From an uncultured Eubacteriales bacterium (lineage in GTDB: Bacteria > Bacillota > Clostridia > Peptostreptococcales > Anaerovoracaceae): 38,533 nt of DNA. Numbering within the stretch: the first letter of the stretch is position 1; each line of letters begins with the position of its first letter. Made by a program: the position numbers and the translations under genes. A model generated the notes under the pieces. The model was not told the origin of the DNA and searched no databases. It was given only the letters and a program-made list of their open reading frames with translations. Positions 1 to 38,533 of this stretch are shown here, piece after piece. The DNA lies in assembly GCA_900315125.1 (NCBI GenBank), contig OMXT01000034.1, positions 1-38,533 of the forward strand, read 5' to 3'.

Positions 1-104
1 CTCAGACTACTTTATACACTTTTCTAAGTTCCTATCAGCCCTGATCTCCCAGGACCACCGTTTTCATATTTCACTTGACACTACCCTTTCCCGAGTTCCC
101 CTGA

Positions 105-129
105 AAACGGCATCCCCTGCATGCCGTTT
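105..129. terminator. Hairpin, possible terminator of an upstream gene
   Basis: A perfect 9-bp inverted repeat (AAACGGCAT and ATGCCGTTT) encloses a 7-base loop. The plus-strand tail is pyrimidine-rich but has no long T-run. The minus-strand tail begins with TTTT. The rest of 1-274 shows no credible gene, so the hairpin may end transcription arriving from outside the window. Function is inferred only. Confidence 0.35.
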
Positions 130-274
130 CAACTCTCTTCTGATAATTATTTATACCTAAATCATAATATTTTCCCAGTTTCAGTGCAAGAGACGGAGGG
201 GAATTTCGGGAACGGAGGTTTCGAACGGACAGGGCAGTTTTTTTGAACAGCGGCGAATTCTTTCTTATCCATTC

Positions 275-304
275 TTGACCAGCGGTTTTTTGTGGGATTA
301 TAAT
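275..304 (+). promoter_or_regulatory. Sigma-70/SigA promoter of the toxin-antitoxin operon
   Basis: The -35 box TTGACC (275-280) and a perfect -10 box TATAAT (299-304) are separated by 18 bp. The predicted start point is near 311, inside the palindrome at 309-322. The distance to the antitoxin start codon is about 35 bases. Boxes were read directly; activity is inferred. Confidence 0.75.
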
Positions 305-308
305 CGAA

Positions 309-322
309 GTGGGATATCCCAC
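309..322. promoter_or_regulatory. Palindromic operator of the toxin-antitoxin operon
   Basis: GTGGGATATCCCAC is a perfect 14-bp palindrome covering the predicted transcription start. A further half-site GTGGGAT lies 17 bases upstream at 292-298, inside the promoter spacer. This arrangement is typical of conditional autorepression by an antitoxin or toxin-antitoxin complex. That the product of the gene at 346 binds it is inference. Confidence 0.65.
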
Positions 323-345
323 AGTATAAACTGGAGGTGAACTCA

Positions 346-594
346 ATGTCTGAATATATTAAATCCTATGATGCAAAAATCGATTCTAAAAAGAGAATTA
401 CCTTACGCGAGGCATCCTTTGAATATTATCACGTTGAAGAATATGAGAATGGAAGGATCATACTGGAGCCGAGAGTTCTGACCCCGCCCTTCCGCGTGTC
501 TGAGAATACACTTCGCATGATGGACAGCTCAGTAGAGAATATGAAACAGGGGAAAGTATCAGGGTCTCTCGATCTTTCTGAATTTAAGGAGTAG
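346..594 (+). CDS. Antitoxin of a type II toxin-antitoxin pair (AbrB/PrlF-like)
   Basis: This gene encodes a small acidic protein of 82 residues. ATG at 346 is chosen because GGAGGTG (333-339) sits just upstream; an in-frame GTG at 337 overlaps that ribosome site and is unlikely. Residues 8-45 (DAKIDSKKRITL, then a GRIILEPRVL strand) resemble the swapped-hairpin AbrB/SpoVT fold of antitoxins such as PrlF. The C-terminal half is acidic and probably wraps the toxin. The toxin gene follows after 3 bases, and its ribosome site AAGGAG lies in the last codons of this gene, so the two are translationally coupled. The palindrome at the promoter start point fits autoregulation. The role comes from gene order and fold resemblance, not from a clear family match. 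Confidence 0.7.
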   Translation: MSEYIKSYDAKIDSKKRITLREASFEYYHVEEYENGRIILEPRVLTPPFRVSENTLRMMDSSVENMKQGKVSGSLDLSEFKE

Positions 595-597
595 CTT

Positions 598-978
598 ATG
601 TTCCAGATTCGCATGGGCGTTCCGGAAACGGAAGATTTCTGGCAGACCCTAAGTACAGCGGTTAAGGAAGGAACCGCTTCCAAAAGAGATATTCAACTCT
701 ATACCAAACTGGGCAAGGCACTCTATCTTTTATCAGTAAACCTGCGGCACCCCCGTCTGCATTCCCACGATATACCCCCGCTTACCGCGCGCTATGGATG
801 CAAAGTATGGGAATCTTATATCGAAAACAACACCCCTGCCGCAGGCAGGCTGTTCTGGATCTACGATCCCGGAAAGTCGCAAATAACCGTTATTGGTCTG
901 GAGCCCCATCCTAACGACAAAGGTAACGCGTATAAGAAAATCACCCTTTCCTCAGCAGGGGAGCCAATCAATAAATAA
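598..978 (+). CDS. RelE/ParE-superfamily-like toxin
   Basis: The 126-residue protein is preceded by AAGGAG at 586-591 and starts 3 bases after the antitoxin stop. The C-terminal half contains a charged beta-sheet stretch (RLFWIYDPGKSQITVIGL, then EPHPNDKGNAYKKITLS) that resembles the core strands of RelE/YafO/YhaV-type ribosome-associated ribonuclease toxins. His, Lys and Arg residues that could serve in acid-base RNA cleavage are present (for example HSHDIPP and EPHPNDK), but the catalytic set cannot be assigned by eye. Small size, position second in a two-gene operon, and a dedicated promoter, operator and terminator all support a toxin. Exact subfamily and target are unknown. Confidence 0.68.
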   Translation: MFQIRMGVPETEDFWQTLSTAVKEGTASKRDIQLYTKLGKALYLLSVNLRHPRLHSHDIPPLTARYGCKVWESYIENNTPAAGRLFWIYDPGKSQITVIGLEPHPNDKGNAYKKITLSSAGEPINK

Positions 979-997
979 TGACATTGCAGAATTGAAA

Positions 998-1046
998 AAC
1001 CCATGGAATTGACTTAGCATCTATAGATGCTAATTTTCCATGGGTT
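998..1046. terminator. Nested bidirectional terminator
   Basis: An outer 11-bp stem (AACCCATGGAA, 998-1008; TTCCATGGGTT, 1036-1046) encloses a second perfect 20-base palindrome at 1014-1033. On the plus strand CTGTTCTTTTT follows, ending the toxin operon. On the minus strand the stem is followed by TTTTTC, which can end ppk1 transcription. The double-stem, cruciform-like form is unusual for a simple terminator. Confidence 0.75.
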
Positions 1047-1077
1047 CTGTTCTTTTTAACAGGCACGCTGACTGTCT

Positions 1078-1113
1078 AACCCGAAGGCTCCGCACAATCG
1101 CCCTCCCCGGGTT
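1078..1113 (-). terminator. Weak hairpin after ppk1
   Basis: AACCCG (1078-1083) and CGGGTT (1108-1113) can pair, with a few extra inner pairs. The structure lies 26 bases beyond the ppk1 stop but has no T-run, so the stronger terminator at 998-1046 is the more likely end of the ppx-ppk1 transcript. Confidence 0.3.
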
Positions 1114-1139
1114 ATGAGAAGAAGCAACCGGCTCTTCAT

Positions 1140-3566
1140 TTATCCAAAAATCCCTTTTAATTTTGAGAAGAATCCCTTCTTCTCCACCTTCTCCTGCATG
1201 GGCGCCTTATCGTGGATGGAGACCTTCATGAACTCATCCTGGCTGCTGCAGGGGCTGACGCTGCTGGGCTGGTTTCTGCTGTATTTGCCATTGGGCAGCA
1301 TGACGCTGGATTTGACATCGTCCCTCAGCTCCGCCGAGAGGATCCATTCCAGCTTGGCCTTCAGATCCGGATCGTAGACCGGACATGCGATCTCCACACG
1401 GCGGTTCAGATTGCGGGTCATCAGGTCCGCCGAGGAAATATAGAGTTTGACGTCATTGTCGCGGCCGAAGCAGTAGATCCTCGCGTGCTCCAGGTAACGG
1501 CCGACGATGCTCGTCACGTGAATATTTTCTGTATACCCCTTGACGCCGGGCAGTATGCAGCAGATGCCCCGGATGATCAGGTGGATCTCCACACCGGCCC
1601 GGGACGCCTCCATCAGCATGTCTATGACTTCCCGTTCTGTGACGGAATTGGCTTTGATACAGATATATCCGTCGGAGCCGAGAGCCATCTGCTCATCCAT
1701 GAGCTCCAGCAGCTTCGGCTTGATGCCCGTAGGCGACGCCAGCAGGTGGTTGTAATGACCGTTCAGGTTGCTGATCATCATGTTCTGGAAGAACACCGTC
1801 GCATCCTCGCCGATCTCCTCTTTCGCCGTCATCAGGCAGAGATCCGTGTACTGGTCATTTGTCTTTTCGTTATAGTTTCCCGTCCCGACCTGAGTGACAT
1901 AACTGAGCTTGCCTTTGTTATTCATGGTGATCTGGCACAGCTTGCTGTGACACTTGTAATTTTCTATTCCGTAGATCACCACGCATCCCGCGTCTTCCAG
2001 GACCCGCGCCCAGGAAATATTATTCGCTTCGTCGAACCGGGCCCGCAGCTCCATAAGGACGATGACTTCCTTGCCATTCTCTGCCGCGTGACAGAGGGCC
2101 CGCGCGATCTTGGACGTGGACGCCAGACGGTACAGTGTGATCTTGATGGATATGACGTCCTCCCGGTCCGCGGCTTCCATCAGGAGACGGAGGAAGGGCT
2201 CTACAGAGTCAAAGGGGTAGAACAGCATGCGGTCCTTTGCCTGGATCTGCTCGATCATGCCCATGGACGCATTCAGGTCTTCCGGCCATCTGGGTGTATA
2301 AGGTTTGTACAGGAGCTTCTGGCCTTCCTCTTCAGGCAGCTTGTCTGCCAGAGAGAAGGCGTATTTCATCACAAGAGGACATCCGTCTTCGAACACCTGA
2401 CGCTTGTCCACATCCACCATCTGTTCCAGTTTGTTCATGAATTTGCGGGAAACAGATTCGCTGACCTCCAGCCGAACGACAGACAGCTTGTTCCGCATCC
2501 GCAGCATGTGTGAGAAATTCTCCAGGATATCCATATCCTCGTCCTCGAATTTCTCATCGTCAAAGCTGATGTCCGCGTTCCTCGTCACGCTGATGACGCA
2601 GGTCTCCAGCATGGAATAGGCATTGAACATGGAGGGCAGATACTCACGGATGATATTCTCCGTGCGGATGTAGCGCAGTCCCTCCCCGGGCAGCTTGATG
2701 TACGGCGGTATGCTGGAAGGAACGGCTACAAGACCGATCAGGCCCTTGCCCTTGCCGTTAACAAGGTGCGCCGCCACGTACAGCTTCTTGCTTCCCAGAT
2801 GGGGAACGGGATGATGCTTGTCTATGACCATGGGCGATATGACCGGGAGGATATTCATGGCGAAATAATCCCGGATGGCTTCCCGGTCCTTATCCGTCAG
2901 CCTGGAGGGCGCAACGTCTACGATCCCCTTCTTCTCCATATCCCGGAGGAGGTCCTGATAGATAAACGCCTTAAGAGACATGAGACCGTGGACCGCGTCA
3001 TAAACCTTGTCCAGCTGCTCCGCGGCATTCATGCCCGTCTTATTATCTCTTTCATCCGGTGATACCTGAGACTTATCGAACAGACTGCCCACACGGACCA
3101 TGAAGAACTCATCCAGATTGCTGCTGAAAATGGAAACGAACTTCAGCCGTTCCAGCAGCGGCAGGCTCTTGTCTCCCGCCTCCTCCAGCACGCGCTGATT
3201 GAACCGCAGCCAGCTCAGCTCACGGTTCTGAGTGTATGTGAATTTCTCCGCCTTCTTCAGACGGTCCTTCGCCTCGTTACGGCCGGTTGTTTTCGCAGGT
3301 TTGTCCATTTTATCCTCTTCTTCTGCGGTATCCGCCGAGCTGTCCTCATCCCCCGGTTCCTCATCGGGTTCATCGTCCAGATCTTCGTCGCCGTCCGCCC
3401 AGTCATCGTCACCGGCTGGATCATCTTCCGGCATCCCTGCGCCCTGCGGCTGTTTCTCCGTGTTCTCTCTGCTGTCTTCTGCCTGCTGCGCCGGATCTGC
3501 GACGGTTCCTGGGGCATCTTCCGCTGCGGATGATGTTACTGTTCGTTTTTCAATAGATTCTGACAC
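1140..3566 (-). CDS. ppk1: Polyphosphate kinase 1 with an acidic N-terminal extension
   Basis: The enzyme reversibly makes polyphosphate from ATP. At 808 residues it is about 100 longer than usual. The typical PPK1 start (FTYTQNRELSWLRFNQRVLEEA) begins near residue 108. Before it lies a low-complexity Asp/Glu-rich extension, densest at residues 48-86 (DDDWADGDEDLDDEPDEEP). The catalytic His that becomes phosphorylated is H540 in CHSKL, and the second conserved His is H694 in LEHARIY. SSNLDEFFMVRVG and VSPMVIDKHHPVPHLG are family signatures. The start is GTG with GGGAGGGA upstream. An internal ATG (residue 87, about 3308) preceded by GAGGAT could yield a form without most of the acidic tail. 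The first 31 bases overlap the end of ppx, so the two genes form one coupled unit. Confidence 0.93.
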   Translation of the reverse strand: MSESIEKRTVTSSAAEDAPGTVADPAQQAEDSRENTEKQPQGAGMPEDDPAGDDDWADGDEDLDDEPDEEPGDEDSSADTAEEEDKMDKPAKTTGRNEAKDRLKKAEKFTYTQNRELSWLRFNQRVLEEAGDKSLPLLERLKFVSIFSSNLDEFFMVRVGSLFDKSQVSPDERDNKTGMNAAEQLDKVYDAVHGLMSLKAFIYQDLLRDMEKKGIVDVAPSRLTDKDREAIRDYFAMNILPVISPMVIDKHHPVPHLGSKKLYVAAHLVNGKGKGLIGLVAVPSSIPPYIKLPGEGLRYIRTENIIREYLPSMFNAYSMLETCVISVTRNADISFDDEKFEDEDMDILENFSHMLRMRNKLSVVRLEVSESVSRKFMNKLEQMVDVDKRQVFEDGCPLVMKYAFSLADKLPEEEGQKLLYKPYTPRWPEDLNASMGMIEQIQAKDRMLFYPFDSVEPFLRLLMEAADREDVISIKITLYRLASTSKIARALCHAAENGKEVIVLMELRARFDEANNISWARVLEDAGCVVIYGIENYKCHSKLCQITMNNKGKLSYVTQVGTGNYNEKTNDQYTDLCLMTAKEEIGEDATVFFQNMMISNLNGHYNHLLASPTGIKPKLLELMDEQMALGSDGYICIKANSVTEREVIDMLMEASRAGVEIHLIIRGICCILPGVKGYTENIHVTSIVGRYLEHARIYCFGRDNDVKLYISSADLMTRNLNRRVEIACPVYDPDLKAKLEWILSAELRDDVKSSVMLPNGKYSRNQPSSVSPCSSQDEFMKVSIHDKAPMQEKVEKKGFFSKLKGIFG

Positions 3567-4441
3567 AGGTATCCCTCCCTGACTCCATATTTACTCACGA
3601 TAAGCTCATCTGCATCAAACAGGTGCGCGATATGCTGGAGAATCATGGCTCCCGGTATCAGGGTATGGATCCGCTCCGGTTCAATCCGGAGGATCAGGTC
3701 TCTTGTGGGTATGCCGCCGTCGTGGAAGAACTGGCACAGCGCGTCCAGCTGCTCCCGGCTCATGGTCGTACAATCCCTGGGCAGACCCAGAAACTGACGT
3801 CCCACCTTGAACACTGCCCGGGACGTCCCGCCGGTGCATACAAGGGGAGAATATTTGCTGAACTGAAACAGCGGATCCTCGTCGATCTTCTCCCGGAGCA
3901 TCTGCTCAATTCTGTCCAGTGAGCCCAGACCGGGGAGGATCTTCTTGACGCAGCTCTTGAAGAGGCTCAGTGATCCCACTTCAAAACTGGCGGAATTCAG
4001 CATCTTTCCGTCGCTGTATTCCACAACTTCTGTGCTGGCGCCGCCGATGTCAACGAAGGATCCCCTGGCGATATCCAGACCGATCAGTGCTCCGGCATAG
4101 CCGTACGCCGCCTCATCCCTGCCGCTGATCACCTCGATCACATAGCCCGTGGCGCCCTCTATGGTATAGAGCGCTTCCCTGGAATTGCTGATGTTTCTCA
4201 GTGACGCCGTAGCAAAAACCCTGGTGTTGGTGATTCCCAGAGACGAAAGAGTCGTATGAAACTCCCACAGGCCGCTGCATGCCCGCTGGATGCCTTCATC
4301 CGTAAGCCTGCCGTTTTCGATATACCCTGCCAGTCCTGCCATGTACTTCTGTTTAAAGAGGACCCGGAACTTACCCCCTTCCAGGTCATACAGTGTAAGC
4401 CTCATGGAGTTGGAGCCGATATCGATCAAAGCCTGTTTCAT
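3536..4441 (-). CDS. ppx: Ppx/GppA-family exopolyphosphatase
   Basis: This 301-residue protein is of the short Ppx/GppA type without the C-terminal HD-like domain of the long forms. It belongs to the actin/Hsp70-like ASKHA fold. The first phosphate loop is DIGSNSMRLTLYDL (residues 7-20), the second is FVDIGGASTEVVEY near residue 132, and the acidic residue of SGRDEAAYGYAG is at the position of the catalytic Glu. It removes terminal phosphate from polyphosphate or pppGpp. The start ATG has AGGAAAGGA upstream. It precedes and overlaps ppk1 by 31 bases, so synthesis and breakdown of polyphosphate are encoded together. Substrate preference cannot be read from sequence. Confidence 0.88.
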   Translation of the reverse strand: MKQALIDIGSNSMRLTLYDLEGGKFRVLFKQKYMAGLAGYIENGRLTDEGIQRACSGLWEFHTTLSSLGITNTRVFATASLRNISNSREALYTIEGATGYVIEVISGRDEAAYGYAGALIGLDIARGSFVDIGGASTEVVEYSDGKMLNSASFEVGSLSLFKSCVKKILPGLGSLDRIEQMLREKIDEDPLFQFSKYSPLVCTGGTSRAVFKVGRQFLGLPRDCTTMSREQLDALCQFFHDGGIPTRDLILRIEPERIHTLIPGAMILQHIAHLFDADELIVSKYGVREGYLCQNLLKNEQ

Positions 4442-4911
4442 CTTCCGTCCTTTCCTGTTTAATGCATGAGAAACGGGGTGTCAGGCGCGTCAGCCATCCC
4501 CGGGAATATCATCTGAACAGGGGTCAGATACAGATTAACTTCCCTCCGGCGATCCCGCCCTTTTATAACAAAGTCCTGGCTGTGCAGATCCACCCCGATA
4601 AACCTGCGGTCTATATTATAGGGTATCCCTGTAAACCCGATTGGAAGGTTTTATTAAATCTGTGTAAAATCCCAGACCAAAAAATGCCAGATACTTAAGA
4701 GGAGGAGATAAGATTCTACCTCCGGATTCCCTCGTACCCGGCAATAGAACATGGAACCATCACATCCGTAAGACCACTGGTGTCGTCAGGCGGATCCCGT
4801 CCCGGGCTAATGCACGGCAGGGGACCGCCTGTCCTCTGCTGTCTCGTCCGGGTCACGGATGCTCCGGCTTCCACGTTTTATTATACACTATTTGTCAATT
4901 ACATCCGTTAA
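4442..4911. other. 470-base stretch without a credible gene
   Basis: The stretch lies between the end of the V-ATPase operon and the start of ppx; both flanking units are on the minus strand. It holds a minus-strand TATAAT (4615-4620), which may be the -10 box for ppx-ppk1 with a 5' leader of about 170 bases, and a strong imperfect hairpin at 4787-4831. A second minus-strand TATAAT lies just after the V-ATPase stop, near 4881-4886. A plus-strand reading frame at 4462-4698 has no ribosome site and no recognizable protein. A long leader or a small RNA is possible. Confidence 0.5.
4787..4831. other. Large intergenic hairpin
   Basis: CAGGCGGATCCC (4787-4798) pairs with GGGACCGCCTG (4821-4831) with a single bulged base. 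The 22-base loop is itself GC-rich. Neither strand has a T-run next to it, so it is not an obvious intrinsic terminator. It may stabilize the 3' end of the V-ATPase transcript or belong to a small RNA. Confidence 0.4.
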
Positions 4912-5568
4912 TTATGTCTGCTCATAATGATGGGCGTCCTCAAGAACCATATCCTTTACTTTCATCAGCCGGGTCTGATTGCCCCGCTCCGCCTCGTCCA
5001 GTTTCATCTGTATATACCGGATTGTTACCTCAAGCCGCGGGATCATCACGTACTCCAGCGCATTGACCCGCCGCCGCGTCTTCTCCAGCTCCGCGGCGAG
5101 CAGCTGTACTTCTTTCTCCCTGGCTGCCAGATCCAGCAGCTTGGGGAACGCCTGAGACACAGCCAGGATACTCTGATCCAGTTCACCGGACGTCTCCGTA
5201 AAACCATAGGGGAATATATCCCCGGGGTCTTTCGCTGTGGTCTCAAAGTCAAAGACCGGCACTTTGACGCTCATCACATCCTTCTGGCTGACGCTCAGCT
5301 TGACGCCCTGCTTCGGATACATCAGCGCCTCGTCCATGTCCTCGGCGCTCATTACAGCACCCGCGACCTCAAAGCCCCGGTACATGACTGCCAGCTCCTG
5401 TTCCACTTCCTGGCGCAGCCTGCCGTTTTCCCTGGCAAGCTCCAGAAAGTTCTTCATGAGCTCGTCCCGCTTGTCTTTCATGAGCTTGTGGCCCCGGCGG
5501 GCGGTCTTCAGGCGGTTCTTCAGGGACGTCAGCATCATCCTGGTTGGATTGACATTCATCCGTTCCAT
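4912..5568 (-). CDS. ntpD: V-type ATPase subunit D (central stalk)
   Basis: The 218-residue protein is the coiled-coil rotor shaft that turns inside the A3B3 head. The N-terminal signature VNPTRMMLTSLKNRLKTARRGHKLMKDKRDEL and the C-terminal helix beginning RRVNALEYVMIPRLE are diagnostic of subunit D. The start at 5568 is preceded by AGGTAGGTG, which sits in the last codons of ntpB; the stop of ntpB and this start are 8 bases apart. An ATG three codons later (MNVNPTR) matches the family N-terminus equally well. It is the last gene of the ATPase operon. Confidence 0.95.
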   Translation of the reverse strand: MERMNVNPTRMMLTSLKNRLKTARRGHKLMKDKRDELMKNFLELARENGRLRQEVEQELAVMYRGFEVAGAVMSAEDMDEALMYPKQGVKLSVSQKDVMSVKVPVFDFETTAKDPGDIFPYGFTETSGELDQSILAVSQAFPKLLDLAAREKEVQLLAAELEKTRRRVNALEYVMIPRLEVTIRYIQMKLDEAERGNQTRLMKVKDMVLEDAHHYEQT

Positions 5569-5576
5569 CGAATCAC

Positions 5577-6950
5577 CTACCTGTCAAAATACTTGTCGAT
5601 CAGGCTGTCGTCTATACGCTTCAGCTCGCTTCTCGGCAGCAGCTTCAGGAGTTTCCATCCAATATCCAGCGTCTCCTCTATGCTGCGGTCCGTGTCGAAT
5701 CCCTGGGATACGTATTCTTTCTCAAATTCGTCGCTGAACTTGGCGTATTTCAGGTCCGTTTCCGTCAGCGCCGCTTCGCCCAGGACCGTTTCCAGTTCCA
5801 GCGCCTCCTTGCCTCTTGCATAGGCGGCGAACAGCTGGTTCATGGTATCCGCGTGATCTTCGCGGGTCTTGCCCACGCCGATCCCCTTATCCTTCAGACG
5901 GGACAGAGACGGAAGAACGTCGATGGGCGGCGTGATGCCCTTTCGGGAAAGGTCTCTGGAAAGGATGATCTGCCCTTCGGTAATATATCCCGTCAGGTCC
6001 GGGATCGGGTGGGTGATATCCCCTTCCGGCATGGTCAGGATGGGGATCAGCGTGATCGATCCGTCAAAACCCTTCTTACGCCCGGCTCTCTCGTACATGG
6101 TCGCCAGGTCCGTATACAGGTAACCAGGATAGCCCCGGCGTCCCGGTACTTCCTTACGGGCGGCGGATACTTCACGCAGTGCCTCCGCGTAGTTCGTGAT
6201 ATCCGTCATGATGACCAGCACATGCATGCCCAGGTCGAAGGCCAGATATTCCGCCGCTGTCAGCGCCATTCGCGGTGTGGCGATACGCTCGACTGCCGGG
6301 TCATTGGCCAGATTCATAAACATGACTGTACGGTCTATGGCTCCAGTCCGGCGGAAATCGGAAGCGAAGAAATCCGCTTCCTCAAATGTGATGCCGATGG
6401 CGGCGAAGACAACGGCAAACTTAGTGTCCCCTCCGTCCAGTACCTTCGCCTGACGGGCGATCTGGGCTGCCAGATCCGCATGGGAAAGACCGGCTTCTGA
6501 GAATATGGGGAGCTTCTGTCCGCGGACAAGGGTATTCAGCCCATCGATAGCCGATACCCCGGTCTGAATGAACTCCGCAGGATAGGCTCTGGCCGCCGGG
6601 TTCATGGGCAGACCGTTGATATCCAGATTCTTCTCCGGGATGATTGCCGGACCTCCGTCTGCCGGACGGCCCATGCCGTCAAACACACGGCCCAGGATCT
6701 CCGGCGATACGGCAAGCTCGGTGCCCCGTCCCATGAAGCGTACGGCGCTGTCCTTCAGGTTGATGCCCGCCGCGCTGTCGAACAGCTGGACCAGCACATC
6801 GCCGCCGTTTATTTCCAGGACCCTGCACAGCCGTTTCTCTCCGCTCTGCAGGATGATCTCACCCAGCTCATCATATGTGGCCTCCTCTACGCCCCGGACA
6901 AGCATCAGCGGGCCGGCCACTTCTGTTATGGTCTTATATTCTCTATTCAT
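5577..6950 (-). CDS. ntpB: V-type ATPase subunit B (non-catalytic)
   Basis: The regulatory head subunit has 457 residues from the ATG at 6950. This start has a GGAGG ribosome site inside the end of ntpA and gives the usual N-terminus [18 protein letters not shown]; an in-frame start 27 bases upstream is less likely. The gene overlaps ntpA by 8 bases. As expected for a B subunit there is no Walker A loop: the matching region reads [32 protein letters not shown] and [12 protein letters not shown] are classic B-subunit signatures. It forms the alternating A3B3 ring with NtpA. Confidence 0.96.
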
Positions 6951-8718
6951 CTTCCGCCTCCTCGCTGACCAGCTCACGGATGCTGCCCTTCAGCTCCTCC
7001 AGTATTTCCTCATACTGGGCATCCACCTGATCCTCCGGGAGATACTTGAATCTTCCGATCCGCTCCTTTACCTGCAGCGTCTCCAGTTTTCCGAACTCCG
7101 CGCCCTTCTTTACCGCATCCGTCGCCAGATCGAAGTACGTCATGATCAGTTTCAGCATCTTATACTGCTTGTTTGTGGACGAAAAGGTATCGATATCATG
7201 GAACGCGTTCTGGTGCAGGTAGTCCTCACGGATCGACTTGCATGCATCCAGTTTGACACGGTCGGTCAGAGACAGCGCGTCCATTCCGACAAGCTGGACG
7301 ATCTCGTTCAGCTCCGCCTCTTCCTGGAGCAGGCGCAGCGCCTTGGCCCGCATATCCGGGAACTCCTTGGCCACATGCTCCTCAAACCAGGGACGCAGAC
7401 GGTCTACATAAAGGGAATAACTCTGCAGCCAGTCGATAGCCGGGAAATGACGCTCGTGGGCCAGAGTCGCTGACAGAGCCCAGAATACCTTGACGATACG
7501 CAGCGTTGCCTGGGAAACAGGCTCCGAGATATCGCCTCCCGGCGGGGATACAGCTCCGATGGCGGAAAGAGCGCCGATCCTGCCTTTGCTCCCCAGGGAT
7601 ACGACTCTTCCTGCCCGCTCGTAGAACTGGGCAAGACGGGATCCCAGGTAAGCCGGGTACCCTTCTTCGCCGGGCATCTCCTCCAGACGTCCGGACATCT
7701 CACGGAGCGCCTCTGCCCAGCGGGATGTGGAGTCTGCCATCAGGGCTACGGAATAACCCATGTCGCGGAAGTACTCTGCGATCGTAATGCCGGTATATAT
7801 AGATGCCTCACGGGCGGCTACCGGCATATCCGACGTGTTCGCGATCAGCACGGTCCGCTTCATCAGGGACTCACCGGTGCGGGGATCGGTCAGCTCCGGG
7901 AACTCGTTCAGTACGTCGGTCATCTCGTTGCCCCGCTCGCCGCAGCCGATGTAGACGACGATGTCCGCGTCAGCCCACTTGGCCAGCTGGTGCTGGACGA
8001 CGGTCTTGCCGGAGCCGAAGGGCCCGGGTACGGCCGCCACGCCGCCCTTGGCAATGGGGAACATGGTGTCGATGACCCGCTGGCCGGTGATCAGGGGCAT
8101 CTCCGGGACCAGCTTTTCTTTATACGGCCTGGCAACACGAACCGGCCACTTCTGCATCATGGTCAGTTTCGTTTCCGTGCCGTCTGCCTGCTCCACCGTG
8201 CATACCGTATCTTCTACGGTAAAGCTGCCGCTCTCAATAGTACTTACCGTACCTGCCGCGCCCTGGGGCACCATGATCTTCTGCTGGACGACTTCCGTCT
8301 CCTGTACCGTTCCGATGATGTCTCCGGGGACAACCTCGTCTCCCGGTTTGACCGCAGGGACAAATTCCCATTTTTTCTCCCGGGACAGGGGCGCCACCTG
8401 AATGCCTCTTGTGATGTTCGGACCGGCTATGCGGACCATTTCTTCCAGAGGCCTCTGGATCCCGTCATAAATATTCTCGATCAGTCCGGGCCCCAGCTCT
8501 ACAGACAGAGGCGCTCCCGTTGTAACCACCGGCGCTCCTGTACCGATTCCCGCCGTCTCCTCGTAAACCTGGATGGACGCGTCTCCGCCGCGCATCTCGA
8601 TGATCTCGCCGATCAGTCCGTTCTCACCGACGCGGACGACGTCGAACATGTTCGCGTCTTCCATCCCGGACGCGACGACGAGCGGTCCTGAGACCTTAAC
8701 TATCTTTCCCTGACTCAT
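6943..8718 (-). CDS. ntpA: V-type ATPase catalytic subunit A
   Basis: The 591-residue catalytic subunit hydrolyses or makes ATP. The Walker A loop is GPFGSGKT with Lys238, followed by [13 protein letters not shown], which holds the catalytic Glu. The bulge domain specific to A subunits lies at about residues 115-185. [20 protein letters not shown] and [17 protein letters not shown] are family signatures. The ribosome site GGAGGTGATCA precedes the ATG, and the stop of the F-subunit gene directly abuts this start codon. It is one of the clearest identifications in the window. Confidence 0.97.
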
Positions 8719-9042
8719 CTAATGATCACCTCCGAATAGAATGTCTGCTCCGACGGCCCGTTCTACAGCCCGTTTTACGTTCCGCATGCCGGTCCCGTCC
8801 GTTCCGTGCCGGTCCGGTATGGGAATGATCGCCGGGAGCATCTGGTCCTGGTAACGGTCGATCTCCTTCGGGATCTCCGCCGCCAGTTTCTCTGTGATAT
8901 ATATGATTGCGTACTCCTCCTTCGCCAGGCGGTGTACGGCTGTCTTCGCTTCTTCGCCGGTCTCGCAGGGGAACACATCGAGCCCGACGGAGCGGAATCC
9001 CGCGACAGACGCGCTGTCGCCGATCACTCCGATCTTATACAT
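8719..9042 (-). CDS. ntpG: V-type ATPase subunit F (NtpG in Enterococcus naming)
   Basis: The 107-residue protein binds the central shaft and can modulate ATP hydrolysis. The start MYKIGVIGDSASVAGFRSVG is the typical Rossmann-like beginning of subunit F, and YAIIYITEKLAAEIPKEID is also characteristic. It overlaps the end of ntpC by 8 bases and its stop abuts the ntpA start, so translation is coupled through C-F-A. The family usually has 100-110 residues, so it is full length. Confidence 0.92.
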   Translation of the reverse strand: MYKIGVIGDSASVAGFRSVGLDVFPCETGEEAKTAVHRLAKEEYAIIYITEKLAAEIPKEIDRYQDQMLPAIIPIPDRHGTDGTGMRNVKRAVERAVGADILFGGDH

Positions 9043-10048
9043 AGGTTTCCCTCAGCCTTTCTTCTACCGACGCCTCACTGAAACCGTAGAAGTTTCCGGT
9101 GAGAGCGATCCTGAGATTATCGATTTCCTTTGATTTCGCATACCAGTATCCCTGGACAGGCTCCGGTCCGACGGGTATATATTTGGCATCCCGGACGTAT
9201 TTCATCACCGCGTCGTCCCTCAGCTTCTCAAAAGCCGAGAAGCTGCCGGTCTCCTTCAGGATCCTTCCGCCCTCCGCCATTGCCTCGCGAAAACCGTAGG
9301 GATCCAGCCGCTCTGCTGCCCGGGCATAGGGCTCTTCCCAGGCGCTGACCAGCAGCTGGAAGGGGATATTTCCGCCTTCCAGATAAACATCCCGGAAGAA
9401 AGACCAGGGTCTTCCCAGCTGGCGCAGCCGCAGGAACATGCCCAGATTGGCTGCGTCAATACGGACCTTTACGAAACCTGTCAGAAATTCTACGCCGGTC
9501 TCCTCCGCGGCATCCAGCATTTCCCGGTAGCAGGCCCTGTCCAGGACCAGGTCGATATACTGGGGATCTCTGCTCCGATTGTACATATCCAGCGCGTCGC
9601 TGACCCCCTTTCGCATCTGGGGCGACAGGAATGAAGAATTCCTGTCCCGGACAAGCTGTATCAGACGTTCCGGCGGGATGCTCCCGTCGCCGATCAGATC
9701 CTTCTCCGGGTCCACAGCCTTCTCCAGCAGCTCCGACTTGAGACAGATCTTCACGTTGTGATAATCATAGGGCAGGAGATCGAACCGGAACACCTCCGGA
9801 TCCGGAACGGTCTTGAATATCTTTTCCTTCAGGTCTTTCCGCTCCTTCTTCAGGTACTCCTCAATATTCCTGCCGTCCGTCAGCTCTCTGGCGTCGCCGT
9901 ATCCGAACTCCCGGAGGATCTGACCCGCCGTTTCCAGATCCCTGGCGGACGCGATCCGCATCAGGTCCTTCCTCGTCATGAGAAAGCGGGTATAGTTGCC
10001 GATAAACGAATTGGCGAAGACGTAATCCATGGGTTTTACTTTATTCAT
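9035..10048 (-). CDS. ntpC: V-type ATPase subunit C (d-type socket protein)
   Basis: The 337-residue subunit couples the central shaft to the membrane c-ring. MDYVFANSFIGNYTRFLMTRKDLMRI at the N-terminus and LPYDYHNVKICLKSELL are typical of the V-ATPase C/AC39 family. Length is normal. The ribosome site is AGGAGG. The gene sits between ntpE (11-base gap) and the F-subunit gene (8-base overlap), the same place as in Enterococcus hirae. Confidence 0.92.
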   Translation of the reverse strand: MNKVKPMDYVFANSFIGNYTRFLMTRKDLMRIASARDLETAGQILREFGYGDARELTDGRNIEEYLKKERKDLKEKIFKTVPDPEVFRFDLLPYDYHNVKICLKSELLEKAVDPEKDLIGDGSIPPERLIQLVRDRNSSFLSPQMRKGVSDALDMYNRSRDPQYIDLVLDRACYREMLDAAEETGVEFLTGFVKVRIDAANLGMFLRLRQLGRPWSFFRDVYLEGGNIPFQLLVSAWEEPYARAAERLDPYGFREAMAEGGRILKETGSFSAFEKLRDDAVMKYVRDAKYIPVGPEPVQGYWYAKSKEIDNLRIALTGNFYGFSEASVEERLRETYV

Positions 10049-10059
10049 AGACCGTCCTC

Positions 10060-10641
10060 CTATCCAAACAGCTTCGCCGCAGCTTCCGCCGCAAGATCCT
10101 CCCTCGCCTGGGCAGCGAAACTTTCCAGTGTTCCGTTGAAATAAACATTGCCGTCTTTCACGAGAAGGCCTCCGCGGAATGGCCTCTGTTCTTCAGAGAG
10201 AACAAAGGCGGAACCGGGGATCTTTTCAGCCAACTTCGCCAGGAGCACCTCTCCCAGTTCTTCTCTTTCACTGCTGTCCAGGAGGATCTCCCCCTGCCTG
10301 ATCCCGGAACTTTCTACAATGGATGCGTAAAAGTCAGCTCTCTCACCAGCCGGCTTACTCAGGATCTTCGCCGCCGCCTGATCAAAGGCCCGGCTGATGA
10401 TCTCCTGCTTTGCCTCCAGAATCATCTTGCGGCTGTCAATGTCCGCCACCGCCTCTCTCTGACGGATGACCTTCTCTCTCTCCGCGGCGCCCTTCTTTTC
10501 CGCATCCTGTTCCATGGCCGCCGCCCGGTCCTCCGCTTCTTTCACGATGCGGTCCGACTGTTCCTTCGCTTCAGCCAGAATCTGATCCGCCTGAGAACGG
10601 GCATCCGCTTGGATCCTTGCTGTAATCTTGTCGATACTCAT
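10060..10641 (-). CDS. ntpE: V-type ATPase subunit E (peripheral stalk)
   Basis: The 193-residue stator subunit has a long N-terminal coiled coil (residues 1-95, rich in Ala, Glu, Lys and Gln) and a globular C-terminus with AKILSKPAGERADFY and GGLLVKDGNVYFNGTLE, the latter typical of subunit E. It pairs with the small coiled-coil subunit encoded at 13157-13483. The ribosome site GAGGTG lies before the ATG. Confidence 0.92.
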   Translation of the reverse strand: MSIDKITARIQADARSQADQILAEAKEQSDRIVKEAEDRAAAMEQDAEKKGAAEREKVIRQREAVADIDSRKMILEAKQEIISRAFDQAAAKILSKPAGERADFYASIVESSGIRQGEILLDSSEREELGEVLLAKLAEKIPGSAFVLSEEQRPFRGGLLVKDGNVYFNGTLESFAAQAREDLAAEAAAKLFG

Positions 10642-10654
10642 GGGCGCACCTCGA

Positions 10655-13156
<2,502 letters not shown>

Positions 13157-13170
<14 letters not shown>

Positions 13171-13483
13171 AGCTCTCCACGATCCTTTCTGCGATCATGC
13201 CGGCGACATCAGGGATCCGCGCTTCTGCTTTGCTCATAAGCGCCTCCCGTTCCTTCTTCGCCTTCTCCATCGCTTCCTCATATTGCCTGTCGGCAGCGTC
13301 CGTTCCCTCCCTGATATAGCGGTCACGGACGGCTCTGCCCCGTTCCTCTGCATCTGCGAGAATCTCCGCTGCACGGGTCCGAGCCTCCTGGACAAGCTTT
13401 TTCCCGTCCGCCCCGGCCTTCTTCACCATAGCATCCGAGGATTCCTCCGTATTTCGGATCTGCTCCAGTTCCTTCTCGTACAT
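13157..13483 (-). CDS. ntpF: V-type ATPase peripheral-stalk coiled-coil subunit G/H (NtpF in Enterococcus naming)
   Basis: The 108-residue, highly charged protein is almost all coiled coil (KKLVQEARTRAAEILADAEE and similar heptads). Small subunits of this kind open many bacterial V-ATPase operons and form the stator stalk with subunit E. AAAGGAGG lies 7 bases before the ATG at 13483, which decides the start over an in-frame ATG 51 bases upstream. The identification rests on coiled-coil character and first position in the operon, because sequence conservation in this family is low. Confidence 0.82.
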
Positions 13484-13573
13484 GCCGGCCTCCTTTCCTG
13501 CAATATCCTGTATTTTTTCCGCGTCGCAACGCAATCAAATGCGTTTCGTCAGATAAAATATCTTATAAAATTA

Positions 13574-13602
13574 ATTTTACCACATAATTCAGAATTTCAG
13601 CA
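13574..13602 (-). promoter_or_regulatory. Possible promoter of the V-ATPase operon
   Basis: On the minus strand an extended -10 element TGGTAAAAT is followed by AT-rich DNA and lies about 90 bases before the first ATPase gene. The -35 region matches the consensus poorly. A 14-bp palindrome TAAAATTAATTTTA (13566-13579) overlaps the -10. The remaining part of the gap 13484-13769 shows no gene. Confidence 0.35.
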
Positions 13603-13769
13603 GCGCATTTTTGAACATAATGGTTATTTAGTAACACAAAAAATATCCCAAAGGGTTGCAATCACACAGGTACGCACATTTGCTCATTTTTTCAAATATA
13701 TTGTATACCTGTATAAAACAAACAGTTTGGGACATGAATTTTGAACGCCGCGGGTAATGCCTTTGTTCC

Positions 13770-15077
13770 CTAGGATGCTTTTCTCGCGATCTCCTCTACT
13801 CTTCCTGTGGGTTCTTCCTTTCTCAGGAGCTTGGTCAGGATGACATAGATGATCATGGCGGCGATGATGCCCTGGGCGAAGGGTACGCCTACGTTCACAA
13901 GTTTAATGATGGCATAGCCGGCTGCCCAGGAAATGATGCCGAACCAGTTAAAGCCTTCGGTGAAGCGGAATTTCTTCGGATCGCCCTTATAAATGATCCA
14001 GTAATCGGCGATGATGATGCCTACCATGGGGAGCATGATCTCCCCCAGGATATTCAGGAACGCCTCGAAGCTGTTTGCCAGGCCCATCAGCGCCAGGACG
14101 GTACCCAGCGCGCCGGAGATCATGGTTGCCCAGGAGCGCTTGTTGTCGCTGAGATTCAGTACCATGACCGCATTGATTCCGCCGGAATAGGCGTTGGATG
14201 TGTTGGTGGTCCATGTGGCTGCAATAAGTACGAGCATGCCCAGAATCGGCAGACCCACGTCTACGAACACCTGAGTAATATCATACTGATTGGCTACCTT
14301 CGTCATGATGGCGCCCAGAACGACCATCAGGACGCCCGCTGGCCAGACGCCCAGGGAACTGGACAGGATCGTATCTTTCCGGGTCCGCTGGTATCTTGTG
14401 ATATCAGAAGCTGCCAGAACGCCTGCAGCCATGAAGTTTATGGTCAGGATGACGCCGTCAGCGAAGCTCATGGTCACCTCTTTAACAGGCACGGACAGAT
14501 TCGCTGTCCCGTAGGTGCGCAGAGCAAGGATCGTACCGACGATGGTCATGACGAAGAGACACGGCACGGCGATCATGTTCAGCTTGTCCATGGCGTTAAT
14601 ACCGTAAACAGCGGTGACCAGCATGATGATGCCCCAGATGATCGTCGATACGCTGGAGGGTATCGTGACGCCGAAGGACTCCTGCAGCAGATGAGAAAAG
14701 GCTTCGCCGCAGACGGTGTTCTGAACGGCAAACCATCCGATCATGGATGCGAAGATCACGGTACTGATCAGAAAACGGGTCCCCAGTCTTCCGAATCCGC
14801 CCAGGGACGTCATGCAGGTCGGAACGCCCAGGTCGCTTCCCATGATGCCCATGAGACAGAACAGGATAATCACGATTCCGTAGCCCACAGCTCCTGAAAT
14901 GATCGCAGGGATCAGATCCATGGCCCCTGCCAGCATGCCCCCGAGCAGCAGGCTGGGCACGCAGATCATGATGCCTGCCTGAATGAAAGCTACATCGAGC
15001 CAGCTCTTCCGCTGCTCCATGGGCACCGGGGTAAGTGTGGTAGTTTCCACACCGGTGTTTTTCTTCTTATCACTCAT
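13770..15077 (-). CDS. NCS1-family nucleobase permease (CodB-like)
   Basis: The 435-residue membrane protein has about twelve predicted helices. Residues 20-110 (RKSWLDVAFIQAGIMICVPS, followed by the GIMGSDLGVPTCM loop and LISTVIFASMIGWFAVQ) are typical of the cytosine/purine permease family (NCS1, CodB type), which takes up nucleobases with H+ or Na+. AAGGAGAA precedes the ATG. It is divergent from a PucR-type regulator, a family that often controls purine or allantoin use. Substrate is uncertain: cytosine, other nucleobases or related heterocycles are possible. Confidence 0.85.
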   Translation of the reverse strand: MSDKKKNTGVETTTLTPVPMEQRKSWLDVAFIQAGIMICVPSLLLGGMLAGAMDLIPAIISGAVGYGIVIILFCLMGIMGSDLGVPTCMTSLGGFGRLGTRFLISTVIFASMIGWFAVQNTVCGEAFSHLLQESFGVTIPSSVSTIIWGIIMLVTAVYGINAMDKLNMIAVPCLFVMTIVGTILALRTYGTANLSVPVKEVTMSFADGVILTINFMAAGVLAASDITRYQRTRKDTILSSSLGVWPAGVLMVVLGAIMTKVANQYDITQVFVDVGLPILGMLVLIAATWTTNTSNAYSGGINAVMVLNLSDNKRSWATMISGALGTVLALMGLANSFEAFLNILGEIMLPMVGIIIADYWIIYKGDPKKFRFTEGFNWFGIISWAAGYAIIKLVNVGVPFAQGIIAAMIIYVILTKLLRKEEPTGRVEEIARKAS

Positions 15078-15107
15078 ACCTATTCTCCTTTTTGATTATT
15101 AATCGCT

Positions 15108-15113
15108 ATTATA
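15108..15113 (-). promoter_or_regulatory. -10 box of the NCS1 permease gene
   Basis: A perfect minus-strand TATAAT lies about 31 bases upstream of the permease start. No good -35 box is placed 16-18 bp away, which suggests a promoter that needs an activator. The PucR protein encoded divergently is the obvious candidate, by inference. Confidence 0.45.
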
Positions 15114-15189
15114 CAGGAATCCTACCAACACGGCTTTATTATAATTACAAATAATAATGTATATTTTTAGATTAATTTCAGCGGCGGCG

Positions 15190-15218
15190 TTGACATTTTC
15201 CTGCAGTCATCCGATAAT
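15190..15218 (+). promoter_or_regulatory. Promoter of the pucR-type gene
   Basis: TTGACA (15190-15195) and GATAAT (15213-15218) are spaced exactly 17 bp apart, 32 bases before the start codon and with GGAGGTG following at 15240-15246. This is close to the SigA consensus. Confidence 0.75.
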
Positions 15219-15250
15219 TAAGTATTAACTTCTTCTTATGGAGGTGCGCC

Positions 15251-16420
15251 ATGAAAGACCGGTTTATCACACTGCAGACCATATTCCGCCATCCCGCCCT
15301 GTCCCAGTTCCGGATCCTGGCAGGCCAGAGGGGCATGAACGGCACCGTAGAACGGGTCTCCGTCTTCGACTGCGGTGTGGATGATATCCTGTTTACCAAC
15401 GAGAACATACTCCGGCCGGGGGACCTGTTTATCACCTGTCTCGAGCAGTTCCGGTCCGGGGAGGAATCTCAGGCGGAGGATTATTTCCGCATCCTTATCC
15501 GCACCCGTAGCGCCGGCGTTATCATCGTCGGTGACCGGGGGCTGTATAACTTTACACCGGATATTCAGAAAATATGCGATGAGGCGCCCCTTCCAGTCAT
15601 TTTCCTGCCCATCAATATTCCCTATGCGCTGATCATCGATACGGTGAACCAGTATATATCCATGGATACGGCTAATGCCATGAACCTGCTTCGGATCCAG
15701 AAGATCATGTACGGGGACCAGAACGATTCGGACAGTCTGGAACTGCTGAACAGCATGAAGAGCGATATCGGGCCTGTGCTGCGCACTGTTTTCTGCTACG
15801 GAGAATTTCGGTCGGACCTCGACCTGGCAGACCTTCATGTCCGATATCTGCAGGACAGCGCCTGCATCTTCGCAGTGGACGGTAAGACCGTACTGTTCAT
15901 TCTCACCGCGGAAGACGAAAACCAGCTGCGGCACCGGACGGACGCCCTGACATCCCGCATATCCTCAGAAATAAATGAGCCCCGCATCGGGTTCAGCAGA
16001 ATCCACCCGAGGCGGGAGATCCGCCAGGCTCTGGAAGAGGGGCGCCGGGCTCTGGATACGGCCCGCTCCATGGAGAGCAGCGCGCTGACTTATGACCCTC
16101 TGAATGTTACACAGCTTCTGCTGATCCTTCGGGATACACCGGCAGCTTCTGATTTCTATCACGCCTATCGCGAGAGGATCCAGCGCGCATTCGCTGCGGA
16201 GAAGATCCGCGATATTCTGGAGACCATGGAAGTCTATGTGGCAAAGAGCGGGAACTTCAGCGAGACCGCCCGCGCTCTGAATCAGCACGAGAACACGATC
16301 CGCTACCGGGTGAACCGGGTCAAGGCAGCCCTTGACATGGAAAATGACAATATAAAATTCCACGAGACGCTGGCCCTTGCCGTCAAACTTCGGACCATAC
16401 TGGGGGAGCCCTTGGAATAA
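15251..16420 (+). CDS. PucR-family transcriptional regulator
   Basis: The 389-residue protein has an N-terminal PucR ligand domain (about residues 8-125, with RVSVFDCGVDDILFTNENILRPGDLFIT), a middle CdaR/GGDEF-like region and a C-terminal helix-turn-helix of the PucR type (residues 325-385: YVAKSGNFSETARALNQHEN followed by TIRYRVNRVK). Such regulators sense purine-breakdown intermediates or amino acids and usually control adjacent genes. It is divergent from the NCS1 permease and convergent with the M29/NicX-like gene. GGAGGTG is the ribosome site. Likely targets are these two neighbours. Confidence 0.88.
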   Translation: MKDRFITLQTIFRHPALSQFRILAGQRGMNGTVERVSVFDCGVDDILFTNENILRPGDLFITCLEQFRSGEESQAEDYFRILIRTRSAGVIIVGDRGLYNFTPDIQKICDEAPLPVIFLPINIPYALIIDTVNQYISMDTANAMNLLRIQKIMYGDQNDSDSLELLNSMKSDIGPVLRTVFCYGEFRSDLDLADLHVRYLQDSACIFAVDGKTVLFILTAEDENQLRHRTDALTSRISSEINEPRIGFSRIHPRREIRQALEEGRRALDTARSMESSALTYDPLNVTQLLLILRDTPAASDFYHAYRERIQRAFAAEKIRDILETMEVYVAKSGNFSETARALNQHENTIRYRVNRVKAALDMENDNIKFHETLALAVKLRTILGEPLE

Positions 16421-16475
16421 ACGCCGGAAAGCAGCCGAGCCAGGGCTTTGTTCCCTGATGGTCCCGGCAGCGAGC

Positions 16476-16502
16476 CGGCGGATCCGCCGAAGGGATCCGC
16501 CG
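16476..16502. terminator. Hairpin between convergent genes
   Basis: CGGCGGATCC and GGATCCGCCG form a perfect 10-bp stem with a 7-base loop, placed between the ends of the PucR gene (16420) and the M29/NicX-like gene (16518). A smaller stem (CAGGG/CCCTG) lies at 16441-16456. There is no T-run, so termination may depend on Rho or on convergence of transcription. Confidence 0.5.
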
Positions 16503-16517
16503 CCCCGGTGATTTCTG

Positions 16518-17555
16518 TTATTTCAGCGCTGCGTCCGCAAGGGCAGCCAGCTCCGGATCCACGATCTTTCCTTCGTCCATGATCTGAACGCCGTCCCACC
16601 ATACGCTGGAATTCAGGCTGATGCCGTCTGTATGAGACGCCGCGTCCTGCCCTGCCGGCGGCGCGTCGATGGGGCTGACATAGCCGATGCCCCACTCGGT
16701 GCATCCCCAGACTCTCTCATCCTCGACCACATTGCCGTTCAGATGAGCGCCCGGGTTAAACCCATAGGCGATGTGGGCCAGCTTGAACATACCCTCGTCA
16801 TCGAAGGACTCAAGGAACTTCCAGTATTCCGCGGCTTCCGGTCCGCCTTCCATGCTGGTCACGATGCTGTCTTTAATATTCAGGACAACAGGCTGGGAGG
16901 GCACGGTGCCGAAGGGCGGCGTGATGGTCCCGTCGAAGACGATCTTTCCCTGAATGGTCCCGAAGCGGGGAACCACGTTGATCTGACCGGCCATCATGTG
17001 CATGCCGGGAACGCTGGCGTCGCCGCAGTCGCAGCAGAGTTTATGCCTCGGCTCGATCTCGAATGACACATCGGTGCCCGCCGGCGTTGTCACGCGCATG
17101 GTCTTCGCCTTCTTGTTCTTCTCGGTAAATGCCTTCATAAATGTCTGGAGCGTCGGGATGTTGACGTTGCCCACGGTGCGGATCAGCAGGTTCGTATCGA
17201 AGTCCACAAGGCACATGTATCTCAGTTTGGGATTCTTCTCCATGGCGATCTCGAAGGGCGTGGAATACAGCAGCCACTGATGGTTGTACTCGATCCACAC
17301 ATCCGCCGCGCACAGTACGCCTGTCAGCGCCTCTACCGGAATCTCCGGATCCGCCGCCTTCCCTACGCCTGCCGGGGTCGCAGTCGTGATGGTCATGGGC
17401 TTAGCTCCGGCGGAATATACGCTGGACGCAGTGGCATCCACCAGCTCCATATCCGACGCGGTGTCGCAGGTGATCACAACGGTCTCGCCGGGTTTGACCT
17501 GGAATACCTCCCGGATCAGTTTATCCGCTGCTTTCTGTACTTCAAATTTCAGCAT
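16518..17555 (-). CDS. M29-like aminopeptidase / NicX-related metalloenzyme
   Basis: The 345-residue cytosolic protein belongs, as I recognise it, to the group loosely called leucyl aminopeptidase (aminopeptidase T-related, COG2309), which also includes the Fe-dependent 2,5-dihydroxypyridine dioxygenase NicX. An N-terminal Rossmann-like part (residues 1-110, KPGETVVITCDTASDMELVD) is followed by a metal-binding part containing HKLCCDCGDASVPGMHMMAG and NPGAHLNGNVVEDERVWGC. AGGAGG precedes the ATG. An oxygen-using reaction is unlikely in an organism with GREs, so a hydrolase acting on amides or peptides is more plausible. It lies beside a nucleobase-type permease and PucR, which hints at N-heterocycle or amide use. 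Function is not settled. Confidence 0.65.
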   Translation of the reverse strand: MLKFEVQKAADKLIREVFQVKPGETVVITCDTASDMELVDATASSVYSAGAKPMTITTATPAGVGKAADPEIPVEALTGVLCAADVWIEYNHQWLLYSTPFEIAMEKNPKLRYMCLVDFDTNLLIRTVGNVNIPTLQTFMKAFTEKNKKAKTMRVTTPAGTDVSFEIEPRHKLCCDCGDASVPGMHMMAGQINVVPRFGTIQGKIVFDGTITPPFGTVPSQPVVLNIKDSIVTSMEGGPEAAEYWKFLESFDDEGMFKLAHIAYGFNPGAHLNGNVVEDERVWGCTEWGIGYVSPIDAPPAGQDAASHTDGISLNSSVWWDGVQIMDEGKIVDPELAALADAALK

Positions 17556-17718
17556 GGGAATCCTCCTGTTCCATATATAATATGTTATAATTTGCTTTAG
17601 CGCGTTGAATCATTAATGCATCAGATTATACATGAATCGCGCCTGAAGTTCTTTGATATTATTTTAAATTTAATCGCCAGTTTTTAGAATTTTTTCAAAG
17701 AATATGCTGCTGTGACTC

Positions 17719-17727
17719 TGTTATAAT
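17719..17727 (+). promoter_or_regulatory. Extended -10 promoter element of the dipeptidase gene
   Basis: TGTTATAAT provides an extended -10 (TATAAT at 17722-17727), about 70 bases before the start codon of the M20 gene. The -35 region is weak. The intergenic DNA 17556-17799 is very AT-rich and also carries minus-strand TATAAT-like boxes for the divergent gene. Confidence 0.45.
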
Positions 17728-17799
17728 TCTGCAAAATGGCTTATTGTATCTTTTGTTCAACAGAACGCACCCGAACACGCAAGAAAGAGAGATAATATT

Positions 17800-19212
17800 A
17801 TGGACATTAAAGAATACATCGATTCTCATAAACAGGAGATGATCCAGGATCTTCAGGACTGGGTGAACATCCCGTCCCTCATGGACATGGACGACGCCGG
17901 CGAGGGTCATCCCTTCGGCCGCCCCGTGAACGACGCGCTGGACTGGATCCTGAAAAAGGCCGAGGATTTCGGCTTCCGTACAAGGAACGTGAACGGCTAC
18001 GCCGGGGAGATCGACGCAGGCTCCGGGGATCGGATCATCGGCATCATGGGCCACGGAGATGTGGTTGCGCCCGGGGATGGCTGGGATCGTCCGCCTTTTG
18101 AATCGTCCTGTGACGGGGAGCGGATCTGGGGCAGAGGCTCCTCTGACGACAAAGGCCCGGTCCTCAGTTCTCTCTACGCAATGGACTATCTTTCTTCAAA
18201 CGGCCTCATTCCGCAAGACGTGACCCTGCGGCTCATCGTAGGCATGGACGAAGAAGAGAGCTGGCGCTGCATAGAATATTACAAAGCCCACACCGACCGT
18301 CTTCCGGACCAGACCATCGTTCCCGACGGCTATTTCCCGCTGATCTACTGCGAGAAGGGCCTGGTGGACTTCGACATGGACTTCCCTGCTGTGCGCAGCC
18401 CGGCGCCACTCCGCGTCCTGTCCCTCACAGGCGGGACCGGCAGAAACATCGTGGCAGGCAAGGCATCCTGCGAACTGGAAGCGGCGGACGGTTCCGCTGC
18501 AGAAATCGCTGCCGCGGCTGTAAAGGAGACAGCTCTGCCCGACGGATTCCAGATCAGCTGCCAGACCGCCGGAAACCGTATCACTATCAGTGTCCAGGGC
18601 CACAGCACCCACGCCTCCACGCCGGAAAAGGGGCTGAATGCCATCAGCGCTCTGATCTGCCTGCTGAACAGCCTGCCCGCGGACACCGATCTTTCCGGGT
18701 TCACCTCTGCCTACAGCAAATACATCGGTATGGACTATGATGGGAAGCACCTGGGACTGAAGTGCGAGGACCGTCTCAGCGGCAGCCTGACATTCAATAT
18801 CGGAACAATAGAACTTGCCGGCGATGTGATCCGCATCCGGGCCAATACCCGCTACCCGGCAACCCTGGATAAGGAAGAATTCCTGAAGAAACTGGACAAC
18901 TGCCTTGCCAACGCCGGTTTCCAGTTCTCTCTCTACGAGTATCTTCCTCCGGTCTACATCGATCCGGAATCGGATTTCGTCCATAAGCTCATGAATGTCT
19001 ACGTCCAGGATACCGGCGATAAGGAACATGAGCCCTTCGCCATCGGCGGCGCCACCTATGCGAGAGGCCTGCCCAACGCGGTCTGTTTCGGAGCGCTCTT
19101 CCCATGGGAGGAGGAGACAGCTCACGAAGCCAACGAGTGTCTGTTCCTGGACAGCTACTGGAAGATGACGGAGATCTACGCCCACGGGCTGCAGGCGCTG
19201 ATGGAAGGGTAA
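17800..19212 (+). CDS. pepV: M20-family dipeptidase (PepV-like)
   Basis: The enzyme is a cytosolic zinc dipeptidase of 470 residues, the same length as Lactobacillus PepV. The di-zinc and catalytic residues line up with PepV: H85 and D87 in GHGDVV, D117 in GRGSSDDKGP, E151/E152 in MDEEES and D176 in VPDGYFP, with a late His in EETAHEANECLF. HSTHASTPEKGLNA is the dimerization/lid-region signature of the family. The ribosome site is weak (AGAGAG). It would release amino acids from dipeptides, consistent with an amino-acid fermenter. It is divergent from the M29-like gene. Confidence 0.88.
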   Translation: MDIKEYIDSHKQEMIQDLQDWVNIPSLMDMDDAGEGHPFGRPVNDALDWILKKAEDFGFRTRNVNGYAGEIDAGSGDRIIGIMGHGDVVAPGDGWDRPPFESSCDGERIWGRGSSDDKGPVLSSLYAMDYLSSNGLIPQDVTLRLIVGMDEEESWRCIEYYKAHTDRLPDQTIVPDGYFPLIYCEKGLVDFDMDFPAVRSPAPLRVLSLTGGTGRNIVAGKASCELEAADGSAAEIAAAAVKETALPDGFQISCQTAGNRITISVQGHSTHASTPEKGLNAISALICLLNSLPADTDLSGFTSAYSKYIGMDYDGKHLGLKCEDRLSGSLTFNIGTIELAGDVIRIRANTRYPATLDKEEFLKKLDNCLANAGFQFSLYEYLPPVYIDPESDFVHKLMNVYVQDTGDKEHEPFAIGGATYARGLPNAVCFGALFPWEEETAHEANECLFLDSYWKMTEIYAHGLQALMEG

Positions 19213-19256
19213 ACAAAGCCTATTCTGCCGGGAAAACGGCCGGTCTGGGCTTTGTT
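19212..19256. terminator. Hairpin at the end of the dipeptidase gene
   Basis: AACAAAGCC (19212-19220), starting in the stop codon, pairs perfectly with GGCTTTGTT (19248-19256), with a smaller GCCG/CGGC stem inside. It has no T-run and is followed at once by the stronger hairpin at 19267-19307. Confidence 0.4.
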
Positions 19257-19266
19257 CGAAAGAAAA

Positions 19267-19307
19267 GAGCTGCTTCAGAGGACAGTTAACGTCTTCCGGA
19301 GCAGCTC
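19267..19307. terminator. Bidirectional terminator between dipeptidase and proC
   Basis: A long imperfect stem starts with GAGCTGCT and ends with AGCAGCTC (13 of 17 positions are Watson-Crick pairs). The minus-strand tail is TTTTCTTTC, a good U-tract for ending proC. The plus-strand tail is CTTTAG. It therefore separates the two convergent genes. Confidence 0.7.
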
Positions 19308-19324
19308 CTTTAGTATGGATAACC

Positions 19325-20125
19325 CTACAGATTTTTCGTTTTATTATAGCCGGCGATGACGGACTCCATGAGAATGGACTGGAAACCACCCTTCTTCAGA
19401 GAGCGCTCCGCCTCAATGGTCACCCCGCCGGGAGACATCATGGCCTGGGCCCGGGCGCCGGGATCTGCGCCGGTCTCACCGATCAGCATCGCCGCACCCA
19501 TCATGTTCTTCAGCACCATGTCCAACGCATCCTTCCGGCGGAAGCCTACATAAACGCCGGCATCGGTCAGCGCCTGGATCGTCTCGTAGATCCACAGCGG
19601 GCCCACGTTTGTGAAGCTTGTGAATGCATCGAACATGTCCTCCCGGATCTCCAGAATCTGGCCGAGATAGCCTACGAGTTCACGGACGATCGCTCTGTCA
19701 TCCTCTGTCAGACCGCCGCTCATGCACAGGGCGGAATAGCCGCACTGCGTCTTTATCAGCGTGTTAGGCGTCATGCGAACCAGCTTCAGACCCTGTCCCA
19801 GCTGATCCGCAAGCTTCGCAAGGGGCGTAGCGGCAACGATAGAAATAATGATCTGATTTTCGTTTACCAGAGGACGGAGCGTGCCGGTCACGGATTCCAG
19901 ATGCTGGGGCGTGACAGCGATCAGGATCACATCCGCCGCTGCCATCTGGTCCTTTACATCTCCGGCAGCCTCTATGCCATATGTTTCCTTAAGATATTCA
20001 CAGCGTGCAGGAACCACTTCGCTGACTGCAATGTTCTTTGGGCTGACGCCGCCGTTATTTATAAATCCTCCCAGGATCCCTTCTGCCATATTTCCGCCGC
20101 CGCAGAATACGATCTTCTTATCCAT
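19325..20125 (-). CDS. proC: Pyrroline-5-carboxylate reductase family protein
   Basis: The 266-residue NAD(P)H-dependent reductase has the Rossmann motif CGGGNMAEGILGGF at residues 7-20 and the ProC C-terminal signature MSPGGVTIEAERSLKKGGF. Full length for the family. The usual reaction is 1-pyrroline-5-carboxylate to proline. AGGAG precedes the ATG. Its promoter carries the same 17-base motif as the gntR and transporter promoters, so it is probably co-controlled with the B12 mutase cluster rather than being only a proline-biosynthesis gene. A related cyclic imine as natural substrate is possible. Confidence 0.88.
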   Translation of the reverse strand: MDKKIVFCGGGNMAEGILGGFINNGGVSPKNIAVSEVVPARCEYLKETYGIEAAGDVKDQMAAADVILIAVTPQHLESVTGTLRPLVNENQIIISIVAATPLAKLADQLGQGLKLVRMTPNTLIKTQCGYSALCMSGGLTEDDRAIVRELVGYLGQILEIREDMFDAFTSFTNVGPLWIYETIQALTDAGVYVGFRRKDALDMVLKNMMGAAMLIGETGADPGARAQAMMSPGGVTIEAERSLKKGGFQSILMESVIAGYNKTKNL

Positions 20126-20160
20126 TTTCTGTTCTCCTCTCAGTTTCGTTTTTTGTCATA

Positions 20161-20177
20161 TCATACTTGTTGTATTA
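20161..20177. promoter_or_regulatory. GntR operator at the proC promoter
   Basis: On the minus strand the site reads TAATACAACAAGTATGA and overlaps a -10 box TATAAT (plus-strand 20174-20179). The dyad form is TCATAC-N5-GTATGA. Closely matching sites are at 21002-21018 and 25821-25837. Binding here would block proC transcription. The binding protein (encoded at 20241-20990) is inferred. Confidence 0.6.
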
Positions 20178-20240
20178 TATAAATGCTGTAAACCAGATAT
20201 TTATCTCTCTAAAATCTCGGCTGCAGACTGCACCGCTGTC

Positions 20241-20990
20241 CTACTGTGCTTTGGACGAACGGGCTGTAATAAAATCGTGATAAGCCATATCCGCTTCCAG
20301 ATGCTTCTTTTCCACCGCCCTTGCAGTATCTGGATCGTGATCCCGGATCGCCTGAACGATCTGGCGGTGGGCTTCCAGGGAATTCTGCCGGAACTCCGAA
20401 AGTTCCATGTCGCCGCTGTAGATCTGCTCAACCACTTCCTTATGGAAATAGTCATAATACGCAGTAAGAGCGCTGACGATCAGGTTGTTGCCTACGTGCT
20501 CCCGGATATAGGCGTGGAACCGGTAATTGCTGTCCAGCAGCTTCTTGTCATCATCCTCTGCCACCGCTTCCTCGCACTCCTTACGGATCGTGTCCAGCCC
20601 TTCTATATCCTTCTCGTTCATCTTCTGAGCTGCAAGATAAACAGCCTCCGGCTCCAGCGCGCAGATAAATTCGCCCAGTTCATCCATATCGGCAAGTTCC
20701 AGACTGGCCACGAAATTCCCGTCCTTCGCGATATCCTTGCGGCTGCGGACCCGGGTTCCGTGCTTGGTCCTGCGGATGTATCCCTGGGTATCCAAAATCT
20801 TATATGCCTCCCGCAGCGTTCCGCGGCCCACATTCAGCTGCTTGCTGAATTCATTCTCGTTGGGGAACGTAAACCCGTCCGGCAGTTCCTCAGAAACGAT
20901 CATATTCTTTATTCTGCTGGCCAGGATATCTGACTGAGTCAGGATCTGATGAATAGCCAGCTTGTCCAGTACGTTTGTATCCTTCGCCAT
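20241..20990 (-). CDS. GntR-family (FCD subgroup) transcriptional regulator
   Basis: The 249-residue protein starts at ATG 20990, which has AAGGAGAA upstream; an in-frame ATG 15 bases earlier lies before that ribosome site. The N-terminal winged helix is at about residues 20-90 (EFSKQLNVGRGTLREAYKIL then GYIRRTKHGTRVRS). The C-terminal FCD ligand domain has the metal-binding His pattern (FHAYIREH, EAHRQIV, KKHLEADMAY), as in regulators that sense organic or amino acids. Its own promoter has the shared 17-base operator just downstream of the start point, so autorepression is likely. Its probable targets are proC and the transporter-mutL-mutase operon. Confidence 0.88.
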   Translation of the reverse strand: MAKDTNVLDKLAIHQILTQSDILASRIKNMIVSEELPDGFTFPNENEFSKQLNVGRGTLREAYKILDTQGYIRRTKHGTRVRSRKDIAKDGNFVASLELADMDELGEFICALEPEAVYLAAQKMNEKDIEGLDTIRKECEEAVAEDDDKKLLDSNYRFHAYIREHVGNNLIVSALTAYYDYFHKEVVEQIYSGDMELSEFRQNSLEAHRQIVQAIRDHDPDTARAVEKKHLEADMAYHDFITARSSKAQ

Positions 20991-21001
20991 AATTCTCCTT
21001 A

Positions 21002-21018
21002 TCATACAACAGGTCGTA
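21002..21018. promoter_or_regulatory. GntR operator at the gntR promoter
   Basis: The site TCATACAACAGGTCGTA lies between the predicted start point (near 21025) and the ribosome site of the gntR gene. It matches the sites at 20161-20177 and 25821-25837. Its position suggests a roadblock or start-site occlusion by the regulator. Confidence 0.6.
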
Positions 21019-21031
21019 TCCTACAATAAGT

Positions 21032-21061
21032 ATTATATCCTCTTCCCCTGTACAAATTCAA
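21032..21061 (-). promoter_or_regulatory. Promoter of the gntR gene
   Basis: On the minus strand TTGAAT (21056-21061) and TATAAT (21032-21037) are spaced 18 bp apart. This gives the regulator its own promoter in the 85-base gap after the B12 mutase gene. Confidence 0.65.
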
Positions 21062-21075
21062 GTCTGCCGCTTTCT

Positions 21076-22830
21076 TCAGCCTCTGATATTTTCTGACAGA
21101 TAATCAACAATTCGGTCAATGTCATTATCCGTGTTGATTCCCAGGGCAGCCAGACGGTCAGAAACATCCACGGGCAGATCACTGCCATCCACCGGCTCAT
21201 TCAGCCGTCCGCCCATGATGACCGGAACATCTATGCCCAGTTCATGGAGCCGTTCCATCATTTTCTTTCCAAAGCTGTAGGCGATTCCGTTATATGTGCT
21301 GACCAGAACCGCCCTGCTGCCAGTCTCAATGGCTGCGTCACCCAGTTCTTCTATGGATACATTCGTTCCCAGGTCGAAGACCTCTGCTCCGGCCTTCGTC
21401 AGTACATTCTTGCAGATCTCCTTCCCGAACTCATGGACGTCTGTCGCCGCAACGATCACGTTTACGCCGGAAAGAGGCTTGTCATCCAGACCCTTAATGT
21501 CCTTCATGATATCATCCTGCTGCCTGGATATTTCCACAACGATGGATGTGGGATGGACCGGCTTTCGTCCGCCCATAGCCGCGCTGTCTTTCTCTCCGGA
21601 ACCGTAATTCTCCTCCAGCTGAGGAACGCCCACCGCTTTCAGCGCTGCCAGGATCTGCCCCGGATGGGTGATGTCGATGTCATGGTCGTCAAAGGCATTC
21701 AGCACCCGCTCGAAGAACACATTGCCGCAGGCTACCAGCTTATCCGCTTCCGCCTCGATCCTGGCTACATCCAGATACTGCATGTTGTATTTCGCTTCTT
21801 CTATTGCCATGTCCACCGTGTTGTGGGCGTCGATGATCTCCTGGACGTTCGGTACGCGGATCGCTTCTGTCACCGGGATCGGGGTAATGGCATGACCGCT
21901 GGGCCACAGCATCTGACCCATGGCGTCCGCCATGGAATATGCAGTAACATTGGCATAGTTTTTCGGCATGTTGTAACCGAAGTCGATGGTGTTGCCGTAG
22001 ATCATGGAACCCGGTGTCTTATACTTATTGATCTTCCACATGGCGCAGTTGAATATGATGCGGAGCATGGGATCATTAAAGAGATTGCCGAAGCAGTGAG
22101 CCATCCGTGCTCCCAGAAGATCCTCTACGATATATCTCTCCAGTCTCGCGAATCCTACAAGGTTCGCCAGGTCGTGGAACTGGGCGCCGAATCCATCGTC
22201 CAGGTTGGAATGGATGATCGTACCCTCATCCCGCTTGCGGGCCATGATGCCGATGGCTTTCATCATATCGGTGACCCGGTATTCGTCCATATCCAGACCG
22301 GGATATTCGTAGGCGTAATACTGTGAGATATTGCCGATCGTCGTTACTCCGGCGTTCAGCGCGTGGATCGTATTGTCCACGCCGTTCAGGGAACCGATCA
22401 TATGGTCGCCGCAGTGGGGCTGGATCTCTGCAACCTGCCCCAGAGCAGCCCACTCCTCATCGTTTTTCAGGATCAGACCGGATCCGGGCTGCAGCGATCC
22501 CCGGTACTCCTCCGGAACACCCATGACCCAGTCCATGCATGCACCAAACCGGTCCCAGCCGGAGCCGGAGGACGTGAGAGAATCAAAGACTTCTTTAATC
22601 CCGTCCCGCGTAACATCCCAGGAATTCCAGCCGATGGCAGAATGCTTCATTACCTTATGCTCCGCCATCATCCGTTCCTTATATTCCCGTTCGGACTTAA
22701 CATTGTATTTCTTCATGAACAGCGTTGTCCCAATGGTAACGCCCTCCGCCAGCTTGTCCGTCTCGTGATTCACGGTCTCCATATCCGGCAGATTTCTGAT
22801 ATCGAATTTCCACTTGAATTTCAGTTCCAT
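21076..22830 (-). CDS. Single-chain cobalamin-dependent mutase-like protein
   Basis: The 584-residue protein has a C-terminal B12-binding domain (about residues 450-584) with the base-off/His-on motif D464-x-H466-x-x-G469 (ATDVHEFGKEI), followed by RAVLVSTYNG and VPVIMGGRLN. These align with the SxL and GG motifs of the glutamate mutase small subunit. The N-terminal 450 residues carry a well-ordered domain (IQPHCGDHMIGSLNGVDN, NISQYYAYEYPGLDMDEYR) that I do not recognise with certainty; by size and position it should be the catalytic barrel. Total length is near the sum of GlmE and GlmS, so it looks like a fused carbon-skeleton mutase; 2-methyleneglutarate mutase is also a single chain. GAGGAG precedes the ATG, 12 bases after the mutL-type gene. 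Substrate unknown. Confidence 0.7.
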   Translation of the reverse strand: MELKFKWKFDIRNLPDMETVNHETDKLAEGVTIGTTLFMKKYNVKSEREYKERMMAEHKVMKHSAIGWNSWDVTRDGIKEVFDSLTSSGSGWDRFGACMDWVMGVPEEYRGSLQPGSGLILKNDEEWAALGQVAEIQPHCGDHMIGSLNGVDNTIHALNAGVTTIGNISQYYAYEYPGLDMDEYRVTDMMKAIGIMARKRDEGTIIHSNLDDGFGAQFHDLANLVGFARLERYIVEDLLGARMAHCFGNLFNDPMLRIIFNCAMWKINKYKTPGSMIYGNTIDFGYNMPKNYANVTAYSMADAMGQMLWPSGHAITPIPVTEAIRVPNVQEIIDAHNTVDMAIEEAKYNMQYLDVARIEAEADKLVACGNVFFERVLNAFDDHDIDITHPGQILAALKAVGVPQLEENYGSGEKDSAAMGGRKPVHPTSIVVEISRQQDDIMKDIKGLDDKPLSGVNVIVAATDVHEFGKEICKNVLTKAGAEVFDLGTNVSIEELGDAAIETGSRAVLVSTYNGIAYSFGKKMMERLHELGIDVPVIMGGRLNEPVDGSDLPVDVSDRLAALGINTDNDIDRIVDYLSENIRG

Positions 22831-22842
22831 TTTTCTTCTCCT

Positions 22843-24225
22843 CTATAGTTCGGTGAGACTGTTTATCATCAGTTCGTATGCCGCTTCCTCATCGTATTCT
22901 CTGAGGAGCCCTGCTGCGAAGAACACATAGTCAGCATCCAGATAGGCCTTCAGCTCTCTTGGGACAAGTCTTTTTTCATCCCTGCCGCAGCCCTCCGCAG
23001 CCTTCAGTATGGAACGGGGATCCCGATTGTGCACAAGCACACCGCCCGTTCCGATGATGCGGCGGATCTCCGTCAGGTTTTTCCCGAGCTGCACCCAGGG
23101 CGTGACTTTGTTATAGGAAGGTCTGAGCACACCGCTGTGCCGCGCCACCGCCTGCTCCACCGCAAGGGACGCGATCTTGTCATCAACATCATATTCTTCT
23201 TCCGTATCCGGAAGATAGTCTATATGCTCCATCCGTTTCTCCACGGACTGCTGAAGCACAGAGACGCTGCAGCCCAGCTCCGCCGCCGCCCGTCCGATGA
23301 CTTCTTCATTCAGCACGCCGCCCGAAGACTCCCTCATCCCCAGGTCGCCTTCTACTGTGCGCTTAGCGAAGGGCTCTTCCACGCCAATGAGTTTGGCGCC
23401 CCGGCAGCTTTTATTCTCAGAGAAAGAATACACATCCGTCGTCGCGCCGCCGACGTCTACCAGCAGGAAAGAACCAAATCCGTCCCTGCCTCCCGGACCT
23501 CTGTTGAGCAGTTCTCCTGCCGAGAGGACCGCCGCAGGCGTCGGAATGAAGGAATTGTCGAAGTACTGCTTGACCTCGTGGAACCCCTTCATGTCTGTGA
23601 TCCGATCCAGAAACAGATTCCGGATGACCTCCTGCACCGGTTCTACATTCAGTTCACCGATCGCGGGTATGATATTATCTATTATAAAGCATTTCTTCTG
23701 GTGTGCCTTCATAAGAGTCCGCACCGTGACGCCCAGCTCCGAATTGCCGGAGTAAATGACAGGCACCCGGATTCTCGACCTGGCAAGAGTCCGTGCATTG
23801 TCCAGGACGAGCTGCACATTGCCGTGTTCATACCCGCCGCTGAGCAGAACGATATCCGCATCGCTTTCCGCAAGCTTCTCTCCGTCGTCCTCTGTCATCC
23901 CGCCATTATAATTGGCCACGATCTTCGCTCCTGCCCCGAGGGCCGCAGATTTTCCGGCAAGAGTGCTGAGAGAACGGGTCAGACCGATCACCGCCATCCT
24001 AAGTCCTCCCGCCGCGCTCGAAGAAGTGAGCTTCAGCGCTTCATCGAACGCCTGCTCTCCCAGGACGTCCCTGACGCGCCGGAAGCACTCCTCCATTCCC
24101 CTCCCGGCATCGGTTCCTACCGTAGAGGGCACCTTATCCGTCAGAAGCAGTTTTCTGTTTTGGACATCCGCGACGACGACCTTGGTAAACGTGCTGCCAA
24201 AGTCGATCATGACCGCATGCTTCAT
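22843..24225 (-). CDS. MutL/GlmL-type ATPase (B12 mutase-associated)
   Basis: The 460-residue protein has the actin/Hsp70 ATPase fold. The first phosphate loop is MIDFGSTFTKVVVADV (residues 6-21) and the second is LLVDVGGATTDVYSF near residue 255. VANYNGGMTEDDGEKL and SGGYEHGN are characteristic of the GlmL/MutL family found beside glutamate mutase and ornithine aminomutase genes, thought to protect or reactivate the B12 enzyme. The start at 24225 has AAAGGA upstream; a longer frame reaching 24408 would overlap the transporter gene and lacks family sequence. It sits immediately before the mutase gene. Confidence 0.88.
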   Translation of the reverse strand: MKHAVMIDFGSTFTKVVVADVQNRKLLLTDKVPSTVGTDAGRGMEECFRRVRDVLGEQAFDEALKLTSSSAAGGLRMAVIGLTRSLSTLAGKSAALGAGAKIVANYNGGMTEDDGEKLAESDADIVLLSGGYEHGNVQLVLDNARTLARSRIRVPVIYSGNSELGVTVRTLMKAHQKKCFIIDNIIPAIGELNVEPVQEVIRNLFLDRITDMKGFHEVKQYFDNSFIPTPAAVLSAGELLNRGPGGRDGFGSFLLVDVGGATTDVYSFSENKSCRGAKLIGVEEPFAKRTVEGDLGMRESSGGVLNEEVIGRAAAELGCSVSVLQQSVEKRMEHIDYLPDTEEEYDVDDKIASLAVEQAVARHSGVLRPSYNKVTPWVQLGKNLTEIRRIIGTGGVLVHNRDPRSILKAAEGCGRDEKRLVPRELKAYLDADYVFFAAGLLREYDEEAAYELMINSLTEL

Positions 24226-24271
24226 TTTTTCTGTCCTTTCTTGCTTTACCTTATCAGCCTCTTTACACCCC

Positions 24272-24294
24272 GAGCCCCGGAATCTCCGAGGCTC
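24272..24294. other. Intercistronic hairpin between transporter and mutL-type gene
   Basis: A 10-bp stem with one G-T pair (GAGCCTCGGA and TCCGGGGCTC on the minus strand) has a 3-base loop and no T-run. It lies in the 92-base gap of the operon. Such hairpins often act as mRNA processing or stability elements that give transporter and enzyme genes different expression levels. Confidence 0.45.
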
Positions 24295-24317
24295 GAGTCT
24301 AAGGATGCATTTATGAT

Positions 24318-25736
24318 TTAGAAAAGTGACATGATTGCCGTTACCGTAAAGTAAGCCATGACCAGCGGGAAGAAGTACTTGTACATCACGTCGATCCAGG
24401 ATCCCCACTGAATCTCGCTTGTGGGATTGTACAGTTCTGTTCTTACTTTCTTAGCGCCGAACTTCCAGCCGATCATGAGAGCGATGCACAATGCGCAGAC
24501 ATCATAACCAATGGATCCTACCAGATTGTCGAATACCGCAAAGAACGCATCGTTCCAGTTGCAGGGAATGGCCAGCAGCGCCGCGATTACGAACGCCAGG
24601 ATAACGGCCTTGCCGCGGCTCAGCTTCAGTCCCGCCTTATCCATGAAGGCGCTGATGCCTACTTCCAGCTGACTGATGGAAGACGAAAGACCGGCAAACA
24701 GCAGCGCTACGTAGAACAGGATCATGAACAAAGCCCCGACCGGCAGAGAATCGAATACCTTCGGCAGTGCGACGAACATAACGCCCTTGCCCATCTCCGG
24801 ATCGAATCCGAATACCTTGACCGCCGGGATGATAACGAAGCCGGAAAGCAGACAGATAAAGAGCTGTACTACGTTAACAGTAACAAAGTCCATGGCGATA
24901 TCCTGCTTCGCGTCGACGTGTCTTCCGTAAGCATACAGGACTCCAGGCCCAAGGCCGACAGCAAAGAGCGCCATGCCGCAGGCTTCCGCCCACATTGTGG
25001 GATTGAGCAGCTCTTTCCAGTCCGGATGGATATAATATTCTATACCCTCTCCGATTCCGGGGATAAAGCATACGCAGACACACAGAACAATCAGGATAAC
25101 TCCCAGTGCCGGAAGCATGATCTTGCAGATCTTTTCAATGCCGCCTGCAATACCTCTCGTTACAATTATAGCAGTAAGAGCAAGTACGACCAGAATAAAT
25201 CCATATACCAGCGGTTTATTTCCGTTCAGCGATTCAAAGGTCTCCATGGACCGATCCGCGTAATTCAGTCCGCCGCCGATGGTCTTGCCGATATAAACGA
25301 TGACCAGACCGATGATCGCCGGGTAATAAGCCCACAGGAACAGCTGGTCCAGGGAACACAGCAGACCGAGGATCTTTCCGGCGAACCCAATCTCCTCGCT
25401 GAAAGCGGACATGTGTTCCACTCTCTTATGCCTGGAGTAAGCGATCTCTGCCATACCTGCCGGGAGCACCAGCAGAATGCATATTATTACAAAGGCCAGT
25501 ACGAAGGCTCCTCCGCCCCACTTGGCGCACAGCATAGGGAAACGCCACATGGCGCCGACGCCTACTGCCATTCCAATGGTGGAAAGGATGAATCCGATCC
25601 GGCTGCTGAATCCGTCACTTCCCGCATTGATCTCGCCTTTACTGTTTCCCGTAAGGGACTTCTTGATCAGAATTCCGCTTCCTCCGCCGAATACCACCAG
25701 ATATACGGCGAGCATCACGATAGTTGATGTTGACAT
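24318..25736 (-). CDS. Sodium-dependent transporter, NSS (SNF) family
   Basis: The 472-residue membrane protein is a Na+-coupled amino-acid symporter of the LeuT type. The family signature lies at residues 46-67 (GFILSTIGMAVGVGAMWRFP), followed by KWGGGAFVLAF. It has an extra hydrophobic helix at residues 4-26 before the usual first helix, so the predicted topology has one more segment than standard bacterial members. AAAGGAGAAG precedes the ATG. It is the first gene of the transporter-mutL-mutase unit. Its partner genes suggest the imported amino acid is the mutase substrate. The sodium gradient could come from the Na+-type V-ATPase of this window. Confidence 0.9.
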   Translation of the reverse strand: MSTSTIVMLAVYLVVFGGGSGILIKKSLTGNSKGEINAGSDGFSSRIGFILSTIGMAVGVGAMWRFPMLCAKWGGGAFVLAFVIICILLVLPAGMAEIAYSRHKRVEHMSAFSEEIGFAGKILGLLCSLDQLFLWAYYPAIIGLVIVYIGKTIGGGLNYADRSMETFESLNGNKPLVYGFILVVLALTAIIVTRGIAGGIEKICKIMLPALGVILIVLCVCVCFIPGIGEGIEYYIHPDWKELLNPTMWAEACGMALFAVGLGPGVLYAYGRHVDAKQDIAMDFVTVNVVQLFICLLSGFVIIPAVKVFGFDPEMGKGVMFVALPKVFDSLPVGALFMILFYVALLFAGLSSSISQLEVGISAFMDKAGLKLSRGKAVILAFVIAALLAIPCNWNDAFFAVFDNLVGSIGYDVCALCIALMIGWKFGAKKVRTELYNPTSEIQWGSWIDVMYKYFFPLVMAYFTVTAIMSLF

Positions 25737-25820
25737 TTTCTTCTCCTTTGACGACGTACAACAACGAACTCCCCGTTTTTCGTCATACTCCAGGCTCCCC
25801 TCAGACGTTTCGTTGTATCG

Positions 25821-25837
25821 TCATGCCTGTTGTATGA
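25821..25837. promoter_or_regulatory. GntR operator in the transporter leader
   Basis: On the minus strand the site reads TCATACAACAGGCATGA, matching the sites before gntR and proC. It lies about 40-55 bases downstream of the predicted start point of the transporter operon. A related partial element (GTTGTAT) is at 25812-25818 and another TACAACAA stands at 25757-25764. Confidence 0.6.
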
Positions 25838-25883
25838 CATAGGGTGATCTTTCAGAATAATCACTCCCGCATTTGTTAAATAA

Positions 25884-25912
25884 ATAATAATCGATTGTTG
25901 CCCTCTTGTCAA
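25884..25912 (-). promoter_or_regulatory. Promoter of the transporter-mutL-mutase operon
   Basis: On the minus strand TTGACA (25907-25912) and TATTAT (25884-25889) are separated by exactly 17 bp. The start point would be near 25877, leaving a leader of about 140 bases. The -35 box lies 3 bases from the palindrome at 25916-25940. Confidence 0.75.
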
Positions 25913-25915
25913 CTT

Positions 25916-25940
25916 ATATTTGTTGTATTACAACAAATAT
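25916..25940. promoter_or_regulatory. 25-bp perfect palindrome beside the -35 box
   Basis: Two 12-base arms (ATATTTGTTGTA and TACAACAAATAT) flank a single central base. The segment 25914-25930 matches the proC operator at 15 of 17 positions. It is a likely high-affinity site for the GntR regulator, next to the -35 of the transporter promoter. A weak terminator role for the lysR-type gene cannot be excluded. Confidence 0.6.
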
Positions 25941-26016
25941 TTTTCACATTCTCTTTTATGCAAATTTACAAACCCGCAGTAAATCAACACCTGCAGCGAT
26001 TTTATTATTGTCTGCT

Positions 26017-26910
26017 CTATTCAGACTTTTTTTGTTTCTGCGCTCCCTTCCACGTCTCAAGATATTCCAGAAACTTCCTCAATGCGGCTGAACCGTTGTC
26101 CGGATCCCAGACAATGCCGATGTGCCGGACGATGTTTTCCTTCAGCGGACGGACAGCGACATCATAAGGCATCCGGCCCATGGAGAGCTCCTGCACTACA
26201 CTGACGCCGATGCCCTTCTCCACCATGGCGAGAACGACGGAATCATCATAGGTGCGAAGGAATACCCGGGGCGCCAGGCCTCGAGACCGGAACTGTTTGA
26301 TCGTTTCCATGTTTTCGCCCCGGTCCAGCAGCAGAAACGGATCATCGCACATCATATCAAGGGAAAGAGCCGTCTCTGCGGCCATAGGATGCGTCTTGGG
26401 CACCACAGCCACCATCTTGTCTTCCCCGATCTCCATGGTTCGGAACGTACCAACCGTGGGCAGTCTCAGGAAGGCGCAGTCCGCCCTGCCCCGGGATACC
26501 CAGTCTTCCATTTCCAGATAGTCGCCGATCTCTATCTCATAATCTATAGCCGGGTATTTCGCACTGAAACCCTGCAGGATGTCCGGCAGCCAATGACTGC
26601 CCACACTTGCTACGGCGCTGATACTGATGTGCCCCGTTTCAAGCCCCCGGATCTCCTGGACGAGATGCTCCAGATTCTGTTCCTCCTGCCTCAGATGCAG
26701 CATCTGTTCATAAATGATCCTTCCCTCACTGCTGAGCCGCACACCTTCCTTATCCCGAATAAGAAGCTTTATTTTCCACTCCGCCTCCAGGGATGCGATC
26801 ATTTTGCTGACAGCGGACTGGGTATAGCCCAGAGACTCCGCTGCAGCGGTAATTCTGCCCAGCTGCACCGTCCGGATGAATGCTTCATACTTTGTAAAAC
26901 CGCTGTCCAT
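26017..26910 (-). CDS. LysR-family transcriptional regulator
   Basis: The 297-residue protein has the LysR winged helix at residues 5-64 (RITAAAESLGYTQSAVSKMI then ASLEAEWKIKLLIRDKEGVR) and a substrate-binding domain (residues 90-290, GHISISAVASVGSHWLPDIL). It ends in a Lys/Glu-rich tail. AAAGG lies upstream of the ATG. It is divergent from the EamA transporter gene across a 104-base gap with a palindrome at 26924-26940, the usual arrangement of a LysR activator and its target. The effector is unknown. Confidence 0.92.
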   Translation of the reverse strand: MDSGFTKYEAFIRTVQLGRITAAAESLGYTQSAVSKMIASLEAEWKIKLLIRDKEGVRLSSEGRIIYEQMLHLRQEEQNLEHLVQEIRGLETGHISISAVASVGSHWLPDILQGFSAKYPAIDYEIEIGDYLEMEDWVSRGRADCAFLRLPTVGTFRTMEIGEDKMVAVVPKTHPMAAETALSLDMMCDDPFLLLDRGENMETIKQFRSRGLAPRVFLRTYDDSVVLAMVEKGIGVSVVQELSMGRMPYDVAVRPLKENIVRHIGIVWDPDNGSAALRKFLEYLETWKGAQKQKKSE

Positions 26911-26923
26911 GACCCGCCTTTCT

Positions 26924-26940
26924 CATTCCGTACCGGAATG
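26924..26940. promoter_or_regulatory. LysR-type binding site
   Basis: CATTCCG-TAC-CGGAATG is a perfect interrupted palindrome (7-3-7) containing a LysR-type ATTC-N7-GAAT core. It lies between lysR and the divergent EamA gene; a further ATGGAATG half-site follows downstream. Control of both genes is inferred. Confidence 0.55.
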
Positions 26941-27014
26941 TTTATCATTCTTATTCATCGCTTTATGGAATGCATGTACAGTGATAGTATACATCTCGGA
27001 AAAGGAGTATGACA

Positions 27015-27914
27015 ATGAAAAAAGACTACATGAAATACCTGAGCTCCCTTCTCATTTACGGTTCCAACGGAGTCGTCGCGAGCGGCATCCACATGGCAAG
27101 CTATGAGAAGGTATTCCTGCGGGTCGTGATCGGCTGCACCATTCTATTCGGCATATTCGCCCTGATGCGCAATCGTTTCACATTTTATAAATATAAAAGA
27201 GATACGTTCTTCCTTGCCCTGTCCGGCTTCTCCATGGGCATCGGCTGGCTGTTCCTGTTCGAAGCCTATGACAGGATCGGCGTCGGTACAGCAACGCTTC
27301 TCTATTACATCGGCCCGGCCATCGTCATGGCCACAGCGCCCCTGTTTTTCCGCGAGAGATTTACACCTTCGAAGCTCATCGGCTTCGCCATGGTCGCTGC
27401 AGGCATGATCTTCATCAACGGCCAGGTTTCCGGCGGCAGCGGTTCCCTGCTGGGCATATTCTGCGGTCTCATGTCCGCAGTCACCTATGCATCTCTCGTT
27501 ATTTCCAGCAAATATGTCCAGCATGTCAAAGGGCTTGAGAACGCTTTTCTTCAGCTATTCTTCAGCGGTTTCCCCGTCGCTGTCTATCTTCTCATGAAGA
27601 ACGGCGCTCACCTGGCCATTGCGTCCGCGGACATCCCCAGCATCCTTTTCCTGGGCATTGTAAACACGTCCCTGGGCATCTATCTTTACTTCTCCTCCAT
27701 CACAGGACTGAAGGCCCAGACCGTGTCCGTGCTTGGATATCTTGATCCCCTGACCGCTGTGGTCCTGGGCATCCTGATCCTGGGTGAGCCGGCGGGTCCG
27801 GTGAAGATGCTGGGCGTGGCCCTGATCCTCAGCGGTTCCATACTGGCAGAGCTCCTCTCCGGGAACAAAGGCCTGACCCGCCGCCGGCCCGAAAAGCTGC
27901 GCAGAGCAGCATAG
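27015..27914 (+). CDS. EamA/DMT-superfamily transporter
   Basis: The 299-residue membrane protein has about ten helices arranged as two EamA repeats (roughly residues 5-138 and 150-290), with FLFEAYDRIGVGTATLLYYI typical of the first and GYLDPLTAVVLGILILGEPA of the second. The start at 27015 is set by AAAGGAG (27001-27007); an ATG at 27009 is too close to it. Members export or import amino acids and other metabolites. It is divergent from the LysR gene and ends 8 bases from the convergent sigma-54 activator. Substrate unknown. Confidence 0.9.
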   Translation: MKKDYMKYLSSLLIYGSNGVVASGIHMASYEKVFLRVVIGCTILFGIFALMRNRFTFYKYKRDTFFLALSGFSMGIGWLFLFEAYDRIGVGTATLLYYIGPAIVMATAPLFFRERFTPSKLIGFAMVAAGMIFINGQVSGGSGSLLGIFCGLMSAVTYASLVISSKYVQHVKGLENAFLQLFFSGFPVAVYLLMKNGAHLAIASADIPSILFLGIVNTSLGIYLYFSSITGLKAQTVSVLGYLDPLTAVVLGILILGEPAGPVKMLGVALILSGSILAELLSGNKGLTRRRPEKLRRAA

Positions 27915-27922
27915 CAGCGGCC

Positions 27923-29698
27923 TCAGACGTTATACTTCTCTATCATTCGATACATCGTGCGGCGGGACACTCCCAGCAGCTTCGCCGCCTCCGTCTTGCT
28001 TCCCCCCGCCTGGCGGATGGCCTCCCGGATCAGATCCGCGTAATCGCTGTCAATTTTCTTCTTTAGGACAGCCAGCGGATCCTGACCGGGACTTTTTTCT
28101 TCTTTCTCCGCCGGGGCCGTCTGCTTCAGCGAGTATCCCCTTGCTGAGATGGCAGCCCGCACATCTTCCGGCGTTACAGTTTCCCCTTTACTCAAAAGCG
28201 ATATCCTGTAAACTGTATTGCGCAGTTCCCGGACATTGCCCGGCCAGCTGTATTCACACAGCGCTTCTTCTGCTGCCTGTGACAGCCGCTTTGGCTTGCC
28301 GTTTTCCATCGACGCCGCCTGACCGAGGAAATTCTCTGTCAGCCGGATGATATCCTTTCCCCGATCTCTCAGGGGAGGGATCTGCAGCCGAAGTACCTGG
28401 AGCCGGTAATAGAGATCCTCCCGGAAGAATCCTTCTTCTATCATTTTCTCCAGATTCCTGTTTGTGGCAGCGATCACCCGGACGTCCACCGGTGTTTCCT
28501 TATTGCTGCCGATGCGCATGACCTTTCTTGTTTCCAGTACCCGGAGCAGCTTCGCCTGAAAGTGGATAGGCAGTTCGCCGATCTCGTCCAGGAAGATCGT
28601 TCCGCCGTCCGCCAGTTCAAACTTGCCGATCTGTCCGGACCGTGACGCGCCGGTAAAGGCGCCTCCCACGTATCCGAACAGTTCACTTTCTATGAGGTTC
28701 TCCGGAAGACTAGCGCAATTTATTGCCACAAAGGGCCCGTTGCGACGGCCACTTTCGTTATGGACCGCCTGAGCGAACAGTTCCTTTCCGGCTCCGCTTT
28801 CACCGACAATGAGAAGATTATAGGGGCTTGCGGCGAATTCCATGGCCGCGTCTTTCGCCGCCTTCATCACAGGGCTCTCTCCGACGATGGAATCAAAGGT
28901 ATATTCCGCCCGCAGGCCCATGATCTTTTTCGTTTTATTGAGGTCCAGATGGTGGGTATATGCCACCTCCACCATGCCCTCTACCTTTCCGGCGCTGTCT
29001 TTTACCGGATACATGTTGTTTGACACGAGATGGGCGAAATTCGGTGAGTCCTCCGCCTCCACGTTGACTTCCCAGTCCAGGATCTTCCGTCCGTTCTTCA
29101 GAACGTCCATCATTTTCAGCTTGTCTGTCCCGGTTGCGTTGGCTTTGATCCGGATCCCTGCCTGTTTGGTAATATTCAGGATATGTTTTCCCACCGCTTC
29201 TTCTCTGCTGGCAATGTGCATGCTGTCGCAGTAGCTTTTGTTCGCGTAGAGCAGAAATGCCTCACTGTCATAGACGCAGATGGGATTGTCCACATGATCA
29301 AACCAGTCCAGAATATGGTCCGCCCTGCCTTTGTTCCTGACGCAGACAGAAAACAGTGACGCAAGGCGCGATGCCATGGATTGCAGCTCCTCACCCGGCG
29401 CATCGGCTGCCACAAGAAAATCCGGTCCTGCTTCCACTGCCGTCAGTTCCTCTATGGCCTTCATTTTTTCCATGTCCAGGTAATATCCCGTGACAGGACG
29501 GGTAAACCGGGCAATCGCTGTATCGATCAGGAAGCCCCGGACCGTCAGCAGCATGATGATGTTGTGATCCTCCGCAGGCTCCTTTACCAGCAGCCGGAAA
29601 AGGTCGCGCATCAGGGCATTCTCTCCCGTCACCTGTCTCCACGTATTATTTCCGTCGTCTGTTACCAGACTCCTGATCTTCGCTTCAAGATTCTCCAT
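27923..29698 (-). CDS. Sigma-54-dependent transcriptional activator with PAS domain
   Basis: The 591-residue protein has an N-terminal variable region, a PAS sensor (about residues 125-240, FDHVDNPICVYDSEAFLLYA), an AAA+ domain with Walker A GESGAGKE (Lys305) and the sigma-54 loop GAFTGA (346-351), and a Fis-type helix-turn-helix at the C-terminus (GGSKTEAAKLLGVSRRTMYR). The start at 29698 has AAAGGA upstream; an ATG at 29713 would give a 4-base overlap with the AraC gene but has no clear ribosome site. It follows the AraC gene in one unit, divergent from the GRE operon, and probably activates it or the second GRE. No clear -24/-12 box was found nearby. Confidence 0.93.
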   Translation of the reverse strand: MENLEAKIRSLVTDDGNNTWRQVTGENALMRDLFRLLVKEPAEDHNIIMLLTVRGFLIDTAIARFTRPVTGYYLDMEKMKAIEELTAVEAGPDFLVAADAPGEELQSMASRLASLFSVCVRNKGRADHILDWFDHVDNPICVYDSEAFLLYANKSYCDSMHIASREEAVGKHILNITKQAGIRIKANATGTDKLKMMDVLKNGRKILDWEVNVEAEDSPNFAHLVSNNMYPVKDSAGKVEGMVEVAYTHHLDLNKTKKIMGLRAEYTFDSIVGESPVMKAAKDAAMEFAASPYNLLIVGESGAGKELFAQAVHNESGRRNGPFVAINCASLPENLIESELFGYVGGAFTGASRSGQIGKFELADGGTIFLDEIGELPIHFQAKLLRVLETRKVMRIGSNKETPVDVRVIAATNRNLEKMIEEGFFREDLYYRLQVLRLQIPPLRDRGKDIIRLTENFLGQAASMENGKPKRLSQAAEEALCEYSWPGNVRELRNTVYRISLLSKGETVTPEDVRAAISARGYSLKQTAPAEKEEKSPGQDPLAVLKKKIDSDYADLIREAIRQAGGSKTEAAKLLGVSRRTMYRMIEKYNV

Positions 29699-29709
29699 GT
29701 CATGTCCTT

Positions 29710-30606
29710 TCATGCCCGCTTCTGGTTCTCCGGCCCGATGTAGTAGTAAATGCCGTCCTTATCCGCCTGAGAAGCAAACTTCCCCGGCGTGACGCCCACT
29801 GCATGGTGGAATGTCCGGATGAAATGGCTCAGATCGTTAAATCCGGAGCCGTAACACGCATCCGTTACGGAGGAACCGCCTGCCAGAAGCATCTTGGCCT
29901 CAGCGATCCTCCTCGTTACAATATAGCGGTTGACCGTCGTTCCTGTCTGGTCCCGGAAGACCTTGCACAGGTGATTCTTGCTCAGCCCGGCCTGCTCAGC
30001 CAGCCTGTCCAGGCTGAGATCCTCGGAGATATGGCCTGTGATGTATTCCATCAGCTGCCCGATCAGATCCATATTCCCTGATCCGCCTTCTTCCCGCTGT
30101 ACATCCTCTGAATCATGATATGCCCCCGCAATCAGTGTGAGCATCTCAATATAGAGGACTCTTCTCAGCACATCGCTGCCGTAACTGGCCTTCTCCGCCT
30201 GCTCATAGGCGCTGCAGAGACCGGTCAGCTCGGAAAACTGCTCCCGGCTCAGGGGCACCCGGTTGGAAAAATGTTCCGGTCTCTTATACACATAGTGGAG
30301 CAAATCCGTCTTCTCCGTGCAGAAGGGAAGAACGAAGGACGGCTTGAACTCCCAGACATAGCGCTCGTACCGTTCCCCTTCCCGGGCAATGACCCGGTGT
30401 GCTTCCAGCGTATTGTTCACAAACAAGTCTCCCGGGCGGATATTATAGATCCGGTCATCGATGATAAAGTCCCGTCCGCCGGAAATGCTCAGATATACTT
30501 CTATAAAATTATGACAGTGGAACCCCATGCTGAAGTCCTGATCGTCTATCAGATGATGCAGGCTGTATTCCTGCCGGGATTCTTCTCTTTCTACAATTCT
30601 GCTCAT
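29710..30606 (-). CDS. AraC-family transcriptional regulator
   Basis: The 298-residue protein has an N-terminal cupin-like effector domain (residues 15-90, FSMGFHCHNFIEVYLSISGG and IYNIRPGDLFVNN) and a C-terminal pair of helix-turn-helix motifs (residues 188-285, LDRLAEQAGLSKNHLCKVFR and YGSGFNDLSHFIRTF). It is divergent from the GRE gene across 197 bases of AT-rich DNA and co-transcribed with the sigma-54 activator. Two regulators in tandem suggest that the GRE operon answers to two signals. The ribosome site AAAGG is rather distant from the ATG. Confidence 0.92.
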   Translation of the reverse strand: MSRIVEREESRQEYSLHHLIDDQDFSMGFHCHNFIEVYLSISGGRDFIIDDRIYNIRPGDLFVNNTLEAHRVIAREGERYERYVWEFKPSFVLPFCTEKTDLLHYVYKRPEHFSNRVPLSREQFSELTGLCSAYEQAEKASYGSDVLRRVLYIEMLTLIAGAYHDSEDVQREEGGSGNMDLIGQLMEYITGHISEDLSLDRLAEQAGLSKNHLCKVFRDQTGTTVNRYIVTRRIAEAKMLLAGGSSVTDACYGSGFNDLSHFIRTFHHAVGVTPGKFASQADKDGIYYYIGPENQKRA

Positions 30607-30803
30607 GGTTTTTGTAAACCTTTCTGCATTTTTCTCTATTATATCGTAAGATATGCATATTTTAAAGAAATATAGAACAAGTTTTGGCTTTGTTCCGATG
30701 ATATATTATTAACAACCGATAATACAGAGAAGATTTAGACAATTCAGCAGACAATTCCCCAAAATATTATCCACGTTTTATTTCAGAATCAAAGGAGGAT
30801 ACT

Positions 30804-33191
30804 ATGATATCTGAGAGAGTTAAGTACCTGAAAGACAAGCAGAGAAATACAACGCCCACATTCAGCGCGGAACGCGCCCGTCTTGCCACAGAGGCTTACC
30901 AGATCTACGGCGGCGAGCCAAACGTGCTGCTGAAGGCCAAGATGCTTTATCATATCGTCGACAACATGACCATGTATCTGGACAAGGGCGACCTGATCGC
31001 CGGAAATTATACCGACCGTCCCAGATGCGCGCCCATCTTCCCGGAATTCGCTTCCAAGTGGATCGAAGATGAGATTGATACCTTCACCACCCGCACCCTG
31101 GACCGTATGACGGCCACGGACGAAATGAAACAGGAAGTCCTGGACATCCTGAAGTACTGGGAGGGCAAATCCTTCGACCAGGTAACGGCGGGCGCATGCA
31201 GCCAGGAAGCCCTGGACGCTATGAACTCCGGCATCCTTTCCATCGGCGGCATGGAAACAAGCACCGGCCACGTACTGCCGAACTACAACAGACTGTTCGA
31301 CGGCGGCCTTGCCCGGGTGATCAGCGAATGCCAGGAAAACATCGATAATCAGAAGGTCGCCTGCAGAGAAGACCAGGAAAAGGTGGACTTCTGGAACGCT
31401 GTCATCATTGCCTGCAAGGCGGCGATCCGCTACGCGAACCGCACGGCGGAGCTGATGGATCAGCTGGCTGCCGAGGAGCAGGACGCAGCGTGGAAGGCAG
31501 AGCTCATCCAGATGGCTGCAAACTGCAGACAAGTGCCGGAGCACAGCCCCGAGACATTCTGGCAGGCCATCCAGTTCGCATGGATCATCCACATCGTCCT
31601 CTGGATCGAGAGCAACGGCCATTCCAACTCCTTCTCGTCCTTCGACCGGTCCATCAACCCCTATTATGTGGCAGATCTGAAAGCCGGCAGAGTGACAGAA
31701 CGCCAGGCGCTGGATATCCTGGAATGCTTCTTTATCAAGCTGACAGATATCCTCAAACTCCGCCCCGCATTTTTCAGCGAGAGCTGGGCAGGCTATCCCG
31801 TATGGCAGAACATGACCATCGGCGGCGTAGGCAACGACGGAAGAGACGGATGCAATGAATCCACCATGCTCCTCCTGAAGGCAAATGAAGAAGTACAGAC
31901 ATCCCAGCCCACCATGTCCCTGCGCTATCACAGACATATGTCAAAAGAGGTATTCGACCAGGCGATCCACATGATCCAGAACGGACTGGCCACCCCCTCC
32001 TTCTTCAACGATCATCTGTGCATTCCTCTGATCCTGAGCAAGTGCGACGGGATCAACATCGAGGACGCCCGCAACTACGGCATGCTGGGCTGCGTACAGC
32101 CTGTACCCGGCGGAAAGACAGACGGCCGCGCCCAGGTAGGAACAGTCAACCTGCTGAAATGCGTGGAGTTCGCCATGCACGACGGATTCGACCCCCAGAC
32201 CGGAAAGCAGACCGGACCCCATACCGGGAAGTTTGAGGACTTCCAGTCCTACGATGAGTTCTTCCAGGCATTCCTGAAGCAGGTGGACTTTTCTTTCGAC
32301 CTGATGATCAATGCCTACAACTCCGTTACGGCGATCCACGCCGTTCGTCAGAATATGCCCTTTGCATCCATGACCATAGACGGCTGCATAGAAAAGGCCA
32401 AGTCCCTGCAGCAGGGCGGCGCCAAATATAACTACTCCGGAACGCTGGCAGACGGCCTTGCCAACGCTATGGACTCGCTGATCGCCGTGAAGATGATGGT
32501 CTTCGATGAGAAAGAGCTGACCGCCAAAGAACTTTTGGATGCCTGCGACCAGGACTTCCCCGATGAGGTCCTCCGCCAGAAGCTGCTGAACCGGGTTCCC
32601 AAATACGGCAATGACGATGACCGTGTCGACATGATTGGCAACCAGATCCTGCGCCATATTAATAAGTTCCTGGAGGGATATAAAGACAGCCGGGGCGCCC
32701 GCTTCACCTTCGACATCGAGTCCCAGTCCTACAACATTGTACAGGGACGCTGCGTCGGCGCTACGCCTGACGGCCGCAAAGCGGGACAGTCTCTGGGCGA
32801 CAACGTATCTCCTGTCATGGGCCGCGATGTGAACGGACCAACAGCGACCGTATTGTCTGTTTCCAAGATCGACCAGTTCAATACGACGGACGGCGCGCTG
32901 TACAACCTGCGCTTTGACCCCCGTTCCATTTCCGGAGAGAAGGGAAAGAACGTTCTGGGCGGCGTGGTAAAAACTTACTTTGACCATTACGACGAACACA
33001 TCCAGATCAATGTGGTATCAGACAGGACGCTGCGGGAAGCACAGAAGAAGCCGGAGGACTATAAGAATCTCCTTGTCCGTGTCGCCGGATATCTGGCTTA
33101 CTTCACAGAGCTGGATTCCAACGTTCAGGAGAACATCATTTCCAGAACCGTGCATACGGCAGACGGCGGCGGATGCGGCTGCGGCTGCTGA
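30804..33191 (+). CDS. Glycyl radical enzyme with an altered catalytic motif (GCVQP)
   Basis: The 795-residue PFL-superfamily protein is preceded by AAAGGAGG. The glycyl radical loop is RVAGYLAYF with Gly762, and the thiyl Cys is C430. The normal dehydratase/eliminase motif is GCVEP, with Glu as general base; here it is GCVQP, with Gln432 (codon CAG). H156 in GHVLPNYNRL matches the conserved active-site His of the glycerol and hydroxyproline dehydratases. The Cys-to-Gly spacing (332) is normal. The C-terminus ends in GGGCGCGC, an unusual Cys-rich tail. The adjacent gene encodes its activase. Pyruvate formate-lyase is excluded because it has a Cys-Cys pair. The reaction is unknown; the Gln suggests chemistry that does not use the usual Glu base. 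Confidence 0.92.
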   Translation: MISERVKYLKDKQRNTTPTFSAERARLATEAYQIYGGEPNVLLKAKMLYHIVDNMTMYLDKGDLIAGNYTDRPRCAPIFPEFASKWIEDEIDTFTTRTLDRMTATDEMKQEVLDILKYWEGKSFDQVTAGACSQEALDAMNSGILSIGGMETSTGHVLPNYNRLFDGGLARVISECQENIDNQKVACREDQEKVDFWNAVIIACKAAIRYANRTAELMDQLAAEEQDAAWKAELIQMAANCRQVPEHSPETFWQAIQFAWIIHIVLWIESNGHSNSFSSFDRSINPYYVADLKAGRVTERQALDILECFFIKLTDILKLRPAFFSESWAGYPVWQNMTIGGVGNDGRDGCNESTMLLLKANEEVQTSQPTMSLRYHRHMSKEVFDQAIHMIQNGLATPSFFNDHLCIPLILSKCDGINIEDARNYGMLGCVQPVPGGKTDGRAQVGTVNLLKCVEFAMHDGFDPQTGKQTGPHTGKFEDFQSYDEFFQAFLKQVDFSFDLMINAYNSVTAIHAVRQNMPFASMTIDGCIEKAKSLQQGGAKYNYSGTLADGLANAMDSLIAVKMMVFDEKELTAKELLDACDQDFPDEVLRQKLLNRVPKYGNDDDRVDMIGNQILRHINKFLEGYKDSRGARFTFDIESQSYNIVQGRCVGATPDGRKAGQSLGDNVSPVMGRDVNGPTATVLSVSKIDQFNTTDGALYNLRFDPRSISGEKGKNVLGGVVKTYFDHYDEHIQINVVSDRTLREAQKKPEDYKNLLVRVAGYLAYFTELDSNVQENIISRTVHTADGGGCGCGC

Positions 33192-33238
33192 CCAGACTGT
33201 CTCGCAAAAGACGCGCGTATTTCATTAAAATAAACCAG

Positions 33239-33270
33239 CAGGGGAAATATCGGATCCGATGTTTCCCCTG
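33239..33270. other. Long hairpin between the GRE and activase genes
   Basis: A 15-bp stem (CAGGGGAAATATCGG against CCGATGTTTCCCCTG, one G-T pair) has a loop of only two bases, so the tip will open. There is no T-run after it. It probably reduces read-through or protects the upstream mRNA, so that the catalytic activase is made in smaller amounts than the GRE. Confidence 0.6.
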
Positions 33271-33302
33271 TGCCGTACATACACCAGAAAGGAACCATTA
33301 CA

Positions 33303-34223
33303 ATGGCTGAGAAACAAGGTATGCTGGGCGGTATCCAGAGATTTTCAACAGAAGACGGACCGGGGATCCGGACGACGCTGTTCTTTAAGGGCTGCCCGCT
33401 GAACTGCAAATGGTGCCACAACCCGGAGCTCATCAGCACCCGCCTGGAGATCCTTTATTCCGTGAACAAATGCATCCGCTGCGGCTCCTGCATCAAGTCC
33501 TGTCCTCAGCACGCCATCCGCTTCACCGGCGAGCAGATCGAGATCGACCGCAGCCGCTGCGTCCACTGCGGAACCTGCGCAGAGAACTGCTATACCGACG
33601 CTCTCCGCACTGCCGGCGAGTACCGCAGCGACGAAGAGCTGATGGACCTGCTGTCCCGTGACCGGAATTTCTATGAAGAAACCGGCGGCGGCGTTACCCT
33701 GTCCGGGGGCGAAGTCACATCCCAGACATCCTACGCGTTCGAGATTCTCCAGGGCTGCCGGGCTCAGGGGCTGGATGTGGCCATAGACACCTGCGGCTAC
33801 ACACCTTATGAGAATCTGGAGAAGCTCTGCGCAGACGCTCAGGTCATCCTCTATGATATAAAGTGTATTGATTCTGACCGCCACAAAGCGCTGACCGGCG
33901 TGGGCAACGAGCGCATCATCGACAACCTGCGCCGCCTCGCTGCCGATCCCCTGCTGCACGAGAAGATCATCATCCGCATGCCCCTGGTCCATCCCCTAAA
34001 CGATTCCCTGGAAGAGATGCAGCAATGCTGCGATCTCTATAATGAGCTGGGGCTTAAGAAGGTCAACGGCATCCCCTATCATACCCTGGGCACATCCAAG
34101 ACCCGGAGCATGGGACAGATTCCAGAAGAATACGAAACGCCTTCCGATGAACATCTGGACGCGATCCAGGCCCTGTTCCAGAAGAACGGCATTCCCTTTA
34201 CCATTATGGGAAAGGACGACTGA
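33303..34223 (+). CDS. Glycyl radical enzyme activase (radical SAM)
   Basis: The 306-residue protein starts at ATG 33303 with AGAAAGGAACC upstream; a frame extending to 33270 runs into the hairpin. The radical SAM cluster motif is C-x3-C-x2-C (CPLNCKWCH) near residue 30, preceded by STEDGPGIRTTLFFKG, the GRE-activase signature. Two extra 4Fe-4S motifs follow (CIRCGSCIKSCP and CVHCGTCAENC), as in activases of dehydratase-type GREs but not PFL activase. It abstracts H from Gly762 of the adjacent GRE to set the radical. It may also serve the second GRE at 36367-38533, because no other activase lies in the window. Confidence 0.94.
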   Translation: MAEKQGMLGGIQRFSTEDGPGIRTTLFFKGCPLNCKWCHNPELISTRLEILYSVNKCIRCGSCIKSCPQHAIRFTGEQIEIDRSRCVHCGTCAENCYTDALRTAGEYRSDEELMDLLSRDRNFYEETGGGVTLSGGEVTSQTSYAFEILQGCRAQGLDVAIDTCGYTPYENLEKLCADAQVILYDIKCIDSDRHKALTGVGNERIIDNLRRLAADPLLHEKIIIRMPLVHPLNDSLEEMQQCCDLYNELGLKKVNGIPYHTLGTSKTRSMGQIPEEYETPSDEHLDAIQALFQKNGIPFTIMGKDD

Positions 34224-34240
34224 GTTCTTTCGAAATACTG

Positions 34241-34266
34241 AAATCCGCTGCAGCTCCAGCGGATTT
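34241..34266 (+). terminator. Intrinsic terminator after the GRE-activase operon
   Basis: AAATCCGCTG and CAGCGGATTT form a perfect 10-bp stem with a 6-base loop, followed by TCGTCTTTC. It lies 17 bases beyond the activase stop, so the two following genes probably have their own promoter, with some read-through possible. Confidence 0.75.
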
Positions 34267-34288
34267 TCGTCTTTCATCCAGGCAGATG

Positions 34289-34297
34289 TGATATACT
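34289..34297 (+). promoter_or_regulatory. Promoter element of the DUF4037-DUF4125 pair
   Basis: TGATATACT is an extended -10 element, 30 bases before the start codon, after the terminator at 34241-34266. The -35 is poor. Confidence 0.4.
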
Positions 34298-34326
34298 ACA
34301 GTAAACGCAAAAAGGAGGAAATAACC

Positions 34327-35280
34327 TTGTCAGATACAATAGAAAGATGCCGCCGCTTCTACGAAGAAAAAGGCGCGCCTATGATACACCAGAAGTTTCC
34401 GGAATATGAATCCCGCATCGCCGTAGGCGTCTGCGGCGAAGGCTCCGACTGCTTCGGCTATGACGACGGAATATCTCAGGATCACGATTTCGGCATCGGC
34501 TTCGCCATGTGGCTCACCGATGAGGATTACCAGGTGATCGGACCTGCTCTGCAGAACGCCTACCGGGAGCTTATCGGCCCCGCTGCTGCGTCACGGCTGG
34601 ACTTCCGCCGGGGCGTCACCACGATCCGGGAGTATTATAAGCGCATCCTGGGCGTGGACATGAATCCCCTGCGTCCGGGCATGACCGCAAGCCAGTGGTT
34701 CACCATCGACGAATCCAAACTGGCCTGCGCCGTCAACGGCCAGGTCTTCCGGGACGACCTGGGCCTCTTTACCCGGGTCCGCACCGAGCTGAACTATTAT
34801 TATCCCGACCGGATCTGGCGCATGCGCCTCGTCAACGGGCTCCACGACTTCAGCCAGTACGGTCAGGCGAACTACGGCCGCTGCATGGGCCGGGGCGACG
34901 CTGTGGCCGCGGAACTCTGCCGCTCAAAAGGCATAGAGGCAGCCATGGCTCTCGCGTTTCTCGTAAACAAAGTCTATGCGCCCTATTACAAATGGACTTA
35001 CCGTGCCCTCCGCGATCTCCCGGGCTGCGAAAAGCTCGCTGATATCCTGGAGAAGCTCGCCCTTACACCATCCCAGCAGGGTGCATGGACGAACTATACT
35101 TACGATTCCACCCGGACCAATCCGTCGGATGAGATCGAGCGGCTCTTTGAGGCAGCTGCCCGGGAACTGATGGAAATGCTCTATTCTGCGGGACTGATCG
35201 CGGAGAAGGTCACGTTCCTGGAATACCACTGCGGTTACGTGTCCGCCCATATGGATCAGCCCATCATACCGCGGAACTGA
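34327..35280 (+). CDS. DUF4037-family protein, nucleotidyltransferase-like
   Basis: The 317-residue protein begins with TTG at 34327, chosen because AAAGGAGG lies about 8 bases upstream; no ATG is suitably placed. Residues 39-54 (GSDCFGYDDGISQDHD) form a GS-x-D-x-D-like signature resembling the metal-binding part of nucleotidyltransferase folds, which defines this family as I know it. The remainder is helical. It lies 28 bases before a DUF4125 gene; the two families often occur together or fused in Firmicutes. Biochemical function is unknown. Confidence 0.75.
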   Translation: MSDTIERCRRFYEEKGAPMIHQKFPEYESRIAVGVCGEGSDCFGYDDGISQDHDFGIGFAMWLTDEDYQVIGPALQNAYRELIGPAAASRLDFRRGVTTIREYYKRILGVDMNPLRPGMTASQWFTIDESKLACAVNGQVFRDDLGLFTRVRTELNYYYPDRIWRMRLVNGLHDFSQYGQANYGRCMGRGDAVAAELCRSKGIEAAMALAFLVNKVYAPYYKWTYRALRDLPGCEKLADILEKLALTPSQQGAWTNYTYDSTRTNPSDEIERLFEAAARELMEMLYSAGLIAEKVTFLEYHCGYVSAHMDQPIIPRN

Positions 35281-35307
35281 CGTTTAACGACCAAGAGAGG
35301 CTTTGTT

Positions 35308-35931
35308 ATGAAAACGGATAATGCAGCACTGATGGATGAGATCATCGCCCGGGAATGGGAGATGTTTCAGAATGTAAACAACGTGGGCGGCCGGGCCAGC
35401 TGCCAGGATCAGCCGGAGACATTCCGCATCATGCGCTCCTCCCAGTTTATGAACTGGCCCCGGGAGCTGCTCCGAAGTTATCTCGATGACCTGAAGCATG
35501 CAGAGAACATGGGCTGGAACATGATCACGGAGAAATACGGCAGGATGATGGAACATACCCACCCGGAAGAATATGCGCGAATAAAGGAATATCTTCCGGA
35601 GCGCAGCGCCGAGCGGCTTTCGGCCCAGGAAGAAGTCATCGCCCAGGAAGTAGCCTGGGACGAGGCCTTTACAGCCGCCCATCCGAAATACGCCGGTCGG
35701 GGACGGTATGTCCACTCCTCGGAGGACAGCCCTTACGATACGTCTTCCGAGACCTATCTCCGGGGCGAAATGACCACCTGGTCCGACGATACCTTCGTCC
35801 TGTACCGGAAATGGATCCGCTCCCTGGCCGCGGAAGGAAAGAACCTGGCGGCGATGACCGCGGATAATCTGGTCAGGCAATACGGGTACGCTTCTGTTGA
35901 GGATGCGGAAAGCAATATGCGGCAGGATTAA
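35308..35931 (+). CDS. DUF4125-family protein
   Basis: The 207-residue soluble, acidic protein is rich in Glu, Arg and Trp. Signatures EIIAREWEMFQNVNNVGGRA and MRSSQFMNWPREL are typical of DUF4125. AGAGAGG precedes the ATG. It follows the DUF4037 gene. Its last codons overlap the end of the convergent higA-type gene by 4 bases, inside a perfect hairpin. The role is unknown; a partnership with DUF4037 is likely from co-occurrence. Confidence 0.78.
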   Translation: MKTDNAALMDEIIAREWEMFQNVNNVGGRASCQDQPETFRIMRSSQFMNWPRELLRSYLDDLKHAENMGWNMITEKYGRMMEHTHPEEYARIKEYLPERSAERLSAQEEVIAQEVAWDEAFTAAHPKYAGRGRYVHSSEDSPYDTSSETYLRGEMTTWSDDTFVLYRKWIRSLAAEGKNLAAMTADNLVRQYGYASVEDAESNMRQD

Positions 35932-35948
35932 ACTGCCGCATATTGCTT
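35910..35948. terminator. Overlapping-stop hairpin of two convergent genes
   Basis: A perfect 15-bp stem (AAGCAATATGCGGCA and TGCCGCATATTGCTT) has a 9-base loop that contains the stop codons of the DUF4125 gene and of the higA-type gene. It encodes the C-termini of both proteins. Plus-strand tail is GATTTTATT. It probably ends both transcripts. Confidence 0.65.
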
Positions 35949-36245
35949 GATTTTATTCAGTTCTTCCGATTCTTTCCCTTCAATCTCCTCAAGATCATAT
36001 GCTGCCTGAAGATTCATCCAGAATCTGGCTGTTGTGCCGAAATACCGCGACAGACGCAGCGCTGTGTCTGCCGTGATGCTGCGGCGCCCCTTAATGATTT
36101 GAGAGATCCTGGTTTGAGGCATACCTGTTTCTTTCGCCAGGCGATATGCAGTGATTCCCATGGGAACCATAAATTCCTGCTCCAGAATTTCTCCGGGATG
36201 GATATTCGCCAGTCGATCATTTGTGGTAGTTAACAACGCTGACAT
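35928..36245 (-). CDS. higA: HigA-type antitoxin, apparently without a partner
   Basis: The 105-residue protein starts at ATG 36245, set by AAGGAGGTG (an in-frame start 51 bases earlier lies before the ribosome site). The N-terminus has the HigA signature HPGEILEQEFMVPMGITAY, then a helix-turn-helix (YRLAKETGMPQTRISQIIKG) and TADTALRLSRYFGTTARFWM, diagnostic of the HigA/VapI addiction-module family. The usual toxin HigB, encoded just before higA, is missing: the upstream gap to the GRE gene is about 120 bases with no frame. It may therefore act as a solitary repressor. The 3' end overlaps the DUF4125 gene. Confidence 0.9.
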   Translation of the reverse strand: MSALLTTTNDRLANIHPGEILEQEFMVPMGITAYRLAKETGMPQTRISQIIKGRRSITADTALRLSRYFGTTARFWMNLQAAYDLEEIEGKESEELNKIKQYAAV

Positions 36246-36267
36246 CTTTGGCACCTCCTTCTTCCCA

Positions 36268-36320
36268 TCTAAAAATAACGGAACTGCCCCAGGCAAAATT
36301 ACTCATCCCGGAACAGTCCC
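36268..36320 (-). terminator. Intrinsic terminator of the second GRE gene
   Basis: On the minus strand GGGACTGTTCCGGG pairs with CCTGGGGCAGTTCC (14 bp with several G-T pairs), followed by GTTATTTTTAG. It stands about 45 bases beyond the GRE stop and just upstream of the higA-type ribosome site, so it insulates the two same-strand genes. Confidence 0.7.
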
Positions 36321-36366
36321 ATTTTACTCCTCTTTATTCTTTTAGCTCGGTGACAGCGTCCCCCGA

Positions 36367-38533
36367 TCAGACACCTCTCTGAATGGTCCTGTCAATGATG
36401 TTGTTCTGGATCTCCTCGTTCAGGTCAACGAAGTAAGCGGAATATCCGGCAACGCGGACGATGATGTTTCTGTAATCCTCCGGATGCTTCTGAGCAGCTC
36501 TCAGCGTCTCATCGCTGAGAACGTTAATCTGGATGTGATATCCTCCCTCATTGAAGTGAGCGCGGAATACGGTCTCGATGATATCCAGTCCCTTTTCGCC
36601 TGCAGCGATGGTCGGGTCGAAACGCTGGTTCAACAGCAGTCCGCTGAGGGGCACTTCCTGATCGCAGCAGGACAGGGACTTGACGACAGCGGTCGGTCCG
36701 TTGGTATCCATGCCGATCATCGGGGAAACGTTGTCAGCCAGCGGTGTTCCCGCATGTCTGCCGTCCGGCGTAGCGCCTGTGAAACGTCCCATCTCTACGT
36801 TGTAAGCCTGGGTAGCTACGACGATGGTCAGCGGTCCGCCCTGAGCGTCGTGATGCTTGCGCAGCGCTTCGTCGATCATGTTCATGAGCCAGTGACCGTA
36901 CTGGTCTACCTCTTCATTATCGTTGCCGAACTTGGGCGCCCGGTTGATCAGCATCTGACGCAGGTCTTCTCTTCCTTCGAAGTCAGAATCCAGCAGTTCG
37001 ACCAGCTGTTCCATGCTGATCGCCTTCTTATTGAATACACACTCCTCTATGGCAGCCAGAGAGTCGATGATGTTTGCCCATCCAGATACAGCTACTGTGG
37101 AATAATGATGATCGGATCCGCCCTGCTGGAGCATCAGGCCCTTGTCCATGCATCCGTCGGAGAACAGGGATCCGGTGATGGTGGGCATCATGACTGCGTG
37201 AGCGCCCAGCGTCTTGTTGAAGAGTGTGACGTACTTGTCCAGGAAGAAGTTGAACTGTGTTTCCAGCGCGTCTTCCACATCCTTGATGGATTTGAAATTT
37301 CTCGGATCGCCGGTCTTGGGCCCCAGCTGCTTTCCGCTGGTTGTGTCCACTCCATTGTGAAGCATGATGTCCAGGATCTTCGTCGGGTTGATATATCCCG
37401 CATTGCTCTGGAAGTCGGTCTTGCCCAGTACATGGGGCTCGATGCATCCGCAGATGCCCCAGTCTCTCGCTTCCTTCAGGGTGAATCCCAGCTGCAGCAG
37501 GTATGTGATAGCCGCGGTATCGTTGTAGAATGCAGGATGACCGCCGCTGTCTCTTGCGACTTCGATGGCCAGACGGAATGTCTCTTCATCTACATGGGGA
37601 TGATAGCGGAAGGAAATGCAGGGTTCGTCTGTCTGCAGATCCCTCATGCAGCGCAGGAATACTCTGGTCAGCTCGTTGCAGCCGTCGGTCCCGTCGGGCA
37701 GAACGCCGCCCAGCATGATGTGCATCCACAGCGGATTGCCCGGGTCTGCCTCAGACTCGTGCTCCGTACGGACGTTCCAGATCTCGGCAATCTTGATCTT
37801 AAACTCATGAATGATATCAGCGAAATATTCTTCCGGCTTGCCCTCTGCCTTTTCCTTCTCGAAGAAAGGATACATGTACTGGTCGAAACGGCCCAGGGTA
37901 TGGTCGCCGCCGGCAGTCTCCATGGTCAGGCACATATGGGTGAACCATACGAGCTGAACTGCCTGGAGGAATGTCTTGGGCGCATATTCCGGCACGGTGC
38001 GGCAGTTCTCCGCGATGGTCAGCAGCTCCTGCTTTCTCACCGGATCCTGGCATTCTGCCGCCTGCTGATCCGCCAGATCCGCGTAACGGTGAGCGAAATT
38101 GATGATGCCCTCCATGACGATAATCATCGCTTCCCAGTTTACTCTTCTCAGTCCGTCAGAGATATCATCATAAGTCAGGTCGGCGATGTGCTTCTTGCAC
38201 ACGTCGATATAGTAACGGTATCCGTGCTTGATAAGTTCGGGATAATTGGGGGAATGGCACATGGTAGACTGGTTGCAGATGCCGTGTGTCATGATGCCCA
38301 CCTCGAGACAGGTCTTTGTAATATCATCATCCTCCTCGAGGGTCTCCGTGTAATCCCCGAAGGAATAACCCTTCCATGTCTCCGCCATCTGGCGCAGCTC
38401 TTCTTTCTCACCGGGCAGGAACTCCAGCTTGTCGAACTTACGGGTGTCCAGCGTCTCCAGGTCACGGCGCAGCCACGCGGTCATGTCCGGATACATGTTG
38501 ACGCCCTGCCAGCGGGATGTGGTGCGGCCTACC
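36367..38533 (-). CDS. Glycyl radical enzyme, dehydratase/eliminase type (5' end outside window)
   Basis: The reading frame stays open to the right edge (upstream of a Met at 38496 it reads GRTTSRWQGVN, homologous to the substrate-loop region of other GREs), so about 70-90 N-terminal residues lie outside. The thiyl Cys and general-base Glu are in the canonical GCIEP (Glu codon 37438-37440). The glycyl radical loop is RVAGYSAYF, with the Gly codon at 36445-36447; the spacing of 333 residues is normal. CHSPNYPELI carries the conserved His. This fits the glycerol/propanediol/hydroxyproline dehydratase and choline-lyase-like families, but the substrate cannot be assigned by eye. It is clearly different from the GRE at 30804-33191. 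No own activase is visible in the window. Confidence 0.92.
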   Translation of the reverse strand, partial: VGRTTSRWQGVNMYPDMTAWLRRDLETLDTRKFDKLEFLPGEKEELRQMAETWKGYSFGDYTETLEEDDDITKTCLEVGIMTHGICNQSTMCHSPNYPELIKHGYRYYIDVCKKHIADLTYDDISDGLRRVNWEAMIIVMEGIINFAHRYADLADQQAAECQDPVRKQELLTIAENCRTVPEYAPKTFLQAVQLVWFTHMCLTMETAGGDHTLGRFDQYMYPFFEKEKAEGKPEEYFADIIHEFKIKIAEIWNVRTEHESEADPGNPLWMHIMLGGVLPDGTDGCNELTRVFLRCMRDLQTDEPCISFRYHPHVDEETFRLAIEVARDSGGHPAFYNDTAAITYLLQLGFTLKEARDWGICGCIEPHVLGKTDFQSNAGYINPTKILDIMLHNGVDTTSGKQLGPKTGDPRNFKSIKDVEDALETQFNFFLDKYVTLFNKTLGAHAVMMPTITGSLFSDGCMDKGLMLQQGGSDHHYSTVAVSGWANIIDSLAAIEECVFNKKAISMEQLVELLDSDFEGREDLRQMLINRAPKFGNDNEEVDQYGHWLMNMIDEALRKHHDAQGGPLTIVVATQAYNVEMGRFTGATPDGRHAGTPLADNVSPMIGMDTNGPTAVVKSLSCCDQEVPLSGLLLNQRFDPTIAAGEKGLDIIETVFRAHFNEGGYHIQINVLSDETLRAAQKHPEDYRNIIVRVAGYSAYFVDLNEEIQNNIIDRTIQRGV

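Follow-up and report, generated by a model that had tools for sequence, protein, structure and literature searches.

What does a single-chain B12 protein do in a gene row that otherwise encodes an amino-acid symporter, a MutL-type ATPase, a regulator and a pyrroline-5-carboxylate reductase (ProC)? The question is raised by the window, a stretch of 38,533 nucleotides from an uncultured Eubacteriales bacterium (contig OMXT01000034.1), for which an earlier note had proposed that an imported amino acid is rearranged and that the product cyclizes to an imine which ProC reduces. The five genes behind that idea (NSS, MutL, B12 protein, GntR/FCD and ProC) were confirmed at their sites, all on the minus strand (Table 1). 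The symporter gene stands at the head of the row. The MutL reading frame had been listed as 22843-24408; the better start is the ATG at 24225, with GAAAGGA ahead of it, and 12 bases separate the MutL stop from the mutase start. An Rfam search over the window and five loci gave no riboswitch in the window.

Table 1. Features of the window and layout of the B12 protein
Feature	Position	Strand	Basis
NSS/SNF-family sodium:amino-acid symporter	24318..25736	-	PF00209 9.2e-50; NF037979 109.2 bits (cut-off 50)
MutL/GlmL-family ATPase, 460 aa	22843..24225	-	PF13941 3.6e-133; TIGR01319; start picked from sequence
Predicted single-chain AdoCbl-mutase-type enzyme, 584 aa	21076..22830	-	PF02310 only
Layout of the B12 protein	barrel, residues 1-~430; B12 Rossmann domain, residues ~456-584	-	model and PF02310
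GntR/FCD transcriptional regulator	20241..21005	-	PF07729 1.6e-22; PF00392 4.8e-10
ProC-family pyrroline-5-carboxylate reductase	19325..20125	-	PF14748; PF03807; TIGR00112 189.9 bits (slightly below cut-off 196.75)
LysR-type regulator	26017..26910	-	PF03466; PF00126
Sigma-54-dependent activator	27923..29713	-	PF00158 2.9e-70
Glycyl radical enzyme, labelled type X1 by us	30804..33191	+	PF02901; PF01228
Radical-SAM activase of glycyl radical enzyme	33270..34223	+	PF04055; PF00037
HplG-type glycyl radical enzyme, incomplete (window end)	36367..38532	-	identity to HplG-type enzymes of relatives

The 584-residue protein indeed carries a B12 domain (PF02310 at residues 456-542, 9.3e-11) with the motif D464-x-H466-x-x-G469 behind a stretch that is as unfamiliar as had been claimed: Pfam and NCBIfam give no match to residues 1-450, and a search of PDB sequences with a profile of these residues is empty at E<=10. 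Across 27 aligned proteins D464, H466, S511, G540 and G541 are invariant, and G469 is kept in at least 90%; R94, Q132, H139 and H207 are clade-specific. Class I adenosylcobalamin (AdoCbl) mutases, which bind the cofactor base-off/His-on, are marked by D-x-H-x-x-G, Ser and GG in the B12 Rossmann domain, and this signature is present here. With the predicted model (pLDDT 89.9, pTM 0.89) as a full-length query, Foldseek places MCM, OraE and GlmE nearest (TM about 0.5, large rmsd), and KamD is also among the fold matches; models and Foldseek agree on the barrel plus B12 domain of a class I mutase. The barrel thus lies outside every family model searched, its fold lies near GlmE and OraE, and strong similarity to a characterised mutase, the first of two outcomes named beforehand as fatal to the idea, did not appear in this comparison, made without 2-methyleneglutarate mutase. 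The architecture and the B12 motif are established here, and as far as sequence and model can tell the protein is of AdoCbl-mutase type with a GlmL-family partner.

That MutL partner is likewise established. It scores 345 bits against TIGR01319, above the cut-off of 204.05, and 442.7 bits against the GlmL equivalog NF040745, below the cut-off of 475, which one of five mutase-linked MutL proteins scanned does pass (at locus L126, 491.3 bits); MutL is predicted to be a reactivase-type partner of the AdoCbl mutase. Its closeness to GlmL would suit a fused glutamate mutase that turns glutamate into 3-methylaspartate in a single chain, as would the Foldseek search with the barrel alone, in which GlmE comes out on top (1cb7_B, 2.3e-8). 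Nevertheless, PF06368, the glutamate mutase E component, matches neither the protein nor anything in the genome, and on that ground we reject this identity or at least mark it down. The profile-profile match to six GlmE proteins is weak (hhalign probability 24%), NF002612 for the S component gives 54.1 bits against a cut-off of 110, and no methylaspartate-route gene was recognised in the annotation of the neighbours, which is not a targeted search. A fused glutamate mutase is therefore hardly probable at all.

Gene neighbours were counted within 12 kb of the 25 mutases of the close clade, the window included; many flanks are shorter than 12 kb, and all counts over these loci are lower bounds. 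Thirty-six pieces had been labelled mutase, with L156 outside the labelled set; two short L077 fragments (60 and 143 aa) entered no count, the tree, which has 33 rows, also lacks L123 (261 aa), and the loci comprise 25 close and 9 distant ones. A second EamA-type family occurs at distant loci, outside the EamA count. The mutase is accompanied by MutL at 20 or more of the 25 close loci, and by an amino-acid transporter at no fewer than 17, of which kind NSS is found at 9 or more and at all four loci of the window's own mutase clade. At least 15 loci have a glycyl radical enzyme of any type, 11 have ProC, 9 a type X glycyl radical enzyme, 8 a proline-racemase-family gene, 8 an HplG-type lyase and 5 OrtB. 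L064 (from L131) falls outside the X clade by trees, and the count for any type stays at 15 because L064 has an HplG-type gene too. The association of transporter and ProC with the mutase therefore recurs as predicted, and the neighbourhood is conserved across other genera and families, so that the second fatal outcome, loss of synteny in related genomes, did not occur either.

Individual loci show how these genes combine. HplG-type enzyme, MutL, mutase, OrtA, OrtB and ProC stand in one row at L069 (genome G298) and at L115 (G875), where NSS joins them. Two loci have no adjacent glycyl radical enzyme: L116 combines mutase, ProC, racemase-family gene and NSS, and L124 mutase, YkvI-type transporter, ProC and racemase-family gene. 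The window itself has no racemase-family gene; in its own genome, the contig of a second mutase (C29, with a clade B enzyme) carries OrtAB, HplG-type genes and a racemase-family gene, with OrtB/OrtA about 11 kb from that mutase. Since OrtB/OrtA also lie within 12 kb of four other mutases, the reported lack of ortAB is right for the five-gene row and wrong for the system. ProC is not seen within 12 kb at 14 of the 25 close loci and the racemase-family gene at 17, several loci being cut or short. What is established here is that the mutase has ProC, the racemase-family gene, the HplG-type enzyme and OrtAB as conserved neighbours.

OrtAB nearby, together with the fold match to OraE and KamD, also speaks for an aminomutase of the OraE/KamD type that acts on ornithine or a relative, and the distant clade has an ornithine-racemase-like gene at one locus and Ord-like genes at two, by the mutase. 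However, none of the 25 close loci shows an Ord-like gene, which is why ornithine aminomutase is rejected or marked down, and the OraE equivalog NF040743 reaches 25.4 bits against a cut-off of 800 and covers the B12 domain alone. In a pairwise alignment of uncertain register, no lysine lies opposite the one that we take to be the PLP lysine of OraE. We consider such an aminomutase very unlikely.

The system seems wider than 19325-25736, as the glycyl radical enzyme genes of the window have counterparts close to the mutases of relatives. The type X1 enzyme is 76% identical to the one at L118, which stands two genes from MutL-mutase, and it has C-x-Q where eliminases have C-x-E. The HplG-type gene shares 59-69% identity with HplG-type enzymes of relatives (61% with that of L069) and contains both GCIEP and RVAGY; the rest of this gene was not found in a genome-wide search either. 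Along its entire length the L069 enzyme matches HplG (PDB 7vua) at 1129.5 bits, compared with 454.9 for HypD. This full-length 7vua match marks the L069 enzyme as HplG-type directly, and the window gene is so classed by way of L069 and of its C-x-E and Gly-loop motifs. Regulators recur too: a LysR homologue lies between GntR and a glycyl radical enzyme in L067, and homologues of the sigma-54-dependent activator lie near the mutases of L068, L035 and L114. Selenocysteine at an in-frame TGA of the HplG-type gene on contig C29 of the same genome was considered and found no support, as the best tRNA-Sec of the genome scores 37.3 bits against 47 and the folding of the surrounding 161 bases does not surpass that of shuffled sequence (z 0.72).

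Because OrtAB, the HplG-type lyase and the racemase-family gene recur, hydroxyproline and 2-amino-4-ketopentanoate are likely metabolites of these loci. Thirteen racemase-family sequences were read, one gene being represented by its two halves. All 12 that are readable at a given site have Ser at site 1, where proline racemases have Phe, His at site 4, and Ala at site 5, which is neither the Phe of ProR nor the Cys/Tyr of HypE. His at site 4 may be specific to HypE (PMC4364671). Two catalytic cysteines, a site 1 other than Phe and His at site 4, as in an epimerase, are found in the relatives and on contig C29. The L068 protein falls short of both NCBIfam models, with 329.1 bits for the epimerase (cut-off 376) and 381.8 for proline racemase (cut-off 556), and the top PDB match of the L116 protein is a proline racemase (278.3 bits). 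By overall score proline racemase is the closer relation of this family and the epimerase the more distant one, which lowers our confidence in the reading that we now set out.

We propose, tentatively and with clearly less than even confidence, that the B12 protein is an AdoCbl-dependent dehydratase which converts a hydroxyproline isomer to pyrroline-5-carboxylate, to be reduced by ProC to proline. Hardly firmer is the suggestion that it is the B12 counterpart of HypD, that it uses for this a mutase barrel not known for eliminations, and that sister copies serve different isomers. The NSS transporter would import the isomer, and cleavage of the Co-C bond would give the 5'-deoxyadenosyl radical, which would abstract a hydrogen from the ring carbon beside the nitrogen; the hydroxyl would depart and the hydrogen come back to yield pyrroline-5-carboxylate. 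ProC would use NAD(P)H to form proline, with hydroxyproline as electron acceptor, and MutL would reactivate the B12 enzyme. Where an organism also encodes the epimerase-like protein, HplG and OrtAB, some of the hydroxyproline may instead be turned into acetyl-CoA and D-alanine, with the electrons disposed of through the mutase-ProC branch. The transported compound, the substrate and its stereoisomer, the direction, the chemistry and the electron balance are what we infer.

The dehydratase reading has to be weighed against a true carbon-skeleton mutase, in which a glycinyl group migrates as in glutamate mutase, another imported amino acid becomes a semialdehyde and then a pyrroline, and ProC reduces the latter to a product that enters the proline, hydroxyproline or HplG route. 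This comes close to the earlier note. The domains and MutL are typical of rearranging enzymes, and ProC, the racemase-family gene and HplG would become downstream steps; we know of no dehydrating enzyme with this type of barrel, since GlmE, MCM and OraE rearrange, and the moderate fold matches likewise count against dehydration, as do the close loci at which ProC or the racemase-family gene is not seen and the lack of the latter in the window. By reasoning, however, we found no plausible natural substrate that would rearrange to pyrroline-5-carboxylate or its hydroxy form. Moreover, mutase, ProC and racemase-family gene occur together in G876, the genome of L124, where a search at E<=1e-100 shows a single glycyl radical enzyme that is by tree not HplG, HypD or X: a hydroxyproline product would meet a dead end there, while the set fits hydroxyproline in and proline out. 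Elimination fits the neighbour genes better than rearrangement, which we regard as rather unlikely. The proposed outline of imported amino acid, radical step, imine and ProC thus agrees with the conserved context, but a carbon-skeleton rearrangement is not supported.

The wider genomes bear on the dehydratase reading in both directions. The ProC linked to the mutase is an extra one in most of these genomes (three ProC in the window's genome, two in G876), although in G1288 (UBA4845) it is the sole ProC found, which speaks against dehydration. HypD exceeds its cut-off in 7 of 19 mutase genomes, the window's not among them, and adjoins ProC or stands one gene away at four of six loci examined. 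A simple replacement of HypD by the mutase is thereby rejected or marked down, and where both occur the two enzymes would need to take different isomers. With PrdA above cut-off in 2 of the 19, feeding the proline-reductase Stickland route as a rule is likewise rejected or marked down, and proline would need to be excreted under the dehydratase reading. D-proline is not oxidised by the ProC of E. coli (PMC12899673), which would restrict the mutase product to the L form. According to PMC7077986, dehydration of hydroxyproline to pyrroline-5-carboxylate was, as of 2020, without precedent in B12 enzymology, and other eliminations exist in glycyl-radical and B12 forms alike. A literature search on B12 and hydroxyproline gave no such enzyme among the matches listed.

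It could also be that the mutase works in an amino-acid fermentation of its own, whose other members are type X glycyl radical enzymes, aminotransferase, Por, 2-hydroxyacid dehydrogenase and an AbfD-like dehydratase, and that all it has in common with the hydroxyproline genes is an amino-acid island and regulators. L125 (G674) and L126 (G424), from different families, combine aminotransferase, Por genes, an AbfD-like (4-hydroxybutyryl-CoA-dehydratase-like) gene, mutase, MutL and type X enzyme, the gene families being named by model for L125 and by homology for L126. The first three take the place of ProC, against the dehydratase reading, and neither ProC nor the racemase-family gene is in reach. 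Yet at L116 and L124 the mutase has ProC and the racemase-family gene next to it, and at L069 and L115 HplG-type enzyme and OrtAB share its row, which makes a separate fermentation unlikely.

Collagen and plant cell walls are rich in hydroxyproline, and the known ways of using it anaerobically run via glycyl radical enzymes. If the dehydratase reading is true, both the AdoCbl reaction and the B12 route from hydroxyproline to proline would be new, the pattern of one elimination in both B12 and glycyl-radical form would be extended, and B12 supply would be linked to the hydroxyproline and proline metabolism of anaerobes. A B12 protein family that Pfam and NCBIfam cover in its B12 domain alone now has a testable context.

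Several known systems resemble the one described here. Glutamate mutase GlmE/GlmS with GlmL shares the barrel fold, the B12 Rossmann domain with D-x-H-x-x-G and a GlmL-family partner gene, but it has two chains instead of one, its barrel falls in PF06368, and its gene company differs. D-ornithine 4,5-aminomutase OraE and lysine 5,6-aminomutase share the fold, a GlmL-related partner and, in some neighbourhoods, OrtAB; unlike OraE, the mutase matches the OraE model in the B12 domain alone, and its close loci are without Ord-like genes. The pathway of HplG, OrtAB and hydroxyproline epimerase, reportedly described in the 2022 JACS study of HplG, in which mutase, MutL and ProC are said to play no part, is represented in several genomes by genes within the mutase row or close to it. 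Nearest in the proposed reaction are trans-4-hydroxy-L-proline dehydratase HypD and pyrroline-5-carboxylate reductase, with ProC near both enzymes; HypD is a glycyl radical enzyme, whereas the mutase is a B12 protein and has a different fold.

The five genes of the row in the window lie where the earlier note had placed them, all on the minus strand, and Pfam assigns them to the families it had named; they are transcribed in the order NSS transporter, MutL (a partner ATPase of the GlmL family), mutase, GntR regulator and ProC (pyrroline-5-carboxylate, or P5C, reductase). The MutL frame as listed begins at GTG 24408, within the NSS gene, but ATG 24225, which has a good ribosome-binding sequence, is the better start. 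Polyphosphate kinase and V/A-type ATPase genes elsewhere in the window bear no relation to the finding.

The unfamiliarity of the first 450 residues of the 584-residue mutase, also remarked on in that note, holds across databases: the Pfam match is confined to residues 456-542, NCBIfam matches (all below cut-off) and PDB sequence matches are confined to the surroundings of the B12 domain, and a profile of residues 1-450 found nothing among PDB sequences at E<=10. In an alignment of 27 mutase proteins D464, H466, S511, G540 and G541 never vary, and G469 hardly does; D-x-H-x-x-G with the serine and GG residues is the signature of B12 bound base-off/His-on. A barrel-only model from 10 sequences (pLDDT 76.5, pTM 0.83) came nearest to glutamate mutase E (1cb7_B, 2.3e-8) and lysine 5,6-aminomutase (1xrs_A, 1.7e-6), and a full-chain model from 27 sequences (pLDDT 89.9, pTM 0.89) to methylmalonyl-CoA mutase (1req_A, 1.2e-12) and ornithine 4,5-aminomutase (3kp1_A, 2.8e-12), with GlmE (6h9e_B, 7.2e-9) and GlmS (1i9c_A, TMt 0.77) ranking lower. 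Because the full-chain TM-scores reach no more than about 0.5 and the rmsd is large, the match is better for each of the two domains than for the way they are arranged. On the strength of the B12 signature and of the fold matches of barrel and full chain, the protein is predicted to be a single-chain class I AdoCbl-mutase-type enzyme whose barrel lies outside the family models searched.

Full-length relatives are rare: counting the window's genome, the barrel profile matched 18/349 genomes of the family, 4/391 of the class and 3/398 of the phylum. A search with residues 111-584 gave matches below 1e-50 in 9/297 genomes of the order, while the 255 of these 297 genomes tallied in that search represent mostly B12-domain matches. 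Genomes may carry several copies, with a second on contig C29 of the window's genome (54% identity), two in one row in G217 and four in G875. In a tree of 33 rows the window groups with copies of G217, UBA4845 and G875 (four rows, 100/100), and the C29 copy belongs to the sister clade. A separate clade is formed by nine distant rows, of which the five that were aligned share 24-29% identity with the window, and their loci (L066, L072-L077, L129, L130), some on very short contigs, have none of the MutL, transporter, HplG/X, ProC, racemase-family, EamA or OrtB labels; a hydantoinase-A-like ASKHA gene (7/9) stands in place of MutL, and an Ord-like gene occurs at 2/9. Individual distant loci also show ornithine-racemase-like, Ord-like, EutH, aldehyde dehydrogenase or GSA-aminomutase-like neighbours. 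These mutases perhaps catalyse other undescribed B12 reactions.

Conservation of the window's neighbourhood, which the earlier note had proposed to check, was borne out when 14 and 17 stretches, plus 16 more mostly beside them, were compared. Within 12 kb of the mutase, the 25 close-clade loci, the window among them, hold MutL (20), an NSS, YkvI or ArcD-type transporter (17), an HplG- or X-type glycyl radical enzyme (15; HplG-type 8), ProC (11), a proline-racemase-family gene (8), EamA (8) and OrtB (5), all lower bounds, since contig ends truncate at least six loci (L119-L123, L128) and the flanks of others are short. Here HplG and HypD are glycyl radical enzymes of hydroxyproline, and X and X1 our labels for further clades of such enzymes. 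The linkage of ProC with the mutase is beyond chance (crude estimate 1e-11, overstated as several loci are kin). The row of L069 (G298) reads activase, glycyl radical enzyme, MutL, mutase, OrtA, OrtB, ProC and EamA, its glycyl radical enzyme aligning over its full length to HplG (PDB 7vua; 1129.5 bits vs 454.9 for HypD). In G875, L115 has the same set with NSS, and L116 has mutase, ProC, racemase-family gene and NSS; L124 (G876) has mutase, YkvI-type transporter, ProC and racemase-family gene. L125 and L126, from two families, combine mutase, MutL and a type X enzyme with an aminotransferase and Por genes; an L125 gene with a homologue in L126 scores 576.4 bits against 4-hydroxybutyryl-CoA dehydratase (1u8v), and a butyrate-type fermentation of the same amino acid is possible. 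Contig C8 of G875 carries all four of its mutases, 11 glycyl radical enzyme matches at E<=1e-100 and several HplG/OrtAB sets.

Coordinates of features in the window and at related loci
Feature	Location	Remarks
Polyphosphate kinase and V/A-type ATPase genes	window 1140-13170	
Type X1 glycyl radical enzyme	window 30804-33191	also L118, L121, L136, L137, L163, L165
DUF4037 and DUF4125 genes	window 34042-35280 and 35308-35931	after glycyl radical enzyme and activase
Homologues of DUF4037/DUF4125 genes (43%, 42%)	L115 14961-16514	HplG-mutase row of G875
HplG-type gene with in-frame TGA	C29:40241-42580 (L132)	window's genome
Aminotransferase/Por/4-hydroxybutyryl-CoA-dehydratase-like set	L125 672-6235; L126 2-5832	beside mutase and type X enzyme
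Cobalamin riboswitch (104.1 bits)	L124 14582-14769	G876; downstream of the mutase, ProC and racemase-family genes and directly ahead of genes for cobalt transport, among them a recognised CbiN

In the pathway of JACS 2022, HplG reportedly opens trans-4-hydroxy-D-proline to 2-amino-4-ketopentanoate, from which OrtAB yields acetyl-CoA and D-alanine, and an epimerase step on cis-4-hydroxy-L-proline is said to come before HplG. Because this route uses hydroxyproline without mutase or ProC, these two would make a second branch. The simplest reading, which we hold tentatively and at somewhat short of an even chance, is that the mutase is a B12-type hydroxyproline dehydratase: it would carry out the HypD reaction with B12, converting a hydroxyproline isomer to P5C, from which ProC would then make proline. 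This reading follows from ProC's need for a pyrroline and from the presence together of racemase-family gene, mutase and ProC in G876, where the one glycyl radical enzyme at E<=1e-100 falls outside the HplG, HypD and X clades in the tree; with this genome scored 97% complete and 9% contaminated, the evidence that HplG is absent is good but not perfect. Two to six ProC copies each are found in the window's genome, G217, G253, G298, G869, G875 and G876, and in UBA4845 the linked ProC is the sole one found. The extra copies and the EamA-type genes, which we take to be exporters, fit proline as the excreted product. For L125/L126 we speculate that P5C would proceed via 5-hydroxynorvaline, aminotransferase, Por and AbfD-like steps to crotonyl-CoA.

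The racemase-family gene is likely, but no more than likely, a hydroxyproline epimerase. Aligned to the proline racemase of A. sticklandii, the L116 protein has Ser for the Phe of ProR at site 1, His at site 4 and Ala at site 5, as have the other proteins of the family that were read (12/12 readable at each site; the set is of 13 sequences, two being halves of one gene and some lying more than 12 kb from any mutase). At two of these three sites the gene thus looks more like the epimerase. Judged by overall score, however, proline racemase is favoured: a proline racemase is the best PDB match of the L116 protein, and for the L068 protein the racemase model gives 381.8 bits against 329.1 for the epimerase model, neither score reaching its cut-off.

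Several observations count against the dehydratase reading. The barrel belongs with rearranging enzymes; among the 19 mutase genomes HypD co-occurs in 7 and PrdA is over cut-off in 2; and a racemase-family gene was not seen within 12 kb of the mutase at 17/25 close loci, several of which are cut or short. According to PMC12899673, E. coli ProC does not oxidise D-proline, which limits the range of fitting hydroxyproline isomers. In the type X1 enzyme close to the mutase in the window, as in its clade, C-x-Q replaces the eliminases' C-x-E, the Glu of which is the proposed base (PMC7077986); a group related to X1 (L162, L172, L173, L177) reads GCIQPGPGG.

The window itself holds the X1 enzyme and one incomplete HplG-type gene. 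In its genome neither HypD over cut-off nor a PrdA match was found, and two of three ProC genes lie beside mutases. On C29 the second mutase stands with MutL, ProC and SDR, and the stretch 9-16 kb away holds OrtB and OrtA, an activase, the racemase-family gene and two HplG-type genes, one with an in-frame TGA and the other represented by its start. The single TGA falls where the C-x-E motif has its catalytic Cys; since no tRNA-Sec over cut-off was found in the genome, the gene is probably broken, or the sequence in error, and a selenocysteine codon is the less likely reading.

HypD likewise adjoins ProC, or is one gene away, in 4/6 loci read. PMC7077986 notes that B12 enzymes, too, carry out several eliminations and that hydroxyproline dehydration is without B12 precedent, and a literature search of open-licence PMC found no B12 enzyme of hydroxyproline; were the mutase such a dehydratase, the reaction would be new to B12. 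Among class I AdoCbl enzymes the barrel makes a new family, and its pathway context is new as well. The sequence relation to GlmE is barely detectable, but in that alignment E322, invariant in 27/27 mutases, is matched to the Glu in TPREAMGIPT of GlmE.
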